A stretch of DNA of 64,000 bases from Pseudomaricurvus alkylphenolicus (GTDB lineage Bacteria; Pseudomonadota; Gammaproteobacteria; Pseudomonadales; Cellvibrionaceae): positions 744,001 through 808,000 of the forward strand of contig NZ_JAAQPI010000001.1 of assembly GCF_011683955.1 (NCBI RefSeq). Direction: 5' to 3'. The notes under the pieces were generated by a model that saw only the letters and a program-made list of their open reading frames with translations, did no database searches and was not told where the DNA came from. Shown one piece after another: positions 1 through 64,000 of this stretch; positions within the stretch are counted from its first letter, which is position 1; the number at the start of each line of letters is the position of its first letter. Position numbers and translations under genes: made by a program.

Positions 1-15
1 TACGTGCAGACCGCC

Positions 16-2229
16 TCAGAATTTGTACCCCAGCGTCACGCCCACCTGGCGGGGGGCATTATAAGTAACGAATTCCTGGCCACCACAACCGGCACAATCC
101 ATAAAGCCAATACCCCGAAGAACATTGCCTTCCTGAACTTCGTCCGTCAGGTTGGTTGCAAACAACTCGGCAGTGAACTTCTCTTCCTGGCTTGTCCAAT
201 GCAAGCGTAGATTAACGTTGGTATAGTCGTCCGCACGATCCCCTTCGCGATTCAGGAATGCATAGTAAATCTCGTCGGTGTAGGAGCCTTCCAGTCGCAG
301 ACGCAGGCTTCCGCTGTTGAAATCCCAGTTACCCGTAACGCCGAGACTGTAAGTCAGCTCTGGGGATCGCGTGAGTTCATTGCCCGAATAGTCTTCGTCA
401 ATGCCGTCACCATTGACATCGAACACCAGCGTTTCGTACTCGCTGTCCATAAAGCCGGCGCTGGCATCGATGGCCCAAATCTCGCTAAGCAACGCCTGCA
501 GCTCTACCTCTAAACCGTTGACGGTGGCCTCACCGGCATTACCCGCCGCGGGGCCACTGTTCTGGAATACCTGGAATTGCAGGTCGGAATAATCATTGGT
601 ATATGCCGAGACATTCAGCTGTAAACGGTCATCCAAGAGTCTCGATTTGAGTCCCACTTCCAATGTATCGACAAATTCGGGGTCGTATACGGCGTCGCGA
701 CCAGCAGACACGATGGCGACCTGATTGATGCCACCACTCTTATAACCGCGAGCGAGGGAGGCGTATAGCATGGAGTCTTCCGAGAATTTCCAGTCGAAGG
801 ACAGCTTTCCGGTGACTTCCTGCGAGTCCACAGCGACTTCGTCGACGAACTCCGGTCCAAACAGAATATTTTTGTTCGTGCCTTCCTTTTCATCATCGGT
901 ATAACGTAACCCCAAGGTCACAGCGACCTTATCGTTGATATCGTAAGTCCCCTGTGCGAACACGGCCCAGGAAGTCGTTTCGACATCGCCGCCCAGTTTG
1001 ACACCCGCTTCGGTGCCATTCAAACCGGCAATGATGTCAAATCGGCTTTCGTAGAAAGTTGAGTAGCGGGTTCCCTTTTCCTTAAAGTAGTAGAGACCGC
1101 CGATCCAGCGCAGATCCCCTCCGGTATCGGAAATCAACTGGATTTCCTGGGAAAACTGTTCCGCATTTTCCGTCAGTACCAGCTCGCCCAGCGCCTTTTC
1201 AGAACTGTCGGTATCCTGATGAGATTCAAACTCCGATTCGCCGTAGGCAGTGATGGATTTAATGGAGAAATTATCGAAATCCCAATCCAGGGTGCCTGAA
1301 ACCAGAACAAACTCATTGTCCTGAGACTCTCTTAGACCTTTTGCTTCTTTGAAGGGGCGCTGGTCATTAACCAAGGTCTCGCCATCCAGTACAAAATCCA
1401 CGGTGCCGGGAATGGGAGGGCCTGCCAGGGTTTGAGGATAGGCCTCTCGCACCTCGGCCTGAGTGCCGACGCCGCCGTTTTTGACGTAACTGGCAGACAG
1501 CAGAAAACTCGCCGAATCATTGATATCGAACGACACGTGGCTCCGGAGTCCGTAGTTGTCGGCGTCGTTGGCATCGGTTCCGCCTGGCACGGAATTTTCC
1601 GTATAGCCGTCGCGCTCTTCGTTAAAGGCAACCACTCGTGCACTCACGCTTTCGCTGATTGGTAAGTTAACCGCGCCCCTGATCTGACGCAAGTTGTAGT
1701 CGCCCAGCGTCGCCTCTATTTCCCCTTCAAACTCGTCCCCGGGTTTGCGGGTAATCAGATTAATCGAGCCTCCCGTTGCATTACGCCCGTAGAGCGTACC
1801 CTGAGGACCGCGCAACACTTCCACCCGCTCAGTATCAAATGCAGTGAACAAGGAGCCTACCGGGCGGCCTATATAGACGCCGTCGAGATGCATGGCGACG
1901 CCAGGATCACCACCGGCTGTAGTATTTTCCATCCCGATGCCACGAATGGCCACGAAAGCCACCGGACCAAAATTTCCGAACTGCAACGAGGGCACCATAT
2001 AGCTAAGGTCGTTAACACCATCGAAGCCGCTGGTCTCCAGCGCCGATTCATCCAGGGCACTTACGGCAATGGGTATCTCCTGCATGTTTTCGGCACGTTT
2101 TTGTGCGGTTACCACTACCTCCTCAAGAGCCAGTTCTGCACTGACCCCGGCACCATGTAACAGGAAACAGGCAGGAATCGCGGCCAATGTAGTCCTACGA
2201 ATGGACAAACTCAGGCTATCTCTCAGCAT
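16..2229 (-). CDS. TonB-dependent outer-membrane receptor
   Basis: A 737-residue outer-membrane receptor for energised uptake of an unidentified ligand. Residues 1-31 form a signal peptide ending VSA. The mature start carries the TonB-box-like EEVVVTA (about 36-42), followed by a plug domain with the IRGIG and VEVLRGPQGTLYGRNATGG signatures and a beta-barrel ending in LGYKF with a terminal aromatic residue. The ATG follows GAGGAG, so the start is secure. This plug type is abundant in sphingomonads and marine gammaproteobacteria and often takes up hydrophobic or aromatic compounds rather than iron, but the substrate cannot be read from sequence. It is transcribed away from the next receptor across a 454-bp gap. 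The stop codon is complete only 15 bases from the window edge. Confidence 0.93.
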   Translation of the reverse strand: MLRDSLSLSIRRTTLAAIPACFLLHGAGVSAELALEEVVVTAQKRAENMQEIPIAVSALDESALETSGFDGVNDLSYMVPSLQFGNFGPVAFVAIRGIGMENTTAGGDPGVAMHLDGVYIGRPVGSLFTAFDTERVEVLRGPQGTLYGRNATGGSINLITRKPGDEFEGEIEATLGDYNLRQIRGAVNLPISESVSARVVAFNEERDGYTENSVPGGTDANDADNYGLRSHVSFDINDSASFLLSASYVKNGGVGTQAEVREAYPQTLAGPPIPGTVDFVLDGETLVNDQRPFKEAKGLRESQDNEFVLVSGTLDWDFDNFSIKSITAYGESEFESHQDTDSSEKALGELVLTENAEQFSQEIQLISDTGGDLRWIGGLYYFKEKGTRYSTFYESRFDIIAGLNGTEAGVKLGGDVETTSWAVFAQGTYDINDKVAVTLGLRYTDDEKEGTNKNILFGPEFVDEVAVDSQEVTGKLSFDWKFSEDSMLYASLARGYKSGGINQVAIVSAGRDAVYDPEFVDTLEVGLKSRLLDDRLQLNVSAYTNDYSDLQFQVFQNSGPAAGNAGEATVNGLEVELQALLSEIWAIDASAGFMDSEYETLVFDVNGDGIDEDYSGNELTRSPELTYSLGVTGNWDFNSGSLRLRLEGSYTDEIYYAFLNREGDRADDYTNVNLRLHWTSQEEKFTAELFATNLTDEVQEGNVLRGIGFMDCAGCGGQEFVTYNAPRQVGVTLGYKF

Positions 2230-2683
2230 TGCTTTCTCCTCAATAGAGTCGATTTATTATTGTTGGGTATCTCAACGGTTTGTGTTCATTCAAGTTAGTA
2301 GAGAACAAACATTAATTGTAGTGAAGAGGGTGCATTAGCATTATGAGTGAAATTAATAATGCCGGAGGGCCTGAACTATAGAGGCGCGCCACAGAACGAG
2401 GGACAAAAGCGCCTCAGGAGTGCATTAAAATCGGAGATAAGTGCATTTCTTTAACTGCCCTGAGAGATTATGGGACCCGTGCATTCCTCCACTCTTTCTC
2501 AACTCTGTTGTCCGCAAATTGGAAACAATGCGACTCCTTTCCTGGTAATTGTAGCTCCATCGCCCGCCAATTATAGTAAGTGACACCATCAAAAACTGAA
2601 CCCAAAACAAGCACTGGGCAGATGGTTGAGACGAGAGAATCGACTACAACTAATAGAGAAGACGGATAATAAGAGGCTGAAAC
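2230..2683. other. Divergent intergenic region between two receptor genes
   Basis: This 454-bp gap separates two oppositely transcribed receptor genes and must hold both promoters and probably operators. It is A+T-richer than the genes. The GAGGAG ribosome site of the left gene lies at its left end and an AGAGG site of the right gene at its right end. A short reverse-strand open frame (2425-2610) has no ribosome site or recognisable content. I see no RNA gene or convincing terminator. Confidence 0.55.
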
Positions 2684-4954
2684 ATGCGAGCGATGAATAA
2701 AACCCTGTTACAGAAAAGCACCTTATGTTGCGCGATAGCGCTGTGTACTGCTACCACCGATGCGGCAGTACTGGAAGAGGTTGTGGTAACCGCAACCAAA
2801 CGCGCGGAGAGTATCCAGGATGTACCGGTTTCGGTGGCGGCGGTATCGGCAGAGCGTATGGATAAGATGGGCATCAGCGATATGGAAGACTTGTCCATCG
2901 TGATCCCCAACTTCGAGATTAACAGCGCCGCCATTATGCCCAATTTGTATATCCGAGGTTTGGGCGGCGGCTTGGCTCACTCCATTGAACAATCCGTGGG
3001 GCGCTTTGTCGACGATGTCTATATCAGCCGGGCAGCCATCAACTTTCATCCGTTTATGGATGTCGCTGGCGTGGAGGTATTGCGAGGCCCACAGGGAACC
3101 CTGTTTGGGAAAAATACATTGGCCGGCGCCATGGTTATGCGCACAGGGGATCCCACCGATGAGTTTGAAGCGGGCATCGATCTCTCCGTCGGCGATTACA
3201 GCACAACCGGAGGCAACAAAGAGGTATCCGGGTTTGTCTCCGGTCCCCTCTCGGAGAGTGTAAATGCCCGCCTGGCATTTATGTGGAAAGACAAGGACGG
3301 ATTCTACGAAAACACGATGGAAGGGCCTGACGGCGCGGATCGGGAAGATAAAGGCATTCGGGTCAAATTTGACTGGGCGGTGTCGGACAGTACCACCGTT
3401 GGCCTGAAACTGGAGCATATGGAATATGACGAAGACGGCTCCGATACCGCAGAAACGAACGCCTTTGCCGGCGGCGATGCAGGATGGCAAGGTTTAGCTG
3501 CCAACGCCGGTGCCGCCAACCCCGAACTGGTCAGCGCAAATCTGGATTGGGTGATTCACGTTGACTGTAGTGATGCGAACGCTGCACCCGGCCCCCAGGC
3601 TGGCCAGAGTATTGGCGCCTTCTGCCCTTTCCGAGATCAGGAATCCGACAATATTACGCTGGATATCGAGCATGACATCGAGGGAGGGACCATTAAGCTT
3701 ATTTCCGCCTATCAGACCTATGACTATACCCATGGTTTTCACGGCGCCGACATGGGTGCGGTCAATATGTTTCGAGCCATTCGGGCGGAAGAGTTCTCGG
3801 GCTTTAGCCAGGAAATTCGCTTTACCTCCGAGCCAAACGACAACTTCGACTATATTGTTGGCCTTTACTACGAAGACAGTAACATCGAACGGGATCAAAC
3901 CTCACACTTGAACCTGCCCGGTGGTCCTTTCATGACCGAAGAAGAACCCTGGGAGCAAGATACGGAAACCCTCGCGGTGTTCGGTCAGTTTCGCTGGAGC
4001 TTTGCCGACTCCTGGACTGCTATCGTTGGCGGACGTTGGGCAACTGAGGACAAGGAGTTCACGTTTGACCGCTGGTATAACGAATATCAAACCAACAATT
4101 TTTTGTTCAGTGAGGTCGTTGGCAAGAATGAAGACCGAACCGAGAAGAAATTCACCCCTTCCTTTACTTTGCAATGGGATGTGAATGAGGACATCAACCT
4201 GTTTGCAAACCTGTCGCGAGGTCACAAAACCGGCGGTTTCAGTGACCGCGTAGACGAGCAGGAAACGGATATCGAATTTGATGCCGAAGTGGTCGACTCA
4301 TTTGAACTGGGCGCCAAGACCTATTGGCTCGATGGTGCCCTCTCGATGAATCTCACCTACTACTACATGGAGATTGAAGGCCTGCAGCTGTCCACTCAAA
4401 TCGAGGGCACGGTGGCAAACTTTAAGGTGGACAACGCGGCTGATACCACCAGTACCGGCCTGGAGTTCGAACTGAATTGGGCTCTTAATGACAACTGGTT
4501 GGTGGGTGGTAACTACTCCTACACCGACGCCACCTATGATGAATTTGTCGGCGCCGGCGATTGCCCGGGAAAATATGAAAATGCCGAGGGCGTTTGCGAC
4601 CTGGGCGGGTTGCCATTGCAGTATGCACCGGAGAACAAAGGCTCACTGTTTCTGGAATACTCGGCGGATTCGGTTTTGAACGGCTGGAGTTTCAGCGCAA
4701 GAGGCGATATCTCGTTTACAGACGATCAGTACACGGATATCTCTTACTTCGACACCGTTATGCAGGAAGCCTATGAGACGGTTAATGCCAGTGTTCGTTT
4801 AATATCGCCTGATGAAAACTACACAGTCTCACTCATCGGTAAAAATCTGACGGAGGAGGAAATCATGGCCTGGGGCGTGCCATCCGGTCCGAATATTCTG
4901 GCCGCCATGAGTGCCCCCCGCGAGCTGATTTTGAAATTGGCCATGCGTTTCTAA
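2684..4954 (+). CDS. TonB-dependent outer-membrane receptor
   Basis: A 756-residue receptor. A signal peptide of about 27 residues (hydrophobic, two cysteines) precedes the TonB box EEVVVTATKRAES. The plug carries IRGLGGG and VEVLRGPQGTLFGKNTLAG, and the barrel ends in LKLAMRF. The ATG at 2684 lies seven bases after AGAGG; an in-frame ATG at 2693 is a weaker alternative. It starts the plus-strand run that continues into the dehydrogenase, membrane protein, glutathione transferases and aldehyde dehydrogenase, so it plausibly imports that pathway's substrate. A small hairpin without a T-run (GGGCC/GGCCC near 4955-4968) follows the stop, so read-through into the next gene is possible. Confidence 0.93.
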   Translation: MRAMNKTLLQKSTLCCAIALCTATTDAAVLEEVVVTATKRAESIQDVPVSVAAVSAERMDKMGISDMEDLSIVIPNFEINSAAIMPNLYIRGLGGGLAHSIEQSVGRFVDDVYISRAAINFHPFMDVAGVEVLRGPQGTLFGKNTLAGAMVMRTGDPTDEFEAGIDLSVGDYSTTGGNKEVSGFVSGPLSESVNARLAFMWKDKDGFYENTMEGPDGADREDKGIRVKFDWAVSDSTTVGLKLEHMEYDEDGSDTAETNAFAGGDAGWQGLAANAGAANPELVSANLDWVIHVDCSDANAAPGPQAGQSIGAFCPFRDQESDNITLDIEHDIEGGTIKLISAYQTYDYTHGFHGADMGAVNMFRAIRAEEFSGFSQEIRFTSEPNDNFDYIVGLYYEDSNIERDQTSHLNLPGGPFMTEEEPWEQDTETLAVFGQFRWSFADSWTAIVGGRWATEDKEFTFDRWYNEYQTNNFLFSEVVGKNEDRTEKKFTPSFTLQWDVNEDINLFANLSRGHKTGGFSDRVDEQETDIEFDAEVVDSFELGAKTYWLDGALSMNLTYYYMEIEGLQLSTQIEGTVANFKVDNAADTTSTGLEFELNWALNDNWLVGGNYSYTDATYDEFVGAGDCPGKYENAEGVCDLGGLPLQYAPENKGSLFLEYSADSVLNGWSFSARGDISFTDDQYTDISYFDTVMQEAYETVNASVRLISPDENYTVSLIGKNLTEEEIMAWGVPSGPNILAAMSAPRELILKLAMRF

Positions 4955-5012
4955 GGGCCTGAAGGCCCGACAGAAAGCTATTGAAATCGATAACAATAGG
5001 GTTGTAATACGA

Positions 5013-5768
5013 ATGAACAGATTGAATGGAAAAGTCGCCGTGGTAACCGGTGCTGCGCAAGGCATCGGAGCGGCTTACGCAGAGGGTTTGGCTTCTGAAG
5101 GCGCAAAGGTGGTGGTTGCCGATTTGGCAGACACCTCTGCGGTTGTCAACGCGATCAATGAGGCCGGTGGCAGCGCCATTGGCTGCCAAACAGATGTCAC
5201 CGACAATCAGTCTTTGGCCGCCATGCTGGAAGTCACCGAGTCCGCCTTCGGCCCTGTCGAAATCCTGATTAATAACGCTGCCATTTTCGCCAGCCTGACC
5301 CTCAAGCCGTTTACTGAGATCGATGAGGAGGAGTGGGATGCTGTGATGCGGGTGAATGTCCGCGGGCCTTTTCAGTGTGCCAAAACGCTGGTGCCCAGTA
5401 TGCGCAGGAACGGTCGCGGCAAGATCATTAACATTGCCTCGGGCACTTTCCTGAGGGGAGCCCCTATGTTCTGCCACTATGTTTCTTCGAAGGGTGCCAT
5501 TGTCGGCCAGACCCGTGCATTGGCTGCCGAGGTGGGTGCTGACAATATTCATGTCAATTGCATTTTGGTGGGCTTGACGGAAAGCGAGGGGGTAAAGGAG
5601 CACAAGCAGCTGGCCGCCATCAAAGCGCCCACATTGGCAAACCGAGTGCTTAAACGCGCCATGGTGCCGGAGGACCTGCTCGGCACCATGTATTTTCTCG
5701 CCAGTGAGGACAGTGATTTTATCACCGGCCAGTGTGTCAATGTGGATGGCGGTGCGCTTAATTACTAA
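5013..5768 (+). CDS. Short-chain dehydrogenase/reductase (SDR), classical type
   Basis: A 251-residue NAD(P)-dependent oxidoreductase of the classical SDR family. The cofactor motif TGAAQGIG is at 12-19, D37 ends the second strand (favouring NAD), NNA is at 87-89, and the catalytic residues are S143, Y156 and K160 in YVSSK. It probably oxidises an alcohol or reduces a ketone. In lignin beta-ether catabolism an SDR (LigD type) makes the ketone on which glutathione-dependent etherases act, and two glutathione transferases lie downstream here. That comparison is an inference from gene order. The protein could also be a fatty-acid-type ketoreductase. Confidence 0.92.
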   Translation: MNRLNGKVAVVTGAAQGIGAAYAEGLASEGAKVVVADLADTSAVVNAINEAGGSAIGCQTDVTDNQSLAAMLEVTESAFGPVEILINNAAIFASLTLKPFTEIDEEEWDAVMRVNVRGPFQCAKTLVPSMRRNGRGKIINIASGTFLRGAPMFCHYVSSKGAIVGQTRALAAEVGADNIHVNCILVGLTESEGVKEHKQLAAIKAPTLANRVLKRAMVPEDLLGTMYFLASEDSDFITGQCVNVDGGALNY

Positions 5769-5780
5769 TGGCACCAACCT

Positions 5781-5870
5781 TGTAGCAGCCCGCTCCGAGG
5801 GCGACCAACGGTGGCACACGATCGCGGTACCCGGTAAAGCGGGGCAGGCTCTCAGAGCCCGCTGCTACAG
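5781..5870. repeat. REP-like palindrome, copy A
   Basis: A 90-bp imperfect palindrome. The left arm begins TGTAGCAGCCCGCTCCGAGG, and the right arm ends with the near-complement CAGAGCCCGCTGCTACAG. The interior holds CGCGGTACCCGGTAAAGCGG, which recurs in copy D. It lies between the dehydrogenase and the redoxin gene, within a presumed operon, so it may act as a processing or stability hairpin. Related copies are at 8435, 26279 and 35003. Confidence 0.85.
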
Positions 5871-5903
5871 TAATCTGCCAGTCACAATCGAGAAAATACA
5901 AAT

Positions 5904-6422
5904 ATGACTATTCGAAAAACAGGTGAACTCGTACCGGAATTTGGATTCGAGCTTGTTAATGGTGGCCACTGGAACAGCCGCGATATCGTGCCAGGGAGCT
6001 TTACGCTCCTGACGGTATATCGTGGTAAATGGTGCCCACATTGCAAGAATCAACTTACCGAACTTGACCAACTGAATGGAGACTTTGCCGAACGAGGAGT
6101 CGCCACCTTAGCGGTCAGCGCGGACACTCGGGTCAGAGCGGAGTCAACGATTACTGAGTTGGGTTTGGACAGGTTGACCATGGGTTACGAGATACCCATC
6201 GACCGAGCACGAGATCTGGGGTTGTTTATTTCAAGCCAGGTCAAGGATGAAGAGATGCCGCTCTTTTGTGAACCCGGCTCCTTCTTGATCGACGCTGACT
6301 CCAGAGTATTTGCAGCTTGGATCGCCTCGAACGCCTTTGCAAGGACGGCACCCAGGGACATACTCGCTTACGTTGACTTTATCTCGGAAAAGAAGGGAAG
6401 GCCGCCGCGGGGCTCTGCATAA
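5904..6422 (+). CDS. Redoxin/peroxiredoxin-like protein (AhpC/TSA fold)
   Basis: A 172-residue thioredoxin-fold protein with a CPHC motif (C44, C47) in YRGKWCPHC. The two-cysteine motif resembles thioredoxin-type redoxins more than a classical one-cysteine peroxidatic site. It has no signal peptide, so it is cytoplasmic. The segment around SADTRVRAES matches the strand/helix turn of the AhpC/TSA family. Redoxins of this subfamily occur beside catabolic genes and may reduce a peroxide or a thioether product, possibly recycling glutathione conjugates made by the neighbouring transferases, but nothing in the sequence proves this. The ribosome site is weak. A REP-like element lies just upstream. 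Confidence 0.82.
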   Translation: MTIRKTGELVPEFGFELVNGGHWNSRDIVPGSFTLLTVYRGKWCPHCKNQLTELDQLNGDFAERGVATLAVSADTRVRAESTITELGLDRLTMGYEIPIDRARDLGLFISSQVKDEEMPLFCEPGSFLIDADSRVFAAWIASNAFARTAPRDILAYVDFISEKKGRPPRGSA

Positions 6423-6479
6423 AGAAACTTGGTATAAGAAACTTCTGTATAGAAATTCACTGCGACATAAGGAGTGAAG

Positions 6480-7601
6480 ATGAGCAAATCTGTAGGTACT
6501 GAACAATCACTGGGTAATGTGCTCAATACCGGCGTCTTTGGTATAGCGTTAGTGCTGGCAATCTCCGCCGCCTGCATCGCTCCGTTTGGGCATCACGTAT
6601 TTGTCGATTGGGTGGCGACCGCTTTTATGGCGGCTACGCCCGCCCAGGTGATATTGGGGCTGTTGTGGCACAACAACAAACCGGACTTTATCGGAAAGCT
6701 CAGCCAGCCCTATAAGGGCATCGCCCTGACAGCAATCAGCATAGGCATCGGAGCCCTGGTTCTGGGATTGGTAATGTTCCTGGTCGGCGGAGGACATGGA
6801 CCAACGCCTATGGTGATTCAATATTTCATTATGACCATTGTCGTTGTGGTGTGGATGATTCCAGTGTGGCAATGCTGGCCCTTGAACTTGTTGAGCAACA
6901 ACCCGGTAGTTATCGGGTGCCTCACCTTTATCTTCTCTTACCTGCTGGCCTATGTTCTCTGGCGTGTATTCTTTGACTACAGCGTGCTTGGCAGCATGGG
7001 CCACCCTCACTACTACGAGGATATCGATCCGAAGGGCCTGATTGACCTGTGGACGGCTATCATCTTTTTTGTCACCTGCGTGAGTGTGATTATTGTTCAT
7101 ATGTTGCTGGAATTCTGGCCTGTCAATAAACTCGCGGGCAATGCGGTCCAGCCGCTTCGCGGCATCATCGCGACACTGTATGTGCTGGTTGTTGCCACCA
7201 TCATCCGCACACTCTTTATCGATGGCCTGGGCATGCAACCCGTGGATTATATGATACGTGTGCCTGTGTGTATGATCTTCGGCACCTTCCTGGTCAACAA
7301 CATGATGCAGTTCTCGCTATTCCCCAGCGCAAAACAACCGGTGAGAGGTCTGCTTCTTATCCTCTCTGCGGCGGTAGTCGCCGTTATCACCTATGAGCTC
7401 TATCGTTGGGCATCGACACTGCACACCGGATCTGAGTTGGGAGCCGGCCCCTCGAACGGATTTGCTCAAGAGCTCTGGATCGCCTCTGCCATGTTGGGTG
7501 TTACCTTCCCCATTATCTTTGTGGTATCGGGTTTTTTCGGGTTTTGGCCTATCGTACGCAAACCAACCGAAGTAACCGGCGAAACCGAAGCACAGGCCTG
7601 A
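6480..7601 (+). CDS. Polytopic membrane protein with a repeated TM-loop motif, unknown function
   Basis: A 373-residue integral inner-membrane protein with about nine or ten hydrophobic segments. AAGGAG lies five bases before the ATG at 6480; an upstream in-frame GTG at 6474 overlaps that ribosome site and is not used here. I do not recognise the family. A motif recurs after successive helices: a W/F-P element, a short polar loop and Q-P-x-K/R-G at the start of the next helix. Examples are LSQPYKGIAL, CWPLNLLSNN, FWPVNKLAGNAVQPLRGI, FPSAKQPVRGLL and FWPIVRKP. This suggests internal duplication. Its place in a catabolic run suggests a transporter or membrane partner of the glutathione transferases. 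Confidence 0.85.
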   Translation: MSKSVGTEQSLGNVLNTGVFGIALVLAISAACIAPFGHHVFVDWVATAFMAATPAQVILGLLWHNNKPDFIGKLSQPYKGIALTAISIGIGALVLGLVMFLVGGGHGPTPMVIQYFIMTIVVVVWMIPVWQCWPLNLLSNNPVVIGCLTFIFSYLLAYVLWRVFFDYSVLGSMGHPHYYEDIDPKGLIDLWTAIIFFVTCVSVIIVHMLLEFWPVNKLAGNAVQPLRGIIATLYVLVVATIIRTLFIDGLGMQPVDYMIRVPVCMIFGTFLVNNMMQFSLFPSAKQPVRGLLLILSAAVVAVITYELYRWASTLHTGSELGAGPSNGFAQELWIASAMLGVTFPIIFVVSGFFGFWPIVRKPTEVTGETEAQA

Positions 7602-7651
7602 CTCCCTTAATGAAATCAATAGGCTCATTCAATTGAAAGGACGATAACACT

Positions 7652-8407
7652 ATGGGCATAGTAACCCCAACCAACAAAGAAGTAACCGCCTTTAGGGGAT
7701 TACACCTCTACCATGCAGCGCTGTCCAATTGCTCAATGAGAGTGCGCATGGTTCTGGAGGAAAAGAAGCTTCCCTGGGAAAACCATCACCTCGACATCAC
7801 CAAAAAGGAACATATTACTCCGGAGTACTTCGGCATAAACCCCAACGGAGTCGTGCCGACACTGGTCCATGACGGTGTTGTGATTATCGAGTCGGACGAC
7901 ATTATTGATCACATCGATCAATCCTTTCCTGAACCACCTTTGCGCCCGGAGCACCCGGAAGATCTGGAGAAAATGTACTGGTGGATGCACTCTGCCGTTG
8001 AGATTCACGTGAAGGGTGTCAAGACGTTTATCTATTACCACAAGATGCAGGGAAAGATGCGGCAGACTGAGGAACAGAAGCAAGCCTATGAAAAGCTGCA
8101 AACCAATCAGGAGCTAATCAAGTTTCACCAACACAGCAGCGAAGGTTTTACAGAGGAAGAGGCGATCGCTGCAGAAAAAACACTTGACCGATTCTTTGTA
8201 GAAGCCGATTCGATTTTGGAAAACCACCAATGGCTGGTAGGCGATAGGTTTACCCTGGCAGATATCACCTGGGTGCCATTGCACTTTACACTGGCTGGCG
8301 CGGGCTATGATTTTAACCGTTATCCAGCCGTGCAGGCATGGGCTGATCGCATCCGCGAAAGAGAGTGCTTTAAAAAAGGCGTACTCGAATGGTGCCCGAA
8401 ATTCTAA
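7652..8407 (+). CDS. Glutathione S-transferase-like protein
   Basis: A 251-residue protein with an N-terminal thioredoxin-like GST domain and a C-terminal all-helical domain (about 100-245). Seen in the sequence: a candidate catalytic stretch SNCSMR (25-30), the cis-proline element NPNGVVPTL (P69) and the glutathione-binding E80-S81. The helical domain has LVGDRFTLADITWVPL, the GST capping-box region. The C-terminus ends VLEWCPKF, and the next transferase has DWCPEG near its end, marking the two as related. Bacterial LigE/LigF-type beta-etherases and lyases have this architecture, but substrate cannot be assigned. AAGGA lies before the ATG. Confidence 0.88.
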   Translation: MGIVTPTNKEVTAFRGLHLYHAALSNCSMRVRMVLEEKKLPWENHHLDITKKEHITPEYFGINPNGVVPTLVHDGVVIIESDDIIDHIDQSFPEPPLRPEHPEDLEKMYWWMHSAVEIHVKGVKTFIYYHKMQGKMRQTEEQKQAYEKLQTNQELIKFHQHSSEGFTEEEAIAAEKTLDRFFVEADSILENHQWLVGDRFTLADITWVPLHFTLAGAGYDFNRYPAVQAWADRIRERECFKKGVLEWCPKF

Positions 8408-8434
8408 TAATGAACGGCACTATTGCACTATTCC

Positions 8435-8500
8435 CTGTAGCAGCCCGCTCCGAGGGCGACAGTCCGTGGGACACTGTCGCGGTCAGAGCCCGCTGCTACG
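8435..8500. repeat. REP-like palindrome, copy B
   Basis: A 66-bp member of the family at 5781, with the same outer arms (CTGTAGCAGCCCGCTCCGAG and CAGAGCCCGCTGCTAC). Its inner loop forms a perfect 8-bp hairpin, GCGACAGT (8456-8463) with ACTGTCGC (8473-8480). It lies between the two glutathione transferase genes. Confidence 0.85.
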
Positions 8501-8507
8501 GGGCGGG

Positions 8508-8553
8508 TGCCGATGCCGATGCCGGTGCCGATGCCGGTGAAGGTGAAGGTGCC
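8508..8553. repeat. Hexanucleotide tandem repeat
   Basis: Seven full copies plus four bases of a hexamer TGCCGA/TGCCGG/TGAAGG run directly after REP-like copy B. The array sits in the spacer 50 bp before the second transferase gene. It is non-coding as far as I can tell and is a candidate for slippage-driven length variation. Confidence 0.8.
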
Positions 8554-8602
8554 ATTTATCATGATTATCAAATTTCTGTAAGACCTATTAAGGAATAAGA
8601 GA

Positions 8603-9409
8603 ATGCTGGAACTTTATCATCACGGTTCTTCTGTTTGTGCCGCCAAGGTGCGCTGGGCAATGGTTCTGAAAGACCTGGAATTCGAAGCCCACTATATTGA
8701 TATTCTCAAGGGTGAACAGTTCGATCCGGAATACAAAAAAATCAATCCCAAGGCAGTGGTCCCCAGTCTGATTCATGACGGCAATATCATTAACGAATCC
8801 ACTGTAATTATGGAATACCTTGACCTGGCTTTTCCCGAAAAGCAGCTCACGCCAGAAAACCCACTGGAATACGTAAAAACCCGTTATTGGACCAAAGCAC
8901 TGGACGAACTCTTACACCCCGCGTGCGGCACACTGACCTTCGCCAGCTCTCATCGCCATATTGTAAAAAAGAACCTCAGTGAAGAAGAACTGGCTGAATT
9001 CCTGGCTGGCACCCCGGAGCACTCGGTGACCGTAGACTGGGCAGATTACAAGAAACAGATCGTGAAGTATGGATTCGAAGCACCGGGCGTAGCTGACAAA
9101 GTCCGCCTGTATGACAAGTATCTGCAGCAGATGAACGAGGACTTGAAAAACAGCAAGTGGCTGGCCAGCGAGGAATTCGGTCTGGCAGATGTATCGCTGA
9201 CCCCTTACGTCAATCGCGTCGCCATGATGGGGATGAACGGCTGGTGGGAAGACCGTCTGCCCTATTTGGAAGACTGGTGGGCTCGCATTCAGGATATCCC
9301 CACCTTTCAATCTGCCATTCTGGATTGGTGCCCTGAGGGGCTGACTAATGATCTGATGACCTTTGGCAGCCAAAGCTGGCCGGACGTCAAAGAGATCATT
9401 GGCACATAA
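8603..9409 (+). CDS. Glutathione S-transferase, LigF-like
   Basis: A 268-residue transferase. The N-terminal thioredoxin-like domain has SSVCAAKVRW (9-18), KINPKAVVPSL with the cis-proline, and NESTVIMEYL, where E-S binds the glutathione gamma-glutamyl group. The C-terminal helical domain has LASEEFGLADVSLTPY and ends with LDWCPEG plus a 25-residue tail. The KINP-x-x-VP-x-L-x-HDG and ESTVI-x-EYL pattern resembles LigF-type beta-etherases, judged from memory of the family and not an alignment. It is a diverged paralogue of the gene just upstream. AAGGA precedes the ATG, and the aldehyde dehydrogenase follows after 36 bp. Confidence 0.88.
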   Translation: MLELYHHGSSVCAAKVRWAMVLKDLEFEAHYIDILKGEQFDPEYKKINPKAVVPSLIHDGNIINESTVIMEYLDLAFPEKQLTPENPLEYVKTRYWTKALDELLHPACGTLTFASSHRHIVKKNLSEEELAEFLAGTPEHSVTVDWADYKKQIVKYGFEAPGVADKVRLYDKYLQQMNEDLKNSKWLASEEFGLADVSLTPYVNRVAMMGMNGWWEDRLPYLEDWWARIQDIPTFQSAILDWCPEGLTNDLMTFGSQSWPDVKEIIGT

Positions 9410-9445
9410 CCGCAAACACTGTTCTGCTAAGAGAGGTAATTAAAA

Positions 9446-10879
9446 ATGGGAGATAGCACATCGGTAATGGGGCACTGGGTTAACCACTCTTATGCCCCCG
9501 CCAGCGACGGTGGTGTAATGGAGTCCCTGAATCCGCTGGATGACAGCGTATTCGCAAAGGTCGCCGAAGGTACTCCGGAGGATATTGATAAGGCCGTACA
9601 GGCGGCCCACGAGGCGTTTGGCTCCTACAAAGACAGCAGCACCAACGAACGAGAAGCCTGGCTTTGCAAAGCAGCGGAACTGTTGGAGCAGCGCAGGGAA
9701 GAATTTATTCGGTTACTGATGGAAGAAGGTGGCTCGACACGAAAGAAAGCCACGTTCGAAACCAATAAGTCCATTTCCTTTATTCGGGCGGCAGTCGGCA
9801 TGGTACGGCATGTCAGTGGTAAGACATTACCTTCTGATTACCCGGGCCGAATCAGCATGACCTGGCGCAGCCCCAGGGGGGTGGTAGCGGTCATTACTCC
9901 CTTTAACGTGCCTCTGATCAAAGCCAGCCGTCTGTGCGCAAATGCACTGGCGACCGGTTGCACCGTGGTACTGCTACCGTCAGAAGAGCATCCGGTAATA
10001 TCACTGAAATTCGCAGAACTCTTAAAGGATGCAGGATTTCCCGCAGGTACAATAAACGTGGTAACCGGTAACGGCTACAACATCGGTGACAGTTTAACCG
10101 CACACCCACTGGTTAAGGCAGTGTCATTTACCGGTTCAACGGTAGTGGGAAAACACATCCAAAAACTGTGTGCGGAACATAACAAGCACGTGACTTTGGA
10201 GTTGGGCGGCAAAAATCCACTGGTAATCATGAATGATGCCAATCTGCAGAAAGCCGTCGAAGGGGCAGTTCGCGGTATCTTTATGCATCAGGGGCAAGCT
10301 TGTGTCAGTTCAAGTCGCGTCTATGTCCATAGAGATATCTACCCAAAATTCGTTGAAATCTACGCGAAAGTGGTCAGCGGACTGGGTATGGGCGACCTCG
10401 ACGATCCCGAGACGATTATTGGTCCTATCATTAGCGACAGACAACGGCAGCGTGTTAAACGTCATATCGAGGACGCCAGGGACAAAGGAGCAACAATCGC
10501 TGCTGGAGGCAATTGGGAGGGAAACCGATGTGCAGCAACTGTGCTGCTGGACGTTACCTCAGATATGGCCGCCTTTCGAGAAGAAACCTTCGGTCCGGTT
10601 GTGAGTGTTTACCCGTTCGATGACTTTGATGACGTCATGCGAGAAGCAAATGACACCAGCTACGGATTAAGTGCCGCTATCTACACCAGTGATATTGAAC
10701 TCGCCATGAAGTATGCCAAGGGAATCGAAGCTGGAATGGTACACATTAACAGCCCATCCATTACGGACGAAGCCCATGTTCCTTTTGGCGGTGTTGGCGA
10801 CAGTGGCTTCGGCAGAGAAGGCACAGAGGCGGATCTTGAGGCATTTACTGAATTGAAGTGGGTCACGATTCAAGCCTGA
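9446..10879 (+). CDS. NAD(P)-dependent aldehyde dehydrogenase
   Basis: A 477-residue member of the aldehyde dehydrogenase superfamily. The general base E252 lies in LELGGKNP and the nucleophile C286 in GQACVSS. The EETFGPVVSV motif follows, and TPFNVPLIKAS forms the cofactor-site loop. Length is normal and no signal peptide is present. It oxidises an aldehyde to a carboxylate in the cytoplasm; the benzaldehyde/vanillin dehydrogenase branch is plausible given the neighbours but not shown. It closes the plus-strand run and faces the AraC regulator tail to tail across 25 bp. GAGG lies nine bases before the ATG. Confidence 0.92.
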   Translation: MGDSTSVMGHWVNHSYAPASDGGVMESLNPLDDSVFAKVAEGTPEDIDKAVQAAHEAFGSYKDSSTNEREAWLCKAAELLEQRREEFIRLLMEEGGSTRKKATFETNKSISFIRAAVGMVRHVSGKTLPSDYPGRISMTWRSPRGVVAVITPFNVPLIKASRLCANALATGCTVVLLPSEEHPVISLKFAELLKDAGFPAGTINVVTGNGYNIGDSLTAHPLVKAVSFTGSTVVGKHIQKLCAEHNKHVTLELGGKNPLVIMNDANLQKAVEGAVRGIFMHQGQACVSSSRVYVHRDIYPKFVEIYAKVVSGLGMGDLDDPETIIGPIISDRQRQRVKRHIEDARDKGATIAAGGNWEGNRCAATVLLDVTSDMAAFREETFGPVVSVYPFDDFDDVMREANDTSYGLSAAIYTSDIELAMKYAKGIEAGMVHINSPSITDEAHVPFGGVGDSGFGREGTEADLEAFTELKWVTIQA

Positions 10880-10904
10880 GAAAAAGCGTTCTTCGCAGAC
10901 TTTG

Positions 10905-12005
10905 TTACATCGCTCTTTCCAATCTTGATCGATGGAGGGTTTCCGACGGAAGCTCTCCAAATTCATTGCGAAAATCCTTGGAAAAGTTACTGAGATGAAA
11001 GAATCCCCAGCGAGCAGCGATATCGCCAATCACAGCAGACTGTGGTGTGGCATTGAGCAGATCCGCACGCACCTTGGAGAGTCGTATTTTCTTGACATAG
11101 TGCATGGGACGAATTCCCAGCCAATCCTTGAAACCGGCCTGTAGGCTACGAGACGAGACCCCGGATACTTTCTCCAGACAAGACATATTGAGTTCTTGGT
11201 CTGCATGTTCATGGATAAAGTCCACAGCTTTACGCAGGTGCTTAGGCAGCAATGTATAGTCTTGGTCTACCGGTGTCTCTACTTCAAAATTGGGTACCAG
11301 ATCATCAAACTGATTCCAGAGTGCTTTCTCCAAACAACGAATCACAACGTCCTGACGAAGATGAGCATTCTGTTCTTCGTCCAGAGATCGGTACAGTGTG
11401 CCCAGTATTGATAGAAATATCCGATACTTGGGATCGAGTAGGTCCAGCAACACGGGCAACTTGCCCGCGGCTGCATTCAATAACATGTCCGTGCAATATC
11501 CAAATAACTGCTGATAGTGTTCCTCGGATAAGGTTGCTACCAGTACAACACTGTTTTTGCTGCGAATAATGTCCGGCGTATCTCTGATCTTAACGAGCAA
11601 CCCCTGGGACGGAGCCGTGGATATCTCGCCAGAAGGCGTCTTCATGGAAAGGTGTCCGCAAATCGGAATAGCTACAGTAAAGTACGACACTGGATTAACC
11701 AGTTTAAGTCGAGTTGGAACATTGTTAAAAACTACGGCTAACTGAGAAAAGCTCAGTTTCGCCCGGTATATTTCAAGGTGATTGTCTGGACTTTTTTCAA
11801 GGGGCTGCATCGTGCGATTGCCCGCCATCCTGGAAACAAGCGACGAACCCAACTCAAAATTTGACCCACTGTAAATACAGTACTTCCTCATCGGCAGATG
11901 ATCGGTGTCCAGGCTGAGTAACTGACACAGGCGGTTATCGAATTCCAGCCCCATCTCTGCCGGATCTACACGAGGTGAATAGTGACTCTCGATAAACTGT
12001 TCCAT
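10905..12005 (-). CDS. AraC-family transcriptional regulator
   Basis: A 366-residue regulator. A large N-terminal ligand-sensing region (about 1-250) is followed by the AraC double helix-turn-helix: the first helix pair near LNMSCLEKVSGVSSRSLQAGF and the second near IGDIAARWGFFHLSNFSKDF, then FGELPSE. It is divergent from the receptor at 12240 across 234 bp and convergent with the aldehyde dehydrogenase, so it may control either the organosulfate receptor module or the transferase operon. The ribosome site is poor. Effector unknown. Confidence 0.88.
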   Translation of the reverse strand: MEQFIESHYSPRVDPAEMGLEFDNRLCQLLSLDTDHLPMRKYCIYSGSNFELGSSLVSRMAGNRTMQPLEKSPDNHLEIYRAKLSFSQLAVVFNNVPTRLKLVNPVSYFTVAIPICGHLSMKTPSGEISTAPSQGLLVKIRDTPDIIRSKNSVVLVATLSEEHYQQLFGYCTDMLLNAAAGKLPVLLDLLDPKYRIFLSILGTLYRSLDEEQNAHLRQDVVIRCLEKALWNQFDDLVPNFEVETPVDQDYTLLPKHLRKAVDFIHEHADQELNMSCLEKVSGVSSRSLQAGFKDWLGIRPMHYVKKIRLSKVRADLLNATPQSAVIGDIAARWGFFHLSNFSKDFRNEFGELPSETLHRSRLERAM

Positions 12006-12239
12006 AATTAATGTCGGTTTTTGGATAAGCGGCTTCGGATTAAGGATAACCCTGTATGTATCGATACTATACCATTATTAGAACTCGGAATAGAGTCGTT
12101 ACCAAGCGTAAGACGAAACATTGAACTCATTTTGCGAACGCTAAGAACATCATTTGGAAACGGCCTTCTGACATAACGAATCTCAGCAATGGGATGACGA
12201 GGTAAATAGGGTTACTTATAAAAGCAAGAGGAAAGTTCC

Positions 12240-14645
12240 GTGAAGTTCGAAAACAAATTCTCGAAACCCACTGCGTTAATAGCCTTGACCGGTTTGACGC
12301 TTATCCCCAATGCGCCCGCACATGCTGTGCTGGAAGAGGTAATAGTCACTGCACAAAAGCGGGCTGAATCACTGCAGGATGTGCCCGTTGCAGTGAGTGC
12401 ATTTACCGGCGACACCATGAAAACGCTGGGCGTTTCAAATGCTACGGATTTGGTGAATATCACCCCGGGTTTTTCATCCGGCGCTCAAGCGGGTTCCAAC
12501 AAGAATTACTTTCTCCGAGGCGTCGGAACCAGTGACGTTCATTTGACGGCGGCCTCCGCAGTCGGTCAGTATTTTGATGGCATCACTCTGACCAGCGGTT
12601 TTCATGCAAAAGCGGCTCTGTTCGATATGGAACGGGTAGAAATTCTCAAAGGGCCTCAGAATACGCTCTTTGGTCTTAATACCACCGGGGGAGCAGTCAA
12701 TTACATCAGCAACAAACCACAGATTGGCGAAGGTACCAACGGCAGTGTCAACCTGAAATTGGGTAACAACAATCATATTGAGGCCGATCTTGCGGTCGGT
12801 TTCGACATAACGGATACGCTGGCTGCCAGGGTCGCGTTCCAATCGATTGACGACGACGGTGCCTTTAAGTCCGTTAGTAATGGCGAACGCTATGGCGATG
12901 ATGACACCAAAACCGGCCGCGTCACCCTTCTCTGGCAACCCGCCGTCGATACGACAGTCACTTTTAATGTGCATGGGTTGAAATCAGACAATAACAGTAC
13001 TTCTATTCGCGCAATGGGCAGTCGCTCGCCGGATGGTTCCGGCGGACTCTGCGCAGATGCGCCAACGGGCATCATTGATTTTGAAGATAACACCAATTGT
13101 CTGAGTCGAGACGGCGGTGGCACCGGTGAACCCGCGTCAGACCCCTCTACCGGCGATTGGGAAAAAAGCGCGCAAGATATTGGCTTCGAGGATCTGGATA
13201 CCAAAGGTGCTTACTTAAAGATTGACTACGACCTGCCCTGGGCCACATTTAACTCTATTACCTCTTGGGATAACCTTCAATTTCGCAATGCCAACGACAA
13301 TGATGGGGGCGACACACTGGGCTTACAGTCCTATCAGGAGGATGACCGGGATACGTTCCAGCAGGAGTTCCGTTTGATCTCTGAAGGGGACGGCAACTTC
13401 CGCTGGATTGCCGGTGTGTATTACCTTAAAGACGATGCAGAGTCTTTCACAGGACTGCGGGGAGCACGCGGTGCGTTTCGTAACGGCTCGCAAATTCCCA
13501 ACATCCAGCTGGACCACACCAAGGAAAACCTGGGTATTTATTTTCAAGGCGAATACGACATCTCCGATGTAATCACTCTGACGGCCGGTGTGCGCTGGTC
13601 CGATGAGGAAATCGAGGGGGATTACTTGCCCTCTTCACCCAGCGTAGCCGGTGAGCCAACGTCAAACCTGTACTTCAAAGATGAAGTACAGGCTTTAGTG
13701 GCTGCTCAGAACCCGGGCACTGCGGGGTTTGACTCCAACGGTTACGAAATTGCGCGGCAAATCACGCAGGAACTGTCCAACGAAGATATAGGATATACCA
13801 TTAAGTTGGACTGGAAGATCACCGACAACTCGTTGGTCTATATCAGTAACTCCCGCGGCTTCAAGGGCTCTGCCCTGGATATCCGCCCGGTATACGCGCT
13901 CGTGCCCATTGCCAATGTGGTGTCTTCATTGGAAGAAACGCGGCTGGATCCGGAGTCACTGGATGTCTGGGAAATCGGTTTTAAGGGCGACTTCTGGGAT
14001 AACCGGATTCAATTTGATGCCGCCGCGTTTTACTACATCTATGAGGATCTACAGCAGTTCGTAACCGCCAGGGGCGTGCCTATTCTCGACAACGCACCCG
14101 AGTCTGAAATCAAGGGCTTCGACGCCAACATCAAGTACGGCAGTGATAACGGTTTTTACCTACAGGCGGGAGTTTCCCTGCTGGATACCGAAGTGACTGA
14201 ATCAGGCGACAGCACCTTTATTGAAGGCGCAGAGCTTGCCAGCTCACCTGAAATATCCTTTAACCTGCTGGCCTCTCAGGAGTACGAACTGGAAAGCGGC
14301 GGTCTGCTGACTTTTACTGCCAACGCGTCCCATACTGGTGAACAGGTCAAGGTCACCGCGACAACGGGAAACAATCAGGTCGTCGACCAGCTTAGTGTTG
14401 ATGCCTACACCTTATTGAACGCAAACCTCAGCTATCGGTTTGGTGACGAGCAGCAATACAACCTGTCGGTGTATGGTAACAACCTGACCAACGAGCACTT
14501 TTGCGGTGCTGTGTTGATCAACGACGGTAACGCCATATTGGGCGATAGCACCAACACAAGGACACATATGCATATGAATGCCCTTTGCCGAGTGACCAAC
14601 GCATCTACGCGAACCTACGGTATTTCTTTTGGTATTGAGTTTTGA
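12240..14645 (+). CDS. TonB-dependent outer-membrane receptor
   Basis: An 801-residue receptor starting with GTG after AGAGGA. The signal peptide ends AHA (about 29), the TonB box is EEVIVTAQKRAES, and the plug has LRGVGTS and VEILKGPQNTLFGLNTTGG. In the last motif Q-N replaces the more usual Q-G. The barrel ends GISFGIEF. It is followed on the same strand by an alkylsulfatase-like enzyme and an arylsulfatase, so the ligand may be an organosulfate; this is inference from context. A perfect 14-bp palindrome (14682-14695) in the 95-bp spacer may be part of a weak terminator, but its T-run is displaced. Confidence 0.92.
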   Translation: MKFENKFSKPTALIALTGLTLIPNAPAHAVLEEVIVTAQKRAESLQDVPVAVSAFTGDTMKTLGVSNATDLVNITPGFSSGAQAGSNKNYFLRGVGTSDVHLTAASAVGQYFDGITLTSGFHAKAALFDMERVEILKGPQNTLFGLNTTGGAVNYISNKPQIGEGTNGSVNLKLGNNNHIEADLAVGFDITDTLAARVAFQSIDDDGAFKSVSNGERYGDDDTKTGRVTLLWQPAVDTTVTFNVHGLKSDNNSTSIRAMGSRSPDGSGGLCADAPTGIIDFEDNTNCLSRDGGGTGEPASDPSTGDWEKSAQDIGFEDLDTKGAYLKIDYDLPWATFNSITSWDNLQFRNANDNDGGDTLGLQSYQEDDRDTFQQEFRLISEGDGNFRWIAGVYYLKDDAESFTGLRGARGAFRNGSQIPNIQLDHTKENLGIYFQGEYDISDVITLTAGVRWSDEEIEGDYLPSSPSVAGEPTSNLYFKDEVQALVAAQNPGTAGFDSNGYEIARQITQELSNEDIGYTIKLDWKITDNSLVYISNSRGFKGSALDIRPVYALVPIANVVSSLEETRLDPESLDVWEIGFKGDFWDNRIQFDAAAFYYIYEDLQQFVTARGVPILDNAPESEIKGFDANIKYGSDNGFYLQAGVSLLDTEVTESGDSTFIEGAELASSPEISFNLLASQEYELESGGLLTFTANASHTGEQVKVTATTGNNQVVDQLSVDAYTLLNANLSYRFGDEQQYNLSVYGNNLTNEHFCGAVLINDGNAILGDSTNTRTHMHMNALCRVTNASTRTYGISFGIEF

Positions 14646-14740
14646 GCGGTCAGTACTCGCAATAGCCTCGCTCGGGTCCCGCCCGGAATTCCGGGAGACA
14701 CGGGGCCTGCTTTTTTGAACAGTGAAGGAAAGTTTCCGAC

Positions 14741-16135
14741 ATGAATATGGTTGTTAAAATTCGTTCGTTGGTATTACCCGTCTTGATGTCATTGGGTTTC
14801 GTCTTTAGTAGTGCCTGCAACGCTGAGTCTGAGCAAACCCGTTTGCTCAAGCAACGCAATGCGGAGTTCAACAAAGAGATTATCAGGGTATCCGACCGAG
14901 TCTATACGGCAGTAGGCTATGGTGTGTCCCCGGTAAGCATGATTGTGGGCGCCAAAGGACTTATTATTGTCGACACGGGTATCAGCGTTGAAAGCGCGAA
15001 AGCGATTCGTGCGGACTTCCGCAAGATCGTCGATAAACCCGTAAAGGCGATTGTGTTTACTCATGGTCACCCGGATCATATCAAGGGTGGCGCGGCCTTT
15101 ATGGATACACCGGATGTTCAAGTCTGGGCTCGCACGGATTTTGGCCATGAGCAACATTCCCTGGCAGAAGCAGGCATATCCATTCAAAAACGCCGGGGTG
15201 CCATGCAAGCGGGGTTTCTCCTGTCGGCCGAGCAACGCATCAATAACGGTATCGCAAAGGCCTATTGGCCCAAGCGTAAAGGCGGCGTTTTCGCGGTGGA
15301 TAAAAGCATCGCCCCAAGCCACATATTCGATACAGATCGACAAACAATCACCATCGCCGGTATTGACCTGGAACTGGTTGCCGCCACCGGAGAAACCCAC
15401 GATCAGCTCTACGTGTGGCTCCCCTCGGACCGTGTGGCATTTGCGGGAGACAATTTTTACAAATCATGGCCAAACCTCTACGCCATTCGCGGAACACCCT
15501 ATCGGGATATTCGATCCTGGGCCAACGCGATTGACAGCGTGTTGCAAGAACAGCCCAACGCCGTAGTGGGTGGACATACGCGCCCTATCCTAGGTAAAAA
15601 GAGGGTGAAAGAAACACTGACCAATTTCAGAGACGCGATCCAATTTCTCTTTGACAAGACAGTCGAAGGCATCAATAAAGGACTGACACCCAATCAACTG
15701 GTCGAGTATGTGCAGCTGCCCAAAAAGTACCGGGATCTGGATTATCTGCGCCCCTATTACGGCAACCCACAGTGGGCCATTCGCGCCATCTTTGGTGGCT
15801 ACCTGGGATGGTTCGACGGCAACGCCACCAGTCTGTTCCCCCTCAGCGACAAACAGGAAGCCGAGCGAATAGTCGCCTTGGCCGGAGGAATGGAAGCCAC
15901 GGTAAAGCAAGTCGACAACGCCATGAGAACGGAAGATTACCAATGGGCCGCCCAACTGTGTGACCATATTCTGGCGATCACTCCAAACCATCAACAGGCC
16001 ATGCTGTACAAGGCCGACGCTTTAACCGCACTTGCCGACAAGATCCTGACTGCAACCGCCAGAAACTACTACATCAGCAGTGCGATTCAGCTTCGAAAAA
16101 AGAGCCAGAAGATTAGTCTGAGTCAGGAACCTTAA
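14741..16135 (+). CDS. Secreted metallo-beta-lactamase-fold hydrolase, alkylsulfatase-like
   Basis: A 464-residue protein with a signal peptide ending CNA (about 28), so periplasmic. The first metal site is H108-x-H110-x-D112-H113 in THGHPDHIKGG. Further ligands are the His in GETHDQ, the Asp in FAGDNF and the His in GGHTRP. The C-terminal part (about 300-460, with LGWFDGN) fits the alkylsulfatase dimerisation domain. SdsA1-type alkylsulfatases are longer because of a C-terminal SCP2-like domain, which is missing here. It probably hydrolyses an alkyl or related sulfate ester, or another ester, in the periplasm. It lies between the receptor and the arylsulfatase. Confidence 0.88.
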   Translation: MNMVVKIRSLVLPVLMSLGFVFSSACNAESEQTRLLKQRNAEFNKEIIRVSDRVYTAVGYGVSPVSMIVGAKGLIIVDTGISVESAKAIRADFRKIVDKPVKAIVFTHGHPDHIKGGAAFMDTPDVQVWARTDFGHEQHSLAEAGISIQKRRGAMQAGFLLSAEQRINNGIAKAYWPKRKGGVFAVDKSIAPSHIFDTDRQTITIAGIDLELVAATGETHDQLYVWLPSDRVAFAGDNFYKSWPNLYAIRGTPYRDIRSWANAIDSVLQEQPNAVVGGHTRPILGKKRVKETLTNFRDAIQFLFDKTVEGINKGLTPNQLVEYVQLPKKYRDLDYLRPYYGNPQWAIRAIFGGYLGWFDGNATSLFPLSDKQEAERIVALAGGMEATVKQVDNAMRTEDYQWAAQLCDHILAITPNHQQAMLYKADALTALADKILTATARNYYISSAIQLRKKSQKISLSQEP

Positions 16136-16149
16136 GGCGGCAATCCATT

Positions 16150-17787
16150 ATGTGGCGAGTACTTTTTTTGGCGCTGGGGCTGACGTCCTGCATATTTATT
16201 GAAGAAAAAACACCCTCACCGAACATTCTCCTGATTGTTGCCGATGATCTCGGCTTTTCGGACATTGGCGTGTTTGGCGGTGAAATTTCGACCCCTAATC
16301 TGGATCAGCTGGCCGCGAAGGGTATGGTATTGAGCAACTTTCACACCGGCCCGACGTGTTCTGTCAGTCGCTCGATGCTCATGAGCGGCCGAGACAACCA
16401 CATTGCCGGGCTCGGCAATATGGCCGAAACTGTAGCGGATAATCAACTGGGCAAAGTCGGCTATGAAGGCTATCTCAATAACCAGGTGGATACCATTGCG
16501 GAAGTGCTCAAATCAGCTGGTTATCACACTTACATGGCTGGTAAGTGGCATTTGGGCATGCAGCCGGAACAATCGCCAAAGCACCGTGGTTTCGATCAGT
16601 CCTTTGCCCTGCTCTATGGCGGCGGCAGTCACTTTGCGGATATGGCGGGCGGAGATGCACACCGGAACCCCCTGCTCTATCGCAACAATGGTCGATTAGT
16701 ACACCAGTTGCCCGAAGACTTTTATTCCACCACCTTTTACACAGACAAGTTAATCAGCCAAATCGACAGCAACGTGGACGATGGTAAACCCTTCTTTGCC
16801 TATTTGGCATATACCGCTCCCCACTGGCCTTTACAGGCCCCCAGAGAGGTCATCAACAAATACCGTGGACGCTACGATCAGGGCTACGACGCTACTCGTG
16901 AAGCCCGGTTTGAAAACCAGAAAAAGCTTGGCCTCTTCGATGCCACAACGTCCGCTCCCTTCCGGCCAGAGCAGGTCAAACCATGGCAGGATCTCTCAGC
17001 AGACGAGCAACGCTTTCATGCTCGCAATATGGAAGTTTATGCAGCGATGGTTGACTACATGGACAGCAGTATTGGTCGCATAATCCATTATCTGAGTGAG
17101 CAGGGCCGTCTGGATAATACCCTGGTGGTGTTTATCTCCGACAACGGTGCGGAGCACTGGAATTACAGTACGGCGCCACCACCGGTCGGACAGTTCGCTG
17201 CCCGCTTTAACAACTCGCCTGACAACATTGGCAACGAAGGTTCATTCGCCTTTTACGGGGCCGAGTGGGCACATGTGAGTAATACTCCTTATACCCGATA
17301 TAAGGGCACGACCTATGAAGGGGGGATTCGCTCGCCGGCTATTGTGTACTGGCCGGGTAAAACGCCACAGGGAAAAATCAGCCCGGCGTTAACATTTATT
17401 ACCGATTGGTATGCAACATTTTCGGTTTTGGGGAGTGCCGCAAGTCATCAAACAACCGGAAAGAATCTGGCTCCGCTATTGACGGGTTCTGCCGAGCGTG
17501 TACGGAAACCCGACGAATCAGTTGGGTTAGAGGTTTGGGGTCGACGCGGTATTTTGAGGGAATCCTACAAGCTGGTCAGCTCTCCCAATCATCCTCACGG
17601 TAAAACCGACTGGGAGTTATACAACTTGCGAAATGACCCGGCGGAGCGCCACAACCTCATTAAGCAGATGCCGGATGTATTTGCGGCAATGCAGCGCAGC
17701 TGGCAAGAATACGTAGCCAACAACAACGTTATTGTACCCGAGGGCCCCTTTAAGATTCGACCGCCCGGCGAGAAACCCGTCGAGTAG
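16150..17787 (+). CDS. Arylsulfatase-family lipoprotein with unusual formylglycine motif
   Basis: A 545-residue sulfatase of the alkaline-phosphatase fold. Residues 1-14 end in the lipobox LTSC (C14) followed by Ile, suggesting an outer-membrane lipoprotein. Calcium ligands D32-D33 lie in VADDLGFSD. The active-site motif is C70-S-V-S-R74 followed by SMLMSGR; the canonical formylglycine motif is C-x-P/A-x-R, so Val at the third place is unusual. GKWHLG and ISDNGAEHW supply the other catalytic and metal residues. AAGGCGG precedes the ATG, 14 bp after the previous stop, so the two hydrolases are co-transcribed. Activity would require a formylglycine-generating enzyme or anaerobic maturase, not seen in this window. 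Confidence 0.92.
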   Translation: MWRVLFLALGLTSCIFIEEKTPSPNILLIVADDLGFSDIGVFGGEISTPNLDQLAAKGMVLSNFHTGPTCSVSRSMLMSGRDNHIAGLGNMAETVADNQLGKVGYEGYLNNQVDTIAEVLKSAGYHTYMAGKWHLGMQPEQSPKHRGFDQSFALLYGGGSHFADMAGGDAHRNPLLYRNNGRLVHQLPEDFYSTTFYTDKLISQIDSNVDDGKPFFAYLAYTAPHWPLQAPREVINKYRGRYDQGYDATREARFENQKKLGLFDATTSAPFRPEQVKPWQDLSADEQRFHARNMEVYAAMVDYMDSSIGRIIHYLSEQGRLDNTLVVFISDNGAEHWNYSTAPPPVGQFAARFNNSPDNIGNEGSFAFYGAEWAHVSNTPYTRYKGTTYEGGIRSPAIVYWPGKTPQGKISPALTFITDWYATFSVLGSAASHQTTGKNLAPLLTGSAERVRKPDESVGLEVWGRRGILRESYKLVSSPNHPHGKTDWELYNLRNDPAERHNLIKQMPDVFAAMQRSWQEYVANNNVIVPEGPFKIRPPGEKPVE

Positions 17788-17813
17788 ACGGTTTTTCAAC
17801 AGAACCGCTGTCG

Positions 17814-18773
17814 TCATTTGCGCATACCGCTTCCCATCACTCTTTCCAGCTCGGGGAACTGCTGCAGAATGCGGAGTTCCCAGGGTGGATGCTCACCGTA
17901 TTTCCTGCGCAGAAAATTCACGAAGATCCTCACTTTCATCGATACAAAAGATGAACGTCGATAGAACGCGGAAAACTGGGTGGTCCGTGCTCTCAGGTTA
18001 GGTGATAAGGGGATCAATTGACCCGACGCCAACTCTTTTTCAATAAAAAACACCGGCATAATCGCCACGTATTGGTGGCTCATAACAGCAGCACGCAACA
18101 GCCATATGGTATTGGTTAAAATATGTGGGTCCATGGTGACTGAACGAATGTCACTGTCGGAAATAAAGTCCACAGCGCAATTCGGCTGAACATGATTGTT
18201 GTGTGCAATACGGTGCGTTTTGAGTGCTTCCGCGGTAGTCGGTTCTCCATGCGCCTTGACGTAATCCGGGGTTGCCACCAACAGCCTCTGCAGCGGCAGT
18301 ATGTCCACCTTTTCCAGAATACCGCCGGCTTCTCTGGAGGGCTGAAGGCAAACATCAAATCCTTCCTGGACGGGATCACAAAAGCGATCATGCTGCTGTA
18401 ATTCTACCCGTAAATCGGGATGTTCCAATTGGAATTCACATAGATCCTCAGCCAGGAATGCCGAGGTCACAGAGGAGATACAACTCACGCGGAAGGTGCC
18501 GGTAAGCCCCCATTCCACCGAACTTACGGCCGCCTTCGCCTGGTCGAGCTCCGACAGAACGTGTACACATCGTTCGTAAAAATCGGCACCACCATCTGTG
18601 ATGGTCAGACGCCGTGTGGATCGCTGCAGCAATTGGAGTTCAAGGTGTTCTTCCAGCTGGTTGACCCGTTTGGTAATAACAGATTTGACGGTGCCGGTTT
18701 GCCTTGCGGCTTCCGCAAAACTGCCCACCTCGACGACTTTAACGAAGGCCCTTATGCACTCCAGTTCATTCAT
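17814..18773 (-). CDS. LysR-family transcriptional regulator
   Basis: A 319-residue LysR regulator of the CrgA-like branch. The N-terminal winged helix-turn-helix spans about 1-60 (GSFAEAARQTGTVKSVITKR) and is followed by LLQRSTRRLTITDGG. The rest is the periplasmic-binding-like effector domain. It faces the arylsulfatase tail to tail across 26 bp. Its upstream side adjoins the end of another LysR gene, so its target is unclear. In-frame start at the expected position before NELECIRAF. Confidence 0.9.
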   Translation of the reverse strand: MNELECIRAFVKVVEVGSFAEAARQTGTVKSVITKRVNQLEEHLELQLLQRSTRRLTITDGGADFYERCVHVLSELDQAKAAVSSVEWGLTGTFRVSCISSVTSAFLAEDLCEFQLEHPDLRVELQQHDRFCDPVQEGFDVCLQPSREAGGILEKVDILPLQRLLVATPDYVKAHGEPTTAEALKTHRIAHNNHVQPNCAVDFISDSDIRSVTMDPHILTNTIWLLRAAVMSHQYVAIMPVFFIEKELASGQLIPLSPNLRARTTQFSAFYRRSSFVSMKVRIFVNFLRRKYGEHPPWELRILQQFPELERVMGSGMRK

Positions 18774-18887
18774 TGATTTGATCCCGATTGAGCGGGTTTT
18801 ACGAACAAGCGGCGGCGCTTTCTGACCAATTGTAGCTCAACTCGGAGCTAATGGCAGCACAGATTGCCATGAAGTTCCGGTGATTCC

Positions 18888-19790
18888 CTATGATTTTCGT
18901 AACCAGAATTCGTCCAATGAATCGATGACCCAACGCACCACAGGTCCCCCTGAGATTTCCTCATGACAAAACACACCCAGGGTGAGTTGATAATCACTGG
19001 ATTCCGACTCCAGTTCCAGTTTCTTCAGATCCCCACGCTTCAGTTCTTCCTCTGTGACGTGTTCAGGCAGTATGCCCCAACCGAGACCGGCGCGAATCGC
19101 AATGAGCAGGGCATTCATATCGCCAATATGCCATACCCTGGAACTGACCTTGGCGGGATCGTCAAAGTCGTGCGCATCTCCATCGGCAGGGGAAAGCAAT
19201 AGCTGGCGGTAATCGCCAAGTTCACTCAGTGTGATCAAATGATCGATGGTGGCAAGAGGATGATCTTGCCTAACGACCGCGCTGACTGGGACCCGAAGAA
19301 TATTTTTGACGAACCAAGCCTCGGGTTGACGGGAAAACACCTCCAGACCAAAGCCTATGGCTTTGGCTTCCGCAGCTACCCTCTGCTTCAGCTCAGCGGA
19401 ACTGCAGATCGATAGATTCAGTGTGGTATGGGGGAAGTTTCGCTCAAATGCCACCAGGAATTCCGTCAGCGGCTGCAAGGGTACCGTGGTGTCCAATAAC
19501 AGTGTCACTTCGGGCTCAATACTGGCCTCCAGACTTCGAGCTTTCGACTGCAGCTCAAGTGATCGGAACATCACAGCCTTGGCATCGATTAATAAAGCCT
19601 GCCCATGTTGAGTCAATACCGGCTTGCTGGAGGAACGATCAAACAGAGAAATCCCCAGATCGATCTCCAGGTTAGATATGGCCAGGCTAATGGCCGAAGG
19701 TGACTTTTTCATTTGCTTCGCCGCCGCTGAAAACGAGCCACACTCAGCGGAATGGACAAAGGCCTCCAGTTGTTCAAAAGAGATGCTCAT
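18888..19790 (-). CDS. LysR-family transcriptional regulator, divergent from the Rieske gene
   Basis: A 300-residue LysR regulator. The helix-turn-helix domain includes GSFSAAAKQMKKSPSAIS and LEIDLGISLFDRSSSKPVLT. The effector domain follows. It is transcribed away from the Rieske oxygenase gene, with 153 bp between start codons, the usual arrangement for a LysR regulator and its target. It is clearly similar to the LysR protein at 44166 (shared LEIDLG-x-x-LFDRS and KPVLTQ-x-G), suggesting duplication. Confidence 0.9.
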   Translation of the reverse strand: MSISFEQLEAFVHSAECGSFSAAAKQMKKSPSAISLAISNLEIDLGISLFDRSSSKPVLTQHGQALLIDAKAVMFRSLELQSKARSLEASIEPEVTLLLDTTVPLQPLTEFLVAFERNFPHTTLNLSICSSAELKQRVAAEAKAIGFGLEVFSRQPEAWFVKNILRVPVSAVVRQDHPLATIDHLITLSELGDYRQLLLSPADGDAHDFDDPAKVSSRVWHIGDMNALLIAIRAGLGWGILPEHVTEEELKRGDLKKLELESESSDYQLTLGVFCHEEISGGPVVRWVIDSLDEFWLRKS

Positions 19791-19943
19791 TGCAGCAACC
19801 CACCCCCCTTACAGTTTATCTTGAATCTCGACTAATAACTTATGAGAAAAACTCAAAGCAGCTCATTGTACCTCTTAAACCCCGCGCTTGTATGATTTCT
19901 TGATCCTGTTAAACCAGGCAACAGCAAAGGAGAGTCTTAGGCC

Positions 19944-21056
19944 ATGTTTGTGACCCAAAACTGGTATTGTGCCGCCGTCAGCTCGGAACTGGGCGATAAG
20001 CCACTGAGCCGCAAGATCATCAATGAAGACATCGCGCTATTTCGTGATGAGGAAGGAAAGGCCCACGCCCTGGGAGCCAGGTGTGCCCACCGGGGCGGTG
20101 ATTTGTCCAAGGGCAAATGTGTTAACAGCACCCTGGAATGCCCCTGGCATGGGTGGCGCTATGACAAAAGTGGGCACTGCACACACATACCGTCAATGGG
20201 CAACGAAGGCAGAGTGCCCCGTATGGCTAAAGTCCCGAGCTATCCTGTTCACGAGCAACAGGGGTTTATCTATGTCTGGATGAATGCCGAGGTGAAACCC
20301 GACTGGCGACCCGAGCCGCGCCCCTTTCTTGATGCCCCCTATCAAGTTCGATTTGGCAGTCGACATCAGAAGGGGATTTTCGTTCACACCCTGGAAACCG
20401 CTCTCGAAGACAGCCATGTGGCCTTTGCTCACAGTGCGAGTATTGGCAGGGATATAGAATGTGCCCAACTCCCGCCGATCACCAATATCACCAAGAGCGA
20501 TGACGGTCGCACTGTTACGGGAGAATTGATTTGGCCTGAAGGCTCCAAGACTGCAGCGACGCCTTTCAAGCGATGGCTCGGCAAGCTGTTGGTGGGCAGT
20601 GAACGGGACGGCAATGCCAGTGACAAACGCTACTGGGTGGACATATCCGGTCTCACCGTGCATGAGTACCCAAAGGAGGGTGGGTATCGCTACTATGTCT
20701 TCGCCTACACGACACCAGTGGATGAATTCCATAATCGATTCTTTGTCGGCCTGGCGGACAGCGACCCAAACCGGGGCTTGATCAACCGCTGGCTTTCCAA
20801 ACTTCTTATGTCTTCCGTCTTTAAACACTTTGTATTTCACGAAGATGAGGACATGATCAGCTCAGCGTTATCTGATCAATATCCAGGTGGTCATCCCAAA
20901 GCCCTGTTCGTCAAAGCCGATGCCATGGGTATGGCGTATCGCCGCATGTACACAGCTGCTTTGTATGCCGAAGGCAAAGAGCCCGCCTGGCCTCCCGTTG
21001 GTCCGAGGCCGGGCCCCGTCACACAACCTGAGAAAGAGGTGGAGAAAGCCGTTTGA
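19944..21056 (+). CDS. Rieske non-heme iron oxygenase, terminal component
   Basis: A 370-residue oxygenase component. The Rieske cluster ligands are C47-x-H49 (CAHRGG) and C66-x2-H69 (CPWHGW). The mononuclear iron site is H158 and H163 in EDSHVAFAH. The residue three before H158, usually the bridging Asp, is Glu155, with Asp156 beside it. Such proteins hydroxylate or demethylate aromatic, steroid or similar substrates using electrons from a separate reductase. The size suits the single-component-alpha VanA/KshA/PaO-like groups. No dedicated ferredoxin reductase is adjacent. Flanked by LysR genes, one divergent and one downstream. Confidence 0.9.
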   Translation: MFVTQNWYCAAVSSELGDKPLSRKIINEDIALFRDEEGKAHALGARCAHRGGDLSKGKCVNSTLECPWHGWRYDKSGHCTHIPSMGNEGRVPRMAKVPSYPVHEQQGFIYVWMNAEVKPDWRPEPRPFLDAPYQVRFGSRHQKGIFVHTLETALEDSHVAFAHSASIGRDIECAQLPPITNITKSDDGRTVTGELIWPEGSKTAATPFKRWLGKLLVGSERDGNASDKRYWVDISGLTVHEYPKEGGYRYYVFAYTTPVDEFHNRFFVGLADSDPNRGLINRWLSKLLMSSVFKHFVFHEDEDMISSALSDQYPGGHPKALFVKADAMGMAYRRMYTAALYAEGKEPAWPPVGPRPGPVTQPEKEVEKAV

Positions 21057-21122
21057 TCGCTTACAATAGTTAATATTTTATTGGCTTTAACCTCACTGAA
21101 AAGGGGCGAGGCGACACGGGTA

Positions 21123-22028
21123 ATGACTCCTCTGGCGGATATCGATATCAAAGTGCTGCACGTGTTCTGCGTCATCGTCGAGAGCGGTGGCTTTGGCGCA
21201 GCACAGGTTAAGCTCAACATCAGCCAGTCGATGATCAGTAAGCAAATCTCTCACCTGGAGACCCGGTTGGGCATGAGATTGTGCAACCGCGGTCGCCGCG
21301 GGTTTTCTCTCACCGACAATGGCAAAATCGTCTACACCGCCGCCAAGAAGCTGTTCGACTCCATGGAGGACTTTCGCACAGAGGTTTCCGCCCAGGCCGG
21401 TCAACTGGTGGGGGAGATTCGCATAGGAATCAACGATAACAGCGCATCAAATCCCAACAATCACCTGCCGGAGACCATTGCCGCATTAAAGTCTCGCGCC
21501 AACGAAGTGCGGCTGGATATTCGCTCAGGTTCGAACATTGATCTGGAAAGCTGGCTGATAGAAGGCAGTATCCATCTGGCAATCGGTTACTTTTATCACC
21601 GTTTGCCCAGCATCGAATATCAACCGCTGTTTGACGAAGTCGGATCACTATACTGCGGACACAGACATCCGCTGTTCAATGTGGATGATGAGTCGGAGAT
21701 CAGAACCATGTTGGCCACTGCCGATTTTGTGGGGCTGCATGCTCTACAGGGTGACGTAAAAGATATGGGTATCACTCTGAATCAGACCAATATCACTGAA
21801 GATGTAGATGCGCATCTGCTGTTTGTTCTGTCGGGCAACTATGTCGCCTACCTTCCTCATCATATTGCCTTGCCGTTGGTCGAAAAAGGGTTGGTTAGAC
21901 CCCTGTTACCGGAGGTTACCCAGCAGGTAGCTGTGTTTCAGTTGGCGACACTGCGTGGTAAGGAAATGCCCAATATCGCCAACGTCTTTATCGACGAACT
22001 TTGGGCAAACCACAGCAGCTATCGGTGA
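21123..22028 (+). CDS. LysR-family transcriptional regulator
   Basis: A 301-residue LysR regulator read from the ATG at 21123, which places the protein start just before the helix-turn-helix (DIDIKVLHVF) as is usual; a longer TTG-initiated frame from 21081 is less likely. The winged helix region has GGFGAAQVKLNISQSMISKQ and LCNRGRRGFSLTDNG. The effector domain follows. It lies 66 bp downstream of the Rieske oxygenase on the same strand and may be co-transcribed. Confidence 0.88.
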   Translation: MTPLADIDIKVLHVFCVIVESGGFGAAQVKLNISQSMISKQISHLETRLGMRLCNRGRRGFSLTDNGKIVYTAAKKLFDSMEDFRTEVSAQAGQLVGEIRIGINDNSASNPNNHLPETIAALKSRANEVRLDIRSGSNIDLESWLIEGSIHLAIGYFYHRLPSIEYQPLFDEVGSLYCGHRHPLFNVDDESEIRTMLATADFVGLHALQGDVKDMGITLNQTNITEDVDAHLLFVLSGNYVAYLPHHIALPLVEKGLVRPLLPEVTQQVAVFQLATLRGKEMPNIANVFIDELWANHSSYR

Positions 22029-22152
22029 TTGAAAGATTAGGGTTTTCAGGAGAATTTATGGGCTGTTTTGGTACAGGCTTTGGCGGCAAAGTGCCATAAC
22101 CGGCCATTGGTTGGTGTTCTGTTCGTGCGTTAGATGGATCGTGGCGGGCCGC

Positions 22153-22347
22153 TTCGAAGGGAGCCGTTTTCTTTTATAGTTCGGGAGCGGTCCGCTTCGG
22201 GGTATAGCCATCTGGGACACGCATAAATACATCCCTGTAGCTCTGCTTCGCCATCCATGGCGAAGACGGTCCCATATGGCTATACCCCGAAGCGGCCCTT
22301 TTTATCGACAATTGGTTTCTTAATTAGACCTCTGTGCTCCCTTCGAA
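22153..22347. repeat. Nested palindrome of about 195 bp
   Basis: Three nested inverted repeats share one axis. The outer arms (22153-22164 and 22336-22347) are a perfect 12-bp match, TTCGAAGGGAGC with its complement. The middle arms (22192-22218 and 22269-22295) are 27 bp with one mismatch, beginning CCGCTTCGGGGTATAGCC. The inner hairpin is a perfect 9-bp stem, CTTCGCCAT (22246-22254) with ATGGCGAAG (22257-22265). No coding content. Confidence 0.85.
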
Positions 22348-22473
22348 ACGACCCTTAGTTTCAAGCTTTGTTGCCTTTTCCCCCTTAAAAAATGGTTTTT
22401 GATAAGAGTTCGATTTCATATAGAAACATTAACAATCAGTGCGATGAAGTTGGGGTACCTCGGTCTAAAGGGT

Positions 22474-22608
22474 GGCTGGGTGTTCGTTTGAGGAGCATTT
22501 AAGCGGACGCTGAAGGAGTCAGGGAGACAAGCGTTTTTTGCTTGGCTCCCTGGGGACTGAAGGGAGGCTGGAGGGCCGGCCGCGCGCTCCTCAAACGGAC
22601 ACCCAGCC
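22474..22608. repeat. Nested palindrome of about 135 bp
   Basis: The outer arms (22474-22496 and 22586-22608) are 23 bp with one mismatch, beginning GGCTGGGTGTTCGTTTGAGG. An inner hairpin of 13-bp arms with one mismatch lies at 22520-22532 and 22540-22552 (CAGGGAGACAAGC), closing on a TTTTTT-containing loop. The sequences differ from the neighbouring palindrome, but the nested architecture is the same. Confidence 0.82.
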
Positions 22609-22852
22609 GCCCGTTGTGGCACAGAATCACCAGCCCGTTTCGCCCTTTAATACACAGAAAATGCCGCTCAGAACACCCAAAACCAACGGCAGCTTATGAC
22701 ACTTTTCTGTCTATCCAATCCCACCTAACACTTATTCGTAAATAATGCTCAAATAGAAAAGCTCGATCTTCGATATGAGTGGCTCGACTATCAATAAGTT
22801 GGCCATCTTTCGGGGCAAATTATACCCACGAATTCTTCGGTGGAACCAAAGA

Positions 22853-23998
22853 TTATTGAAGCACTGCGCGACTGATCAGTTCTTTCATGATTTCAGACGT
22901 ACCACCGTATATGCGCTGAACGCGGGCATCCACAAACGCGCGAGCCACATCGTATTCCCGCATATAGCCATAACCGCCGTGCAATTGCAGGCAACCGTCG
23001 GCAACCCGCCCGAGCATTTCTGACCCCGAAAGCTTGGCCATACTGGCGGTGGCCACATCCAGTTGGCCTGCCAGCAACAGAGTCTTGCACTCCTCAACGA
23101 AGGCACGATGAATACGAACCTCGGTAGCCATCTCCGCCATCTTGAACTTGGTGTTCTGCAGCTCGGCCAATGTTTTTCCAAACACCTCGCGCTCCTTGAC
23201 GTAGGTGGCCGTTTGATCGAGTATCCCTTCGGCTGAAGCAACGGTGTTCACACCGATAATCAAACGTTCCCGTTGCAACTCTCCCATTAACACGGAAAAC
23301 CCCCGGTCCAGTTCACCCAGAATGGCATTGGCAGAAACACAAACGTCGTGAAAGAACAGCTCTGAAGTATCGCTGCTGTGCTGGCCAATTTTCTCCAGAT
23401 TACGCCCGCGCTCGAACCCCGGCGTGTCGGTATCGACCAGAAACAGCGTCGTACTCCTAGACCCCGGCTCACCGTTGCGAGTGCGCGCCACAACAATCAC
23501 CAGATCACAGTGCTGACCATTGGTGATAAACGTCTTTGAACCGTTCAACCGATAGTGGTCATCCTCCGCCTGAGCCCGCATGCGAATCCCCTGCAGGTCG
23601 CTGCCCGCTCCGGGTTCCGTCATGGCTATCGCCCCGATGCATTCCCCGCTGATCATCCGCGGCAGGTAGTCGCGTTTTTGTTTTTCGGAGCCGTGATTGA
23701 GAATGTAGTGCATCACAATTTCCGAATGCACGGCGATATTGCCGCCCACCGTCGCGCAATTGGCTCGGTGAAACTCCTCCAATACGGCGGCGGAAAATCG
23801 AAAGTCCGCTCCTGCCCCTCCGTATTCCTCCGGCAAACAGATGCCCAGCAACCCCTGTTGTCCCAGCTTGTGCCATAGGGAGCGAGGAGTGATTTCTTCA
23901 CGTTCCCATTGTTCTATGTTGGGTTTGATTTCTGTTTCGATAAAGCGTTTAACGTTGTCTCGAAAAAGATCGAGCTCTTCTTGGTTGGATTGCGACAT
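22853..23998 (-). CDS. Acyl-CoA dehydrogenase
   Basis: A 381-residue FAD-dependent acyl-CoA dehydrogenase, read from the ATG at 23998 (protein start MSQSNQEELDLF). A longer frame from 24190 only adds unrelated residues overlapping the thiolase gene. Signature MTEPGAGSDLQG, flavin and substrate segments TFITNG and RERLIIG, and the C-terminal YGGTSEIMKELISR with the catalytic Glu. Catalyses alpha,beta-dehydrogenation of an acyl-CoA, passing electrons to ETF. It is the last gene of the minus-strand beta-oxidation set and is preceded by a terminator hairpin. Confidence 0.93.
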   Translation of the reverse strand: MSQSNQEELDLFRDNVKRFIETEIKPNIEQWEREEITPRSLWHKLGQQGLLGICLPEEYGGAGADFRFSAAVLEEFHRANCATVGGNIAVHSEIVMHYILNHGSEKQKRDYLPRMISGECIGAIAMTEPGAGSDLQGIRMRAQAEDDHYRLNGSKTFITNGQHCDLVIVVARTRNGEPGSRSTTLFLVDTDTPGFERGRNLEKIGQHSSDTSELFFHDVCVSANAILGELDRGFSVLMGELQRERLIIGVNTVASAEGILDQTATYVKEREVFGKTLAELQNTKFKMAEMATEVRIHRAFVEECKTLLLAGQLDVATASMAKLSGSEMLGRVADGCLQLHGGYGYMREYDVARAFVDARVQRIYGGTSEIMKELISRAVLQ

Positions 23999-24016
23999 CT
24001 GACGTGACCTCAATAT

Positions 24017-24041
24017 AAAAAACGACCCGCTACGGCGGGTC
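24017..24041 (-). terminator. Rho-independent terminator between thiolase and acyl-CoA dehydrogenase
   Basis: On the minus strand, a perfect 7-bp G+C-rich stem (GACCCGC with GCGGGTC, loop of four) is followed by six T residues. It lies in the 65-bp gap between the thiolase stop and the dehydrogenase ATG, so it may limit expression of the last gene or mark separate transcription units. Confidence 0.75.
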
Positions 24042-24063
24042 AAAACGTCTGCGGACGGACAAA

Positions 24064-25233
24064 CTATTTGCGATACATGGTGACAACCGCTGCACCACCC
24101 AGACCCAGATTGTGCTGCAAACCGACGTGGGCCCCCTGCACCTGCCTTTGCCTGGCGTTGCCACGTAACTGAGTCACCAATTCGTAGCATTGGGCCAACC
24201 CGGTGGCACCGATAGGATGTCCCTTCGACATCAGCCCACCCGAGGGATTGACCACGAATTTGCCACCATGGGTATTGTCGCCATCGGTTATCAGCCGCTC
24301 AGCACCGCCGGATTCACAAAGCCCCAAGCCCTCATAGGTAATCACCTCATTAACACTGAAGCAATCGTGCAGTTCGATAACGTCGACATCCTCGACACCG
24401 ATACCCGACTGTTCATAAACCTGGGTAGCTGCCTGACGGGTCATGTCACTACCTACCAGGTTAATGGGATTGTCCCAGGTCTCGGGGGTATCGGTGGTCA
24501 TTGCCTGGCCGACAATTTCCACCGCGTGGGAGATATTGTGGCGTTTCGCAAACGCCTCGCTGCATACGATGGCCGCGCCGGCACCGCAGGTCGGCGGGCA
24601 ACACATAAGACGAGTCAGGAAATCCATATACACGGCCGGTGAGGAGAGCACCTCCTCTTCCGTTAATGGGGTGTGAAACAGAGATTTCGGGTTAACCAGT
24701 GCATGATTACGGGTCTTTACCGATACCTTGGCAAAGAGATCCGGCTTTACATCGTATTTCTTCATGTAGTAGTCACCCGCCGCGCCAAAACAGCGCAGCG
24801 CTACGGGAGCCGGTGGATAATCCAACTTGTCCAGTACACCCAAAAAATTGCCGAAAGGAGATTCCCGGTCGTCCCACAGCGAATCCAGAGCACCTGGTTG
24901 CATCTCTTCGAATCCAAACGCCAGAACACAATCAACCGAACCGCTGGCAACCGCCTGGCGTGCCATAAAGATAGCCGTAGAACCCGATGAGCAGTTGTTG
25001 TGCACGTTTATCACCGGAATACCTGACATGCCGACATCATAAAGCGCGTGTTGCGAACAGGTAGAGTCACCGTATATGTAACTGCCGTAGGCCTGCTGTA
25101 CCTGCGTGTACTCGACACCGGCATCTGCCAGTGCGCCTCTGATGGCGGTTGCCGCCATGGTTCGGTAGGGTTGCTGCTGTCCGGGTTTCACAAACTTAAC
25201 CATGTCAACGCCGGCTATGTATACATTACTCAC
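24064..25233 (-). CDS. SCP2/lipid-transfer-type thiolase
   Basis: A 389-residue thiolase-fold enzyme starting with GTG after GAGAGGA. The nucleophile is C81 in NNCSSGS. Further active-site segments are HDCFSVNEV and the C-terminal SGGLMSKGHPIGATG. The pattern matches SCP-x-like thiolases that cleave 3-oxoacyl-CoA or act as aldolases on bulky acyl-CoAs, including steroid side chains, rather than FadA. It is followed by a terminator and then the acyl-CoA dehydrogenase, and is 17 bp downstream of the enoyl-CoA hydratase gene. Confidence 0.9.
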   Translation of the reverse strand: MSNVYIAGVDMVKFVKPGQQQPYRTMAATAIRGALADAGVEYTQVQQAYGSYIYGDSTCSQHALYDVGMSGIPVINVHNNCSSGSTAIFMARQAVASGSVDCVLAFGFEEMQPGALDSLWDDRESPFGNFLGVLDKLDYPPAPVALRCFGAAGDYYMKKYDVKPDLFAKVSVKTRNHALVNPKSLFHTPLTEEEVLSSPAVYMDFLTRLMCCPPTCGAGAAIVCSEAFAKRHNISHAVEIVGQAMTTDTPETWDNPINLVGSDMTRQAATQVYEQSGIGVEDVDVIELHDCFSVNEVITYEGLGLCESGGAERLITDGDNTHGGKFVVNPSGGLMSKGHPIGATGLAQCYELVTQLRGNARQRQVQGAHVGLQHNLGLGGAAVVTMYRK

Positions 25234-25250
25234 AGTGCGATTCCTCTCGA

Positions 25251-26177
25251 TTATGCATCTACTTTTGTGTTTGAAAAAAACGCGTTGATCAGCTCAGCCG
25301 CTTGCTCTGTTTTCAACAACAATTCCAGTCCCCGAGTCTCAATATGCAACGCTTCTTCAAAATCTGTCGATACCGCGCTGATTGCACAATTCAGGATTTG
25401 TTCGGCTGCTGTGGAGGTCGCTGGATTCGGATCGATCCATTCCACTCTGCAGGCCGCTATGAGGTGTCTGATCGACGAATCCCCGAGCGCGGCGGTCTGG
25501 TCCTGAATCCCGTCGTTGTGAATCCCGGGGCTATCCCAGGGCTGACGGATATCGAACTCCGCACCACTTCTTTTCAAAATGTGTTGTTTGGCCTGGGGAA
25601 TCAACGCGTCCTTAGTCGGGACAAGTTCATCAATCAAACCCTGCGCCCTGGCCTGCGTCGGCTTTACCTTACGTCCGCCCAGCAGATAGGGAATCGCTGC
25701 TTGGAGCCCCAGCAGCCGCACCAAACGGACAACACCACCACCCGCAGGCAACAGCCCCAACGCGACTTCCGGCAACCCAATCCGATAGGTGTCGCTGTCT
25801 ACCGCTATGCGGTGATTGCAACTCAGGCACAGCTCATAACCGCCGCCCAAAGCGGTTCCGTTAATCGCGGCGACAACCGGTACGGGCAGACGCTCCAATC
25901 GTCGAAAGTCGGTTTTGATTTGCTTCACGTTTGCTAGAAACGCTTTCGAGTCACCACCGCAAGCCGCCAATACCTCATTGAGATCCGCGCCGGCCAGAAA
26001 CACTTTTTTGGCCGAGGTCAGCACCACACCTCTCAGTCCGGTTTCGCTTTCCAGGCAAGCAACTGCGTGTGACAAGGCCTGTCGGAATTCGGAATTCATT
26101 GCATTCACAGGACCTTCCATGTCCATCGTGAGTGTGACTATGCCATCGGCATCCTTCTGGTATTGAAATTTTTGCAT
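25251..26177 (-). CDS. Enoyl-CoA hydratase/isomerase
   Basis: A 308-residue crotonase-family protein. The oxyanion-hole region GTALGGGYELCLSCNHRIA and the second segment LPEVALGLLPAGGG are present, with the Glu of LPEVALG at the usual catalytic place. The N-terminus (IVTLTMDMEGPVNAMN) resembles the hydratase half of FadB/FadJ multifunctional proteins, but the hydroxyacyl-CoA dehydrogenase half is absent. It hydrates an enoyl-CoA in the cytoplasm. A REP-like element lies between it and the upstream ligase gene. Confidence 0.9.
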   Translation of the reverse strand: MQKFQYQKDADGIVTLTMDMEGPVNAMNSEFRQALSHAVACLESETGLRGVVLTSAKKVFLAGADLNEVLAACGGDSKAFLANVKQIKTDFRRLERLPVPVVAAINGTALGGGYELCLSCNHRIAVDSDTYRIGLPEVALGLLPAGGGVVRLVRLLGLQAAIPYLLGGRKVKPTQARAQGLIDELVPTKDALIPQAKQHILKRSGAEFDIRQPWDSPGIHNDGIQDQTAALGDSSIRHLIAACRVEWIDPNPATSTAAEQILNCAISAVSTDFEEALHIETRGLELLLKTEQAAELINAFFSNTKVDA

Positions 26178-26278
26178 GTTGTTTTGTTCGCTCTCTCTAT
26201 GATGTCAGTTATTTACACTGATATCTCTCTCAGACGGAGGATTCTTACTTAAGCATAAGCTCAGTGCTTTAACTCACC

Positions 26279-26361
26279 GTAGCAGCCCGCTCCGAGGGCG
26301 TCTGGTCTGGGCTGAATTATCGGGTACTGCGACCGGTCGCCCTCAGAGCGGGCTGCTACAG
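26279..26361. repeat. REP-like palindrome, copy C
   Basis: The most symmetrical member of the family at 5781: arms 26279-26300 and 26339-26360 pair over 22 bp with one mismatch, beginning GTAGCAGCCCGCTCCGAGGG. It lies in the 217-bp spacer between the ligase and hydratase genes. Confidence 0.88.
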
Positions 26362-26394
26362 AGAATGGTTTCGAATTGGCATGGGTAAGTGTCA

Positions 26395-27930
26395 TTACCC
26401 TCTTAAATAAGCTTCCCTCAAACCCTTCTTGTAGAGTTTGCCGTTATCAAACCGGGGAAGCTCTTCAACAAAATCGAAACTTCGAGGACATTTCACGTTG
26501 GACAAATGCTGTCGGCAGAATCCGGCCAACTCTTCGGCCAGGGTCTCTTCCGTCAAAGCGTCATCAGAGTGATAGCGTTGCACAACCGCTTTGACGCTTT
26601 CGCCGAATTCGGTGTCCGGCAAACCGAAAACCGCAACGTCGGCGACGCGCTCGTGGGTGATCAATAGGTTCTCAATTTCCTGCGGGTAGATATTGACACC
26701 CCCGGAGATAATCATAAAATCCGCCCGGTCGGTCAGGTAGAGATAGCCCTCTTCGTCCACGTACCCCATATCGCCAACTGTCGCGTACCCTTGCGCGCTA
26801 TAAGCAACCGTCGACTTTTCATCGCAGTTAAAGTATTCGAACGGGGGGTTGTCGCTGGAGAAATAAACCCGACCGATTTCGCCGGTGGGAAGCTCATTGT
26901 CTGTTTCGTCCAATATGTGAAGCATACAGCCCACGGGAAAACCCACCGATCCTCTGTGGGCCAGCCACTGTTGGGTATTGAGCATAGTCGCGCCGATCGC
27001 CTCGGTGGAGGAATAGAACTCCACGATGACTTCACCCCACCAATCGATCATCTGCTGTTTGATATCAACCGGGCAAGGGGCCGCCGAGTGTATCGCCATG
27101 CGCAGGGTATCCATGCGGTATTTGTCTTTAACGGCGGAGTCCAGCTTGAGCATTCTGACGAACATGATCGGCACCCACTGACCATGAGTCACTTTGTGCT
27201 GATCGATGAGCGCCAGGCATTGTTCGGCGTCGAACTTCTCCATAATAATACTGGTACCGCCGGCAGCCACGACCATCATATTGTTGGCAAGAGGAGACGC
27301 GTGGTACAGAGGAGCCGGAGAAAGGTAGACGGTTTGCTGGTTGTATTGAAACGCGGCCGTCATGGCCGACCAGAGCGGGTTCATTTCGGTAATGGGCACG
27401 CCGGCCTCGAATTGCGGCAGTATGCCCTTGGGTCTGCCGGTGGTACCGGACGAATACAGCATGGGGAGCCCCCGTGCCTCATCGGCGATAGGCGCTGTTG
27501 GAAATCCCTGCCGAGACTGTTCCCAAGAGACGAAGCCATCCCCTTCACTGCCGACCATATAGAAATGTTCGACTGACGGCAGCATCGGTTTTACGGACGT
27601 GCTCACCTCGCGCAATTTTTGCGATCCGATAAAAATCCGGGCCTGGCAATTGTCGGCTATATAGGCCACCTCCTCCCGCTTAAGGTGAGTACTGATGGTC
27701 GTGAATATGACGCCGGCCCGCTGACAGGCCCAGACAATGACCATAAATTGCAGGCTGTTTTCCACAAACAGTGCCAGGTGATCTCCGCTCTCTATGCCCA
27801 GCGAGCGCAACAGATGTGCCGCCTGGTTTGATTGTTGGTCCAATTCAGCGTAAGTGAGTGCCTCACGGCTGGACGCCATGATGTACGCCGGTTTATCAGG
27901 GAAAGCCTGAGCATGAAGGTAGGGATGCAT
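26395..27930 (-). CDS. AMP-forming acyl-CoA synthetase
   Basis: A 511-residue adenylate-forming ligase. The nucleotide loop is SSGTTGRPKG, the hinge area is YLTDRADFMIISGG, and NIYPQEIENLL precedes the C-terminal lid. FDNGKLYKKGLR near the C-terminus contains the catalytic Lys region. It activates a carboxylic acid to its CoA thioester and is the first gene of the minus-strand beta-oxidation set. The acid is unknown. Full length for the family. Confidence 0.92.
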   Translation of the reverse strand: MHPYLHAQAFPDKPAYIMASSREALTYAELDQQSNQAAHLLRSLGIESGDHLALFVENSLQFMVIVWACQRAGVIFTTISTHLKREEVAYIADNCQARIFIGSQKLREVSTSVKPMLPSVEHFYMVGSEGDGFVSWEQSRQGFPTAPIADEARGLPMLYSSGTTGRPKGILPQFEAGVPITEMNPLWSAMTAAFQYNQQTVYLSPAPLYHASPLANNMMVVAAGGTSIIMEKFDAEQCLALIDQHKVTHGQWVPIMFVRMLKLDSAVKDKYRMDTLRMAIHSAAPCPVDIKQQMIDWWGEVIVEFYSSTEAIGATMLNTQQWLAHRGSVGFPVGCMLHILDETDNELPTGEIGRVYFSSDNPPFEYFNCDEKSTVAYSAQGYATVGDMGYVDEEGYLYLTDRADFMIISGGVNIYPQEIENLLITHERVADVAVFGLPDTEFGESVKAVVQRYHSDDALTEETLAEELAGFCRQHLSNVKCPRSFDFVEELPRFDNGKLYKKGLREAYLRG

Positions 27931-28083
27931 TACAGATAACCTGTCGTTGGAGCTGAGAAATACTAGAAATATTCCGCTCCATTAGGCCGTAACTCTGTAT
28001 TAAAAAACATATCCCTGCAGGGAGATATACAGAAAAATTCAGGCCCTATATTGTGAGGTTTGGCATCTCTCGAAAACGAGACA

Positions 28084-28473
28084 ATGAATTTTCGGAAACT
28101 TATCGGATATACACTCCTGGTCATCTCCTTTCTTGCACTGATCTTGCTGCCGGCGATTCCGTTTTTATCGCTGGGCACGTCGTCAAGCATTGCACTGGCA
28201 ACAGGGCTGACCATTGTTGCGGAAGCCTGCTGGTGGCTCGCCGTCCCCCTGTTGGGGAAGGATTTTCTGCAATGGGGCAAACGGTTTTGGGGCAAGCTGA
28301 CCCGAAAGCCAAGCGATAGCATGGCACAAACGAACAGGCTTTCAGCCCCACACCAACAGTCATTTGACGATCACATTCATCCGACCGACAAAGGAGTCGA
28401 CTATGGCGGGAAAAATCCCTCAAGAAAGATTAAACAGGTACCTTGCACTCGACAAGGAAGATTCACTCGGTAG
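28084..28473 (+). CDS. Small membrane protein, possibly transporter-suffix-domain type
   Basis: A 129-residue frame from the ATG at 28084. Its first 75 residues hold two hydrophobic segments (IGYTLLVISFLALILLPAIP and ALATGLTIVAEACWWLAVPL) then KRFWGKLTRK. The two-helix pattern with EACWWLAVPLLGKDFL recalls small proteins annotated as transporter suffix domain. Its hydrophilic C-terminal tail overlaps the ureohydrolase gene by 71 bp in another frame, so either this tail is non-conserved or the real gene is short or damaged. The ribosome site is weak. Confidence 0.55.
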   Translation: MNFRKLIGYTLLVISFLALILLPAIPFLSLGTSSSIALATGLTIVAEACWWLAVPLLGKDFLQWGKRFWGKLTRKPSDSMAQTNRLSAPHQQSFDDHIHPTDKGVDYGGKNPSRKIKQVPCTRQGRFTR

Positions 28474-29506
28474 CCTGGGCGGCTCCCCTGAGGTGGCTGA
28501 GTTTATGGCTCGCGCCTATATGGAAGGGATGGACTTTGCACTCCCCACCTACCGACCGACGAACAGTTTTTTTGGCGCGCCCCATACCAAAGACCTGAGC
28601 GGTGTCGATATTGCCTGCGTGGGTATTCCCATGGATATGACACTGCCAAACAAACTCGGCTCCAATGAGGGGCCCAATGCCATACGGGACCGTTCGTTTC
28701 GCGTCGGCCCCATTCATAGCCCTACCAACCAGATTCCATTCGAAATGTGCAATATCGTCGACTTTGGTGATATCGGTTATGGCTTGCCGGAAGTATCCGC
28801 CAAGTCCTGGATGGTGGGCATTGAAGAAGCTTACCGAAAGTTTGCCGATGCGGGCATTGCCACCCTTTCTTTTGGTGGCGAGCACACCATTACCTACCCG
28901 ATTCTGAAAGCATTGGGACAACATGAGCCCCTGGCTGTTATTCATATTGACGCCCACGGCGATACCGCTGGTTCCAATCCGGAGTTGGAAGGCACCATGC
29001 AGGCCGAGGAATACAATGACACCGTGGTTTTCCGACGCGCCGTGCTCGATGGGGCCATCGATCCGGAAAATACCATTCAGATCGGCATTCGCGGCGCCTA
29101 CGAATTCGCCTGGGAGTTCTCCCACAACACCGGCATGCGCGTGATCAATATGGTGGAGTTCGAAGAGATGGGCGTGGACAAGGTTCTGGCCGAAGCGCGG
29201 CGGGTTGTCGGTAACCGTCCGGTCTATGTCACTGTCGACCTGGATGGTATTGACCCGGCGGATATGCCCGGTGTTGCCTTCCCCGAAGCCGGGGGCATTA
29301 CCTTTCGGGAAATCTCTCGCTTCCTGCGCGGTTTGCGTGGTTTGAATATCGTGGGAGCGGACATTGCAGAGCTCAATCCGAGTCTTGATCCGCAGGGGAC
29401 CTCTGTGGTCAATGCGTCGGCGATCGCATTTGAGTTGTTGACATTATTGGCGGAGTCTCAGGTTAAACGCCGGGGTACCAGAAACAAAACTCACTGGAAT
29501 AAGTAA
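28403..29506 (+). CDS. Arginase/agmatinase-family ureohydrolase
   Basis: A 367-residue manganese ureohydrolase, read from the ATG at 28403 with AAGGAG eight bases upstream. All six metal ligands are present: H161 (GGEHT), D183, H185, D187 (DAHGD), and D279 and D281 (VDLDGIDPADMPG). The first motif is GGEH instead of the usual GGDH. It hydrolyses a guanidino group to urea plus an amine. The substrate is not readable; agmatine, guanidinobutyrate, guanidinoacetate and related acids are all possible. A shared terminator separates it from the convergent nitrilase gene. Confidence 0.9.
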   Translation: MAGKIPQERLNRYLALDKEDSLGSLGGSPEVAEFMARAYMEGMDFALPTYRPTNSFFGAPHTKDLSGVDIACVGIPMDMTLPNKLGSNEGPNAIRDRSFRVGPIHSPTNQIPFEMCNIVDFGDIGYGLPEVSAKSWMVGIEEAYRKFADAGIATLSFGGEHTITYPILKALGQHEPLAVIHIDAHGDTAGSNPELEGTMQAEEYNDTVVFRRAVLDGAIDPENTIQIGIRGAYEFAWEFSHNTGMRVINMVEFEEMGVDKVLAEARRVVGNRPVYVTVDLDGIDPADMPGVAFPEAGGITFREISRFLRGLRGLNIVGADIAELNPSLDPQGTSVVNASAIAFELLTLLAESQVKRRGTRNKTHWNK

Positions 29507-29526
29507 GGGAGATTCCAAAAATCTTC

Positions 29527-29559
29527 AAAAAAGGGCTTCTGATAACAGAAGCCCTTTTT
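29527..29559. terminator. Bidirectional Rho-independent terminator
   Basis: A 9-bp stem (GGGCTTCTG at 29533-29541, CAGAAGCCC at 29546-29554, loop ATAA) is flanked by six A on the left and five T on the right, so it can end transcription from both sides. It separates the ureohydrolase gene (plus) from the nitrilase gene (minus). Confidence 0.9.
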
Positions 29560-29582
29560 GGTTCTGGTAATTTACAGAACTA

Positions 29583-30380
29583 TTACCACAAGTCACAAGG
29601 GAAAAACTGCTGTTTCCACGCGGCCATATCCGTATCAACTTCTGCGACCACAATGGGGTCCAGGGGATTGGTTTGAGCCACCAACGCCGCCGTTGGATTG
29701 ATGATACTGGCGCGGCCTTCAAACTGGGCGCCACCTTTTGGGTCCACCAACTGCTCCATCGAAATGCCCCGGTTGGAAGTGGCAACATAACAACCGGACA
29801 CATTGGCCGCCATATGCATACCGGAACGGAACAACTCCACAGCCTGGGGCGGGGTTGCGCGGGGGCAAACAATCAGGTTGGCACCCTGACGTCCGTATTC
29901 CCTGGCGTGTTCCGGGAACATAATGTCAGTGCAGATCATAAAACCGATTCTAAGTCCCGCCACTTCGGTAACTTCAAAATGTTTTTGACCTTGCTCGGTC
30001 CAGGTCTGTTCATAGAAGCCATCGCTCTGCGGAATGTGCTGCTTGGTGTGTGGGCAAGAGACCACTCCACCCTCACGGGTCCAGACAAAAGCTTCATTGA
30101 CGCGTTTGCCGTTTTCATTGACAGCGCGGGAACCCACTACGGCGGGGGCACCCAATTCGGCCAGCGCTTCGATACAGCGCCGGTGAGCTTTGACCGATTC
30201 ATCCCAGGCCTTCTGGCTGAAATCATCGGAAGCGGCAAGCCAGGGACCGAAAGGCAATTCACCCAGCACCAACAGTTCCGGCTGCAGCCTTTGCACCGAC
30301 TGGGCCAGTGCCTGCCAGGCCGGAGTATCCACATCCAATTCAGGATGATTTTCGGTAACGGCGATTCTAATACGGGGCAT
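29583..30380 (-). CDS. Carbon-nitrogen hydrolase (nitrilase superfamily)
   Basis: A 265-residue cytoplasmic hydrolase with the catalytic triad E41 (LGELPFG), K113 (CPHTKQHIPQ) and C150 (GFMICTDIMFPEHAREY). The length fits amidases, carbamoylases and omega-amidases of the superfamily better than true nitrilases. AGGAG precedes the ATG. It is probably co-transcribed with the aminotransferase upstream (25-bp gap). It would release ammonia from an amide or carbamoyl-amino compound. Together with the convergent ureohydrolase it suggests breakdown of a nitrogen-rich molecule. Confidence 0.9.
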   Translation of the reverse strand: MPRIRIAVTENHPELDVDTPAWQALAQSVQRLQPELLVLGELPFGPWLAASDDFSQKAWDESVKAHRRCIEALAELGAPAVVGSRAVNENGKRVNEAFVWTREGGVVSCPHTKQHIPQSDGFYEQTWTEQGQKHFEVTEVAGLRIGFMICTDIMFPEHAREYGRQGANLIVCPRATPPQAVELFRSGMHMAANVSGCYVATSNRGISMEQLVDPKGGAQFEGRASIINPTAALVAQTNPLDPIVVAEVDTDMAAWKQQFFPCDLW

Positions 30381-30405
30381 GGTTATCTCCTAGGTTGTAA
30401 GAGTA

Positions 30406-31728
30406 TCAGAGGTTTTCGGATTTGAGTTGTTTCAGCGAGTCACGGATACGATCAAGTGCATCGTTAACCTCTTTTTCGGTATGGCCGGCAGAGGTGTAGA
30501 ATCTTGTCCAGGTAAATACGCCATTTTCCAACATCAGCTCAACGAAGCGAGCGGCTTTCGTCATACCGTTTCCCCAACCATCCAGACTGTCGGCGTAGTT
30601 GATGGTTTTTTCTTTGGGGTGAAAGAAGTAATTCCAGCAGGCAGGAAAACCCTGAATCCTCAGGTCATCCATTCCCAACTCCTGAGCGATATCAAGCACT
30701 CCCTCGCGAAGCAGGTTGCCGTGCTTTTCAATGGATTGATAAATCGCACCGTTGTCTCTTTCCAGTTCTTCAATAGTGGCGATAACTGCCGCCATACCCT
30801 GCGCGTATCCGTTATAGGTGCCTGCAATCAGTACGTCGTTGTCCACCAGCTTTTGCATGATATTCTGCTTGCCACAAACCACCGCCACGGGAATTCCACC
30901 TGCAACACCTTTCGCGAGGGTGCACATATCGGGAATAACGCCAAAGCGCTGTTGTGCCCCGCCAATGTCCATACGGAATCCGGTAACGATTTCATCGAAG
31001 ATCAGAACGATACCGTATTTGTCACACAGTTTTCGCACGCCCTCCAAGTAACCCTGTTCGGGCAGACAGCCGAACCAATTGGTCATGGAGGGTTCCATCA
31101 TTATCGCGGCGATTTCATCACCATAACCTGCCAGTAGTTCCTCCAGTGCCGGGAGATCATTCCATTGGACACGGTATTTCCCTTCCAATGCGTGGGTTTT
31201 TCGACCCTCTGTATTGGTAAACATGGAATCTACATCGCCTTCGATTTGACCGGCGCAGGCAATGGGATTTGATGGGTCTTTAACAATGCCTCCCACGAAC
31301 TCATCAGTCGAGCCGTGATAATGCCCCAAGAAGTGAACAAACTTATCTCGTCCCGTATAGGCCCTGGCAATACGAAGGGCATTCGCATTGGCTTCGGTGC
31401 CCGTTACGCAAAATCTCACTTGGTCAGCACAGGGAACATGTTCAACAATCTTCTCGGCTGCCAAGACCTGAACTTCGCTGGTCATGGCATTAAAAAGTTC
31501 GCGATTTTGGCTTTCAATGGCGTGGGTTAAATGCCGGTTTTCATAACCAAGTATTGCCGGCCCCGAACCCAGGTTATAGTCAATAAATTCCTGGCCTTCA
31601 ACGGTTCTCAACCTCACTCCGTTAGCACTTTTAAAATACACGGGTGCCAGAGCACCTTTTCGATAATTACTCTGAATACCGCCAGGTATAACCCTTTTTG
31701 CTCTATCTAAAAAAGATTCGCTATTCAC
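30406..31728 (-). CDS. Class III aminotransferase, glutamate-1-semialdehyde-aminomutase-like
   Basis: A 440-residue PLP enzyme. The cofactor Lys is K273 in LAKGVAGGIPV, the PLP-ring Asp is D245 in IFDEIVTGFR, and GTEANANALRIAR (110-122) binds phosphate. The start codon is GTG (31728) after GGAG. The N-terminal AKRVIPGGIQSNYR resembles HemL-type proteins, but HemL is normally not in catabolic clusters, so this is more likely an amino-acid or omega-amine aminotransferase or aminomutase. It is divergent from the GcvPA-like gene with a 232-bp shared upstream region. Confidence 0.9.
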   Translation of the reverse strand: MNSESFLDRAKRVIPGGIQSNYRKGALAPVYFKSANGVRLRTVEGQEFIDYNLGSGPAILGYENRHLTHAIESQNRELFNAMTSEVQVLAAEKIVEHVPCADQVRFCVTGTEANANALRIARAYTGRDKFVHFLGHYHGSTDEFVGGIVKDPSNPIACAGQIEGDVDSMFTNTEGRKTHALEGKYRVQWNDLPALEELLAGYGDEIAAIMMEPSMTNWFGCLPEQGYLEGVRKLCDKYGIVLIFDEIVTGFRMDIGGAQQRFGVIPDMCTLAKGVAGGIPVAVVCGKQNIMQKLVDNDVLIAGTYNGYAQGMAAVIATIEELERDNGAIYQSIEKHGNLLREGVLDIAQELGMDDLRIQGFPACWNYFFHPKEKTINYADSLDGWGNGMTKAARFVELMLENGVFTWTRFYTSAGHTEKEVNDALDRIRDSLKQLKSENL

Positions 31729-31960
31729 TTTATACTCCGGTTTTATCGTGACTTGGTTTTCCTTTTGTAAATTATATTGCCCCGATCAAACCCCGGACTT
31801 ATTACGATGCGTCAAGCTTTTATGGTTTCGCGTCAAAATGCAGAAATCTGAAGATATGCGACAGGCGGTGTCTTTTTCAGGAGTTTTTCAATTGTTATTA
31901 TCAACTCATCGCTTCCGCAACACCGTAAACCTGAACAACGATCACATCGGAAATCCAAAT

Positions 31961-33358
31961 ATGAATGAACAGAATATTGTTTACCCCTATATACCCAATT
32001 CGGTACCTGCAGTAAAAAAGGAAATGTTGGAGACCATCGGAGTCAGCAGCGTAGAGGCGTTATTCGAAGACATTCCCCAACATTTACGCATCAAAGGCAA
32101 GATGGATCTTCCGGAACCGATTCATGATGAATACAGCCTCATGCGTCATGTGAAAAACCTGTTGAGCAAGAACAGCAATACGTCAGAGAATCTGAATTTT
32201 CTTGGCGCCGGCTGTTACGAGCATGCTGTTCCCGCCGTCTGTGATGAGATCAACGGTCGAGCGGAGTTTCTGACCGCTTACGCCGGTCAGACCTACTCCG
32301 ATCACGGCAAGTTTCAGGCGATGTTCGAGTTCAATTCGCTGATGACCGAACTGCTGGACATGGATTTTCTGGCGCTGCCACAGTACGATGGTCCCGCCGC
32401 GGCCGCCAGCGCATTGCGGATGGCGGCAAGATTAACCGGTCGTCGAGAAGTGCTGCTGCCCCGTTCGATCAATCCCGAAACCCTGTCACTGATAAAGAAC
32501 TATGTCCATTCGGTCACCGACCCCATCAACGTGGTTTTGGTTAACATCGACGGCGAGTCCGGCACATTGGACATGGAAGATCTGAAATCAAAAGTCTCGG
32601 ATAATACGGCGGCCATTTATATTGAAAACCCCGGTTATCTGGGAACCTTTGAACCCAAGGCAGAAGAAATTGGCAATATTGCCAAAGATAAGGGCGCGGA
32701 ATACGTTGTGTATTGCGATCCTATTTCTTTGGGCATCGTCGCCCCGCCTTCTCACTATGGTGCCACCATAGCCTGTGGCGACCTGCAGGCACTTGGCATG
32801 CACATGACTTGTGGCGGAGCTCAAGCCGGATTTATCGCCGGCGGTGATGCCGAACGCGCCGCACAACTCAAGGATGTCATGATCGGCATTGCCGACACTC
32901 AAAAGCAAGGGGAATACGGTTTTGCCATGGCAGGGGTTTTTAATACTTCCTATTTCGCCAGAGAAGATTGTGATGAATATACAGGGTCCGGGACCGCACT
33001 GTGGTGTATTACCGCAGGAGTCTATCTGGCATTGATGGGTCCCAAAGGCATGGAGGAAGTCGGGCAGAGCATTGTTCAGAAAGCCCGTTACGCCGCCGAC
33101 CGAATTTCAGAGCTCGAAGGTGTGACCGTGACTTTCAATTCACCTTTCTTTAAGGAATTCGTGGTGAACTTTGACGGAACGGGAAAATCCGTGGAAGACA
33201 TCAACCAAGCTCTGCTGGGACAAAACATATTTGGCGGGAAAGATCTCTCTGCAGAGTTACCCGAACTTGGGCAGAGTGCACTCTATTGCGTGACAGAAAC
33301 CAAAACTCAGCAAGACATTGACGTTCTGATTGACGCGCTTAAGGCTGTGACCCAATAA
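31961..33358 (+). CDS. gcvPA: Glycine dehydrogenase (decarboxylating) subunit 1-like
   Basis: A 465-residue protein related to the N-terminal half of the glycine-cleavage P-protein. The ATG at 31961 begins MNEQNIVYPYIPNS, close to the expected family start; a longer frame from 31748 adds unrelated residues. Family segments: EDIPQHLRIKG, NFLGAGCYEHAVPA and AYAGQTYSDHGKFQAMFEFN. It pairs with the subunit 2-like gene 44 bp downstream. P-proteins decarboxylate glycine and pass the aminomethyl group to lipoyl GcvH. No GcvH, GcvT or Lpd lies in the window, and gammaproteobacteria usually have a fused GcvP, so the symbol marks homology, not proven function. I see no glycine riboswitch upstream. Confidence 0.85.
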   Translation: MNEQNIVYPYIPNSVPAVKKEMLETIGVSSVEALFEDIPQHLRIKGKMDLPEPIHDEYSLMRHVKNLLSKNSNTSENLNFLGAGCYEHAVPAVCDEINGRAEFLTAYAGQTYSDHGKFQAMFEFNSLMTELLDMDFLALPQYDGPAAAASALRMAARLTGRREVLLPRSINPETLSLIKNYVHSVTDPINVVLVNIDGESGTLDMEDLKSKVSDNTAAIYIENPGYLGTFEPKAEEIGNIAKDKGAEYVVYCDPISLGIVAPPSHYGATIACGDLQALGMHMTCGGAQAGFIAGGDAERAAQLKDVMIGIADTQKQGEYGFAMAGVFNTSYFAREDCDEYTGSGTALWCITAGVYLALMGPKGMEEVGQSIVQKARYAADRISELEGVTVTFNSPFFKEFVVNFDGTGKSVEDINQALLGQNIFGGKDLSAELPELGQSALYCVTETKTQQDIDVLIDALKAVTQ

Positions 33359-33402
33359 GGGCATTGCGCAAACGATATAGTAGTCCGCATAGGAGACAGA
33401 TA

Positions 33403-34995
33403 ATGGCTAGAAATCCACAAACCTTGCTTCGCGATTACCACGCGGCTCGCTGGGACGAAGAAATGATTATGGACCTGGGCGAGCCCGGGGAGAGAGGCGT
33501 AAAGGTTCCGGTTGCCGAATCAGAAATTACCAGTCGAGTAGGAGACGCTTCCTCACTGGTTCCTACTCAATTGCTGAGACGCACCCCTCCCGCTCTGCCG
33601 GAAGTCAGCCAACCCAGGGTCAACAAGCATTACACGCGCCTGTCCCAGGAAACCATGGGCTCCAACGTCGGCAACGATATTGGTCAGGGCACCTGCACCA
33701 TGAAGTACAACCCGGTGTCTCAACTGCATGTCGCTACCAGACATCCCGGCATGACGGAACTGCATCCGCTGCAGGATGAAAGTACCCTGCAGGGCATACT
33801 GGAGATGTATTACAAGCTGCAGGAAATGTTAAAGGAAACCTCGGGTATGGACGCCGTGTCGCTGCAGTCCTGCGGCGGTGGTCAGGCCATTTACGCTAAT
33901 GCCAGTGTGGTGCGGGCCTATCATGAGTCTCGCGGCGATCATCAACGTGACGAAGTTATTACCACATTGCTGTCGCACCCGGCGAATGCGGCGGCACCAG
34001 CCACCGCGGGTTACAAGGTGGTTACGCTGATGCCCACCGAAAGCGGCATACCCGACATGGACGCTCTGAAAGCCGCACTGTCAGAAAGAACGGCCGCGGT
34101 CTTTATCACCAATCCCGAAGATACCGGCGTGTTTAACGGCGATATCGATAAACTGGTTCAGGCCGCCCACGACGTCGGTGCTCTTTGTGTTTACGATATG
34201 GCTAACGCCAACGGACTCTTGGGTATTACACGTGCGAGAGAGGCGGGGTTTGACCTGTGTCACTACAATGCTCACAAAACCTTTTCGACACCCCACGGCA
34301 GTATGGGGCCGGCTTTGGGCGCACAGTGCGTCACCAAAGAGTTAGAGCCGTTTTTGCCGAAACCCATTGTCTGTTTCGACGGTGAACGCTACTCGCTCAA
34401 ATACGATTGTCCGCACAGCATTGGTAAAATTCGTTCTTTTATCGGCAATGCATCTCTGGTTTGCATGGCTTACACCTGGATCATGAACCACGGCGCCGAC
34501 GGACTGCGCGAAGTAGCGGAAGTGTCGGTGATCAACAACAATTATCTCTACGAAAAGCTCAAGGATATTCCGGGTCTGACGGTTTATTTTGCCGAGGGCA
34601 GGCGCCGGCTTGAACAGATCCGCTATTCCTGGGACCCACTGTTCGCCGAAACCGGTGTCGGCTCCGATCACATCCGGGCTCGCATGGTGGACTATGGAGT
34701 GCAATCTTTCTTCGCCAGCCACCATGTCGGACGCCACGAAGAAGAACCGCTGGCTGATCAGATTGTTTCAGAAGCCATGACCCCTGAGCCTTGTGAATCC
34801 TTTTCAAAGGATGATATTGATGAGTATGCAGCCGTCATGGCCCAGATCTCCAAGGAGGCTTATGAAACTCCGGAGCTGGTAAAAACGGCGCCGCACAATT
34901 CATCGATTCACAATGTGCCGATTCCATTTATGGAAGACATTGTGACCCAGGCGGGCACATGGCGTTTGTACAAGAAGGCGAAGAATCTGGATTGA
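33403..34995 (+). CDS. gcvPB: Glycine dehydrogenase (decarboxylating) subunit 2-like
   Basis: A 530-residue PLP enzyme related to the C-terminal half of the P-protein. The ATG at 33403 follows AGGAG. The cofactor Lys is K292 in NAHKTFSTPHG, and the signature TCTMKYNP is at 97-104. The glycine-rich stretch after the Lys motif differs from the canonical version: GSMGPALG where GGGGPG is usual. This could reflect changed substrate or acceptor handling. Together with the preceding subunit it would form a heterotetrameric decarboxylase. Whether it acts on glycine or another amino acid is open. Confidence 0.86.
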   Translation: MARNPQTLLRDYHAARWDEEMIMDLGEPGERGVKVPVAESEITSRVGDASSLVPTQLLRRTPPALPEVSQPRVNKHYTRLSQETMGSNVGNDIGQGTCTMKYNPVSQLHVATRHPGMTELHPLQDESTLQGILEMYYKLQEMLKETSGMDAVSLQSCGGGQAIYANASVVRAYHESRGDHQRDEVITTLLSHPANAAAPATAGYKVVTLMPTESGIPDMDALKAALSERTAAVFITNPEDTGVFNGDIDKLVQAAHDVGALCVYDMANANGLLGITRAREAGFDLCHYNAHKTFSTPHGSMGPALGAQCVTKELEPFLPKPIVCFDGERYSLKYDCPHSIGKIRSFIGNASLVCMAYTWIMNHGADGLREVAEVSVINNNYLYEKLKDIPGLTVYFAEGRRRLEQIRYSWDPLFAETGVGSDHIRARMVDYGVQSFFASHHVGRHEEEPLADQIVSEAMTPEPCESFSKDDIDEYAAVMAQISKEAYETPELVKTAPHNSSIHNVPIPFMEDIVTQAGTWRLYKKAKNLD

Positions 34996-35002
34996 TAATC
35001 CA

Positions 35003-35128
35003 TCGCGGTACCCGATAAGGCTGGGTAGACTCTGTAGCAGCCCGCTCCGAGGGCGACTGGTTTTGGCACTTCGTATCGGTCGCGGTACCCGATAAGGCGG
35101 GGCAGGCTCTCGGAGCCCGCTGCAGCAG
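35003..35128. repeat. REP-like palindrome, copy D, with partial duplication
   Basis: A longer member of the family at 5781. The central part (about 35032-35128) has the usual arms, CTGTAGCAGCCCGCTCCGAG and CGGAGCCCGCTGCAGCAG, with CGCGGTACCCGATAAGGCGG in its interior. The segment 35005-35040 repeats that interior and the right-arm end (CGCGGTACCCGATAAGGCTG, then GACTCTGTAGCAG), so part of one element was duplicated in tandem. It lies between the GcvPB-like and AcoX-like genes. Confidence 0.82.
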
Positions 35129-35210
35129 TCGGTACTGGTATTCATTTGGGCTGTACGAGAACATTGAGGTACGCAATCAATGATGATGTTCCGTAGTCAG
35201 AGGCTTGTAA

Positions 35211-36332
35211 ATGGTTAAAAAGAAAATTGGCGTTATCATTAACCCGGTTGCCGGCATGGGTGGCCGAGTCGGGCTTAAGGGTAGTGACGGAGCAGAAATA
35301 CTGCAAAGGGCACGCAAGTTGGGTGCAAAACCCGAGGCGGCCACGCGTTCAATTGAGGCCTTGAAGGTTGTTGCTGAGCAGGAGGGTCAGGTGGAAGTCC
35401 TGACCTACCCTGGCGAAATGGGGGCTGATGCCTGCAGGGCTGCGGGCTTGTCAGTGACCGTCATTGGTTCGATTTGCAGTGGTGAAACCACGGCGGAAGA
35501 CACCCGCCGCGCCGCCAACGACATGGCTGCGGCCGGCGTTGACCTTATTTTGTTTGCCGGCGGCGATGGCACCGCCAGGGTGCTGTTGGACGTGGTTGGT
35601 TTGCAAGTTCCTGTCATCGGCATTCCCGCCGGCGTCAAAATTCATTCTGCAGTCTATGCGCTCAGCCCCAGACGAGCCGGAGAGGCGGCAACGGAGTTTT
35701 TACAGCGTGATTCCGTCAAGACCCGCGAAGTCGAAGTCATGGATATCGACGAGGACGCATTTCGAAAGGGTGAAGTTAATGCCCGATTGTATGGATACCT
35801 GTCGGTGCCGGACACGAGGCGGTATCTTCAAAGCGTCAAAACCGGAGGCATCCGATCGGAACAGGCAACGCTAAAGGGTATGGTGGAAGCCTTGATCCAA
35901 GATATGGAAAAGGATTGTTACTATATTATTGGTCCCGGAACCACTACCCGTGCCATTATGGAAGGTCTGGATCTCGATAACACCTTACTCGGTGTCGATG
36001 TGGTCAGAAACTTTGAACTCATTGCCAACGATGTCAGTGAAAATCAGTTGCTTGAGATCGTTGGCGGCGGTCGTGCGAAGATTGTCGTTACGGCCATTGG
36101 TGGTCAGGGGCATATTTTGGGTCGCGGTAATCACCAATTGAGCCCAGGGTTGATCAGAAAGGTCGGCAAGGAAAACCTGATTGTCTTTGCTACCAAGGAA
36201 AAGTTGGCTTCTTTGTCGGGACGCCCTTTGTTAGTGGACACCGGCGATCAGCAGCTTAATGCGGAGCTCAGCGGTTATGTCAAAGTAATGACGGGAAAGA
36301 GAGATTTTGTGGTCAGTAAAGTAGGTTTCTAG
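35211..36332 (+). CDS. ATP-NAD kinase/AcoX-family protein
   Basis: A 373-residue protein of the NAD-kinase-like fold. Seen: NPVAGMGG (11-18), the nucleotide-binding GGDGT (117-121) and GIPAGVK (137-143), the typical motif order of this family. AcoX and relatives are often linked to catabolic operons but their reaction is not established. The ATG follows GAGG at seven bases. It is 215 bp after the GcvPB-like gene with a REP-like element between, so membership of the same transcription unit is likely but unproven. Confidence 0.85.
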   Translation: MVKKKIGVIINPVAGMGGRVGLKGSDGAEILQRARKLGAKPEAATRSIEALKVVAEQEGQVEVLTYPGEMGADACRAAGLSVTVIGSICSGETTAEDTRRAANDMAAAGVDLILFAGGDGTARVLLDVVGLQVPVIGIPAGVKIHSAVYALSPRRAGEAATEFLQRDSVKTREVEVMDIDEDAFRKGEVNARLYGYLSVPDTRRYLQSVKTGGIRSEQATLKGMVEALIQDMEKDCYYIIGPGTTTRAIMEGLDLDNTLLGVDVVRNFELIANDVSENQLLEIVGGGRAKIVVTAIGGQGHILGRGNHQLSPGLIRKVGKENLIVFATKEKLASLSGRPLLVDTGDQQLNAELSGYVKVMTGKRDFVVSKVGF

Positions 36333-36348
36333 ATTCATTACGTGGAGT

Positions 36349-36437
36349 GTAGGGTGGATTAGCGGTAGCGTAATCCACCAGGATTATGGCACGTGCCAGC
36401 AATATCGGTGGATTACGCTATCGCTAATCCACCCTAC
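36349..36437. repeat. GGTGGATTA-type palindrome, full copy
   Basis: An inverted repeat of two 31-bp arms (36349-36379 and 36407-36437) with one mismatch and a 27-bp loop. The left arm begins GTAGGGTGGATTAGCGGTAG. It lies between convergent genes and could also act as a transcription barrier. A half-size relative is at 51447. This repeat type occurs in many proteobacterial intergenic regions. Confidence 0.9.
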
Positions 36438-36444
36438 GGTTATT

Positions 36445-36783
36445 CTAAAGCTGACTTCTGTATTGCTGTGGCGAGCAACCCTCCATTGCCTTAAAGGCAA
36501 TGGTAAAGTTAGCCGGCTCGGTGTAGTGCAACAGGTAGGACACTTCCTTAATGGATAATTCCTGATTTCCCAAGAACTCTTGCGCCTTGCGGTGGCGAAT
36601 CCTGTTAACGAGATGACGATAGGTGGTGCCCTGGCTCTCCAACCGTCGCTGCAATGTGCGGTGCCCCATGTTCAGGTGCTGCGCCACCGCCTTCAGGCTG
36701 GGAATACCATTGCCAGCGGAAAGCACAATGCTTTCCACCCGCTCAATCAGATTTATTCGATGTCTTAACGCGATCATAACCAC
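36445..36783 (-). CDS. Stand-alone AraC-type DNA-binding domain
   Basis: A 112-residue protein consisting almost only of an AraC C-terminal domain: first helix-turn-helix near PSLKAVAQHLNMGHRTLQRR, second near SIKEVSYLLHYTEPANFTIAF, ending CSPQQYRSQL. The N-terminal sensing domain usual in this subfamily (about 340 residues in all) is absent. The GTG start touches the stop codon of the acyl-CoA ligase gene (TGA-GTG), with an ATG two codons later. It is either a translationally coupled minimal regulator or the remnant of a longer one; the former fits the intact frame. Confidence 0.7.
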   Translation of the reverse strand: MVMIALRHRINLIERVESIVLSAGNGIPSLKAVAQHLNMGHRTLQRRLESQGTTYRHLVNRIRHRKAQEFLGNQELSIKEVSYLLHYTEPANFTIAFKAMEGCSPQQYRSQL

Positions 36784-38460
36784 TCAAATCACTGTTGTAG
36801 ATCTCAGTTCCGCCTCTTCCTGCTCACGCATCCGGAACTTCTGGATCTTTCCGGTAACGGTCATCGGGTAGATATCCACAAAGCGGATATAATGCGGTAC
36901 CTTGAAATGGGTAATGCGATCCTTGCAGTAGGCTTTTACTTCGTCGACCGTCAGCGATTTGCCTTCCTGCAGTTTTATCCAGGCACACACCTGCTCTCCG
37001 TATTTTTTGTCACTGACACCAAAGACTTGCACCTCCTGAATATCCGGATGGGTGTAGAGAAACTCCTCCACCTCTCGGGGATAAATATTCTCGCCTCCCC
37101 GAATAATCATGTCCTTGATACGGCCAACGATCTGTACATAACCCTGATCGTCCATAATGCCGATATCCCCCGAGTGCAACCAACCACCGACATCAATGGT
37201 TTCTGCCGTCCGCTCATCGTCGTCCCAGTAGCCACGCATAACGGAATATCCCCGTGTGCAAATCTCACCCCGTTCCCCAATGGGTACTGCGCGGCCCTGC
37301 TCATCGGCAATTTTTACTTCCAAATGAGGACCGGGTTTACCGACGGTGCCGACCCTTTTGTCCAGCGGATCATCCGCCTTGGTCATGTGGTTGACAGGAC
37401 TCAGCTCAGTCTGGCCATAGGCGATCAGAATATCAGTCAAGTGCATCTGCTCGATAACCTGATTCATCACTTCTTCGGGGCAGGGAGCACCCGCCATAAT
37501 ACCGGTCCGCAGCGAGGTGAGTTCGAATTCTTCAAACTGCGGGTGGTCCAGCTCAGCGATGAACATGGTCGGCACCCCATGCAGAGCCGTGCACTGTTCC
37601 TCGGCAATCGCTTGCAGGGTGGTAAGAGGGTCAAAAGCCTCGTCGGGAAATACAGCGGCAGTGCCGTGGGTAATGCACGCCAGGTTGCCCATGACCATGC
37701 CAAAACAGTGATACAGAGGTACGGGAATGCAGAGTTTGTCGCGTTCGGTCAGCAGCATGCCATCGCCAACAACTTTGCCGTTATTGAGGATATTGGAGTG
37801 CGTCAGGGTCGCGCCTTTGGGGTTGCCCGTGGTTCCGCTGGTAAATTGGATATTGATGGGGTCGTCGGGACTGAGCTCATCTTGAAGTGACCGGAGCCGG
37901 TCATAGTCGCCACTTTGTCCTGCCCTACAGACGTCAGAAAAGTTTAGCATGCCGGCGGTCGGCTCCTCTCCCATACGAATGACCATCTCAAGATGGGGGA
38001 GCTTGGCTGATTTAAGTTGGCCCGGCTTACAACTGGCCAGCTCCGGAGCGAGTTCGGTTAGCATTGAGAGGTAGTCGCTGGTTTTAAAACATTCCGCTGT
38101 AATTACCACCCGGCACTGTACCTTGTTTAAGGCATACTCCAGTTCATACAGTCTGTAGGCGGGGTTGATACACACCATGACTGCACCGATTTTGGCAGTG
38201 GCAAACTGCGTCAGACACCATTCGACGCGGTTGGGTGACCAGATTCCCACCCTATCGCCAGGCTTGACTCCCAGAGCCAGTAGCCCTGCTGCCAGTCGGT
38301 CAATTTCCCGTTGGTACTCGCGATAACTCCAGCGAATACCCTGGTGGCGAACGACCAGTGCTACCCGGTCGGGAAAGGCGTTTACGGTCTGATCAAATTG
38401 GCTGCCAATCGTTTCATACAATAGAGGTTCCGTGGCTGATCCACAAAAGTAGCTTCTCAC
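36784..38460 (-). CDS. AMP-forming acyl-CoA synthetase
   Basis: A 558-residue ligase. I place the start at the GTG at 38460, eight bases after AAGGAG; a longer TTG frame to 38508 would overlap the preceding gene. The nucleotide loop is TSGTTGNPKG, the hinge is QIVGRIKDMIIRGGENIYPREVEEFL and the C-terminal Lys is in TVTGKIQKF. It resembles the medium-chain ACSF2/FadD-like ligases. It lies 17 bp downstream of an aldehyde dehydrogenase gene, so an aldehyde may be oxidised to an acid that this enzyme then activates. Confidence 0.9.
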   Translation of the reverse strand: MRSYFCGSATEPLLYETIGSQFDQTVNAFPDRVALVVRHQGIRWSYREYQREIDRLAAGLLALGVKPGDRVGIWSPNRVEWCLTQFATAKIGAVMVCINPAYRLYELEYALNKVQCRVVITAECFKTSDYLSMLTELAPELASCKPGQLKSAKLPHLEMVIRMGEEPTAGMLNFSDVCRAGQSGDYDRLRSLQDELSPDDPINIQFTSGTTGNPKGATLTHSNILNNGKVVGDGMLLTERDKLCIPVPLYHCFGMVMGNLACITHGTAAVFPDEAFDPLTTLQAIAEEQCTALHGVPTMFIAELDHPQFEEFELTSLRTGIMAGAPCPEEVMNQVIEQMHLTDILIAYGQTELSPVNHMTKADDPLDKRVGTVGKPGPHLEVKIADEQGRAVPIGERGEICTRGYSVMRGYWDDDERTAETIDVGGWLHSGDIGIMDDQGYVQIVGRIKDMIIRGGENIYPREVEEFLYTHPDIQEVQVFGVSDKKYGEQVCAWIKLQEGKSLTVDEVKAYCKDRITHFKVPHYIRFVDIYPMTVTGKIQKFRMREQEEAELRSTTVI

Positions 38461-38477
38461 GATCCAGTCTCCTTGTG

Positions 38478-39905
38478 TTAACGCTTTTTGAGGGTAATGG
38501 TCTGCCAATTAGTATATTCCATTAATCCATGAAGTGAATTTTCGCATCCCAACCCGGATTGTTTGTGGCCTCCAAACGCCTGAAAGGGTGAATATTGGTG
38601 CACCTCGTTGATCCATACCGTGCCAGCCTCAAGCTGAGCGCCAATGCGCTGGGCGGCTTCCAGATCCTTGCCCCAGACGCTGGCCCCCAATCCATAGACG
38701 GTATCATTGGCTCTTGCGATAACGTCCGATTCATCAGACCACTTCAACAGTGGCAGTATCGGCCCGAAGGGTTCCTCCCGGACAATGCGAGAATCCTCCG
38801 GCGGATTATCCACCAGAGTGGGAGAAACAAACCAGCCCGCCGCATTGTCCTCAATGGCCCCTCCTGTAGCGAATGAGTAACCCTGATCCCGACAGTCTTG
38901 AAAATAGGTTTTTACCTTTTCGAACTGCGGTTGGTTTTGAATGGGTCCCAGAACTGTGTCGGAATCGGCGCCATCGCCAACAATCACCTGTGTGTTGATA
39001 AACTCCACCAGTGCCTGTTTTATCTCATCGTAAACAGACTCATGAATGTAGAGACGTTTGGTCGCATTGCAGAACTGCGCGTTGTTTTGAAAGGCAGCCC
39101 AGAACAGCTCTGGCGCGATAGACTTGGCATCGACATCCGGTAACACAATCGCCGGATCATTACCCCCCAATTCAAGGGTCAGCCGTTTGATGGTTTTGGC
39201 CGATGCGCTCATCACATGACGCCCGGTTTCGGTGGAGCCGGTAAAGGCTATCTTGTCAATGCCGGGATGTGCCGTCATCCACTTACCCAACTCGTCACCG
39301 CCATTGACAACGTTTAACACACCGGGTGGTAGAATATCCCGCGCCAGCTCTCCCAGCTTCAAGTCGCACAATGGCGTGTAGGGTGAAGGTTTGACTACCA
39401 CGGTACAGCCGGCGACCAGTGCCGGGGCAATTTTCCACACCGCCAGTAACAACGGAAAGTTCCAGGGTACGATCGCCCCAACGACGCCAAGCGGTGTATA
39501 CCGGGTAAGCACTTTTCGCTCTGCGGTATCTTCAAGAATTTCCTCCGGCAATGATTGCGTGGCGATCGCTTTTAACCACGCTACCGATCCCATGACTTCC
39601 CACTCAGCCCCGGCTCTGGGCTTGCCCTGTTCGCGGGTCAACAGGCGCATAAATTCTTGCTGGTGATCCTCCAGGGCCTGACCCAACGCGGCCACGGCTG
39701 CCTGGCGCTCCTCGATGGGCAAACGGCTCCAGTGCGCAAACGCCTCCCTGGCACCCTCTACCGCGTCGTTCAGGTGATCCGGCGTGGCGTCCGGCACCGT
39801 TGCAATCACCTGTTTGGTTGCCGGGTTGTAAACCTCATGGGTCTCGGTGGTGGTGACGAAATCACCGTTAATTGTCATTGCGTAGTTCGCATCGAACTGA
39901 ATCAT
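38478..39905 (-). CDS. NAD(P)-dependent aldehyde dehydrogenase
   Basis: A 475-residue aldehyde dehydrogenase read from the ATG at 39905 (MIQFDANYAM); the longer frame to 40112 would run into the receptor gene. N149 lies in PWNFPLL, the base E245 in LELGGNDP, and the nucleophile C279 in AQFCNATKR, an unusual surrounding for the family's more common GQ-x-C. Probably oxidises an aliphatic or aromatic aldehyde and feeds the adjacent acyl-CoA ligase. The receptor gene ends 124 bp upstream on the same strand. Confidence 0.9.
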   Translation of the reverse strand: MIQFDANYAMTINGDFVTTTETHEVYNPATKQVIATVPDATPDHLNDAVEGAREAFAHWSRLPIEERQAAVAALGQALEDHQQEFMRLLTREQGKPRAGAEWEVMGSVAWLKAIATQSLPEEILEDTAERKVLTRYTPLGVVGAIVPWNFPLLLAVWKIAPALVAGCTVVVKPSPYTPLCDLKLGELARDILPPGVLNVVNGGDELGKWMTAHPGIDKIAFTGSTETGRHVMSASAKTIKRLTLELGGNDPAIVLPDVDAKSIAPELFWAAFQNNAQFCNATKRLYIHESVYDEIKQALVEFINTQVIVGDGADSDTVLGPIQNQPQFEKVKTYFQDCRDQGYSFATGGAIEDNAAGWFVSPTLVDNPPEDSRIVREEPFGPILPLLKWSDESDVIARANDTVYGLGASVWGKDLEAAQRIGAQLEAGTVWINEVHQYSPFQAFGGHKQSGLGCENSLHGLMEYTNWQTITLKKR

Positions 39906-40029
39906 TTTATTTCTGCCTCGTACTTCACTGGCTGGGTAACTGGAGGGAAAAGAGTGCTCACGTAAATTCGCTGCCGCGCCCCGGGGCGCGCAGCAAAATT
40001 GAATGACGGTTGTTATACGGGTGGGGCGT

Positions 40030-42237
40030 TTATTCCCAGCGGTAGATAAATTCCGCGCCAAAGGTTCTGGGCGCTCCTTTCTGCGAGATATCCATATTGA
40101 ACCCATCGGCAAAGTCCATATCGACGTTTTTGTACTCTTCGTCGGTAAGGTTCTTCACCCACAAACTTAAGGTATAGGGAAGCGCTTTGTCCTCCCAGCT
40201 GAGCCGCAGATTCGTGAGCCAGCGGGATTCAATCACATTGCGCTTAACATTTTCCGGCTGAGAGTAGTGCTCATCGGTATAAGAGGTATCAAGATGCGCC
40301 AGGATTGTACCGCTGTCCGTCTCGGCAACCACGTAATCCAGAGACAGATTAAAATTCCAATCCGGTGCGTTGATCAATTTATTGCCCGACAAATCGCTGC
40401 CCTCCAAGATCAGTGACTTGTACTCTGTATCCAGATAGCCCAGACCCGCCTGCAATGTTAGGTCCTCAGTCGCTAGAGCCACCAACTCCAACTCCAACCC
40501 AAGCACTTCCGATTCTCCGGCATTGCGTACCGTTTGCACCAGGGTGGCGGAGTCAATATCAATAAACTGCTGATCGGTATAGTCATAAAAGAACACCGCG
40601 CCATTGAGTTGTATACGATCACTGGCAAACTGGGACTTGAAGCCGATTTCGTAGGCGTCTATTTCTTCCGGATCCGCCTGGGTGATCTCGTCAACACTGA
40701 AGAAGGCCGTCGCGTTGAAAACCCCATTGCGGTAACCCTGGTTGTAGCTGATGTAGGCCATGCCCGAGTCGCTCCAGTGATAATTCAGTGCGATGCGACC
40801 TGTGACTTTGGAGTCAGAGAAATCACTTTTGGGCTGTGGAGGAATCAGAAATGCCTGATCAACCAGATCAGCGAACCCGAATACCGACTGCAGGCCTACC
40901 ATTTCACTGTCATCCTCAGAGTAGCGCAAGCCGACCACCAGGTTCATGTTTTGCGTGAGCAGGTAGTCCGCCTGCGCAAATACGGCATAGCTGTCACGGT
41001 TTTGAGTGAAGTTGTTGCGGTAAAAGGTTCCGGTTTGAAGTATCGGATCAAAAGGAAAGTCCAGATAGACACGGCTTTGGGTTACTATGTCGTTCTCCTC
41101 ACGACCATAGAATACACCACCGATCCAATTGAAGGGGCCTTCATAGGATGAGCTGATGCGCAGTTCCTGGGTGTACTGGCGAACCTCCGAAGTACCTATC
41201 AGTTCAAGAATACCGATTGAGGTGCCGTCCGCATCCTCCGGATTGTTAAAAATGCCTTCGTCGTAAGCTGTGATTGAGGTCAACGAATAGCTGTCGTTAA
41301 TCTCCCAGTTGACCGTCAGACTGATCCCTTCGTTTTCCATGGTTCGTTCTTCAACGAAGTTGGCCTCGGTTTCATGAAAGTCGAGGTGTTCATTGTTGAG
41401 TCCGGTGAAGCCGATACCCAGCCCAGGCACCACTTCCTCGCTGGACCAAACAAAGTTGGTGGGGTTGGACTTGGATTTGCGCAGGCGCACAACCACGTCG
41501 GTGGAGTCGCTGAGCACGGCTTTGACCGTAACACGCCCTGCCCATTCATCCACCTCATAGGGATCTTCAATACCGGGAATCTGGTGCTCAACATAACCGT
41601 CACCCTGGTTGTAGACGAAGGCAGCGCGGACTGCCAGCTTGTCCGCAATCAGAGGGGTTTCGTAGGCACCGTGTACTTCTCGTTTACTGTAGTTCCCCAA
41701 GCCCACGCTTAAATAGCCATCGGATACAAAATCGGGCGTTTTTGTGTGGAAATTGACGGCGCCCCCGGTGGTATTTTTTCCGTACAATGTTCCCTGCGGT
41801 CCACGCAGCACTTCCAGGCGATCCAGGTCGAACATCTGCATGCCGTTTAACGCCATTGGCCCCCGGTACACCTCATCCACGTACATACCGATAGGGCTGT
41901 TCTGGTTAAGATTGTAATCCGCCTGAGTCACACCTCGGATCGACATGGCAGGCAATGAATCACCGAAGTTCGAGATGATCATCATATTCGGGATTTGTGC
42001 GGCGATTTCCATGGTGTTACGGAGCTTGAGTTGTTCCAGCTCATTGCTGCCAATCACAGCCATGGAGATAGGCACATCTTGAGAACTTTCTGCCTTTTTT
42101 TGTGCGGTAACAATTATTTCCTCAATAGCAAACGAGTCGGCCAGAGCATCGTTTGTGAGGGTCAGAGAAACGTTTGTAAAGACCAGCGATGCAGTCAGAG
42201 CCAGTGCCCGGTTGGGGCAGAATTTTTTGTTTAACAT
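40030..42237 (-). CDS. TonB-dependent outer-membrane receptor
   Basis: A 735-residue receptor read from the ATG at 42237, which follows GGGAGAGG; the longer frame to 42276 lacks a ribosome site. The signal peptide ends ALA (33), the TonB box is EEIIVTAQKKAES, and the plug has IRGVTQ and LEVLRGPQGTLYGKNTTGG. The C-terminus is YRWE: the usual terminal aromatic residue is followed by one Glu, a small departure from the assembly signal. Downstream are an aldehyde dehydrogenase and acyl-CoA ligase, upstream a LuxR regulator on the same strand, suggesting a lipid or hydrocarbon-type substrate. Confidence 0.92.
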   Translation of the reverse strand: MLNKKFCPNRALALTASLVFTNVSLTLTNDALADSFAIEEIIVTAQKKAESSQDVPISMAVIGSNELEQLKLRNTMEIAAQIPNMMIISNFGDSLPAMSIRGVTQADYNLNQNSPIGMYVDEVYRGPMALNGMQMFDLDRLEVLRGPQGTLYGKNTTGGAVNFHTKTPDFVSDGYLSVGLGNYSKREVHGAYETPLIADKLAVRAAFVYNQGDGYVEHQIPGIEDPYEVDEWAGRVTVKAVLSDSTDVVVRLRKSKSNPTNFVWSSEEVVPGLGIGFTGLNNEHLDFHETEANFVEERTMENEGISLTVNWEINDSYSLTSITAYDEGIFNNPEDADGTSIGILELIGTSEVRQYTQELRISSSYEGPFNWIGGVFYGREENDIVTQSRVYLDFPFDPILQTGTFYRNNFTQNRDSYAVFAQADYLLTQNMNLVVGLRYSEDDSEMVGLQSVFGFADLVDQAFLIPPQPKSDFSDSKVTGRIALNYHWSDSGMAYISYNQGYRNGVFNATAFFSVDEITQADPEEIDAYEIGFKSQFASDRIQLNGAVFFYDYTDQQFIDIDSATLVQTVRNAGESEVLGLELELVALATEDLTLQAGLGYLDTEYKSLILEGSDLSGNKLINAPDWNFNLSLDYVVAETDSGTILAHLDTSYTDEHYSQPENVKRNVIESRWLTNLRLSWEDKALPYTLSLWVKNLTDEEYKNVDMDFADGFNMDISQKGAPRTFGAEFIYRWE

Positions 42238-42294
42238 TGATTGAGTCCTCTCCCGACTATTGTTGTTTTCTTTCATAATGATAGTTGCCCGACG

Positions 42295-43098
42295 TCAGGC
42301 ACACGATTTCAGCTCCTGCCTGGAGCTGTGCATAAACAGGTTAAACAGCTGCGATTGAGAGCTGATTTCCAGTTTGGTGTACAGATTTTTACGATGGATT
42401 TTTACGGTTCCGTAGGTAATGCCCAATTCCCTCGCGATTTCCTTGGCACAGTACCCCTGTAACAGAAGTTTCGTTATTTGCCTTTCCCGCGCCGTTAATT
42501 TTCCCTGTCCGAACCCCGCCATCGCTCTCTGATAATCTTCAGCTTGCGGTTCACTCTCTGAGCGGCGATAGCGCATATGCTGTCTAAGCGAGGAGACAAC
42601 AATGGGACTGAGCATCGTCAACTGATCCCAGTCTGAAGGCTGAAACTCCGCGCTGCCCCCTCGGCGGGCCAATATCAGCAGCGCAACCTTGCCATCTTCC
42701 ACTGGCACCAGAATGGAAGCCTCGTCCTTTAGGTTCTGATCCCTATAGAATTGTCGGCAAAAATCACTATTCCAGTAAGCGCCCCCCAGCAGCTCTTCAC
42801 GGCGGAACAAGCCCGGCTTAATATTCATAGTGGACTGTTGGTAAAGGGGATCCGCCAGACAGGTTTTGGGGCGATAGGTTTGGCTGAAGTAATCCTGGTC
42901 CGAATGGGCACTGGTGAACTTCAATTCCGGCGGACAGTAGTCGGAAAATACAACCAGGCCGAGGGAATCGAAATGTAGGAATGATTCCAAGGTACTGCAC
43001 AGGGCGGCTATAAAGTCGCTTTGATGGACCTTGTCAATAAGAAAACTGACTTGCTGAGACCATCGCCAGGACTCATCCGGAAGCACTGCAATCGACAT
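42295..43098 (-). CDS. LuxR-type transcriptional regulator
   Basis: A 267-residue regulator read from the ATG at 43098; a TTG frame to 43125 has no ribosome site. The C-terminal LuxR helix-turn-helix (about 200-255) has LTARERQITKLLLQGY, AKEIARELGIT and TVKIHRKNLYTKLEI. The N-terminal 170 residues resemble no domain I can name with certainty; a GAF-like sensor is possible. It ends 57 bp before the receptor gene on the same strand, so it may be co-transcribed with and control that receptor. Confidence 0.88.
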   Translation of the reverse strand: MSIAVLPDESWRWSQQVSFLIDKVHQSDFIAALCSTLESFLHFDSLGLVVFSDYCPPELKFTSAHSDQDYFSQTYRPKTCLADPLYQQSTMNIKPGLFRREELLGGAYWNSDFCRQFYRDQNLKDEASILVPVEDGKVALLILARRGGSAEFQPSDWDQLTMLSPIVVSSLRQHMRYRRSESEPQAEDYQRAMAGFGQGKLTARERQITKLLLQGYCAKEIARELGITYGTVKIHRKNLYTKLEISSQSQLFNLFMHSSRQELKSCA

Positions 43099-43310
43099 AC
43101 AATACTCGCTTGCTAATTCTGCCAACTGGATAGCGTTCGAGCATCCTCCTTTAGTTTATGAAAGATGCTGGCTGAATGCTGTTCGATGAGTATTAAATTA
43201 GCACCGAGATCTACTTTATTAAATATTCATTTAATCACAGATACTTGACTGATTTGGAAAGTAATGTGACGATGAGGGTAAGATGCGGTTTTTAGCGGCC
43301 TGCGACGGGA

Positions 43311-44123
43311 TTATTCCGGTGCTTGGCGCTGAGATACGCTGACTTCATCCATGACAAAATAGTCCGTATTGCTATAGCGGTTGATAATACCCTCCAGCAC
43401 GCCCTGGCTTTTGAGCGCTTTCACGGCCTGTGGAAATGCGGCGACCCAGGATTCACCCGTTGAGGCTTTCACTGACCACGCGGGATACAGACCAAACGCC
43501 GGCAGATCGATAAGAGGTTCCACTGCATTGCCAATGTTCAGCGCCTCAGCATAGTGCATAAAACCGGGAACACCCGAAACGGCAACATCGATGCGCCCAC
43601 CATAGAGCGTTTTCACCAGCTGCTTCTGTGTGATCACTCGCATTCGGTTTTCCAGCCCGGGCAGGACCAGGTTCTCAATATCGTCCATAGCCGTCAAATG
43701 ACCAACTTCATAGCCATGCAACGCCTTGATCCCATTAACCTTTATTGCCCGTCGCTTAAGAGCAAATGCTCCTACACGGATTTGAACCAGGGGTGTGGTA
43801 TCAACGTACAGACCTTTGATGTTATAGGTCTTTATTGCCGAAACCGGGTAGGCCAGAAGCAGAATGTCCGCCTTTCCTGAGACCACCGGCAGTGACATGC
43901 GCTTAAGCGGGAAGTGTCGCACTTGCAATCGGTAGCCCATGATTTCGGCAATGGCGCGCATGATATCCACTTCGATGCCGGCGCTGCTTTTGCCATCCTT
44001 GTGAACCCAGGGGGCATCTTTTTCAACCACGGCCTGTACAAGTACCCGCTCATCGGCCAGGGAGACATTGCCGAGAACGACAAGGAGCAATGGTAAGAGC
44101 AGTTTCCAAGGCTTGGTTTTCAT
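43311..44123 (-). CDS. Orphan periplasmic solute-binding protein (family 3 type)
   Basis: A 270-residue protein with a signal peptide ending SLA (about 23), then the family 3 amino-acid-binding pattern: APWVHKDGKSSAGIEVDIMRAIAEIMG near the N-terminus, a central RMSLPVVSGKADILL, and SGVPGFMHYAEALNIG. No permease or ATPase gene is near, so it may feed a distant transporter or serve as a sensor. It lies just downstream of a LysR gene (42-bp gap). Confidence 0.85.
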   Translation of the reverse strand: MKTKPWKLLLPLLLVVLGNVSLADERVLVQAVVEKDAPWVHKDGKSSAGIEVDIMRAIAEIMGYRLQVRHFPLKRMSLPVVSGKADILLLAYPVSAIKTYNIKGLYVDTTPLVQIRVGAFALKRRAIKVNGIKALHGYEVGHLTAMDDIENLVLPGLENRMRVITQKQLVKTLYGGRIDVAVSGVPGFMHYAEALNIGNAVEPLIDLPAFGLYPAWSVKASTGESWVAAFPQAVKALKSQGVLEGIINRYSNTDYFVMDEVSVSQRQAPE

Positions 44124-44165
44124 GGTTGCCCCCGTCTTTCGTTTGCGAATTTCAAAACCCGCGCA

Positions 44166-45062
44166 TCAGTTGCCACACCAGAGTCGAGCCAGACGTTGAC
44201 AAGCCCACCTGGCAACCGGCCCCCTCTTTTCGTCTTCTCGCCATAGGGCTTCAATCTTAAACGTATAGTCCTTTTCGAAGGCCTGCAATGGCAATTTAAC
44301 CAAAGTGCCTTGTTCCAGATCGTCAACAACCAGATGCTGCGGAAGATAAGCCCAACCCAAACCCTCTTTCACCGCTGCTAACAGGGTCTCGGTATTGTTG
44401 ATACGCCAGATACTGCTGCTTTGTTGCACTACCCCAATAGCATCGACGCTTTGATCCGGATCACCAACTGAAATCTGACGATAGCTCGACAGCTGCCCGG
44501 CCTCCAATTTGTCCTCCAACTCAGCCAGCGGATGTTCTGGACTCGTCACTAATATCGTGGGTAAGTCAAAAAGGTAGGTAGCGTGATAAACCGAGCGAAT
44601 ATCCGTTGGGTCCTCGGGAATCACTGCGATATCGGCTTCGCCCGCGGCTATCAACCTGATCACTTCGCGCAGCGAAACCGACAACAAATTCAGGGTAGTA
44701 AAGGGGAATTGGTGTTCAAACTCTTTAAGAAAACCAATCAGCGGCGCTTGAGGCACAAACTCTGCCACGGCCAGAGTGATACTCGCCTCCACCCCAACCT
44801 CCAGGCTCTGTGCCTTTGACTGAAAGACCTGTAGCTGAGAGACGATATTGCGCGCGTCTGTCAGCAGTTCGCTTCCCTGTTGCGTTAACACGGGCTTGTG
44901 GGCGCTGCGATCAAACAATTCCACCCCCAGATCGATCTCCAAGTTAGCAATCGCGGTACTGACGGCGGGCTGGGTTTTTTTGAGAGCTCTGGCCGTGGCG
45001 CTGAAAGAGCCGTATTCGGCGGCCTTAACAAAGGCCTCCAGGTTGTCGATTGTCATTGCCAT
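44166..45062 (-). CDS. LysR-family transcriptional regulator
   Basis: A 298-residue LysR regulator with the helix-turn-helix GSFSATARALKKTQPAVSTA and LEIDLGVELFDRSAHKPVLT, then the effector domain. Start codons of this gene and the bicupin lipoprotein gene (45206) are 143 bp apart and divergent, so it probably controls that gene and itself. Clearly similar to the LysR protein at 18888. GGAG is ten bases before the ATG. Confidence 0.9.
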   Translation of the reverse strand: MAMTIDNLEAFVKAAEYGSFSATARALKKTQPAVSTAIANLEIDLGVELFDRSAHKPVLTQQGSELLTDARNIVSQLQVFQSKAQSLEVGVEASITLAVAEFVPQAPLIGFLKEFEHQFPFTTLNLLSVSLREVIRLIAAGEADIAVIPEDPTDIRSVYHATYLFDLPTILVTSPEHPLAELEDKLEAGQLSSYRQISVGDPDQSVDAIGVVQQSSSIWRINNTETLLAAVKEGLGWAYLPQHLVVDDLEQGTLVKLPLQAFEKDYTFKIEALWREDEKRGPVARWACQRLARLWCGN

Positions 45063-45205
45063 GGTTCTTGTTCTCCAAAGACCTATAAATATTATCTATA
45101 GACTTTAAATAGTTCTATCTCCCTCTGGTTATATATCATGCCCTAAAGCATTTCAAACAGAGCACCTCTGTTATTAGACCATTACCCATAGTAAGGAGCG
45201 TGGAA

Positions 45206-46270
45206 GTGAAGATTTTTAACCGAATGGGCCTGTATCAGGCCGCTGCTGTTTTCGGACTTGTCGCCGGGTTATCGGGTTGCGTGACCATGGCCGGAAACGA
45301 ATTGACTGGAGCCGTACAACAAAATACGGCAGACAGGACACAGCTGTTTTCAGGATCTGATCGCGACTTTCAGCAGAAGTCCTATAGCGTTAGCGGCACA
45401 ACTCTGGAGGGCGACAAGCAAACCTGGAAGTTCAGATATCGGGAACAACCCCTGGCCGAGATATCCGGCGAGATGTCCGCCGAGGCAGGCGCTCCGCCGA
45501 TTGCGGTCGGATTTCGTGAGCTTGACGGTAGCAGCCAATACGATGCCTGGCCCCTGCCCTATGACGAGATCATTCAGGGGGTGAAAGGCCACCTGCAGGT
45601 TCGTGTCGGCAACGAGACTTACGACTGCTTACCGGGCGATATTCTTTGGATTCCCAAAGGAACCGTTGTCGAGTATCGCGCAGTTGGCGGTTTGGCCCAA
45701 GTATTTTACACCATCCCCCATCCCAACAGCCTTCAGCCCAAATCCGGTAGTGATTGGGAATGGCAAACCGGCGATGCGGTCGCACCTGTCAGCAAACCCA
45801 GACTGGTTAAAAACAGTCAAAGACAATACATAAATGTTCCCGCGCAGCTGCGAACGTTTTCCGATGGCAGCACCCGTGTGCAGAAAACCAATTTCTATGT
45901 CGGCCGTGGTATCGATGTGGAACACACTCAGGATATGACGGGCCCCGCTGCTGCCTTTGCGTTGTTTCCCGAGGGGGCTCTGCACGGCTGGATGGAAATT
46001 CCCTACAACGAGGTGATTTTTGTCAAGCAAGGTCATTTCAAAGCGCTGGTCAGCCAACAACGCTTCAAGGATCACCCCACAGACGTGCAAGTCTTTGACG
46101 CCTATGCCGGTGATGTGTTGTGGCTTCCGAAGGGTACATACGTAAACTACGAAACCGTGGGAGAAGCCGAACTGTATTTTCTGATGAACCCCGGGTGCTG
46201 TTTTGATATGGCGGTGCCTGGGGAGTGGGAACCGGAGGTCTGGGAATCACGGCTGACCAGTCAGGACTGA
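45206..46270 (+). CDS. Two-cupin lipoprotein, unknown function
   Basis: A 354-residue protein. I choose the GTG at 45206, seven bases after AAGGAG; the GTG at 45200 would leave one base. The lipobox LSGC predicts a lipid-anchored protein. Two cupin domains follow: one with YDEIIQGVKGHLQVRVG and CLPGDILWIPKGT, the other with YNEVIFVKQGHFKALV and YAGDVLWLPKGTYVNYETVG. Few His ligands are visible, so metal-dependent catalysis is doubtful and ligand binding may be its role. The PGDILWIPKGT pattern recalls EutQ-like cupins. Divergent from a LysR gene. Confidence 0.82.
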   Translation: MKIFNRMGLYQAAAVFGLVAGLSGCVTMAGNELTGAVQQNTADRTQLFSGSDRDFQQKSYSVSGTTLEGDKQTWKFRYREQPLAEISGEMSAEAGAPPIAVGFRELDGSSQYDAWPLPYDEIIQGVKGHLQVRVGNETYDCLPGDILWIPKGTVVEYRAVGGLAQVFYTIPHPNSLQPKSGSDWEWQTGDAVAPVSKPRLVKNSQRQYINVPAQLRTFSDGSTRVQKTNFYVGRGIDVEHTQDMTGPAAAFALFPEGALHGWMEIPYNEVIFVKQGHFKALVSQQRFKDHPTDVQVFDAYAGDVLWLPKGTYVNYETVGEAELYFLMNPGCCFDMAVPGEWEPEVWESRLTSQD

Positions 46271-46355
46271 ATTTAGCATTGGTGGTAAAAATAGGTCATG
46301 GTCAATGGCGTTTTGAAGACGACGAGATTTTGTCTTGGTTAGACACCGTTTTGAA

Positions 46356-46829
46356 TTAGAACGACGATGCACCCACCCCAGGATGCCCCTCAGATCGATG
46401 CAGCAAAAACATAATTGGCGTATTACGAAATCCGGGGATATCAAAATAGCTCACCCCCAACACACTGCGATCGCCAAGCTGCCGGAATTCGTCCCGGCAG
46501 CGGCGCCACATCCAGGGCGCATTGGCGGCATAGGTCGCCACCAATCCCTCTTGCGCATCGATTCTTTGGGTGTCCGATGCGATTAACATTTTGGGACCGC
46601 TTACAATGCCCCGCCCTTTGTCGATCATATTCAACGCATAGTCGCCAAAAAAGTGTTTGCCTCGCCATCCGGGCAAGCCGGTTAATCGCAAGAACCATCG
46701 TTTAAAGGGCTTGAGAATATTGGGCCCGGTCAGTTCGGCTTCGTAAACGCCGTCCAGTTCCGTGGCGGGTGGAAGCGTTGCGTAGAGTTGATAGAGTTGC
46801 TTGTCGTTGTTAACAGGATAATTCGACAT
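46356..46829 (-). CDS. Hypothetical protein linked to the GMC oxidoreductase
   Basis: A 157-residue soluble protein without signal peptide or membrane segment. I do not recognise its family. It is rich in aromatic and basic residues (RWFLRLTGLPGWRGKHFFGDY and PWMWRRCRDEFRQLGD), suggesting a small beta-barrel or lipocalin-like fold, which is a guess. Its ATG lies within the last 20 bases of the GMC oxidoreductase gene, so the two are translationally coupled and probably functionally linked. Confidence 0.78.
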   Translation of the reverse strand: MSNYPVNNDKQLYQLYATLPPATELDGVYEAELTGPNILKPFKRWFLRLTGLPGWRGKHFFGDYALNMIDKGRGIVSGPKMLIASDTQRIDAQEGLVATYAANAPWMWRRCRDEFRQLGDRSVLGVSYFDIPGFRNTPIMFLLHRSEGHPGVGASSF

Positions 46830-48432
46830 CGGGTGCTGTTCCTATAGAGATATTTTTTTGAGAACCATGTCGGCCAGGTTGCCGGGCTGCGAAACGTTCC
46901 GCCATGGCGGTGATGGTCAGGCTTGGATTGACGCCGATATTGGCGGGAATGCTGGAGCCGTCCACCACAAACAAGCCCTTATGTCCGTGAACTTGGTGAT
47001 TGCTGTCAATCACGCCTTCATTGGCTGTAGCCCCCATGGGACAACCACTGAGAATATGCGCCGTCATTGAGCGTGCGGTTATTGTCTCCGTCAGCAGGTT
47101 CATGGGTTTGCCTCCGGATAATTGCGCATAGATACGGGTAATTTTGTTGGCAATCGGCAGGTAACTGGGTACGCCTCGCTCACCGCTGTTTTGAGTAATC
47201 AATCGTTTGCGACGGGACCACCAGGGGCGGGAATACCTGAATGAAAGATGGTTGTTCAAGTCCTGCATGACGGTGAATAGGGTTGCCCGTTTTTCCCAGC
47301 CGCCAGCGAACCAGCTCCGTATGGATTGTATTGGGGACGTCACAAGGGCGATCAGCGTCTTCAATGCTCTTCGGCCTGGCTCGGCATCGTCTATCAACGG
47401 ACCGAACGCATGGCGCATAAAACGGCTGCCCTGATCAAAGCGATTCTGAGTAATATGGGTTGACTCGTCTGGATAAAAATCTGTTGATATAGTCGTACCG
47501 TTGCTTATGTCGGTGCCCTTGGGGTGCAGTACCGCCGTTATCGCCTCTGAATTGGTGCGCACGACTTTTCCCAGACTCGGCGAAACCTGTTTAAGGGTTT
47601 TGTAGTCTTCCCGGTTTTTAAACAGCAACTCCAGAGTCCCGAGTACGCCAGCGGCCAAGACGACGTTTTTGGCGCGGACTTTTGTCAGAAATTTTTGGGT
47701 GACCGGGTCGAAAAAGTTCACGATATAACCGCCACCAGCCAGCGGCTTAATCTTATCGGCTTTGTGCTCAGGCAAGACTCTGGCTCCCTGCTGTTCAGCC
47801 AGATAGAGGTAGTTGAGATAGAGCGCGTTTTTGGCGTTTGTCTCACAGCCTGTGGTGCAACCGGCGCAAAAGTGACAGCCGGTGCGTTCCGGTCCGCGGC
47901 CACCGAAATACGGGTCCGGTTCTGGAACACCGGGTTCACCGAAATGGATCGCGTTGGGCACCGAAGAGAAAGTATCGCCTTTGCCGAGTCGTTGCGCGGT
48001 TTGCTCTAACCATTGGTCCTGTTCGCTGCGACGGGGATTGCGAGTAACCCCCAGCATCTCCGTCGCGGTCTTAAGATGAGGCGCCAGCTCCTCCTTGAAA
48101 TCCAGCCCCAAGTGTTTGAAAACAGGGTCGTGATAAAACGTCGGCTTGGGGGGCAACATCACGGCTCCCCAAACGATGCTGCCACCGCCGACGCCTACCC
48201 CGCCGACTACCGCAACTTCCTTAAAAACATGTTGGGAAAAATAGCCCTTCCAACCCAGCTTTGGTGCCCACATTAACTTGGAGAGTTTGCGTTTACCCGC
48301 CCTGATTTCTTCCGGCCCCACGCGCCTGCCCTGCTCCGCCACGGCGACTCGCCAGCCTTTCTCCGCAAGCCTCAAGGCGGATACCGAACCGCCAAACCCG
48401 GAGCCCACAATCAGGTAATCGTAATCAAACAT
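46810..48432 (-). CDS. GMC-type FAD alcohol oxidase/dehydrogenase
   Basis: A 540-residue flavoprotein read from the ATG at 48432, overlapping the transporter stop codon by eight bases. The dinucleotide motif GSGFGG is at 10-15 and E33 binds the adenosine ribose. A cysteine motif C186-x2-C189-x2-C192-x3-C196 followed by NAKN is present, as in long-chain alcohol oxidase and cholesterol oxidase relatives of the GMC family. The C-terminal segment [15 protein letters not shown] and [25 protein letters not shown] is the conserved second FAD region. It probably oxidises a hydrophobic alcohol. Confidence 0.9.
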
Positions 48433-49684
48433 CGGGGCGGTGCCCCACATAGCCGAAATAGGCGATATACACGTAGCAGACGATAGGGATCACCAGCGCC
48501 AACTGCACCCCCACCCAATCTGCCAACATACCCTGCAACAGCGGCACTACCGCTCCGCCGACAATGGCCAGGCACAGGATGCCCGAGCCCTGACTGGTAT
48601 GCGCACCCAGTTTCGCCAGCGATAAGCTGAAAATCGTCGGGAACATAATGGCGTTGCACAACCCCACCAGCAGCAGCGACCACATAGCCAGCGGGCCCTC
48701 CGTGATGGTGGCCAGCAGCACCAGTAACGCGGCAACAATGGCGTTAAGCCCCAAATAATGACCGGGATTGATTTTGCGCATCAAAGCCGCGCCCACAAAT
48801 CGCCCGATCATAGCGCCGCCCCAGTAGTAGGCAATGTAGTAGGCTGCCTGATCTTCCTGCATGCCTGCGATATGTTCCAAGCTCAGAAAACTGACCAGAA
48901 AGCTACCAATGGCAACCTCCGCCCCGACATAGGCAAAAATGGATAAAGCCCCTAACGTCAGGTGCGGAAATTGCCAGGCACTGCCGGAAGCAGCGGCGTT
49001 ATCACCTTCATTTTCTCCGGCTTCCACTGAGGGCAACCTTAACCAGGCAAAAACCACAGCCAACACGGCCAAGGTCGCCGCTAACAGTAGATAGGGAAGT
49101 TGCACGTCCTCGGCGCTGCTCTGCATGGCGTCGTGGCCATTGGTCGCCGCCGCGAGGATCAGCCAGCCGCCAAAGAACGGGGCAACGGTTGTGCCCAGCG
49201 AATTAAAAGCTTGGGTCAAGGTTAAACGACTGGGCGCACTGTGGCTGGGTCCCAGGCGGGTGACCATGGGGTTGGCGGAGACCTGTAAAACCGTGATACC
49301 GGCCGCCAGGATAAGTAGCGCTCCCAGGAACAAGGGATAGCTTTGCAGGGCACCCGCCGGGTAAAAGGCGGCGCAACCCACGCTGGCAGTGAACAGGCCG
49401 ATAACGATACCCTTTTGAAAGCCCAGGCGTTTGACCAATTTGCCAGCCGGCAACGATACCAGAAAGTAAGCTCCGAAAAAGCAGAACTGAATCAACATGG
49501 CCTGGGTGTAGCTCAGGTCGAAAACGGCTTTTAGATGGGGAATCAGAATGTCATTTAGACAGGTGATAAAGCCCCAAAGAAAAAACAGCGATGTCAGTGC
49601 CGTGAGCGCGAAGCGCGAGTCCTTTGCAGGTACCGCGGCCGACATGGATGCGTCGACGGAAAGAGTGACGGGGGTCTGAGCCAT
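48425..49684 (-). CDS. FucP/GluP-type MFS transporter
   Basis: A 419-residue inner-membrane transporter with about 12 membrane segments. The N-terminal [18 protein letters not shown] and [10 protein letters not shown] patterns match the fucose/glucose/galactose:H+ symporter family. Substrate may be a sugar or polyol; in this cluster a glycerol-like or glyceryl-linked compound is possible. It sits between the kinase and the GMC oxidoreductase, overlapping the latter, so all are probably one transcription unit. Confidence 0.9.
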
Positions 49685-49810
49685 AAAGTTAACCTGTGGA
49701 GTAACCAGTCGAAAGCCGAGGTCTACCAGCTTAGTGGGTTATAGGCCCGGTCAGAATGGAGCATATTCGACGATATATGGAGAAATTGCTTATCTGGTGT
49801 TTGTTCAGAA

Positions 49811-51388
49811 TCAAGCGTCCTGGGGCAACCGGGGATAGCCGGTAATGTCGCGAATGGAGCGATATATTGGGTTCAGCCGGGCGTACATTTTTTGATAGAC
49901 ATCGTTAAACAGCTGATTATAAATCGCACGATTGTCAGCCAACGGGGTGAAGACCTCGCCTTTGTGAACCATGGCACTCACAGCACTGGTGTAGTCACTG
50001 TGGAGCCCCACTCCGACCGCGGCGTTGATGGCTGCGCCAAGCCCCGAAGTTTCGCAGGTGTGCAAACGTTCAGCCGCCAGGCCAAAGACATCGGCCGTGA
50101 TTTGCATCGCCTGATCGCTCTGGGAACCGCCGCCGGAAACTCTAAGGGTTTGAATTGCTGTGCCGGTGCGTTTTTCCACCCGCTCTTTACCTGCACGCAA
50201 GGCATAAGCCAGCCCTTCGATAATGGCCCGGTAGATATGGGCGCGGGTGTGTACATCACCAAAACCGATGATCGCGCCCTTGGCTTCAGGCCCGGGTTCC
50301 CGCAGGCCCGGCGACCAATAGGGCTGCAACGTAAGCCCCATGGAGCCCGGCGGCACTTCTTTCAACAGTTCGTCAAACAGAACTTCCGGTGCAATTCCCT
50401 GTTGTTCGGCCAGGCGCTTTTCGCGCAGCCCGAACTCCCGCTTAAACCAGCTGACCATCCAGTAGCCTCTCTGAATCATAATCTCGGCGTTATAGGCATC
50501 GGGAACAGCTGCGGGGTAAGGAGGAATCGGTGGTGCAGCCTCGAAATAACGATCACAGGTAACGTTATAGGTTGCCGTGGTGCCGTAACTGAGACTGGCC
50601 ATGTCCGGTCTTACGCAGCCGGAGCCGAGCACTTCGCAGGCTTTGTCGGAACCCGCCGCCACCAGCGGCAGCCCTTCGGGTATACCGGTTTGCGCCGCCG
50701 CCTCGGCAGAGATACTGCCCATCACCTCACCCGGTGCACACAAACCCGGCAACATGGTGGGCGTGATTGGTAACGCCTTCCAGCGCCAGTCGCGTTTGCC
50801 GGCCCATTGCTGGGTCTTGTAGTTAAAGGGAATATAACCCACCTGGCTGGCAACAGAGTCAACGTAAGATCCTGTCAGGCGGTAGCAGTGATAGCCGGAC
50901 AGCATCAGAAATTTATGGGTGTTGCGCCACACTTCCGGCTGTTGCTGACGAATCCAGATGGCCTCCGCCTGTGATTGAAAATGGCGAACGGCACCGCGCT
51001 GACCAACGGCGGAAAACAACAGATCCCAGGCGCCCATATTGGGAAGCTGATCTTCCTGACGTTGGTCCAGCCAGACAATGGCCGGACGCAGGGGCTTGCC
51101 ATCCCGATCAACATTTACCACCGTGCCCCGCTGGCAACTGAGACTGACGGCGGCCAGCTCGGAACGTGAGATGGGCAGTTGCGGCCAGAGTTCCTGGCAG
51201 GCGCGACACAGGGATTGCCAATAGTAATCGGCATCCTGCTCCGCCCAGCCGGGTTGTGGCGAGACGTAGGGTTCTATGGTGACTTGGCTTTTGGCAACTA
51301 TCTGGCCCTCCAGATCGAAGACGATGGCGCGGATGCTCTGGGTGCCATTGTCCAGAGCGAGAACGTATTTTTGTTTCGAAGGCATCAT
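49811..51388 (-). CDS. FGGY-family carbohydrate kinase
   Basis: A 525-residue kinase of the glycerol kinase/xylulokinase fold. The N-terminal phosphate loop is LALDNGTQS (10-18), followed by AIVWLDQRQ with the Asp of the active-site region. RVSGGGSQSDQAMQITADVF near residue 420 is the C-terminal FGGY signature area. The start is ATG-ATG after AGGA. It phosphorylates a polyol or sugar. Its neighbour is a glycerol-3-phosphate-dehydrogenase-like gene, so glycerol or a related polyol is likely. Confidence 0.9.
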   Translation of the reverse strand: MMPSKQKYVLALDNGTQSIRAIVFDLEGQIVAKSQVTIEPYVSPQPGWAEQDADYYWQSLCRACQELWPQLPISRSELAAVSLSCQRGTVVNVDRDGKPLRPAIVWLDQRQEDQLPNMGAWDLLFSAVGQRGAVRHFQSQAEAIWIRQQQPEVWRNTHKFLMLSGYHCYRLTGSYVDSVASQVGYIPFNYKTQQWAGKRDWRWKALPITPTMLPGLCAPGEVMGSISAEAAAQTGIPEGLPLVAAGSDKACEVLGSGCVRPDMASLSYGTTATYNVTCDRYFEAAPPIPPYPAAVPDAYNAEIMIQRGYWMVSWFKREFGLREKRLAEQQGIAPEVLFDELLKEVPPGSMGLTLQPYWSPGLREPGPEAKGAIIGFGDVHTRAHIYRAIIEGLAYALRAGKERVEKRTGTAIQTLRVSGGGSQSDQAMQITADVFGLAAERLHTCETSGLGAAINAAVGVGLHSDYTSAVSAMVHKGEVFTPLADNRAIYNQLFNDVYQKMYARLNPIYRSIRDITGYPRLPQDA

Positions 51389-51446
51389 CGTCGTATCCTG
51401 TCTGGATGGTCATTGATCACGATTGCTTGCCAGTTGCCACATTCTT

Positions 51447-51478
51447 GGTGGATTACGCCTATGGCTAATCCACCCTAC
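51447..51478. repeat. GGTGGATTA-type palindrome, half copy
   Basis: A 32-bp palindrome, GGTGGATTACGC...GCTAATCCACCCTAC, matching one arm of the element at 36349. It lies between the kinase and GlpD-like genes on the minus strand, where no other feature is seen. Confidence 0.85.
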
Positions 51479-51525
51479 GCAACGCGAGAATAATTGGTGA
51501 CAAAGCTGGCAACACCGGTAATGGG

Positions 51526-53136
51526 TTATTGAGGCAGAGAGTAGTAGCTGCACCAGATTTGCTGATATCGTTCCTGTTCACTTTGCCATTTCTGAGTGTT
51601 CCAACCCAATTCATCCCTGAACATCTCGCGCAGCTTATCGAACAACTCCACACCGCCGTTTTTAAGTAGCAGGCCCAGGCGGGTGCGTCGCAACAACAAA
51701 TCATCGAGGTGCTGAACCGATTCGTTTCTGACCGACCAGCGGCATTCCGCCAGGCAATAATCCGTGGAGGCGATGCGCTGATGTTCACAGGGGTTGGCTT
51801 CGGAGAAGAAGCGCACACAGTCGTCACCCAGTCGCCCGAGCAGACGTTTGGCTCTGGGAATATCATCGGCAAAAACCTGTGCCGGATGGGTCTGCGCCGT
51901 TCGAAACACGGCGTTGTCTTCAACATCGACGTTGCTGATTCGCAACCAGGGCTCTGCCGCTTTCAGCGCGTCCTCCGCAATCAACCTGAAAGTTGTCAGC
52001 TTGCCGCCGCTCACGGTAACCAGACCCGAATCGGCCCAAACGGCGTGATCCCGTCGCTCTTTTGAAGGCATTTTGGATGCAGAGGAGGAAGCCTTGTCCG
52101 ATGCAATCACCGGCCGTACTCCGGAGTAGGTGGCAATCACATCCGTTTCGATAATGGCATGGTCGGGAAACTGGCTGTCCACCAGCTGCAGCAGATAGTC
52201 TACTTCTTCGCGGGTGATGCTGGATTCCACATCGAGATCCTGACCGTGATCAAGATCCGTTGTACCCACCACCGTCGCTCCCTCCCAGGGGAAGATAAAC
52301 ACCGGGCGTTTGTCACGGGGGTGCATCACAGTGGCAACCGCATTCACCGGCAGGCGGTGATGGGGAATGACCAAGTGACTGCCTCGCAATGGGCGAACCC
52401 GCTGCTCGGGGTTAACCTCGTTGCGCAGACGATCGGCCCAGGTTCCTGTCGCATTGATAACGACAGAGGCTTGCAGCTCAACCGACTCACCGGAGTCTGT
52501 ATCCTCCAGAACCAGCCCCGAAATTTTACCGTCGCTACGCAGCAAAGATTTTGCTTTTACATAGTTCAGGGCGCGAACACCGGCCTGACTGCCTGCGTTC
52601 AAGGCCTCTTGTAAAACCCTTACGACCAGTCTGGCGTCATCGGTGACCGCGTCGGTGTAGTAGCAGGCACCGCGAAGTCCGTTCTGATTGATACCGGGAA
52701 ACAAACCACTGACCGTCTCTTTGTCGTAATAGCGGTTGTCCTTGATACCGGCGATAAAGTCGTAGATTTTAAGCACCAGTGACATTGCCCAACGCCCAGG
52801 GAACTGGCCTTTGCGCAGCATCATATAGTAGCCCATGCGTTCAACCAGACCCGGCGCTTCCTGCAAAAGCCGCTCGCGTTCCTGCAACGAGTGACGAGTC
52901 AATTTCAAATCACCCTGTGCCAGATAGCGCAATCCGCCGTGGACCATTTTGGAAGATCGGCTGGAAGTACCCCAACCGAAATCCCGCTGCTCTACCAGCA
53001 ATGCTTTCAGCCCCCGGCGTGCCGCCTCGCGCAGAACACCCGCTCCGGTAATGCCACCGCCAACAATAATGATGTCCCAGTGGCGTTTATCGGGGCCGGA
53101 CAGTTCCTGCCATAAGGTTTCGCGATCAAGGTTCAC
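51526..53136 (-). CDS. FAD-dependent glycerol-3-phosphate dehydrogenase (GlpD-like)
   Basis: A 536-residue flavoprotein starting with GTG eight bases after AGGAG. The FAD motif GGGITGAG is at 26-33. SSRSSKMVHGGLRYL and GVRPVIA are family signatures. It oxidises glycerol-3-phosphate, or an analogue, to the dihydroxyacetone form at the membrane face with quinone as acceptor. The paired FGGY kinase supplies the phosphorylated substrate. A single gene in this setting is more likely a specialised paralogue than the cell's housekeeping GlpD. Confidence 0.91.
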   Translation of the reverse strand: MNLDRETLWQELSGPDKRHWDIIIVGGGITGAGVLREAARRGLKALLVEQRDFGWGTSSRSSKMVHGGLRYLAQGDLKLTRHSLQERERLLQEAPGLVERMGYYMMLRKGQFPGRWAMSLVLKIYDFIAGIKDNRYYDKETVSGLFPGINQNGLRGACYYTDAVTDDARLVVRVLQEALNAGSQAGVRALNYVKAKSLLRSDGKISGLVLEDTDSGESVELQASVVINATGTWADRLRNEVNPEQRVRPLRGSHLVIPHHRLPVNAVATVMHPRDKRPVFIFPWEGATVVGTTDLDHGQDLDVESSITREEVDYLLQLVDSQFPDHAIIETDVIATYSGVRPVIASDKASSSASKMPSKERRDHAVWADSGLVTVSGGKLTTFRLIAEDALKAAEPWLRISNVDVEDNAVFRTAQTHPAQVFADDIPRAKRLLGRLGDDCVRFFSEANPCEHQRIASTDYCLAECRWSVRNESVQHLDDLLLRRTRLGLLLKNGGVELFDKLREMFRDELGWNTQKWQSEQERYQQIWCSYYSLPQ

Positions 53137-53191
53137 CGTTACTTCTCCTGCCAGACTGTGAATGCCGCTTTCTCAAACATAGGAAGCTCGC

Positions 53192-54787
53192 TTAAAGCAA
53201 CTTGCCGGGATTCATCTTGCCTTCCGGATCAAACAGGTCGCACAGGGATTGAATCGCCGCCATGCCCAATGTGCCCTTTTCGCTGGGGAGGTAGTGTTTA
53301 TGGTCAAAGCCTACGCCGTGCTGGTGGCTGATGGTGCCGCCTTGCTCCACGATCTGTTCGGCTCCGGCACTCTTCAGTTTTTTCCAATGCTGGTAGGCAG
53401 ATTCGAAAGAACCGCCATGGCGGAACAGATAAGTGGTGTAAATACTGCACCCTTGTCCATAGACGTGTGACAAATGGGTGTATACGTGAACTCGCTCGTC
53501 TTCGTCCGCCAGGGCATTACGAATAGCGCCCTCTATCGCTTCAACGGTTGCGGGAACACTGCACCAGTCAACGGCGGTCTCCATTGTGTCAACCGCATAA
53601 CCTGCCTGCCACAATGGCTCACGCAGGTATGGCCCCTTAAAGCGACCGTGTGCCCAGAGATCCCCCAGCAGAGTACCGGTATCGACGCCGCCGTATTGCT
53701 CCGCGATGCCCAGCGCGACCTCCAATGCGGCTGTGCACTGTGATTCGCTACCGGTAACACCAAAGGTCAGCATGCAACGGTTGTCACCGGCGCCCTTGGA
53801 GGTCAGATATTCTTCCAGGGCGGCGACCTCTTCGCGATTGTCCGCCATACGCAAATGGGAGGTGGTCTCGACAGTATTGCTCAGGCGCATCATGGAGAGC
53901 TGAACCCGCTGTTGGGACAGATGGCGTACGGCATTAACACCGGCCTCCCAGTTGGGGAAAAACATGACATGAAAACTCTCCTGATCCGGCAGAGGTGAAA
54001 CCCGTACCTTGACCTCAGAGAGAATGCCCATGCGGCCTTCTGAGCCCAGAATCATCTCGCGAATGTCCGGGCCAGCCGAGGAAGCGGGGAACGTGGGTAT
54101 CTCCAAGGTGCCGCCAAAGGTCTCCATGCGACCACCGGCAAACATTTGCTCGATACGACCATAGCGTAGGGACTGCTGACCGCTGGAGCGGCTGGCAATC
54201 CAACCGCCCAGGGTGGCAAATTCCCAGGACTGGGGGTAATGACCCAGGGTGTAACCTTGGGCCTTGAGTTGGGATTCCACCAACGGACCCGGGGTACCGG
54301 CGCCGAAGGTGGCGATCTGGCTCTCCTTGTCCAGCGAGAGCAGTTTGTTCATACGCGCCATGGAGATCGTCAGAACCGGGCGGTCACCTTCCAGCGGGTT
54401 GATATGGCCCACAACCGAGGTACCTCCACCGTAGGGAATCACATCGATATTCTGTGCCTTGGCAAAGCTCAGCAGAGCTTGAATATCTTCCGGGCTTTCG
54501 GGCTGTGCCACACCATCCGGAAACACGCCCACTTCGCCGCTGCGAAGCGCGAGGTAGTCCGGCAAACTCTGGCCGCGGGCGTGGCGCACGCGGATCTCCG
54601 GATCCCGGCTCACCAGCGGATGCTCCGGCAAACGCGAAGCTGGTACCTTGGCGATCACTTCTTCCAAGGTAGCGTCCTTAAGGGGTGTGGACTCTCCCAG
54701 CAGCTCCTGGAGCATAGACATGGCCGCGGGGCCTATTTTTGCATCCATATCCTTATTTTCTTCACCCCAACTGTTCCAACGTCGCAT
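53192..54787 (-). CDS. FAD-binding oxidoreductase, alkyl-DHAP synthase-like (AGPS family)
   Basis: A 531-residue flavoprotein of the VAO/AGPS family read from the ATG at 54787 (after GAGGTGA). The FAD-binding PYGGGTS (118-124) and SSGQQSLRYGRIEQM match the PP-loop and substrate-binding regions. Near the C-terminus ISHQHGVGFDHKHYLP is comparable to the His motif of AGPS. Eukaryotic AGPS exchanges the acyl group of acyl-DHAP for a fatty alcohol, making an ether lipid. Bacterial homologues are of uncertain role. The neighbouring GlpD-like and FGGY genes supply DHAP-type substrates, so ether-lipid metabolism is a credible inference. Confidence 0.88.
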   Translation of the reverse strand: MRRWNSWGEENKDMDAKIGPAAMSMLQELLGESTPLKDATLEEVIAKVPASRLPEHPLVSRDPEIRVRHARGQSLPDYLALRSGEVGVFPDGVAQPESPEDIQALLSFAKAQNIDVIPYGGGTSVVGHINPLEGDRPVLTISMARMNKLLSLDKESQIATFGAGTPGPLVESQLKAQGYTLGHYPQSWEFATLGGWIASRSSGQQSLRYGRIEQMFAGGRMETFGGTLEIPTFPASSAGPDIREMILGSEGRMGILSEVKVRVSPLPDQESFHVMFFPNWEAGVNAVRHLSQQRVQLSMMRLSNTVETTSHLRMADNREEVAALEEYLTSKGAGDNRCMLTFGVTGSESQCTAALEVALGIAEQYGGVDTGTLLGDLWAHGRFKGPYLREPLWQAGYAVDTMETAVDWCSVPATVEAIEGAIRNALADEDERVHVYTHLSHVYGQGCSIYTTYLFRHGGSFESAYQHWKKLKSAGAEQIVEQGGTISHQHGVGFDHKHYLPSEKGTLGMAAIQSLCDLFDPEGKMNPGKLL

Positions 54788-55058
54788 AGCCAATCACCTC
54801 TGTCAGTAAAGTTACGTCTGTTATTAACAGGGTTTATGGTATCAACGCTGGAGGGTAGAACACTGTCGGATGAGGTCAGTGGAGTCACCGATTCAGACAA
54901 GCTGGGGATTGGGGATTAGAGGCTACCAATGCGCCATAGTGTTAGCCCCAGTCCCCCGACTTGCACAAATCCAGTTAAACCGCCATTAATTAACATGTTA
55001 ATTACGCTTGTTTTGATGTACACTCAGCGAGTCCAGCCCCAAACCTGAGAAACTGACA

Positions 55059-55802
55059 ATGCCAAAACACCGCCAATACGACATGACCGTTGTTCGCGTT
55101 AGGGATATCACCCCCAATATGCGCAGGGTCACACTCGGTGGCGAGCATTATGGGGACTTCCCTTCAGACTCTGAGGGCTGCTACGTCAAATTGTGTTTCG
55201 CAACCGACGATGATTCACCGTTGATGCGTACCTACACGATCCGGCACCAACGGCATGAAGCCATGGAGCTGGATATTGACTTCGCCTTGCATGGTGATAA
55301 CGGCCTCGCCTCAGCTTGGGCGATGCACGCGCAGCCCGGAGAGACCCTTCGTATCAGCGCTCCCGGTCCGGCCAAGATCCCTGAGACCGGTTCGGATTGG
55401 TATTTTCTGGCCGGTGATATGACCGCACTGCCGGCATTGAGCGTCAATTTGGAACAGCTGCCTGCCGATGCCACTGGTTACGCCGTTATTGAGGTTACCG
55501 CCCCGGATGACAAACAGATGCTCTCAGCCCCGAAGGGGATAGAAATACATTGGGTTATTAATCCGGATGATGACTCCTCAAAATCGTTCCGAGAGACGAT
55601 AGCCGGGCTCTCCTGGCTCAGCGGAGAGGTTTATGTCTGGGCTGCTTGTGAATTTGAATCCATGCGTGCCCTGCGTCGATATTTTCGGCAGGAAAGGTCC
55701 GTCGGTAAGCGCGAAATGTATATATCCAGCTATTGGAAAAGAGGGCTGTCCGAGGGTGAGCATCGCAAGGTAAAACAGGATGACGCCAGGGATTCAGTAT
55801 AA
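55059..55802 (+). CDS. Siderophore-interacting protein, FAD-dependent ferric reductase
   Basis: A 247-residue member of the ViuB/YqjH family. An FAD-binding motif RTYTIR (57-62) and a nicotinamide-binding half with FLAGDMTALPALS and EVYVWAACEFE are present. It reduces iron bound to an imported siderophore in the cytoplasm, using NADPH. It stands alone: no siderophore transporter is visible in this window. It faces the TPR gene tail to tail across eight bases. Confidence 0.88.
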   Translation: MPKHRQYDMTVVRVRDITPNMRRVTLGGEHYGDFPSDSEGCYVKLCFATDDDSPLMRTYTIRHQRHEAMELDIDFALHGDNGLASAWAMHAQPGETLRISAPGPAKIPETGSDWYFLAGDMTALPALSVNLEQLPADATGYAVIEVTAPDDKQMLSAPKGIEIHWVINPDDDSSKSFRETIAGLSWLSGEVYVWAACEFESMRALRRYFRQERSVGKREMYISSYWKRGLSEGEHRKVKQDDARDSV

Positions 55803-55810
55803 TTGGCACA

Positions 55811-57124
55811 CTAAAAACTAAAACCCGCCCCAAACATCAGAATATTGCGGTTATAGTCATATTGTTCAATAGATGAATCGTTGTCGGTAAAACTGTAATC
55901 CGTTGTCAACGACCACTGGGGCGATAGCAGCCATTCCGCCCTTACGTTCAGGCGCAGACGATTATCCTCGCGGTGCTGGCTGAGCCCATTAATGACGTGA
56001 TCATCGTGATAATCACTGAAACGATATTCAATGCCGGTACTCAGATCCACCCAGTCCCAGTTCATGGACCATTGAGCCTTGAATGAATGGCGCGAAGCGG
56101 AGTAACTGTAGAATAAATCCTCCGCTTGCAAGTCATCCCGGTTGTCATTGTCGAAGCGATAACGCAGCTTCCAACGCCCGGCATTATGAAAGGCACCACC
56201 ATAGGTTACCTCCAGCCGCTGGGTACTGCCTTGCAGATAATCGTAGTCGGAAGCCAGACTGCTGATGGACTGTAATCGATAACGCAGTGCCCAGTGACGA
56301 CCACTGGAAAGACGGGAACCGGTACCGCCGTGCAAGCTCAAGGTGCGCAGGTAATCGTCGCCACCAAGCTGGGAGGTCTCACCTCGTGTACCCAAATACC
56401 AGCTGCCGTAGTCGGTGGGCAGGTGACGCGTGACACCCGCTTGCAGCAGATTCACATCGTAGTCGTCCACCTCATCATAGCGGGAAAAATAGCCCGTTCC
56501 TTCGAGCACCCAGCTGTCATTGCGGTCATCGCTATTACTGTACCAACTGGCCGCCAGCAGTGCCTCACTGAATCGATCCTCTTCGTCGGTGCGTTCGGTA
56601 TTGGTCGGGTCCACCACATTGTCATCACTGCCGTAGGTCACGCTGGCGGCTAACAACCAATCATCATCGGAAGACGCCGCAGAGTTCTTTCGGCGCGGGG
56701 TCCCAGAACCTGGATTCAAGCGGTCGTACTGCCGTTGCGCCAGCAGTGACAGCTCCTTTTGTTCAGAGAGTTGAGCGATATGAAAAAACAGCGCCTTCGC
56801 ACGCTCCCGATTGCCCAGCTTTTTTTCCGTCACTGCCAGGTTATAGCGAATAAGGTCATTATCAGGCTGCTTTTGCACCAGTTGTAAAAAGCGGGCGTTG
56901 GCCTCATCCCAGCGCTTCAATCGGTAATAACAGACCGCAATATTGTATAGCAGACTGGCATCATACCTATCGACCTGCTCTTCCTGCAGGTAGAGATCCA
57001 GCGCCCTCGCATAATCCCCCTGTTGAAACAGCTGCTCCGCCCGGGAGAACGCTGAAGCCTCTTGAACGCCAGCGGATATCGACACCAGAACCACGAGTGT
57101 TAGCAGATGATGATTCAACTTCAC
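55811..57124 (-). CDS. TPR and outer-membrane beta-barrel protein
   Basis: A 437-residue exported protein read from the GTG at 57124, preceded by GGGAG; a longer frame to 57196 puts a hydrophilic extension before the signal peptide. The signal peptide ends ASA. About 110 residues of tetratricopeptide repeats follow (AEQLFQQGDYARALDLYL and FLQLVQKQPDNDLIRYNLAV). The remaining 280 residues alternate in a beta-strand pattern and end GAGFSF, as in outer-membrane barrels. Function unknown; such proteins often act in export or surface assembly. A terminator separates it from the sigma-factor operon upstream. Confidence 0.82.
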   Translation of the reverse strand: MKLNHHLLTLVVLVSISAGVQEASAFSRAEQLFQQGDYARALDLYLQEEQVDRYDASLLYNIAVCYYRLKRWDEANARFLQLVQKQPDNDLIRYNLAVTEKKLGNRERAKALFFHIAQLSEQKELSLLAQRQYDRLNPGSGTPRRKNSAASSDDDWLLAASVTYGSDDNVVDPTNTERTDEEDRFSEALLAASWYSNSDDRNDSWVLEGTGYFSRYDEVDDYDVNLLQAGVTRHLPTDYGSWYLGTRGETSQLGGDDYLRTLSLHGGTGSRLSSGRHWALRYRLQSISSLASDYDYLQGSTQRLEVTYGGAFHNAGRWKLRYRFDNDNRDDLQAEDLFYSYSASRHSFKAQWSMNWDWVDLSTGIEYRFSDYHDDHVINGLSQHREDNRLRLNVRAEWLLSPQWSLTTDYSFTDNDSSIEQYDYNRNILMFGAGFSF

Positions 57125-57175
57125 AGTTTTTCTCCCAAGTAATCGTATTCGGATGAGTTCTGCATCCTGACCATT

Positions 57176-57208
57176 AAAAAGTCGCAGCCCCCTCAAATGG
57201 GGGACTGC
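57176..57208 (-). terminator. Rho-independent terminator after the coiled-coil gene
   Basis: On the minus strand a stem of GCAG-CCCCC paired with GGGGG-CTGC (one bulged base) lies 40 bp after the coiled-coil gene stop and is followed by GAC and five T. It closes the sigma, anti-sigma and coiled-coil operon before the TPR gene. Confidence 0.75.
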
Positions 57209-57247
57209 GCAGGCACACCAACCGGGCGAAGAAATCGGTTGGAGGGT

Positions 57248-57739
57248 TTACTCACCGCCTCCCTGCTGGTGTTCACGCAGCTGGTGATGACGTTCTCTCA
57301 TTCGCTCATGAAACCCTTCCCTGGCCTCTTGGTGTTCTGCGCGCACGGCTTCCACCTGCTCCCTCAGTTCTTCGTTCTCTTCCAGATAGCCCTGGATCTC
57401 CTCCCGATGTTGTTGACGCAAAGCCTTCAGCTCATCTTTTTTTGCGGTCAGCGCCTCCTCGTCGCCTGACTCCTTTAGGGCCTTCAACTCCTCTCTGAGC
57501 GCCTGCCTTTCCGCAATTTGTGCATCCAGTTCCTCTTGGGTCAGATCGCCGTTTTCAAGCATATAGTCGAGAATGATTTCTCTGGCCGGCAGAGCGATAG
57601 ACCTGGAATCGCGTACCCGTTCAGACACGACGTTCATGGTTACATCGTCCAGGTTCACCTCCTCAGCGGCCAGGTTAATGGCGTGAGTGATCATCAGCGG
57701 CGCCAGCGCAGAAGCCACAATCAGCTTGGATAATGTCAT
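57248..57739 (-). CDS. Exported His-rich coiled-coil protein
   Basis: A 163-residue protein read from the ATG at 57739, after AGGAG. A signal peptide of about 25 residues is followed by a short domain and then a long heptad-like, highly charged helix (about 70-150) rich in Glu, Lys and Arg. The C-terminus has clustered histidines (RERHHQLREH). It follows the anti-sigma factor by 17 bp. By position it could be the periplasmic sensor of that pair, comparable to CnrX or CpxP/Spy-type helical proteins, but I do not recognise the family. Confidence 0.8.
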   Translation of the reverse strand: MTLSKLIVASALAPLMITHAINLAAEEVNLDDVTMNVVSERVRDSRSIALPAREIILDYMLENGDLTQEELDAQIAERQALREELKALKESGDEEALTAKKDELKALRQQHREEIQGYLEENEELREQVEAVRAEHQEAREGFHERMRERHHQLREHQQGGGE

Positions 57740-57756
57740 GGTAAATCTCCTAATCA

Positions 57757-58449
57757 TTAAGCGGTTTTTGATTCGCGGGGCAACCTCAGTGCCGCCTCCG
57801 CGTCTTCAGCTTGGCGTGCCAAAAACTTAACGGGCAGTTCAAAGCCCTTATGTTGATTGTTATAAGTGACCGTCGCCGATATCGTCAGCGCCGGATGATT
57901 CTCAAAGCCGGGTCTCACCCGCACCGGCAACGACAGGGTGTTGGCCCCTTTGATGAGATCCACATCCCACTGCAGACGGTGCAGATCCCGAAAACCCTCC
58001 AGGCTGAGAACATCAGGCAGCGTCAGCGCCAGGTTGGCGTCCGGCATATCCGCCGGCACATGAATCACCACCAAAATCTCGCGATTTAATGGATCTGTGG
58101 TCGCGCTCTTGTCTGAAAGTAATTGCGACCATTGCAGCCCAACAAACAGGGTCAGTGCCAATATTGAAGCCGCTGCGAATCCCTTCAAAAAGCTCACGCG
58201 TTGGTGACGATGCAATTGTTGCTGCTCCGAATTTTGGCGCGCGACCCGCATCATGCGACCCAAGACGCCGGCCCTGGGTATCGGAGCACGAAATCCGTCC
58301 AGCAACCGCAGATACTTCAGATGCTCCTGGTGAAATCCCCGGCAGCGGCCGCAAATGCGCAAATGATTATCGAATACGTCCGCCTCATGAGCTTTCAGCT
58401 CACCGTCCTCAAACTCGTCGATAAGAATTTGAAAATCTTCGCAGTTCAT
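57757..58449 (-). CDS. Membrane-bound anti-sigma factor with zinc-finger domain
   Basis: A 230-residue protein read from the ATG at 58449, preceded by GGAGGAG. The N-terminal zinc-binding anti-sigma motif H-x3-C-x2-C is visible as HLRICGRC. A single transmembrane helix (about 95-118, AAASILALTLFVGLQW) follows, then a periplasmic domain of beta-strand character. It should hold the adjacent ECF sigma factor inactive until a periplasmic signal causes release. It lies 16 bp after the sigma gene. Confidence 0.88.
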   Translation of the reverse strand: MNCEDFQILIDEFEDGELKAHEADVFDNHLRICGRCRGFHQEHLKYLRLLDGFRAPIPRAGVLGRMMRVARQNSEQQQLHRHQRVSFLKGFAAASILALTLFVGLQWSQLLSDKSATTDPLNREILVVIHVPADMPDANLALTLPDVLSLEGFRDLHRLQWDVDLIKGANTLSLPVRVRPGFENHPALTISATVTYNNQHKGFELPVKFLARQAEDAEAALRLPRESKTA

Positions 58450-58465
58450 GTCCACTCCTCCGCTT

Positions 58466-59023
58466 TTATAGACGTTGAAAGTGAGCATCCGGTTGCAGAT
58501 TCAGTGCTTCTTTAAGCTTCTTTCGTCCCCGATGCAGGTGCGACTTGAGGGTACCCACAGGTGCGTCCATGATCAGGGAGATTTCGGCCAGGCTGTAACC
58601 GCTAAGATCGTGCAGGCTGATCACCGAACGCTGCTCCAGACTCAATCGTTCCAGGTGGCGAAGTAACTGGCGGTGGAAGTAATCCCGCTCCTGCATGCCA
58701 GGATGAGCCAACTCCCCTTGCAGTGCCTCGTTGTGAACGTCTTGCTGTTCAGGCTGACGTCGGTACTTGCGGTAGCGATCCACAAAACGATTGTACAGGC
58801 AGCGGCTCAGCCAGGCGGGTAAATTCTTGACCGCCATCACACTTTCCTGCTTGCCATACAGCTCCAGCAACAGATCCTGCAAAAGATCCTCGGCATCGTG
58901 AGTGTTGCCCGTGTACTGGTAGGCCTGTTGGTACAGACTCTCCAGATGTTGGGCCAGACGCTCTTCAAACCGTTCCGGTTTGCTGTGGCTAAATGCTCGA
59001 AAAAAGGAAACGATATTGTTCAT
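58466..59023 (-). CDS. ECF-type RNA polymerase sigma factor
   Basis: A 185-residue sigma-70-family factor with only regions 2 and 4. Region 2 holds AYQYTGNTHDAEDLLQDLLL and NLPAWLSRCLYNRFVDRYRK. Region 4 holds LERLSLEQRSVISLHDLSGYS and the helix-turn-helix AEISLIMDAPVGTLKSHLHRGRK. It is the first gene of a minus-strand operon with anti-sigma and coiled-coil genes. The divergent lipoprotein gene at 59268 is a likely target because it shares the 244-bp upstream region; I could not fix a promoter motif. Confidence 0.9.
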   Translation of the reverse strand: MNNIVSFFRAFSHSKPERFEERLAQHLESLYQQAYQYTGNTHDAEDLLQDLLLELYGKQESVMAVKNLPAWLSRCLYNRFVDRYRKYRRQPEQQDVHNEALQGELAHPGMQERDYFHRQLLRHLERLSLEQRSVISLHDLSGYSLAEISLIMDAPVGTLKSHLHRGRKKLKEALNLQPDAHFQRL

Positions 59024-59267
59024 ACCTTTTTAAACGACGGTAACCTAAAAAAGGTTGCGGTGGAGTTAAGATCTAACGAGTGTCAGAAACAGGCTAGCAA
59101 CCAAATGTGCAAGAAATATGGAGTCAACCGGCGAAATTGTATCAAGATGTAACCTCACCATTACTTTTGGAGACAAATCTTCCGGCTGCTGCCATAGTTC
59201 CTCTACATTTTCGTGATGGAATACGCTGTTTGAAAATTGCAGCATGTACATTATGGGAAGGTTACTT

Positions 59268-59792
59268 ATGGGCTTTATAAAACCAGTACTGATTTCAAGC
59301 CTGATATTCGGCGTTGTTGCCTGTTCTGGCCCCAACCCCAAACCTAAGGCTCCGAGGCTTAAGGAGCACTTCGCCACGTAGATCACTGAGAATGGCAGTA
59401 AAATGTTTGACTATTCGCTCGTTGCTCAGCGTCCTGATGGCGATAGAAAAGGTCGTGGTGACGGTGCGGGTAGACGTGGTCCAGGCGGGAAAAATGGAGA
59501 AGGCGGTAGACGCGGTGGTCGCGGAGGTTCTGAGGAAATGCAGGAGCACATCAAACGTGAGTTCTATCAGAAGCTGCAAGCCAAGCTTGAGGAAACCGGT
59601 TACTGTCGCGAGGGCTATATGGAGCTGGACAGTGAGTTTTCCCGTCGTCAATCGCGAGTTCGCGGAGAATGCCGGGAATCTTCTACGGACGATGATCGGG
59701 AGAAGTTCGGAGCGATGCAGACGACCGTATCTGAAAAAATGAAGCAGTTTGTTCCATTCGATTCCAGCGCCACCAGCGGTGGGTCGAGTTAG
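59268..59792 (+). pseudogene. Lipoprotein gene interrupted by an in-frame amber codon
   Basis: The ATG at 59268 follows GGGAAGG at six bases. It encodes a lipoprotein signal (FGVVACSG, lipobox VVAC) and a mature start NPKPKAPR, then meets TAG at 59379-59381 (codon 38). Beyond it the same frame stays open to 59792 with no other stop: ITENGSKMFDYSLVAQR, a Gly/Arg-rich stretch and a helical C-terminal part with two Cys. Without the TAG this would be a 174-residue lipoprotein; a CAG to TAG change would explain it. Alternatively a small protein starts at the internal ATG 59403 (129 residues). Divergent from the sigma operon. Confidence 0.72.
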
Positions 59793-59886
59793 TGCAAGTG
59801 AACTGGGAAGAATCGCACCCGGCACCCGATCTGACGTTTACCTCAGGTGCCAAACAGTAAGAACACAGCGCCAAGTGCCTGCGGAT

Positions 59887-61287
59887 TCAGCGGTGAGATA
59901 TACCGCGTTCGGCCTCGAACGCACAGATAGTGTCTGTAAATTTTTTCATAATCTTATCGATGTCATCGCAGGTAACATTCAATGGCGGCGCCAACAATAT
60001 CACATCACCAAAACGCCCCCCGTTGCTTCGACGGCCATAAACAAAGAGGCCAAGCTCTTGTGCTATCAGCCTCACTCGATCAGTAGCATTGATCTCCAAG
60101 GGAAATGGAGTTTTGGATGCTTTATCAGCCACTAACTCCACACCCAACAGCAAGCCCCGCCCGCGAATGTCACCGATGACTGTTGTTTGGTCTTGCAGCT
60201 CTCTTAGCTTTCCAACTAGGTATTCACCCATATCGCAGGTATTTTTGAGCAGATCATTTTCGGCAATTTCACTGAGCACAGCAATCCCGACTGCACAAGC
60301 GACCGGACTGGCATTATATGTATGAGCATAATTAAATCCGGTCAACGCGGACAGCTCATCAACCAAAGCCGCTGATGTCAGCATGGCTCCTAAGGGGTAA
60401 TAGCCCGCTCCCAGTCCTTTTGCAACCACAGAGATATCGGGGCGTGCTTTTGGCCATCGATGACTGGTTAAAAATGTGCCCGTTCGCCCCACACCAGACA
60501 TGACTTCGTCGTAAATCAGAAACACTCCGTACTTATCGCAAATTTGGCGTACTGCATTGAAGTAGGTCTCTGAAGGAGCGTTTGCTCCCGAGGATGATCC
60601 GCCAACAGGCTCTACGATAAAGGCCAGAACTTCGTCCTGACCCAGAGCAATTATCGTTTCTTCCAATTGCCCGGCGCACTGTAGCTCATAGGCATCTTGT
60701 GTCATTCCCTGTGGACGACGGTGACTCAAAGCAGCAGGAACGTGCCTCGCCATTGTTAGCATATCTCCAAACACTTCGCCAAAAACCGGGTCTCCGCTTA
60801 CCGCGAGCGTTCCTAAGGTCATACCATGATAAGACGGCTGGCAACTGATTAGTTTAAAACGCTGCTTTTCTCCGCGGGCATACCGATATTGACGACAGAA
60901 TTTGATCGCCATGTCTACAGCCTCTGATCCACCTGACACAAAGAAGGCTCGTTCGAATCCATCACCGGCAAGTTGTGTTAACGTATTAGCCAGCTGAATG
61001 TTCGGAAGATTTCGCGCGGTCGAGGGGAACGAGAATTCCAGTGTCTGTGCCTGCTTGCTCATCGCCTCTATGATTCCCTTGTGACCATGCCCTAAGTTAC
61101 AGGTCACTGGGCCGGAAGATGCATCGATATAACAATTTCCCTGATCATCCCAAAGGTAAATACCTTCTCCTCGAACCAACGTCGGCCGCCAATTGTCACC
61201 ATTCCCAGCGTAAAAAATATCCTGGGCACCACCTTTGTCATCGGTTGATACACCCGACTGGGTGAAACCAGTTGCCTTGTCTGTCAT
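59887..61287 (-). CDS. Class III aminotransferase, YodT-like
   Basis: A 466-residue PLP aminotransferase read from the ATG at 61287 (MTDKATGFTQ), preceded by GAGG. The Schiff-base Lys lies in SVVAKGLGAGYYPLGAM, the PLP-binding Asp in LIYDEVMSGVGRTG, and GSEAVDMAIKFCRQYR binds phosphate. In Bacillus subtilis, yodT sits in a gene set with CoA-transferase subunits (yodR, yodS), an M20 deacetylase (yodQ), an acetyltransferase (yodP) and lysine 2,3-aminomutase (kamA). The same types follow upstream here, so transamination of acetyl-beta-lysine is a reasonable proposal. Confidence 0.88.
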   Translation of the reverse strand: MTDKATGFTQSGVSTDDKGGAQDIFYAGNGDNWRPTLVRGEGIYLWDDQGNCYIDASSGPVTCNLGHGHKGIIEAMSKQAQTLEFSFPSTARNLPNIQLANTLTQLAGDGFERAFFVSGGSEAVDMAIKFCRQYRYARGEKQRFKLISCQPSYHGMTLGTLAVSGDPVFGEVFGDMLTMARHVPAALSHRRPQGMTQDAYELQCAGQLEETIIALGQDEVLAFIVEPVGGSSSGANAPSETYFNAVRQICDKYGVFLIYDEVMSGVGRTGTFLTSHRWPKARPDISVVAKGLGAGYYPLGAMLTSAALVDELSALTGFNYAHTYNASPVACAVGIAVLSEIAENDLLKNTCDMGEYLVGKLRELQDQTTVIGDIRGRGLLLGVELVADKASKTPFPLEINATDRVRLIAQELGLFVYGRRSNGGRFGDVILLAPPLNVTCDDIDKIMKKFTDTICAFEAERGISHR

Positions 61288-61355
61288 TGATTGATTCCTC
61301 AACCTCGCTTGTTTCGTTTACTCATTTGGCTAAGATACTACTTCTGTTGGTTTTT

Positions 61356-62660
61356 TCATCTCGCTCTTATCTCACACCATCGACTGATAAACAGCGCGTA
61401 GGTCATTAATGTATGTCTAATGGATTCCAGATTCACACACTCATCAATACCATGGATATTACGAGCAATGGGTCCGTAGCAAGTACCTGCTGTTTTGCTG
61501 TAAAAGTGAAATGCTCTGAGGTCTGTCGTACAGGTTAATAGGCGATGTTCCACGTCACTGCCGGTCAGGCTGCGATGGCATTGAGACAACAACTCGATTC
61601 CTGGATCCTGCAAATCGATTAACAGACCTTCGGAACGAAAACCATGGAAACGCAGTAGCGGCGGATTACTTTTAAACTCCGGCAGCCTTTGAGTAGCTCG
61701 CTCTATGCGATCACTGACCATCTGCATAATCTGGTTTGCGGTCATGCCGGGAGGAAAACCGACTCTTACTTCCATTTGGGCGTGGGCGGGCACGCTTGAG
61801 GCCCAATTGCCACCATCAAAGCGCCCTATGCTCAGATTGAATGGGTGATCGAATTGGTCGTATGGTGGGGAACGATATTGGTCATTGAGCTCAGCCTCCA
61901 AATCCTTCAGCGCAGGAATCAACATCTGTAACCGCTCTATTGCGTTTACCCCGGCGGAGGTATCCAGAACATGGGCAGGCGTACCTCTGCAGATCACTTT
62001 GAACCACAGAACTCCCACCTGGCCGGTATGAATCTGTGGCCCGAAGGGCTCAGGAATCAACACGAAGTCTCCGCCATAACCCTGATCCAGACAAGCCAGG
62101 GTGCCATTGCCCGAGCACTCTTCCTCCACCACGGCTTGAATGGTCAGCGGTGAGTCGATGATAAAACCGGCTTTGTGAATGGCGTGTACAGCGTAGATCA
62201 TGGCCGCAACGCCTGACTGCATATCCCCCGCTCCACGGCCATACAGCCACCCATCTTTTTCCCATGGTTCATTAGGGGGGCGGCTCCACATATCAAAAGG
62301 TGTAGCATCAACCACATCCAAGTGCCCGTTGAATACCAGACTCTTTCCCTTCGCCTGAGGGTTGAGTGTTGAAACCAGGTTATATTTTTTGTCATGCTCC
62401 CACTCCACGGGCGCATATAATGGATGCTCTGAAAGACTCTTTTTATTCAACGGGACGCGATCGGCAGGCAACGACAGATCCCTAAGATGCCGTTCAACCA
62501 CATCCAGTACGCCCTGTTCTTGATTCAGGATACCGTACTGTTTCACCATTTCTTTTGTGAAGTTGATGACCTCGGGAAATATCTGATCACATATTGAGAG
62601 AATTTTACCTTCTATAACCCCACGCTCACTATCGTTACGCTCATCTACGAAGGCTGTCAT
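61356..62660 (-). CDS. M20-family deacetylase/peptidase (ArgE/DapE type)
   Basis: A 434-residue zinc amidohydrolase. Metal ligands H113 and D115 lie in NGHLDVVD, D146 in GRGAGDMQSG, E179-E180 in VVEEECSGNG, and a further Glu in LIPEPFG. Start and stop codons overlap with the CoA-transferase gene as TAATG, so translation is coupled. YodQ of Bacillus is of similar length. In a beta-lysine pathway it would remove the N-acetyl group from an acetamido acid late in the route. Confidence 0.9.
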   Translation of the reverse strand: MTAFVDERNDSERGVIEGKILSICDQIFPEVINFTKEMVKQYGILNQEQGVLDVVERHLRDLSLPADRVPLNKKSLSEHPLYAPVEWEHDKKYNLVSTLNPQAKGKSLVFNGHLDVVDATPFDMWSRPPNEPWEKDGWLYGRGAGDMQSGVAAMIYAVHAIHKAGFIIDSPLTIQAVVEEECSGNGTLACLDQGYGGDFVLIPEPFGPQIHTGQVGVLWFKVICRGTPAHVLDTSAGVNAIERLQMLIPALKDLEAELNDQYRSPPYDQFDHPFNLSIGRFDGGNWASSVPAHAQMEVRVGFPPGMTANQIMQMVSDRIERATQRLPEFKSNPPLLRFHGFRSEGLLIDLQDPGIELLSQCHRSLTGSDVEHRLLTCTTDLRAFHFYSKTAGTCYGPIARNIHGIDECVNLESIRHTLMTYALFISRWCEIRAR

Positions 62661-63304
62661 TAGAATCTCTCCAGCTGATCGGAAACTTTTAGTTCAGCAC
62701 CCGTCTGAGCCAACAAGTCGTCAAGTTGTATGTTCTCTGCGATTTCGCGCAGCAATAATCCCTCTTTCGTCACGTCCATGACGGCCTTATCCGTTATGAT
62801 TCTCGATACACACCGTTTAGCGGTCAAAGGGAGGGTACAACGTTTTAAGATCTTGGGATTCCCACGTTTATCGTTATGGCTGCACAAAATAACAATACGC
62901 GGTGTCTTTTGCGCTAACTCCATCGCTCCACCGATACCCGGCGAAAAGCGCCCGGGAATCTTCCAGTTAGCCAGGTTTCCCAGCTCATCGACTTCAAATG
63001 CTCCCATGACGGACATATCTACTTTTCCCCGTCGGATCATGGCAAAGGAGACCGCGCTGTCGAAGAAACAGCTGCCTTCTCGAGTGGTTGTGTAGACGCC
63101 GCCGGCATCTATCAGTGCAGCATCTGCCGTCTCCTTGGAGGCTTGTTTCCAGGCACCAAGTACACCGTTCTCGGACTGAATCAGTACATCTACGCTTTCC
63201 GGTAGGTAATTGATCAGTTGAGTTGGGAGACCTATACCGAGATTGACGATCTGTCCTGAAGCAATCTCTGCAGCCGCACGATTTAGCATTCTATCTGTAT
63301 TCAC
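62660..63304 (-). CDS. CoA-transferase beta subunit (3-oxoacid type)
   Basis: A 214-residue subunit of a family I CoA-transferase. The catalytic Glu is E45 in QSENGVLG, and GLPTQLINYLP and FDSAVSFAMIRRGKVDMS are typical. The start is GTG at 63304, five bases after AGGAG. It moves CoA between carboxylic acids together with the alpha subunit encoded eight bases upstream. Length matches YodR-like proteins. Confidence 0.92.
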   Translation of the reverse strand: MNTDRMLNRAAAEIASGQIVNLGIGLPTQLINYLPESVDVLIQSENGVLGAWKQASKETADAALIDAGGVYTTTREGSCFFDSAVSFAMIRRGKVDMSVMGAFEVDELGNLANWKIPGRFSPGIGGAMELAQKTPRIVILCSHNDKRGNPKILKRCTLPLTAKRCVSRIITDKAVMDVTKEGLLLREIAENIQLDDLLAQTGAELKVSDQLERF

Positions 63305-63312
63305 ATCAACTC

Positions 63313-64000
63313 CTAGGAGACCTCATCTGTTACTCGACCAGGCATCAATCCGTAGGCATCGCCAAGTTGATCAAGCGGCACTACCGAAGATACAAATGCA
63401 CTGGGCGTATGTACGGAGGCGGGGGCCAAGCTTCCGGGTTCCTGAATTCTCGGGGATTCAACGATAACCTGGTCCGCTGCCATAGCCATAAGGGGGTTAA
63501 AATTCATGGCACTTGCTCGGTATACAAGATTACCAAAGTAATCCGCAGTCGCAGCATGCAACAATGCGAATTGGGCAGGCAACGCTTCCTCAAGCTTGTA
63601 AGTATTACCCTGCCATGTGATTAGCTGGCGAGGATCAGTAATTTCTGAATCAACCCCGATATCGGATAAGAATCCATAACTGCCGGCCCCTGCAGTGCGA
63701 ATCTTCTCCGCCAAAATTCCCTGAGGGTGAAAAGAGACCTCAATGACTCCGTCATTCATCATGGCCACTACGCTTTTGTTCAACCCGATATGGGTGGTGA
63801 TGAGCTTTTTCACCTGTCCGTTCTCAATGAGTTTGCTAATACCCAGACCGGATTCGTTAGCATCATTTTTAATCAGAGTAAGCCGGGACTGACCTTGGTT
63901 GACTAATTCATCAATCAAGGTAAATGGTGTACCAGGACATCCAAATCCACCCACCATAATGATCGCGCCATCCGGAATGGTTGCGATTGCATTCTCTAAG
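63313..64000 (-). CDS. CoA-transferase alpha subunit (3-oxoacid type), partial
   Basis: The 5' end is cut by the window edge. At least 229 residues are visible, beginning within LENAIATIPDGAIIMVGGFG. The glycine-rich MVGGFGCPGTP and the central GVIEVSFHPQGILAEKIRTAGAG are family signatures. An internal ATG at 63957 is not the true start because the family's conserved IPDGA strand continues upstream. Forms the transferase with the downstream subunit. Genes for beta-lysine acetyltransferase and lysine 2,3-aminomutase may lie just outside. Confidence 0.88.
   Translation of the reverse strand, partial: LENAIATIPDGAIIMVGGFGCPGTPFTLIDELVNQGQSRLTLIKNDANESGLGISKLIENGQVKKLITTHIGLNKSVVAMMNDGVIEVSFHPQGILAEKIRTAGAGSYGFLSDIGVDSEITDPRQLITWQGNTYKLEEALPAQFALLHAATADYFGNLVYRASAMNFNPLMAMAADQVIVESPRIQEPGSLAPASVHTPSAFVSSVVPLDQLGDAYGLMPGRVTDEVS

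Follow-up and report, generated by a model that had tools for sequence, protein, structure and literature searches.

A separate family of GcvPA/GcvPB-like protein pairs, linked to an AcoX-like kinase, in bacteria and archaea

The locus and its closest described relatives

The closest described relative of the protein pair studied here, PA' and PB', is the split glycine decarboxylase (P-protein), formed by the subunits GcvPA and GcvPB. The pair resembles the Thermus thermophilus P-protein (PDB 1wyt/1wyu/1wyv) in the two-subunit fold, the PLP lysine of PB and the TCTMKY and YD(x)AN segments, with profile matches of 366 and 270 bits. However, PA' falls in a separate clade and has the canonical YTPYQ..SQG and REQ...NIC segments replaced, while PB' carries SHP and NPED instead of the canonical AHG and TNPxT. 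Further, no linkage of the pair to gcvH or gcvT was seen, and it is instead linked to AcoX and often to a dehydrogenase.

Three other described systems resemble genes at the same locus. The ureohydrolase shares the arginase fold and the metal-site residues with GpuA and SpeB, and its best PDB match is a 3-guanidinopropionase (3nip, 217.8 bits), but it scores just below the agmatinase cut-off (TIGR01230, 172.8 bits vs 174.3) and reaches 213.6 bits against a cut-off of 302 for NF002564. The aminotransferase has GntE, from guanitoxin biosynthesis, as its top NCBIfam match, but the 297.1 bits fall well short of the equivalog cut-off of 525 and are about level with its matches to glutamate-1-semialdehyde aminomutase models; for PRK00062 it obtains 296 bits vs 398. 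AcoX of acetoin operons belongs to a NAD-kinase-like family, as the gene here probably does, and in PMC9676059 the AcoX beside acoABCD is called a predicted NAD kinase. In contrast, the present gene adjoins the P-like PLP pair and not acetoin dehydrogenase genes, and no acoABC was seen by eye in the gene list of the window, i.e. the whole 64-kb stretch of Pseudomaricurvus alkylphenolicus DNA that was analysed.

The original prediction described six genes at 28403-36332, and all six were found at these positions:

28403..29506, + strand: ureohydrolase (arginase/agmatinase family), 367 aa, Pfam Arginase 239.6 bits
29583..30380, - strand: C-N hydrolase (nitrilase superfamily), 265 aa, Pfam CN_hydrolase 69.4 bits
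30406..31728, - strand: class III aminotransferase, GntE / glutamate-1-semialdehyde aminomutase-like, 440 aa, K273
31961..33358, + strand: PA', GcvPA-like subunit of a separate family, Pfam GDC-P, non-canonical clade
33403..34995, + strand: PB', GcvPB-like subunit of a separate family, PLP lysine K292
34998..35110, + strand: two imperfect 36-nt direct repeats between PB' and AcoX
35211..36332, + strand: AcoX-like kinase, 373 aa, Pfam NAD_kinase and NAD_kinase_C, GGDGT motif

The start of PA' is placed at the ATG at 31961, in a frame that is already open from a GTG at 31748. PA' and the aminotransferase are divergent and have a 232-nt intergenic region in common, where a promoter scan gave no signals beyond chance. 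The two direct repeats 3' of PB' are 86% alike, with a start-to-start distance of 77 nt. An Rfam search of the window gave no match.

In the ureohydrolase H161, D183, H185, D187, D279 and D281 are retained, which we take to be the metal ligands. The C-N hydrolase keeps E41, K113 and C150, presumably the catalytic triad, and it is far under the cut-off of all eight NCBIfam models listed for it.

Sequence, phylogeny and glycine cleavage partners of the pair

Both subunits pass the NCBIfam thresholds of the glycine decarboxylase subunits, PA' as GcvPA (NF001696, 450.4 bits vs a cut-off of 364) and PB' as GcvPB (NF003346, 503.6 bits vs 441). In profile searches PB' also has matches to class V aminotransferases and to cysteine desulfurases. 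As predicted, PB' retains K292 and TCTMKYNP (starting at residue 97), and its glycine-rich loop after the lysine is altered, PHGSMGPALG compared with PHGGGGPG in the canonical PB sequences shown. In the alignment, TMKY, the lysine and the PLP-site aspartate are retained in the family.

Other positions separate the family from the canonical proteins. In PA' the canonical YTPYQ..SQG loop is replaced by YAGQTYSDHG at residues 107-116. Three positions of this loop are P, E and S in all 42 canonical split proteins, and in the family they are G (91/92), Y (79/92) and D (90/92). In PB the residues S, G and T, likewise fixed in 42/42 canonical split proteins, are T in 85/85, P in 84/85 and D in 85/85 family members; these are T97, P193 and D240 in PB', numbered from the ATG at 33403. 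Frames shorter than 400 residues and duplicate loci were removed before counting.

A tree was made for PA only, using 39 of the 92 family sequences, 21 of the 42 split and 6 of the 17 fused canonical GcvP sequences. A branch of 1.61 changes per site (SH-aLRT 100) separates all 39 family members from the 21 split and 6 fused canonical sequences. PA'/PB' is a separate, widespread family present in bacteria and archaea, and the whole clade is probably misnamed GcvPA/GcvPB in the databases. Close grouping with the canonical subunits had been named as a finding that would turn the locus into an ordinary glycine cleavage system, and for PA' it is not seen.

Nor is this a genome lacking another GcvP. 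Profile searches of the host identified a separate fused GcvP adjoining gcvT, plus two strong GcvH. The 64-kb window has no match to GCV_H, GCV_T or an additional GDC-P. That Gammaproteobacteria use a fused GcvP holds for the most part; however, a canonical-type split GcvPA was found in 15 genomes of the same order among the 145 relatives searched.

The partners were then counted in genomes with the family, with the GcvH and GDC-P searches covering 50 of the 80 related loci and the GcvT search 17 genomes. A clear GcvH is present in 47 of 53 genomes, so use of an H-protein is possible there, this host included. The other six have no match above 24 bits; two of these pass the Pfam cut-off of 22.2 bits (23.1 and 22.6 bits, with 46-55 positions matched), which leaves 4/53 without GcvH by that measure, and we read the two weak matches as biotinyl domains. 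GcvT is missing in all ten genomes of two kinds, the six without a convincing GcvH and four Paenibacillus with GcvH, and is found in 6/7 comparison genomes. These absences may partly be assembly gaps in the 50 genomes that were reached through the loci. The GDC-P scores in the 53 genomes form two groups, about 331-613 bits, many of them beside gcvH, and about 146-222 bits, where the family copies fall. In the same ten genomes the top GDC-P match reaches only 203-222 bits.

Genes linked to the pair

The six genes had been proposed as one system for the breakdown of a guanidino amino acid. Such a conserved set was not found, neither in the 80 related loci nor around plasmid relatives of the C-N hydrolase and ureohydrolase. 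PA-PB-AcoX is the part that recurs, in both bacteria and archaea, and a short-chain dehydrogenase often accompanies it. In 78 loci, 47 AcoX genes lie within 3 kb of the pair vs 2 beyond 4.5 kb, and for the dehydrogenase the numbers are 84 vs 1, in comparable amounts of DNA (402 kb near and 446 kb far). These counts rule out AcoX as a chance neighbour. In 65 of the 78 loci a dehydrogenase gene lies close to the pair, and AcoX is directly upstream in 7 of 8 plasmid members. Two loci, L103 and L114, were dropped from the count as longer antisense frames hid the pair from our simple gene picker, and through the same masking some side genes, AcoX or dehydrogenase genes may have been missed. None of five Paenibacillus loci yielded an AcoX, and AcoX is present also without the pair. 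The NCBIfam models matched by the linked dehydrogenase include those for general short-chain dehydrogenases and, at a score under its cut-off, meso-2,3-butanediol dehydrogenase.

Judged from its NAD-kinase domains, the window gene would belong to the AcoX family. It shares 42-58% identity with 17 AcoX genes of loci that contain the pair, and GGDGT (117-121) is invariant in 18/18. A structure model of fair confidence (pLDDT 84.8, pTM 0.73) gave weak PDB matches in a fold search, with several diacylglycerol kinases at the top and the yeast NADH kinase at rank 18 (TM about 0.25). The model was uninformative about the substrate, as the low TM scores indicate only the general kinase superfamily.

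The neighbourhood differs between members. Several aerobic members are near amine-handling or acid-activating genes, a primary-amine oxidase and an acyl-CoA synthetase in one case and an AMP ligase in another. Some members are near ArgE/M20 hydrolases (one of them read by eye), and a hydantoinase and a carbamoylase were seen by eye near the pair of locus L085. By eye, one genome (G128) has a class III aminotransferase and an aldehyde dehydrogenase nearby; this dehydrogenase grouped with that of the window, and the locus studied here likewise has a class III aminotransferase. In many anaerobic members the operon has few genes other than dehydrogenase, pair, AcoX, transporter and regulator, and their neighbours, read by eye, mostly include no amine-handling gene.

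Whether the ureohydrolase, the C-N hydrolase and the aminotransferase are simply unrelated neighbours in a catabolic island, with PA'-PB'-AcoX as the only functional unit, is in our view evenly balanced, and such an arrangement would be compatible with the reaction favoured below. The 80 related loci contain no relative of the ureohydrolase or C-N hydrolase (blastp E 1e-5, among frames retained by the gene picker), so that among the loci searched both lie beside the pair in this genome only. Neither the pair nor AcoX is seen in five annotated plasmid regions, four that hold a relative of the C-N hydrolase and one that holds a relative of the ureohydrolase, and the aminotransferase and the C-N hydrolase are on the opposite strand. 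The aminotransferase itself was found at E 1e-100 in 1/293 related genomes, the host only, and has no plasmid match at E 1e-90. Against independent neighbours, the aminotransferase shares its divergent intergenic region with PA', although the promoter scan there is at chance level, and other members have genes close by whose products would release an amino acid from its amide or ureido derivative. Further, the single ureohydrolase plasmid region viewed has a class III aminotransferase and an AMP ligase close by, and this part of the set may recur.

Proposed reaction and alternatives

The best explanation, which we hold to be somewhat probable, is that PA'/PB' is a lipoyl-free PLP enzyme, likely an amino-acid decarboxylase, partnered by the AcoX kinase. 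The P-protein-like enzyme would not need to pass its product to a lipoyl H-protein. An amino acid, most likely other than glycine, would form the external aldimine at K292, its alpha-carboxyl would be removed, and either the amine would be released or the carbanion passed to a small acceptor. AcoX would act as a kinase of the NADK/diacylglycerol-kinase type, the usual partner of the pair, and in most members the short-chain dehydrogenase would act on the enzyme's substrate or its product. The module probably entered this strain by horizontal transfer. Here the ureohydrolase, C-N hydrolase and aminotransferase could release urea from a guanidino amino acid and deaminate the product, and breakdown of such a compound in this one genome is possible. 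The explanation draws on the separate PA clade, the linkage to AcoX and the dehydrogenase, the genomes that lack GcvT and in part a convincing GcvH, the intact PLP lysine, the changed signature residues and the amine-handling or acid-activating genes near several aerobic members. We infer the decarboxylation, the lack of an H-protein acceptor in the host, the substrate, the order of steps and the roles of the side genes. Some observations fit less well: the curated NCBIfam cut-offs accept both subunits as GcvPA/GcvPB, the mostly missing amine-handling genes of anaerobic members agree poorly with simple amine release, and no AcoX was seen in the Paenibacillus loci, while the gene occurs also without the pair. 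Aspartate to beta-alanine, beta-hydroxy amino acids, sphingoid bases, hydroxyproline and acetoin-like ketones were considered as substrates, and none was supported.

A different reaction on the same fold, i.e. decarboxylative transamination giving an aldehyde or ketone, aldol-type C-C cleavage or decarboxylative condensation, is rather unlikely. The linked dehydrogenase would then act on a carbonyl or hydroxyl product, which is consistent with its frequency near the pair and with its matching models, as these enzymes act on hydroxyl or keto compounds. The similarity of PB' to class V aminotransferases and cysteine desulfurases and the sparse content of the anaerobic operons also point this way. 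However, the nearest homologues with an established activity decarboxylate glycine, and the family keeps TMKY, the lysine and the PLP-site aspartate.

A second, ordinary split-type P-protein that uses a distant gcvH, beside unrelated genes, is very improbable: both subunits exceed the NCBIfam cut-offs, and the host and most family genomes have GcvH, but the PA clade is separate, residues fixed in all canonical split proteins are replaced in PA and PB, the host owns a fused GcvP, ten genomes lack GcvT, six of them without a convincing GcvH, and neither GcvH nor GcvT is listed beside the pair in seven annotated plasmid records, where the gene table is incomplete.

Returning to the lipoyl-free PLP enzyme, no description of the PA'/PB' family was found in a literature search that covered few subscription journals. 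There is an even chance that an H-protein-free P-like PLP decarboxylase (or C-C bond-breaker), together with AcoX and the short-chain dehydrogenase, is a widespread undescribed amino-acid catabolic module, listed in databases as glycine dehydrogenase and acting here on a guanidino compound. The family suggests a use of the P-protein fold that does not involve its lipoyl carrier. A gcvPA/gcvPB annotation alone can lead to glycine cleavage being assigned to genomes of uncultured archaea and bacteria, and if the clade does something else such reconstructions need a check for GcvH, GcvT and the signature residues. The family also provides an operon context for AcoX-like kinases, which makes the question of their role testable.

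A P-protein-like family beside GcvPA and GcvPB

The coordinates of the six genes in the original prediction were confirmed, and both Pfam and NCBIfam agree with the family assignments made there:

28403-29506 (+), ureohydrolase
29583-30380 (-), C-N hydrolase
30406-31728 (-), class III aminotransferase
31961-33358 (+), PA', GcvPA-like subunit
33403-34995 (+), PB', GcvPB-like subunit
35211-36332 (+), AcoX, NAD-kinase-like protein

The frame of PA' is open from a GTG at 31748, and the ATG at 31961 is just ahead of the segment that aligns with relatives. PB' does have the lysine K292, the TCTMKYNP motif (from residue 97) and, as its altered loop, PHGSMGPALG.

To collect relatives, a genome collection (84,980 species) was scanned with the window copies and those of G128, a genome from another family of the same order. 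The best 80 of the 215 relatives found were kept. By their titles they come from Bacillota, Bathyarchaeota and other archaea, Aminicenantes, Aerophobetes, Chloroflexota, Gemmatimonadetes, Desulfobacterales and further groups, with best-segment identities of 50-56%. A split GcvPA of the canonical type occurs in 15 genomes from the window's own order (L011-L025), so split P-proteins are not unusual there; the identity to these is only 28-34%, below that of the relatives from distant taxa. In a quick IQ-TREE tree (PA only, 66 rows) the family is all on one side of a branch of length 1.61 with an SH-aLRT of 100, apart from canonical GcvP. The window copy is inside the family clade, without close kin.

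We compared residues in alignments of family and canonical split sequences (92 and 42 for PA, 85 and 42 for PB). In the PA YTPYQ..SQG loop, the canonical P, E and S (each 42/42) are replaced by G (91/92), Y (79/92) and D (90/92), and in REQ...NIC the places of E, Q and C (each 42/42) are taken by T (81/92), S (89/92) and G (92/92). In PB, the serine of GSCTMK is T in 85/85, the glycine of AHG is P in 84/85, the last threonine of TNPxT is D in 85/85, and the glycine of DGAN is Q in 76/85, M in the window copy. Judging from conservation, the replaced segments would line the PLP site or the lipoyl tunnel. Lys754 and the tunnel of human GLDC are described in PMC7259800. Of the columns conserved in the family, the window copy differs at 8 of 108 in PA and at 11 of 120 in PB, placing it among the more divergent copies, which would suit a special substrate.

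We rate the family as a use of the P-protein fold outside glycine cleavage. No description of it was found in the literature searched, the coverage of which is incomplete. The NCBIfam equivalog cut-offs accept PA' and PB' as GcvPA and GcvPB, so any misnaming would be systematic.

A conserved unit with AcoX and a dehydrogenase

Linkage was counted at the 78 loci where a simple gene picker kept the pair (402 kb of near and 446 kb of far DNA). AcoX, termed a predicted NAD kinase in PMC9676059, occurs 47 times within 3 kb of the pair and twice beyond 4.5 kb; a short-chain dehydrogenase occurs 84 times near (65 loci) and once far. Where 3 kb of DNA was present on either side (46 loci), 31 loci have AcoX near, 39 the dehydrogenase and 27 both. 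A frequent order is dehydrogenase, PA, PB, AcoX. In genome G834, PA, PB, AcoX and the dehydrogenase are consecutive. A sigma-54 regulator is near in 25 loci, often upstream of this unit, and a transporter follows it in some; the one regulator tested resembles PrdR (384.6 bits, below the 795 cut-off). By our own reading, the G128 operon adjoins an aldehyde dehydrogenase and a class III aminotransferase. No short-chain dehydrogenase of the linked family was found among the frames of the window.

Thirteen plasmid records matched at E 1e-60, eight counted as family (43-50% identity) and five canonical-like (31-35%). In seven of the eight AcoX is directly upstream of PA; the exception is the haloarchaeon Natronosalvus, whose AcoX gene lies 56 kb from the pair on the same plasmid. 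All seven annotated plasmid records name the pair GcvPA/GcvPB.

The link between AcoX and the pair is strong but not exclusive, since AcoX also occurs without a pair nearby (Peptoclostridium, Natronorubrum) and was not found in any of five Paenibacillus loci (L042, L046, L053, L062, L098). By eye, the pair is followed in four of these five by a sensor kinase and response regulator, and sugar-type ABC transporter genes are near. Peptoclostridium acidaminophilum (L134, 7992-10068) has an AcoX-like gene that overlaps one for a class I/II PLP aminotransferase, without a P-like pair; AcoX may thus partner PLP enzymes more generally. The AcoX gene of Natronosalvus halobius (L137, 5343-9134), distant from the pair, has near it a class III-type aminotransferase ('aspartate aminotransferase family'), an ornithine cyclodeaminase-type gene, a DHDPS-family gene and SDRs.

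The host and the glycine cleavage genes

The host assembly (8.88 Mb, 70 contigs) has its own fused GcvP, an open frame of 964 aa (contig C34:640244-642376). Beside it is gcvT (C34:642882-643622), and other contigs carry two strong GcvH genes. The pair therefore comes on top of a P, T and H set. It is absent from five other genomes of the genus, and among 145 relatives the sole other carrier is G128 (49% identity). At E 1e-110 the family profile matched only the host among 369 genomes sampled from the class, and three genomes including the host among 398 sampled from the phylum; for the aminotransferase, a search of 293 related genomes at E 1e-100 likewise matched the host alone. This patchy occurrence points to horizontal acquisition. 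Base composition adds no further hint of it, as the six genes have a G+C of 0.49-0.56, close to the window's mean of 0.524.

We surveyed GcvH in 53 family-carrying genomes (50 of the 80 loci, G128, G834 and G823). Six (G894, G911, G914, G920, G924, G926) have no GCV_H hit above 24 bits; the other 47 have strong matches. G894 and G914 have one marginal match each (23.1 and 22.6 bits, Pfam cut-off 22.2, 46-55 positions covered), which we read as biotinyl domains. In these six and in four Paenibacillus genomes that have GcvH (G883, G885, G889, G895), the best GDC-P match is only 203-222 bits, the range of family copies; canonical copies in the other surveyed genomes reach 331-613. None of the ten has GCV_T, against six of seven comparison genomes with it; the one comparison genome that lacks it measures 0.8 Mb. 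Two of the six, G911 (L084) and G924 (L105), are not labelled as MAGs in their titles. Although completeness is not given, gaps are an unlikely reason for ten genomes to lack canonical P and T (and, in six, H) and still have the pair. G924, Enterocloster hominis BX10, without convincing GcvH or GcvT, has two PA-like copies in the family range (C2:72858-74195 and C19:26094-27440; 222 and 197 bits).

Possible chemistry and other elements of the window

PA'/PB' keeps the PLP machinery of P-proteins but, in some hosts at least, has no lipoyl acceptor of known kind. The simplest remaining chemistry would be alpha-decarboxylation of an amino acid, the amine being released. Several aerobic members are near possible amine users (amine oxidase, aminotransferase, aldehyde dehydrogenase, acyl-CoA ligase); among the neighbours of anaerobic members read by eye such genes are mostly missing, so other PLP reactions are possible too.

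Enzymes that release amino acids from amide or ureido forms recur as neighbours: ArgE/M20 hydrolases and, by our reading of the sequence, a hydantoinase and a carbamoylase in L085. The ureohydrolase of this strain, nearest to 3-guanidinopropionase, and its C-N hydrolase could take that step. The sole ureohydrolase relative with its surroundings viewed has a class III aminotransferase and an AMP ligase near it, without the pair. For the guanidino amino acid breakdown proposed originally, we can imagine decarboxylation by PA'/PB', then urea release, transamination and finally oxidation by the aldehyde dehydrogenase at 38478-40112. In L085 (Clostridium ultunense), we read downstream of AcoX an N-carbamoyl amino acid hydrolase, a dihydropyrimidinase-like gene and an NCS1-type permease; the sigma-54 regulator family is present there in a second copy.

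Directly after AcoX, at 36349-36437, is an inverted repeat (GTAGGGTGGATTAGCG...) with 31-nt arms, 97% complementary and 27 nt apart, which looks like a REP-type element. The stretches 59887-61302 and 61356-63999 hold another small nitrogen-compound cluster: a second class III aminotransferase and after it, as read by eye, an M20-like hydrolase with two CoA-transferase subunits.
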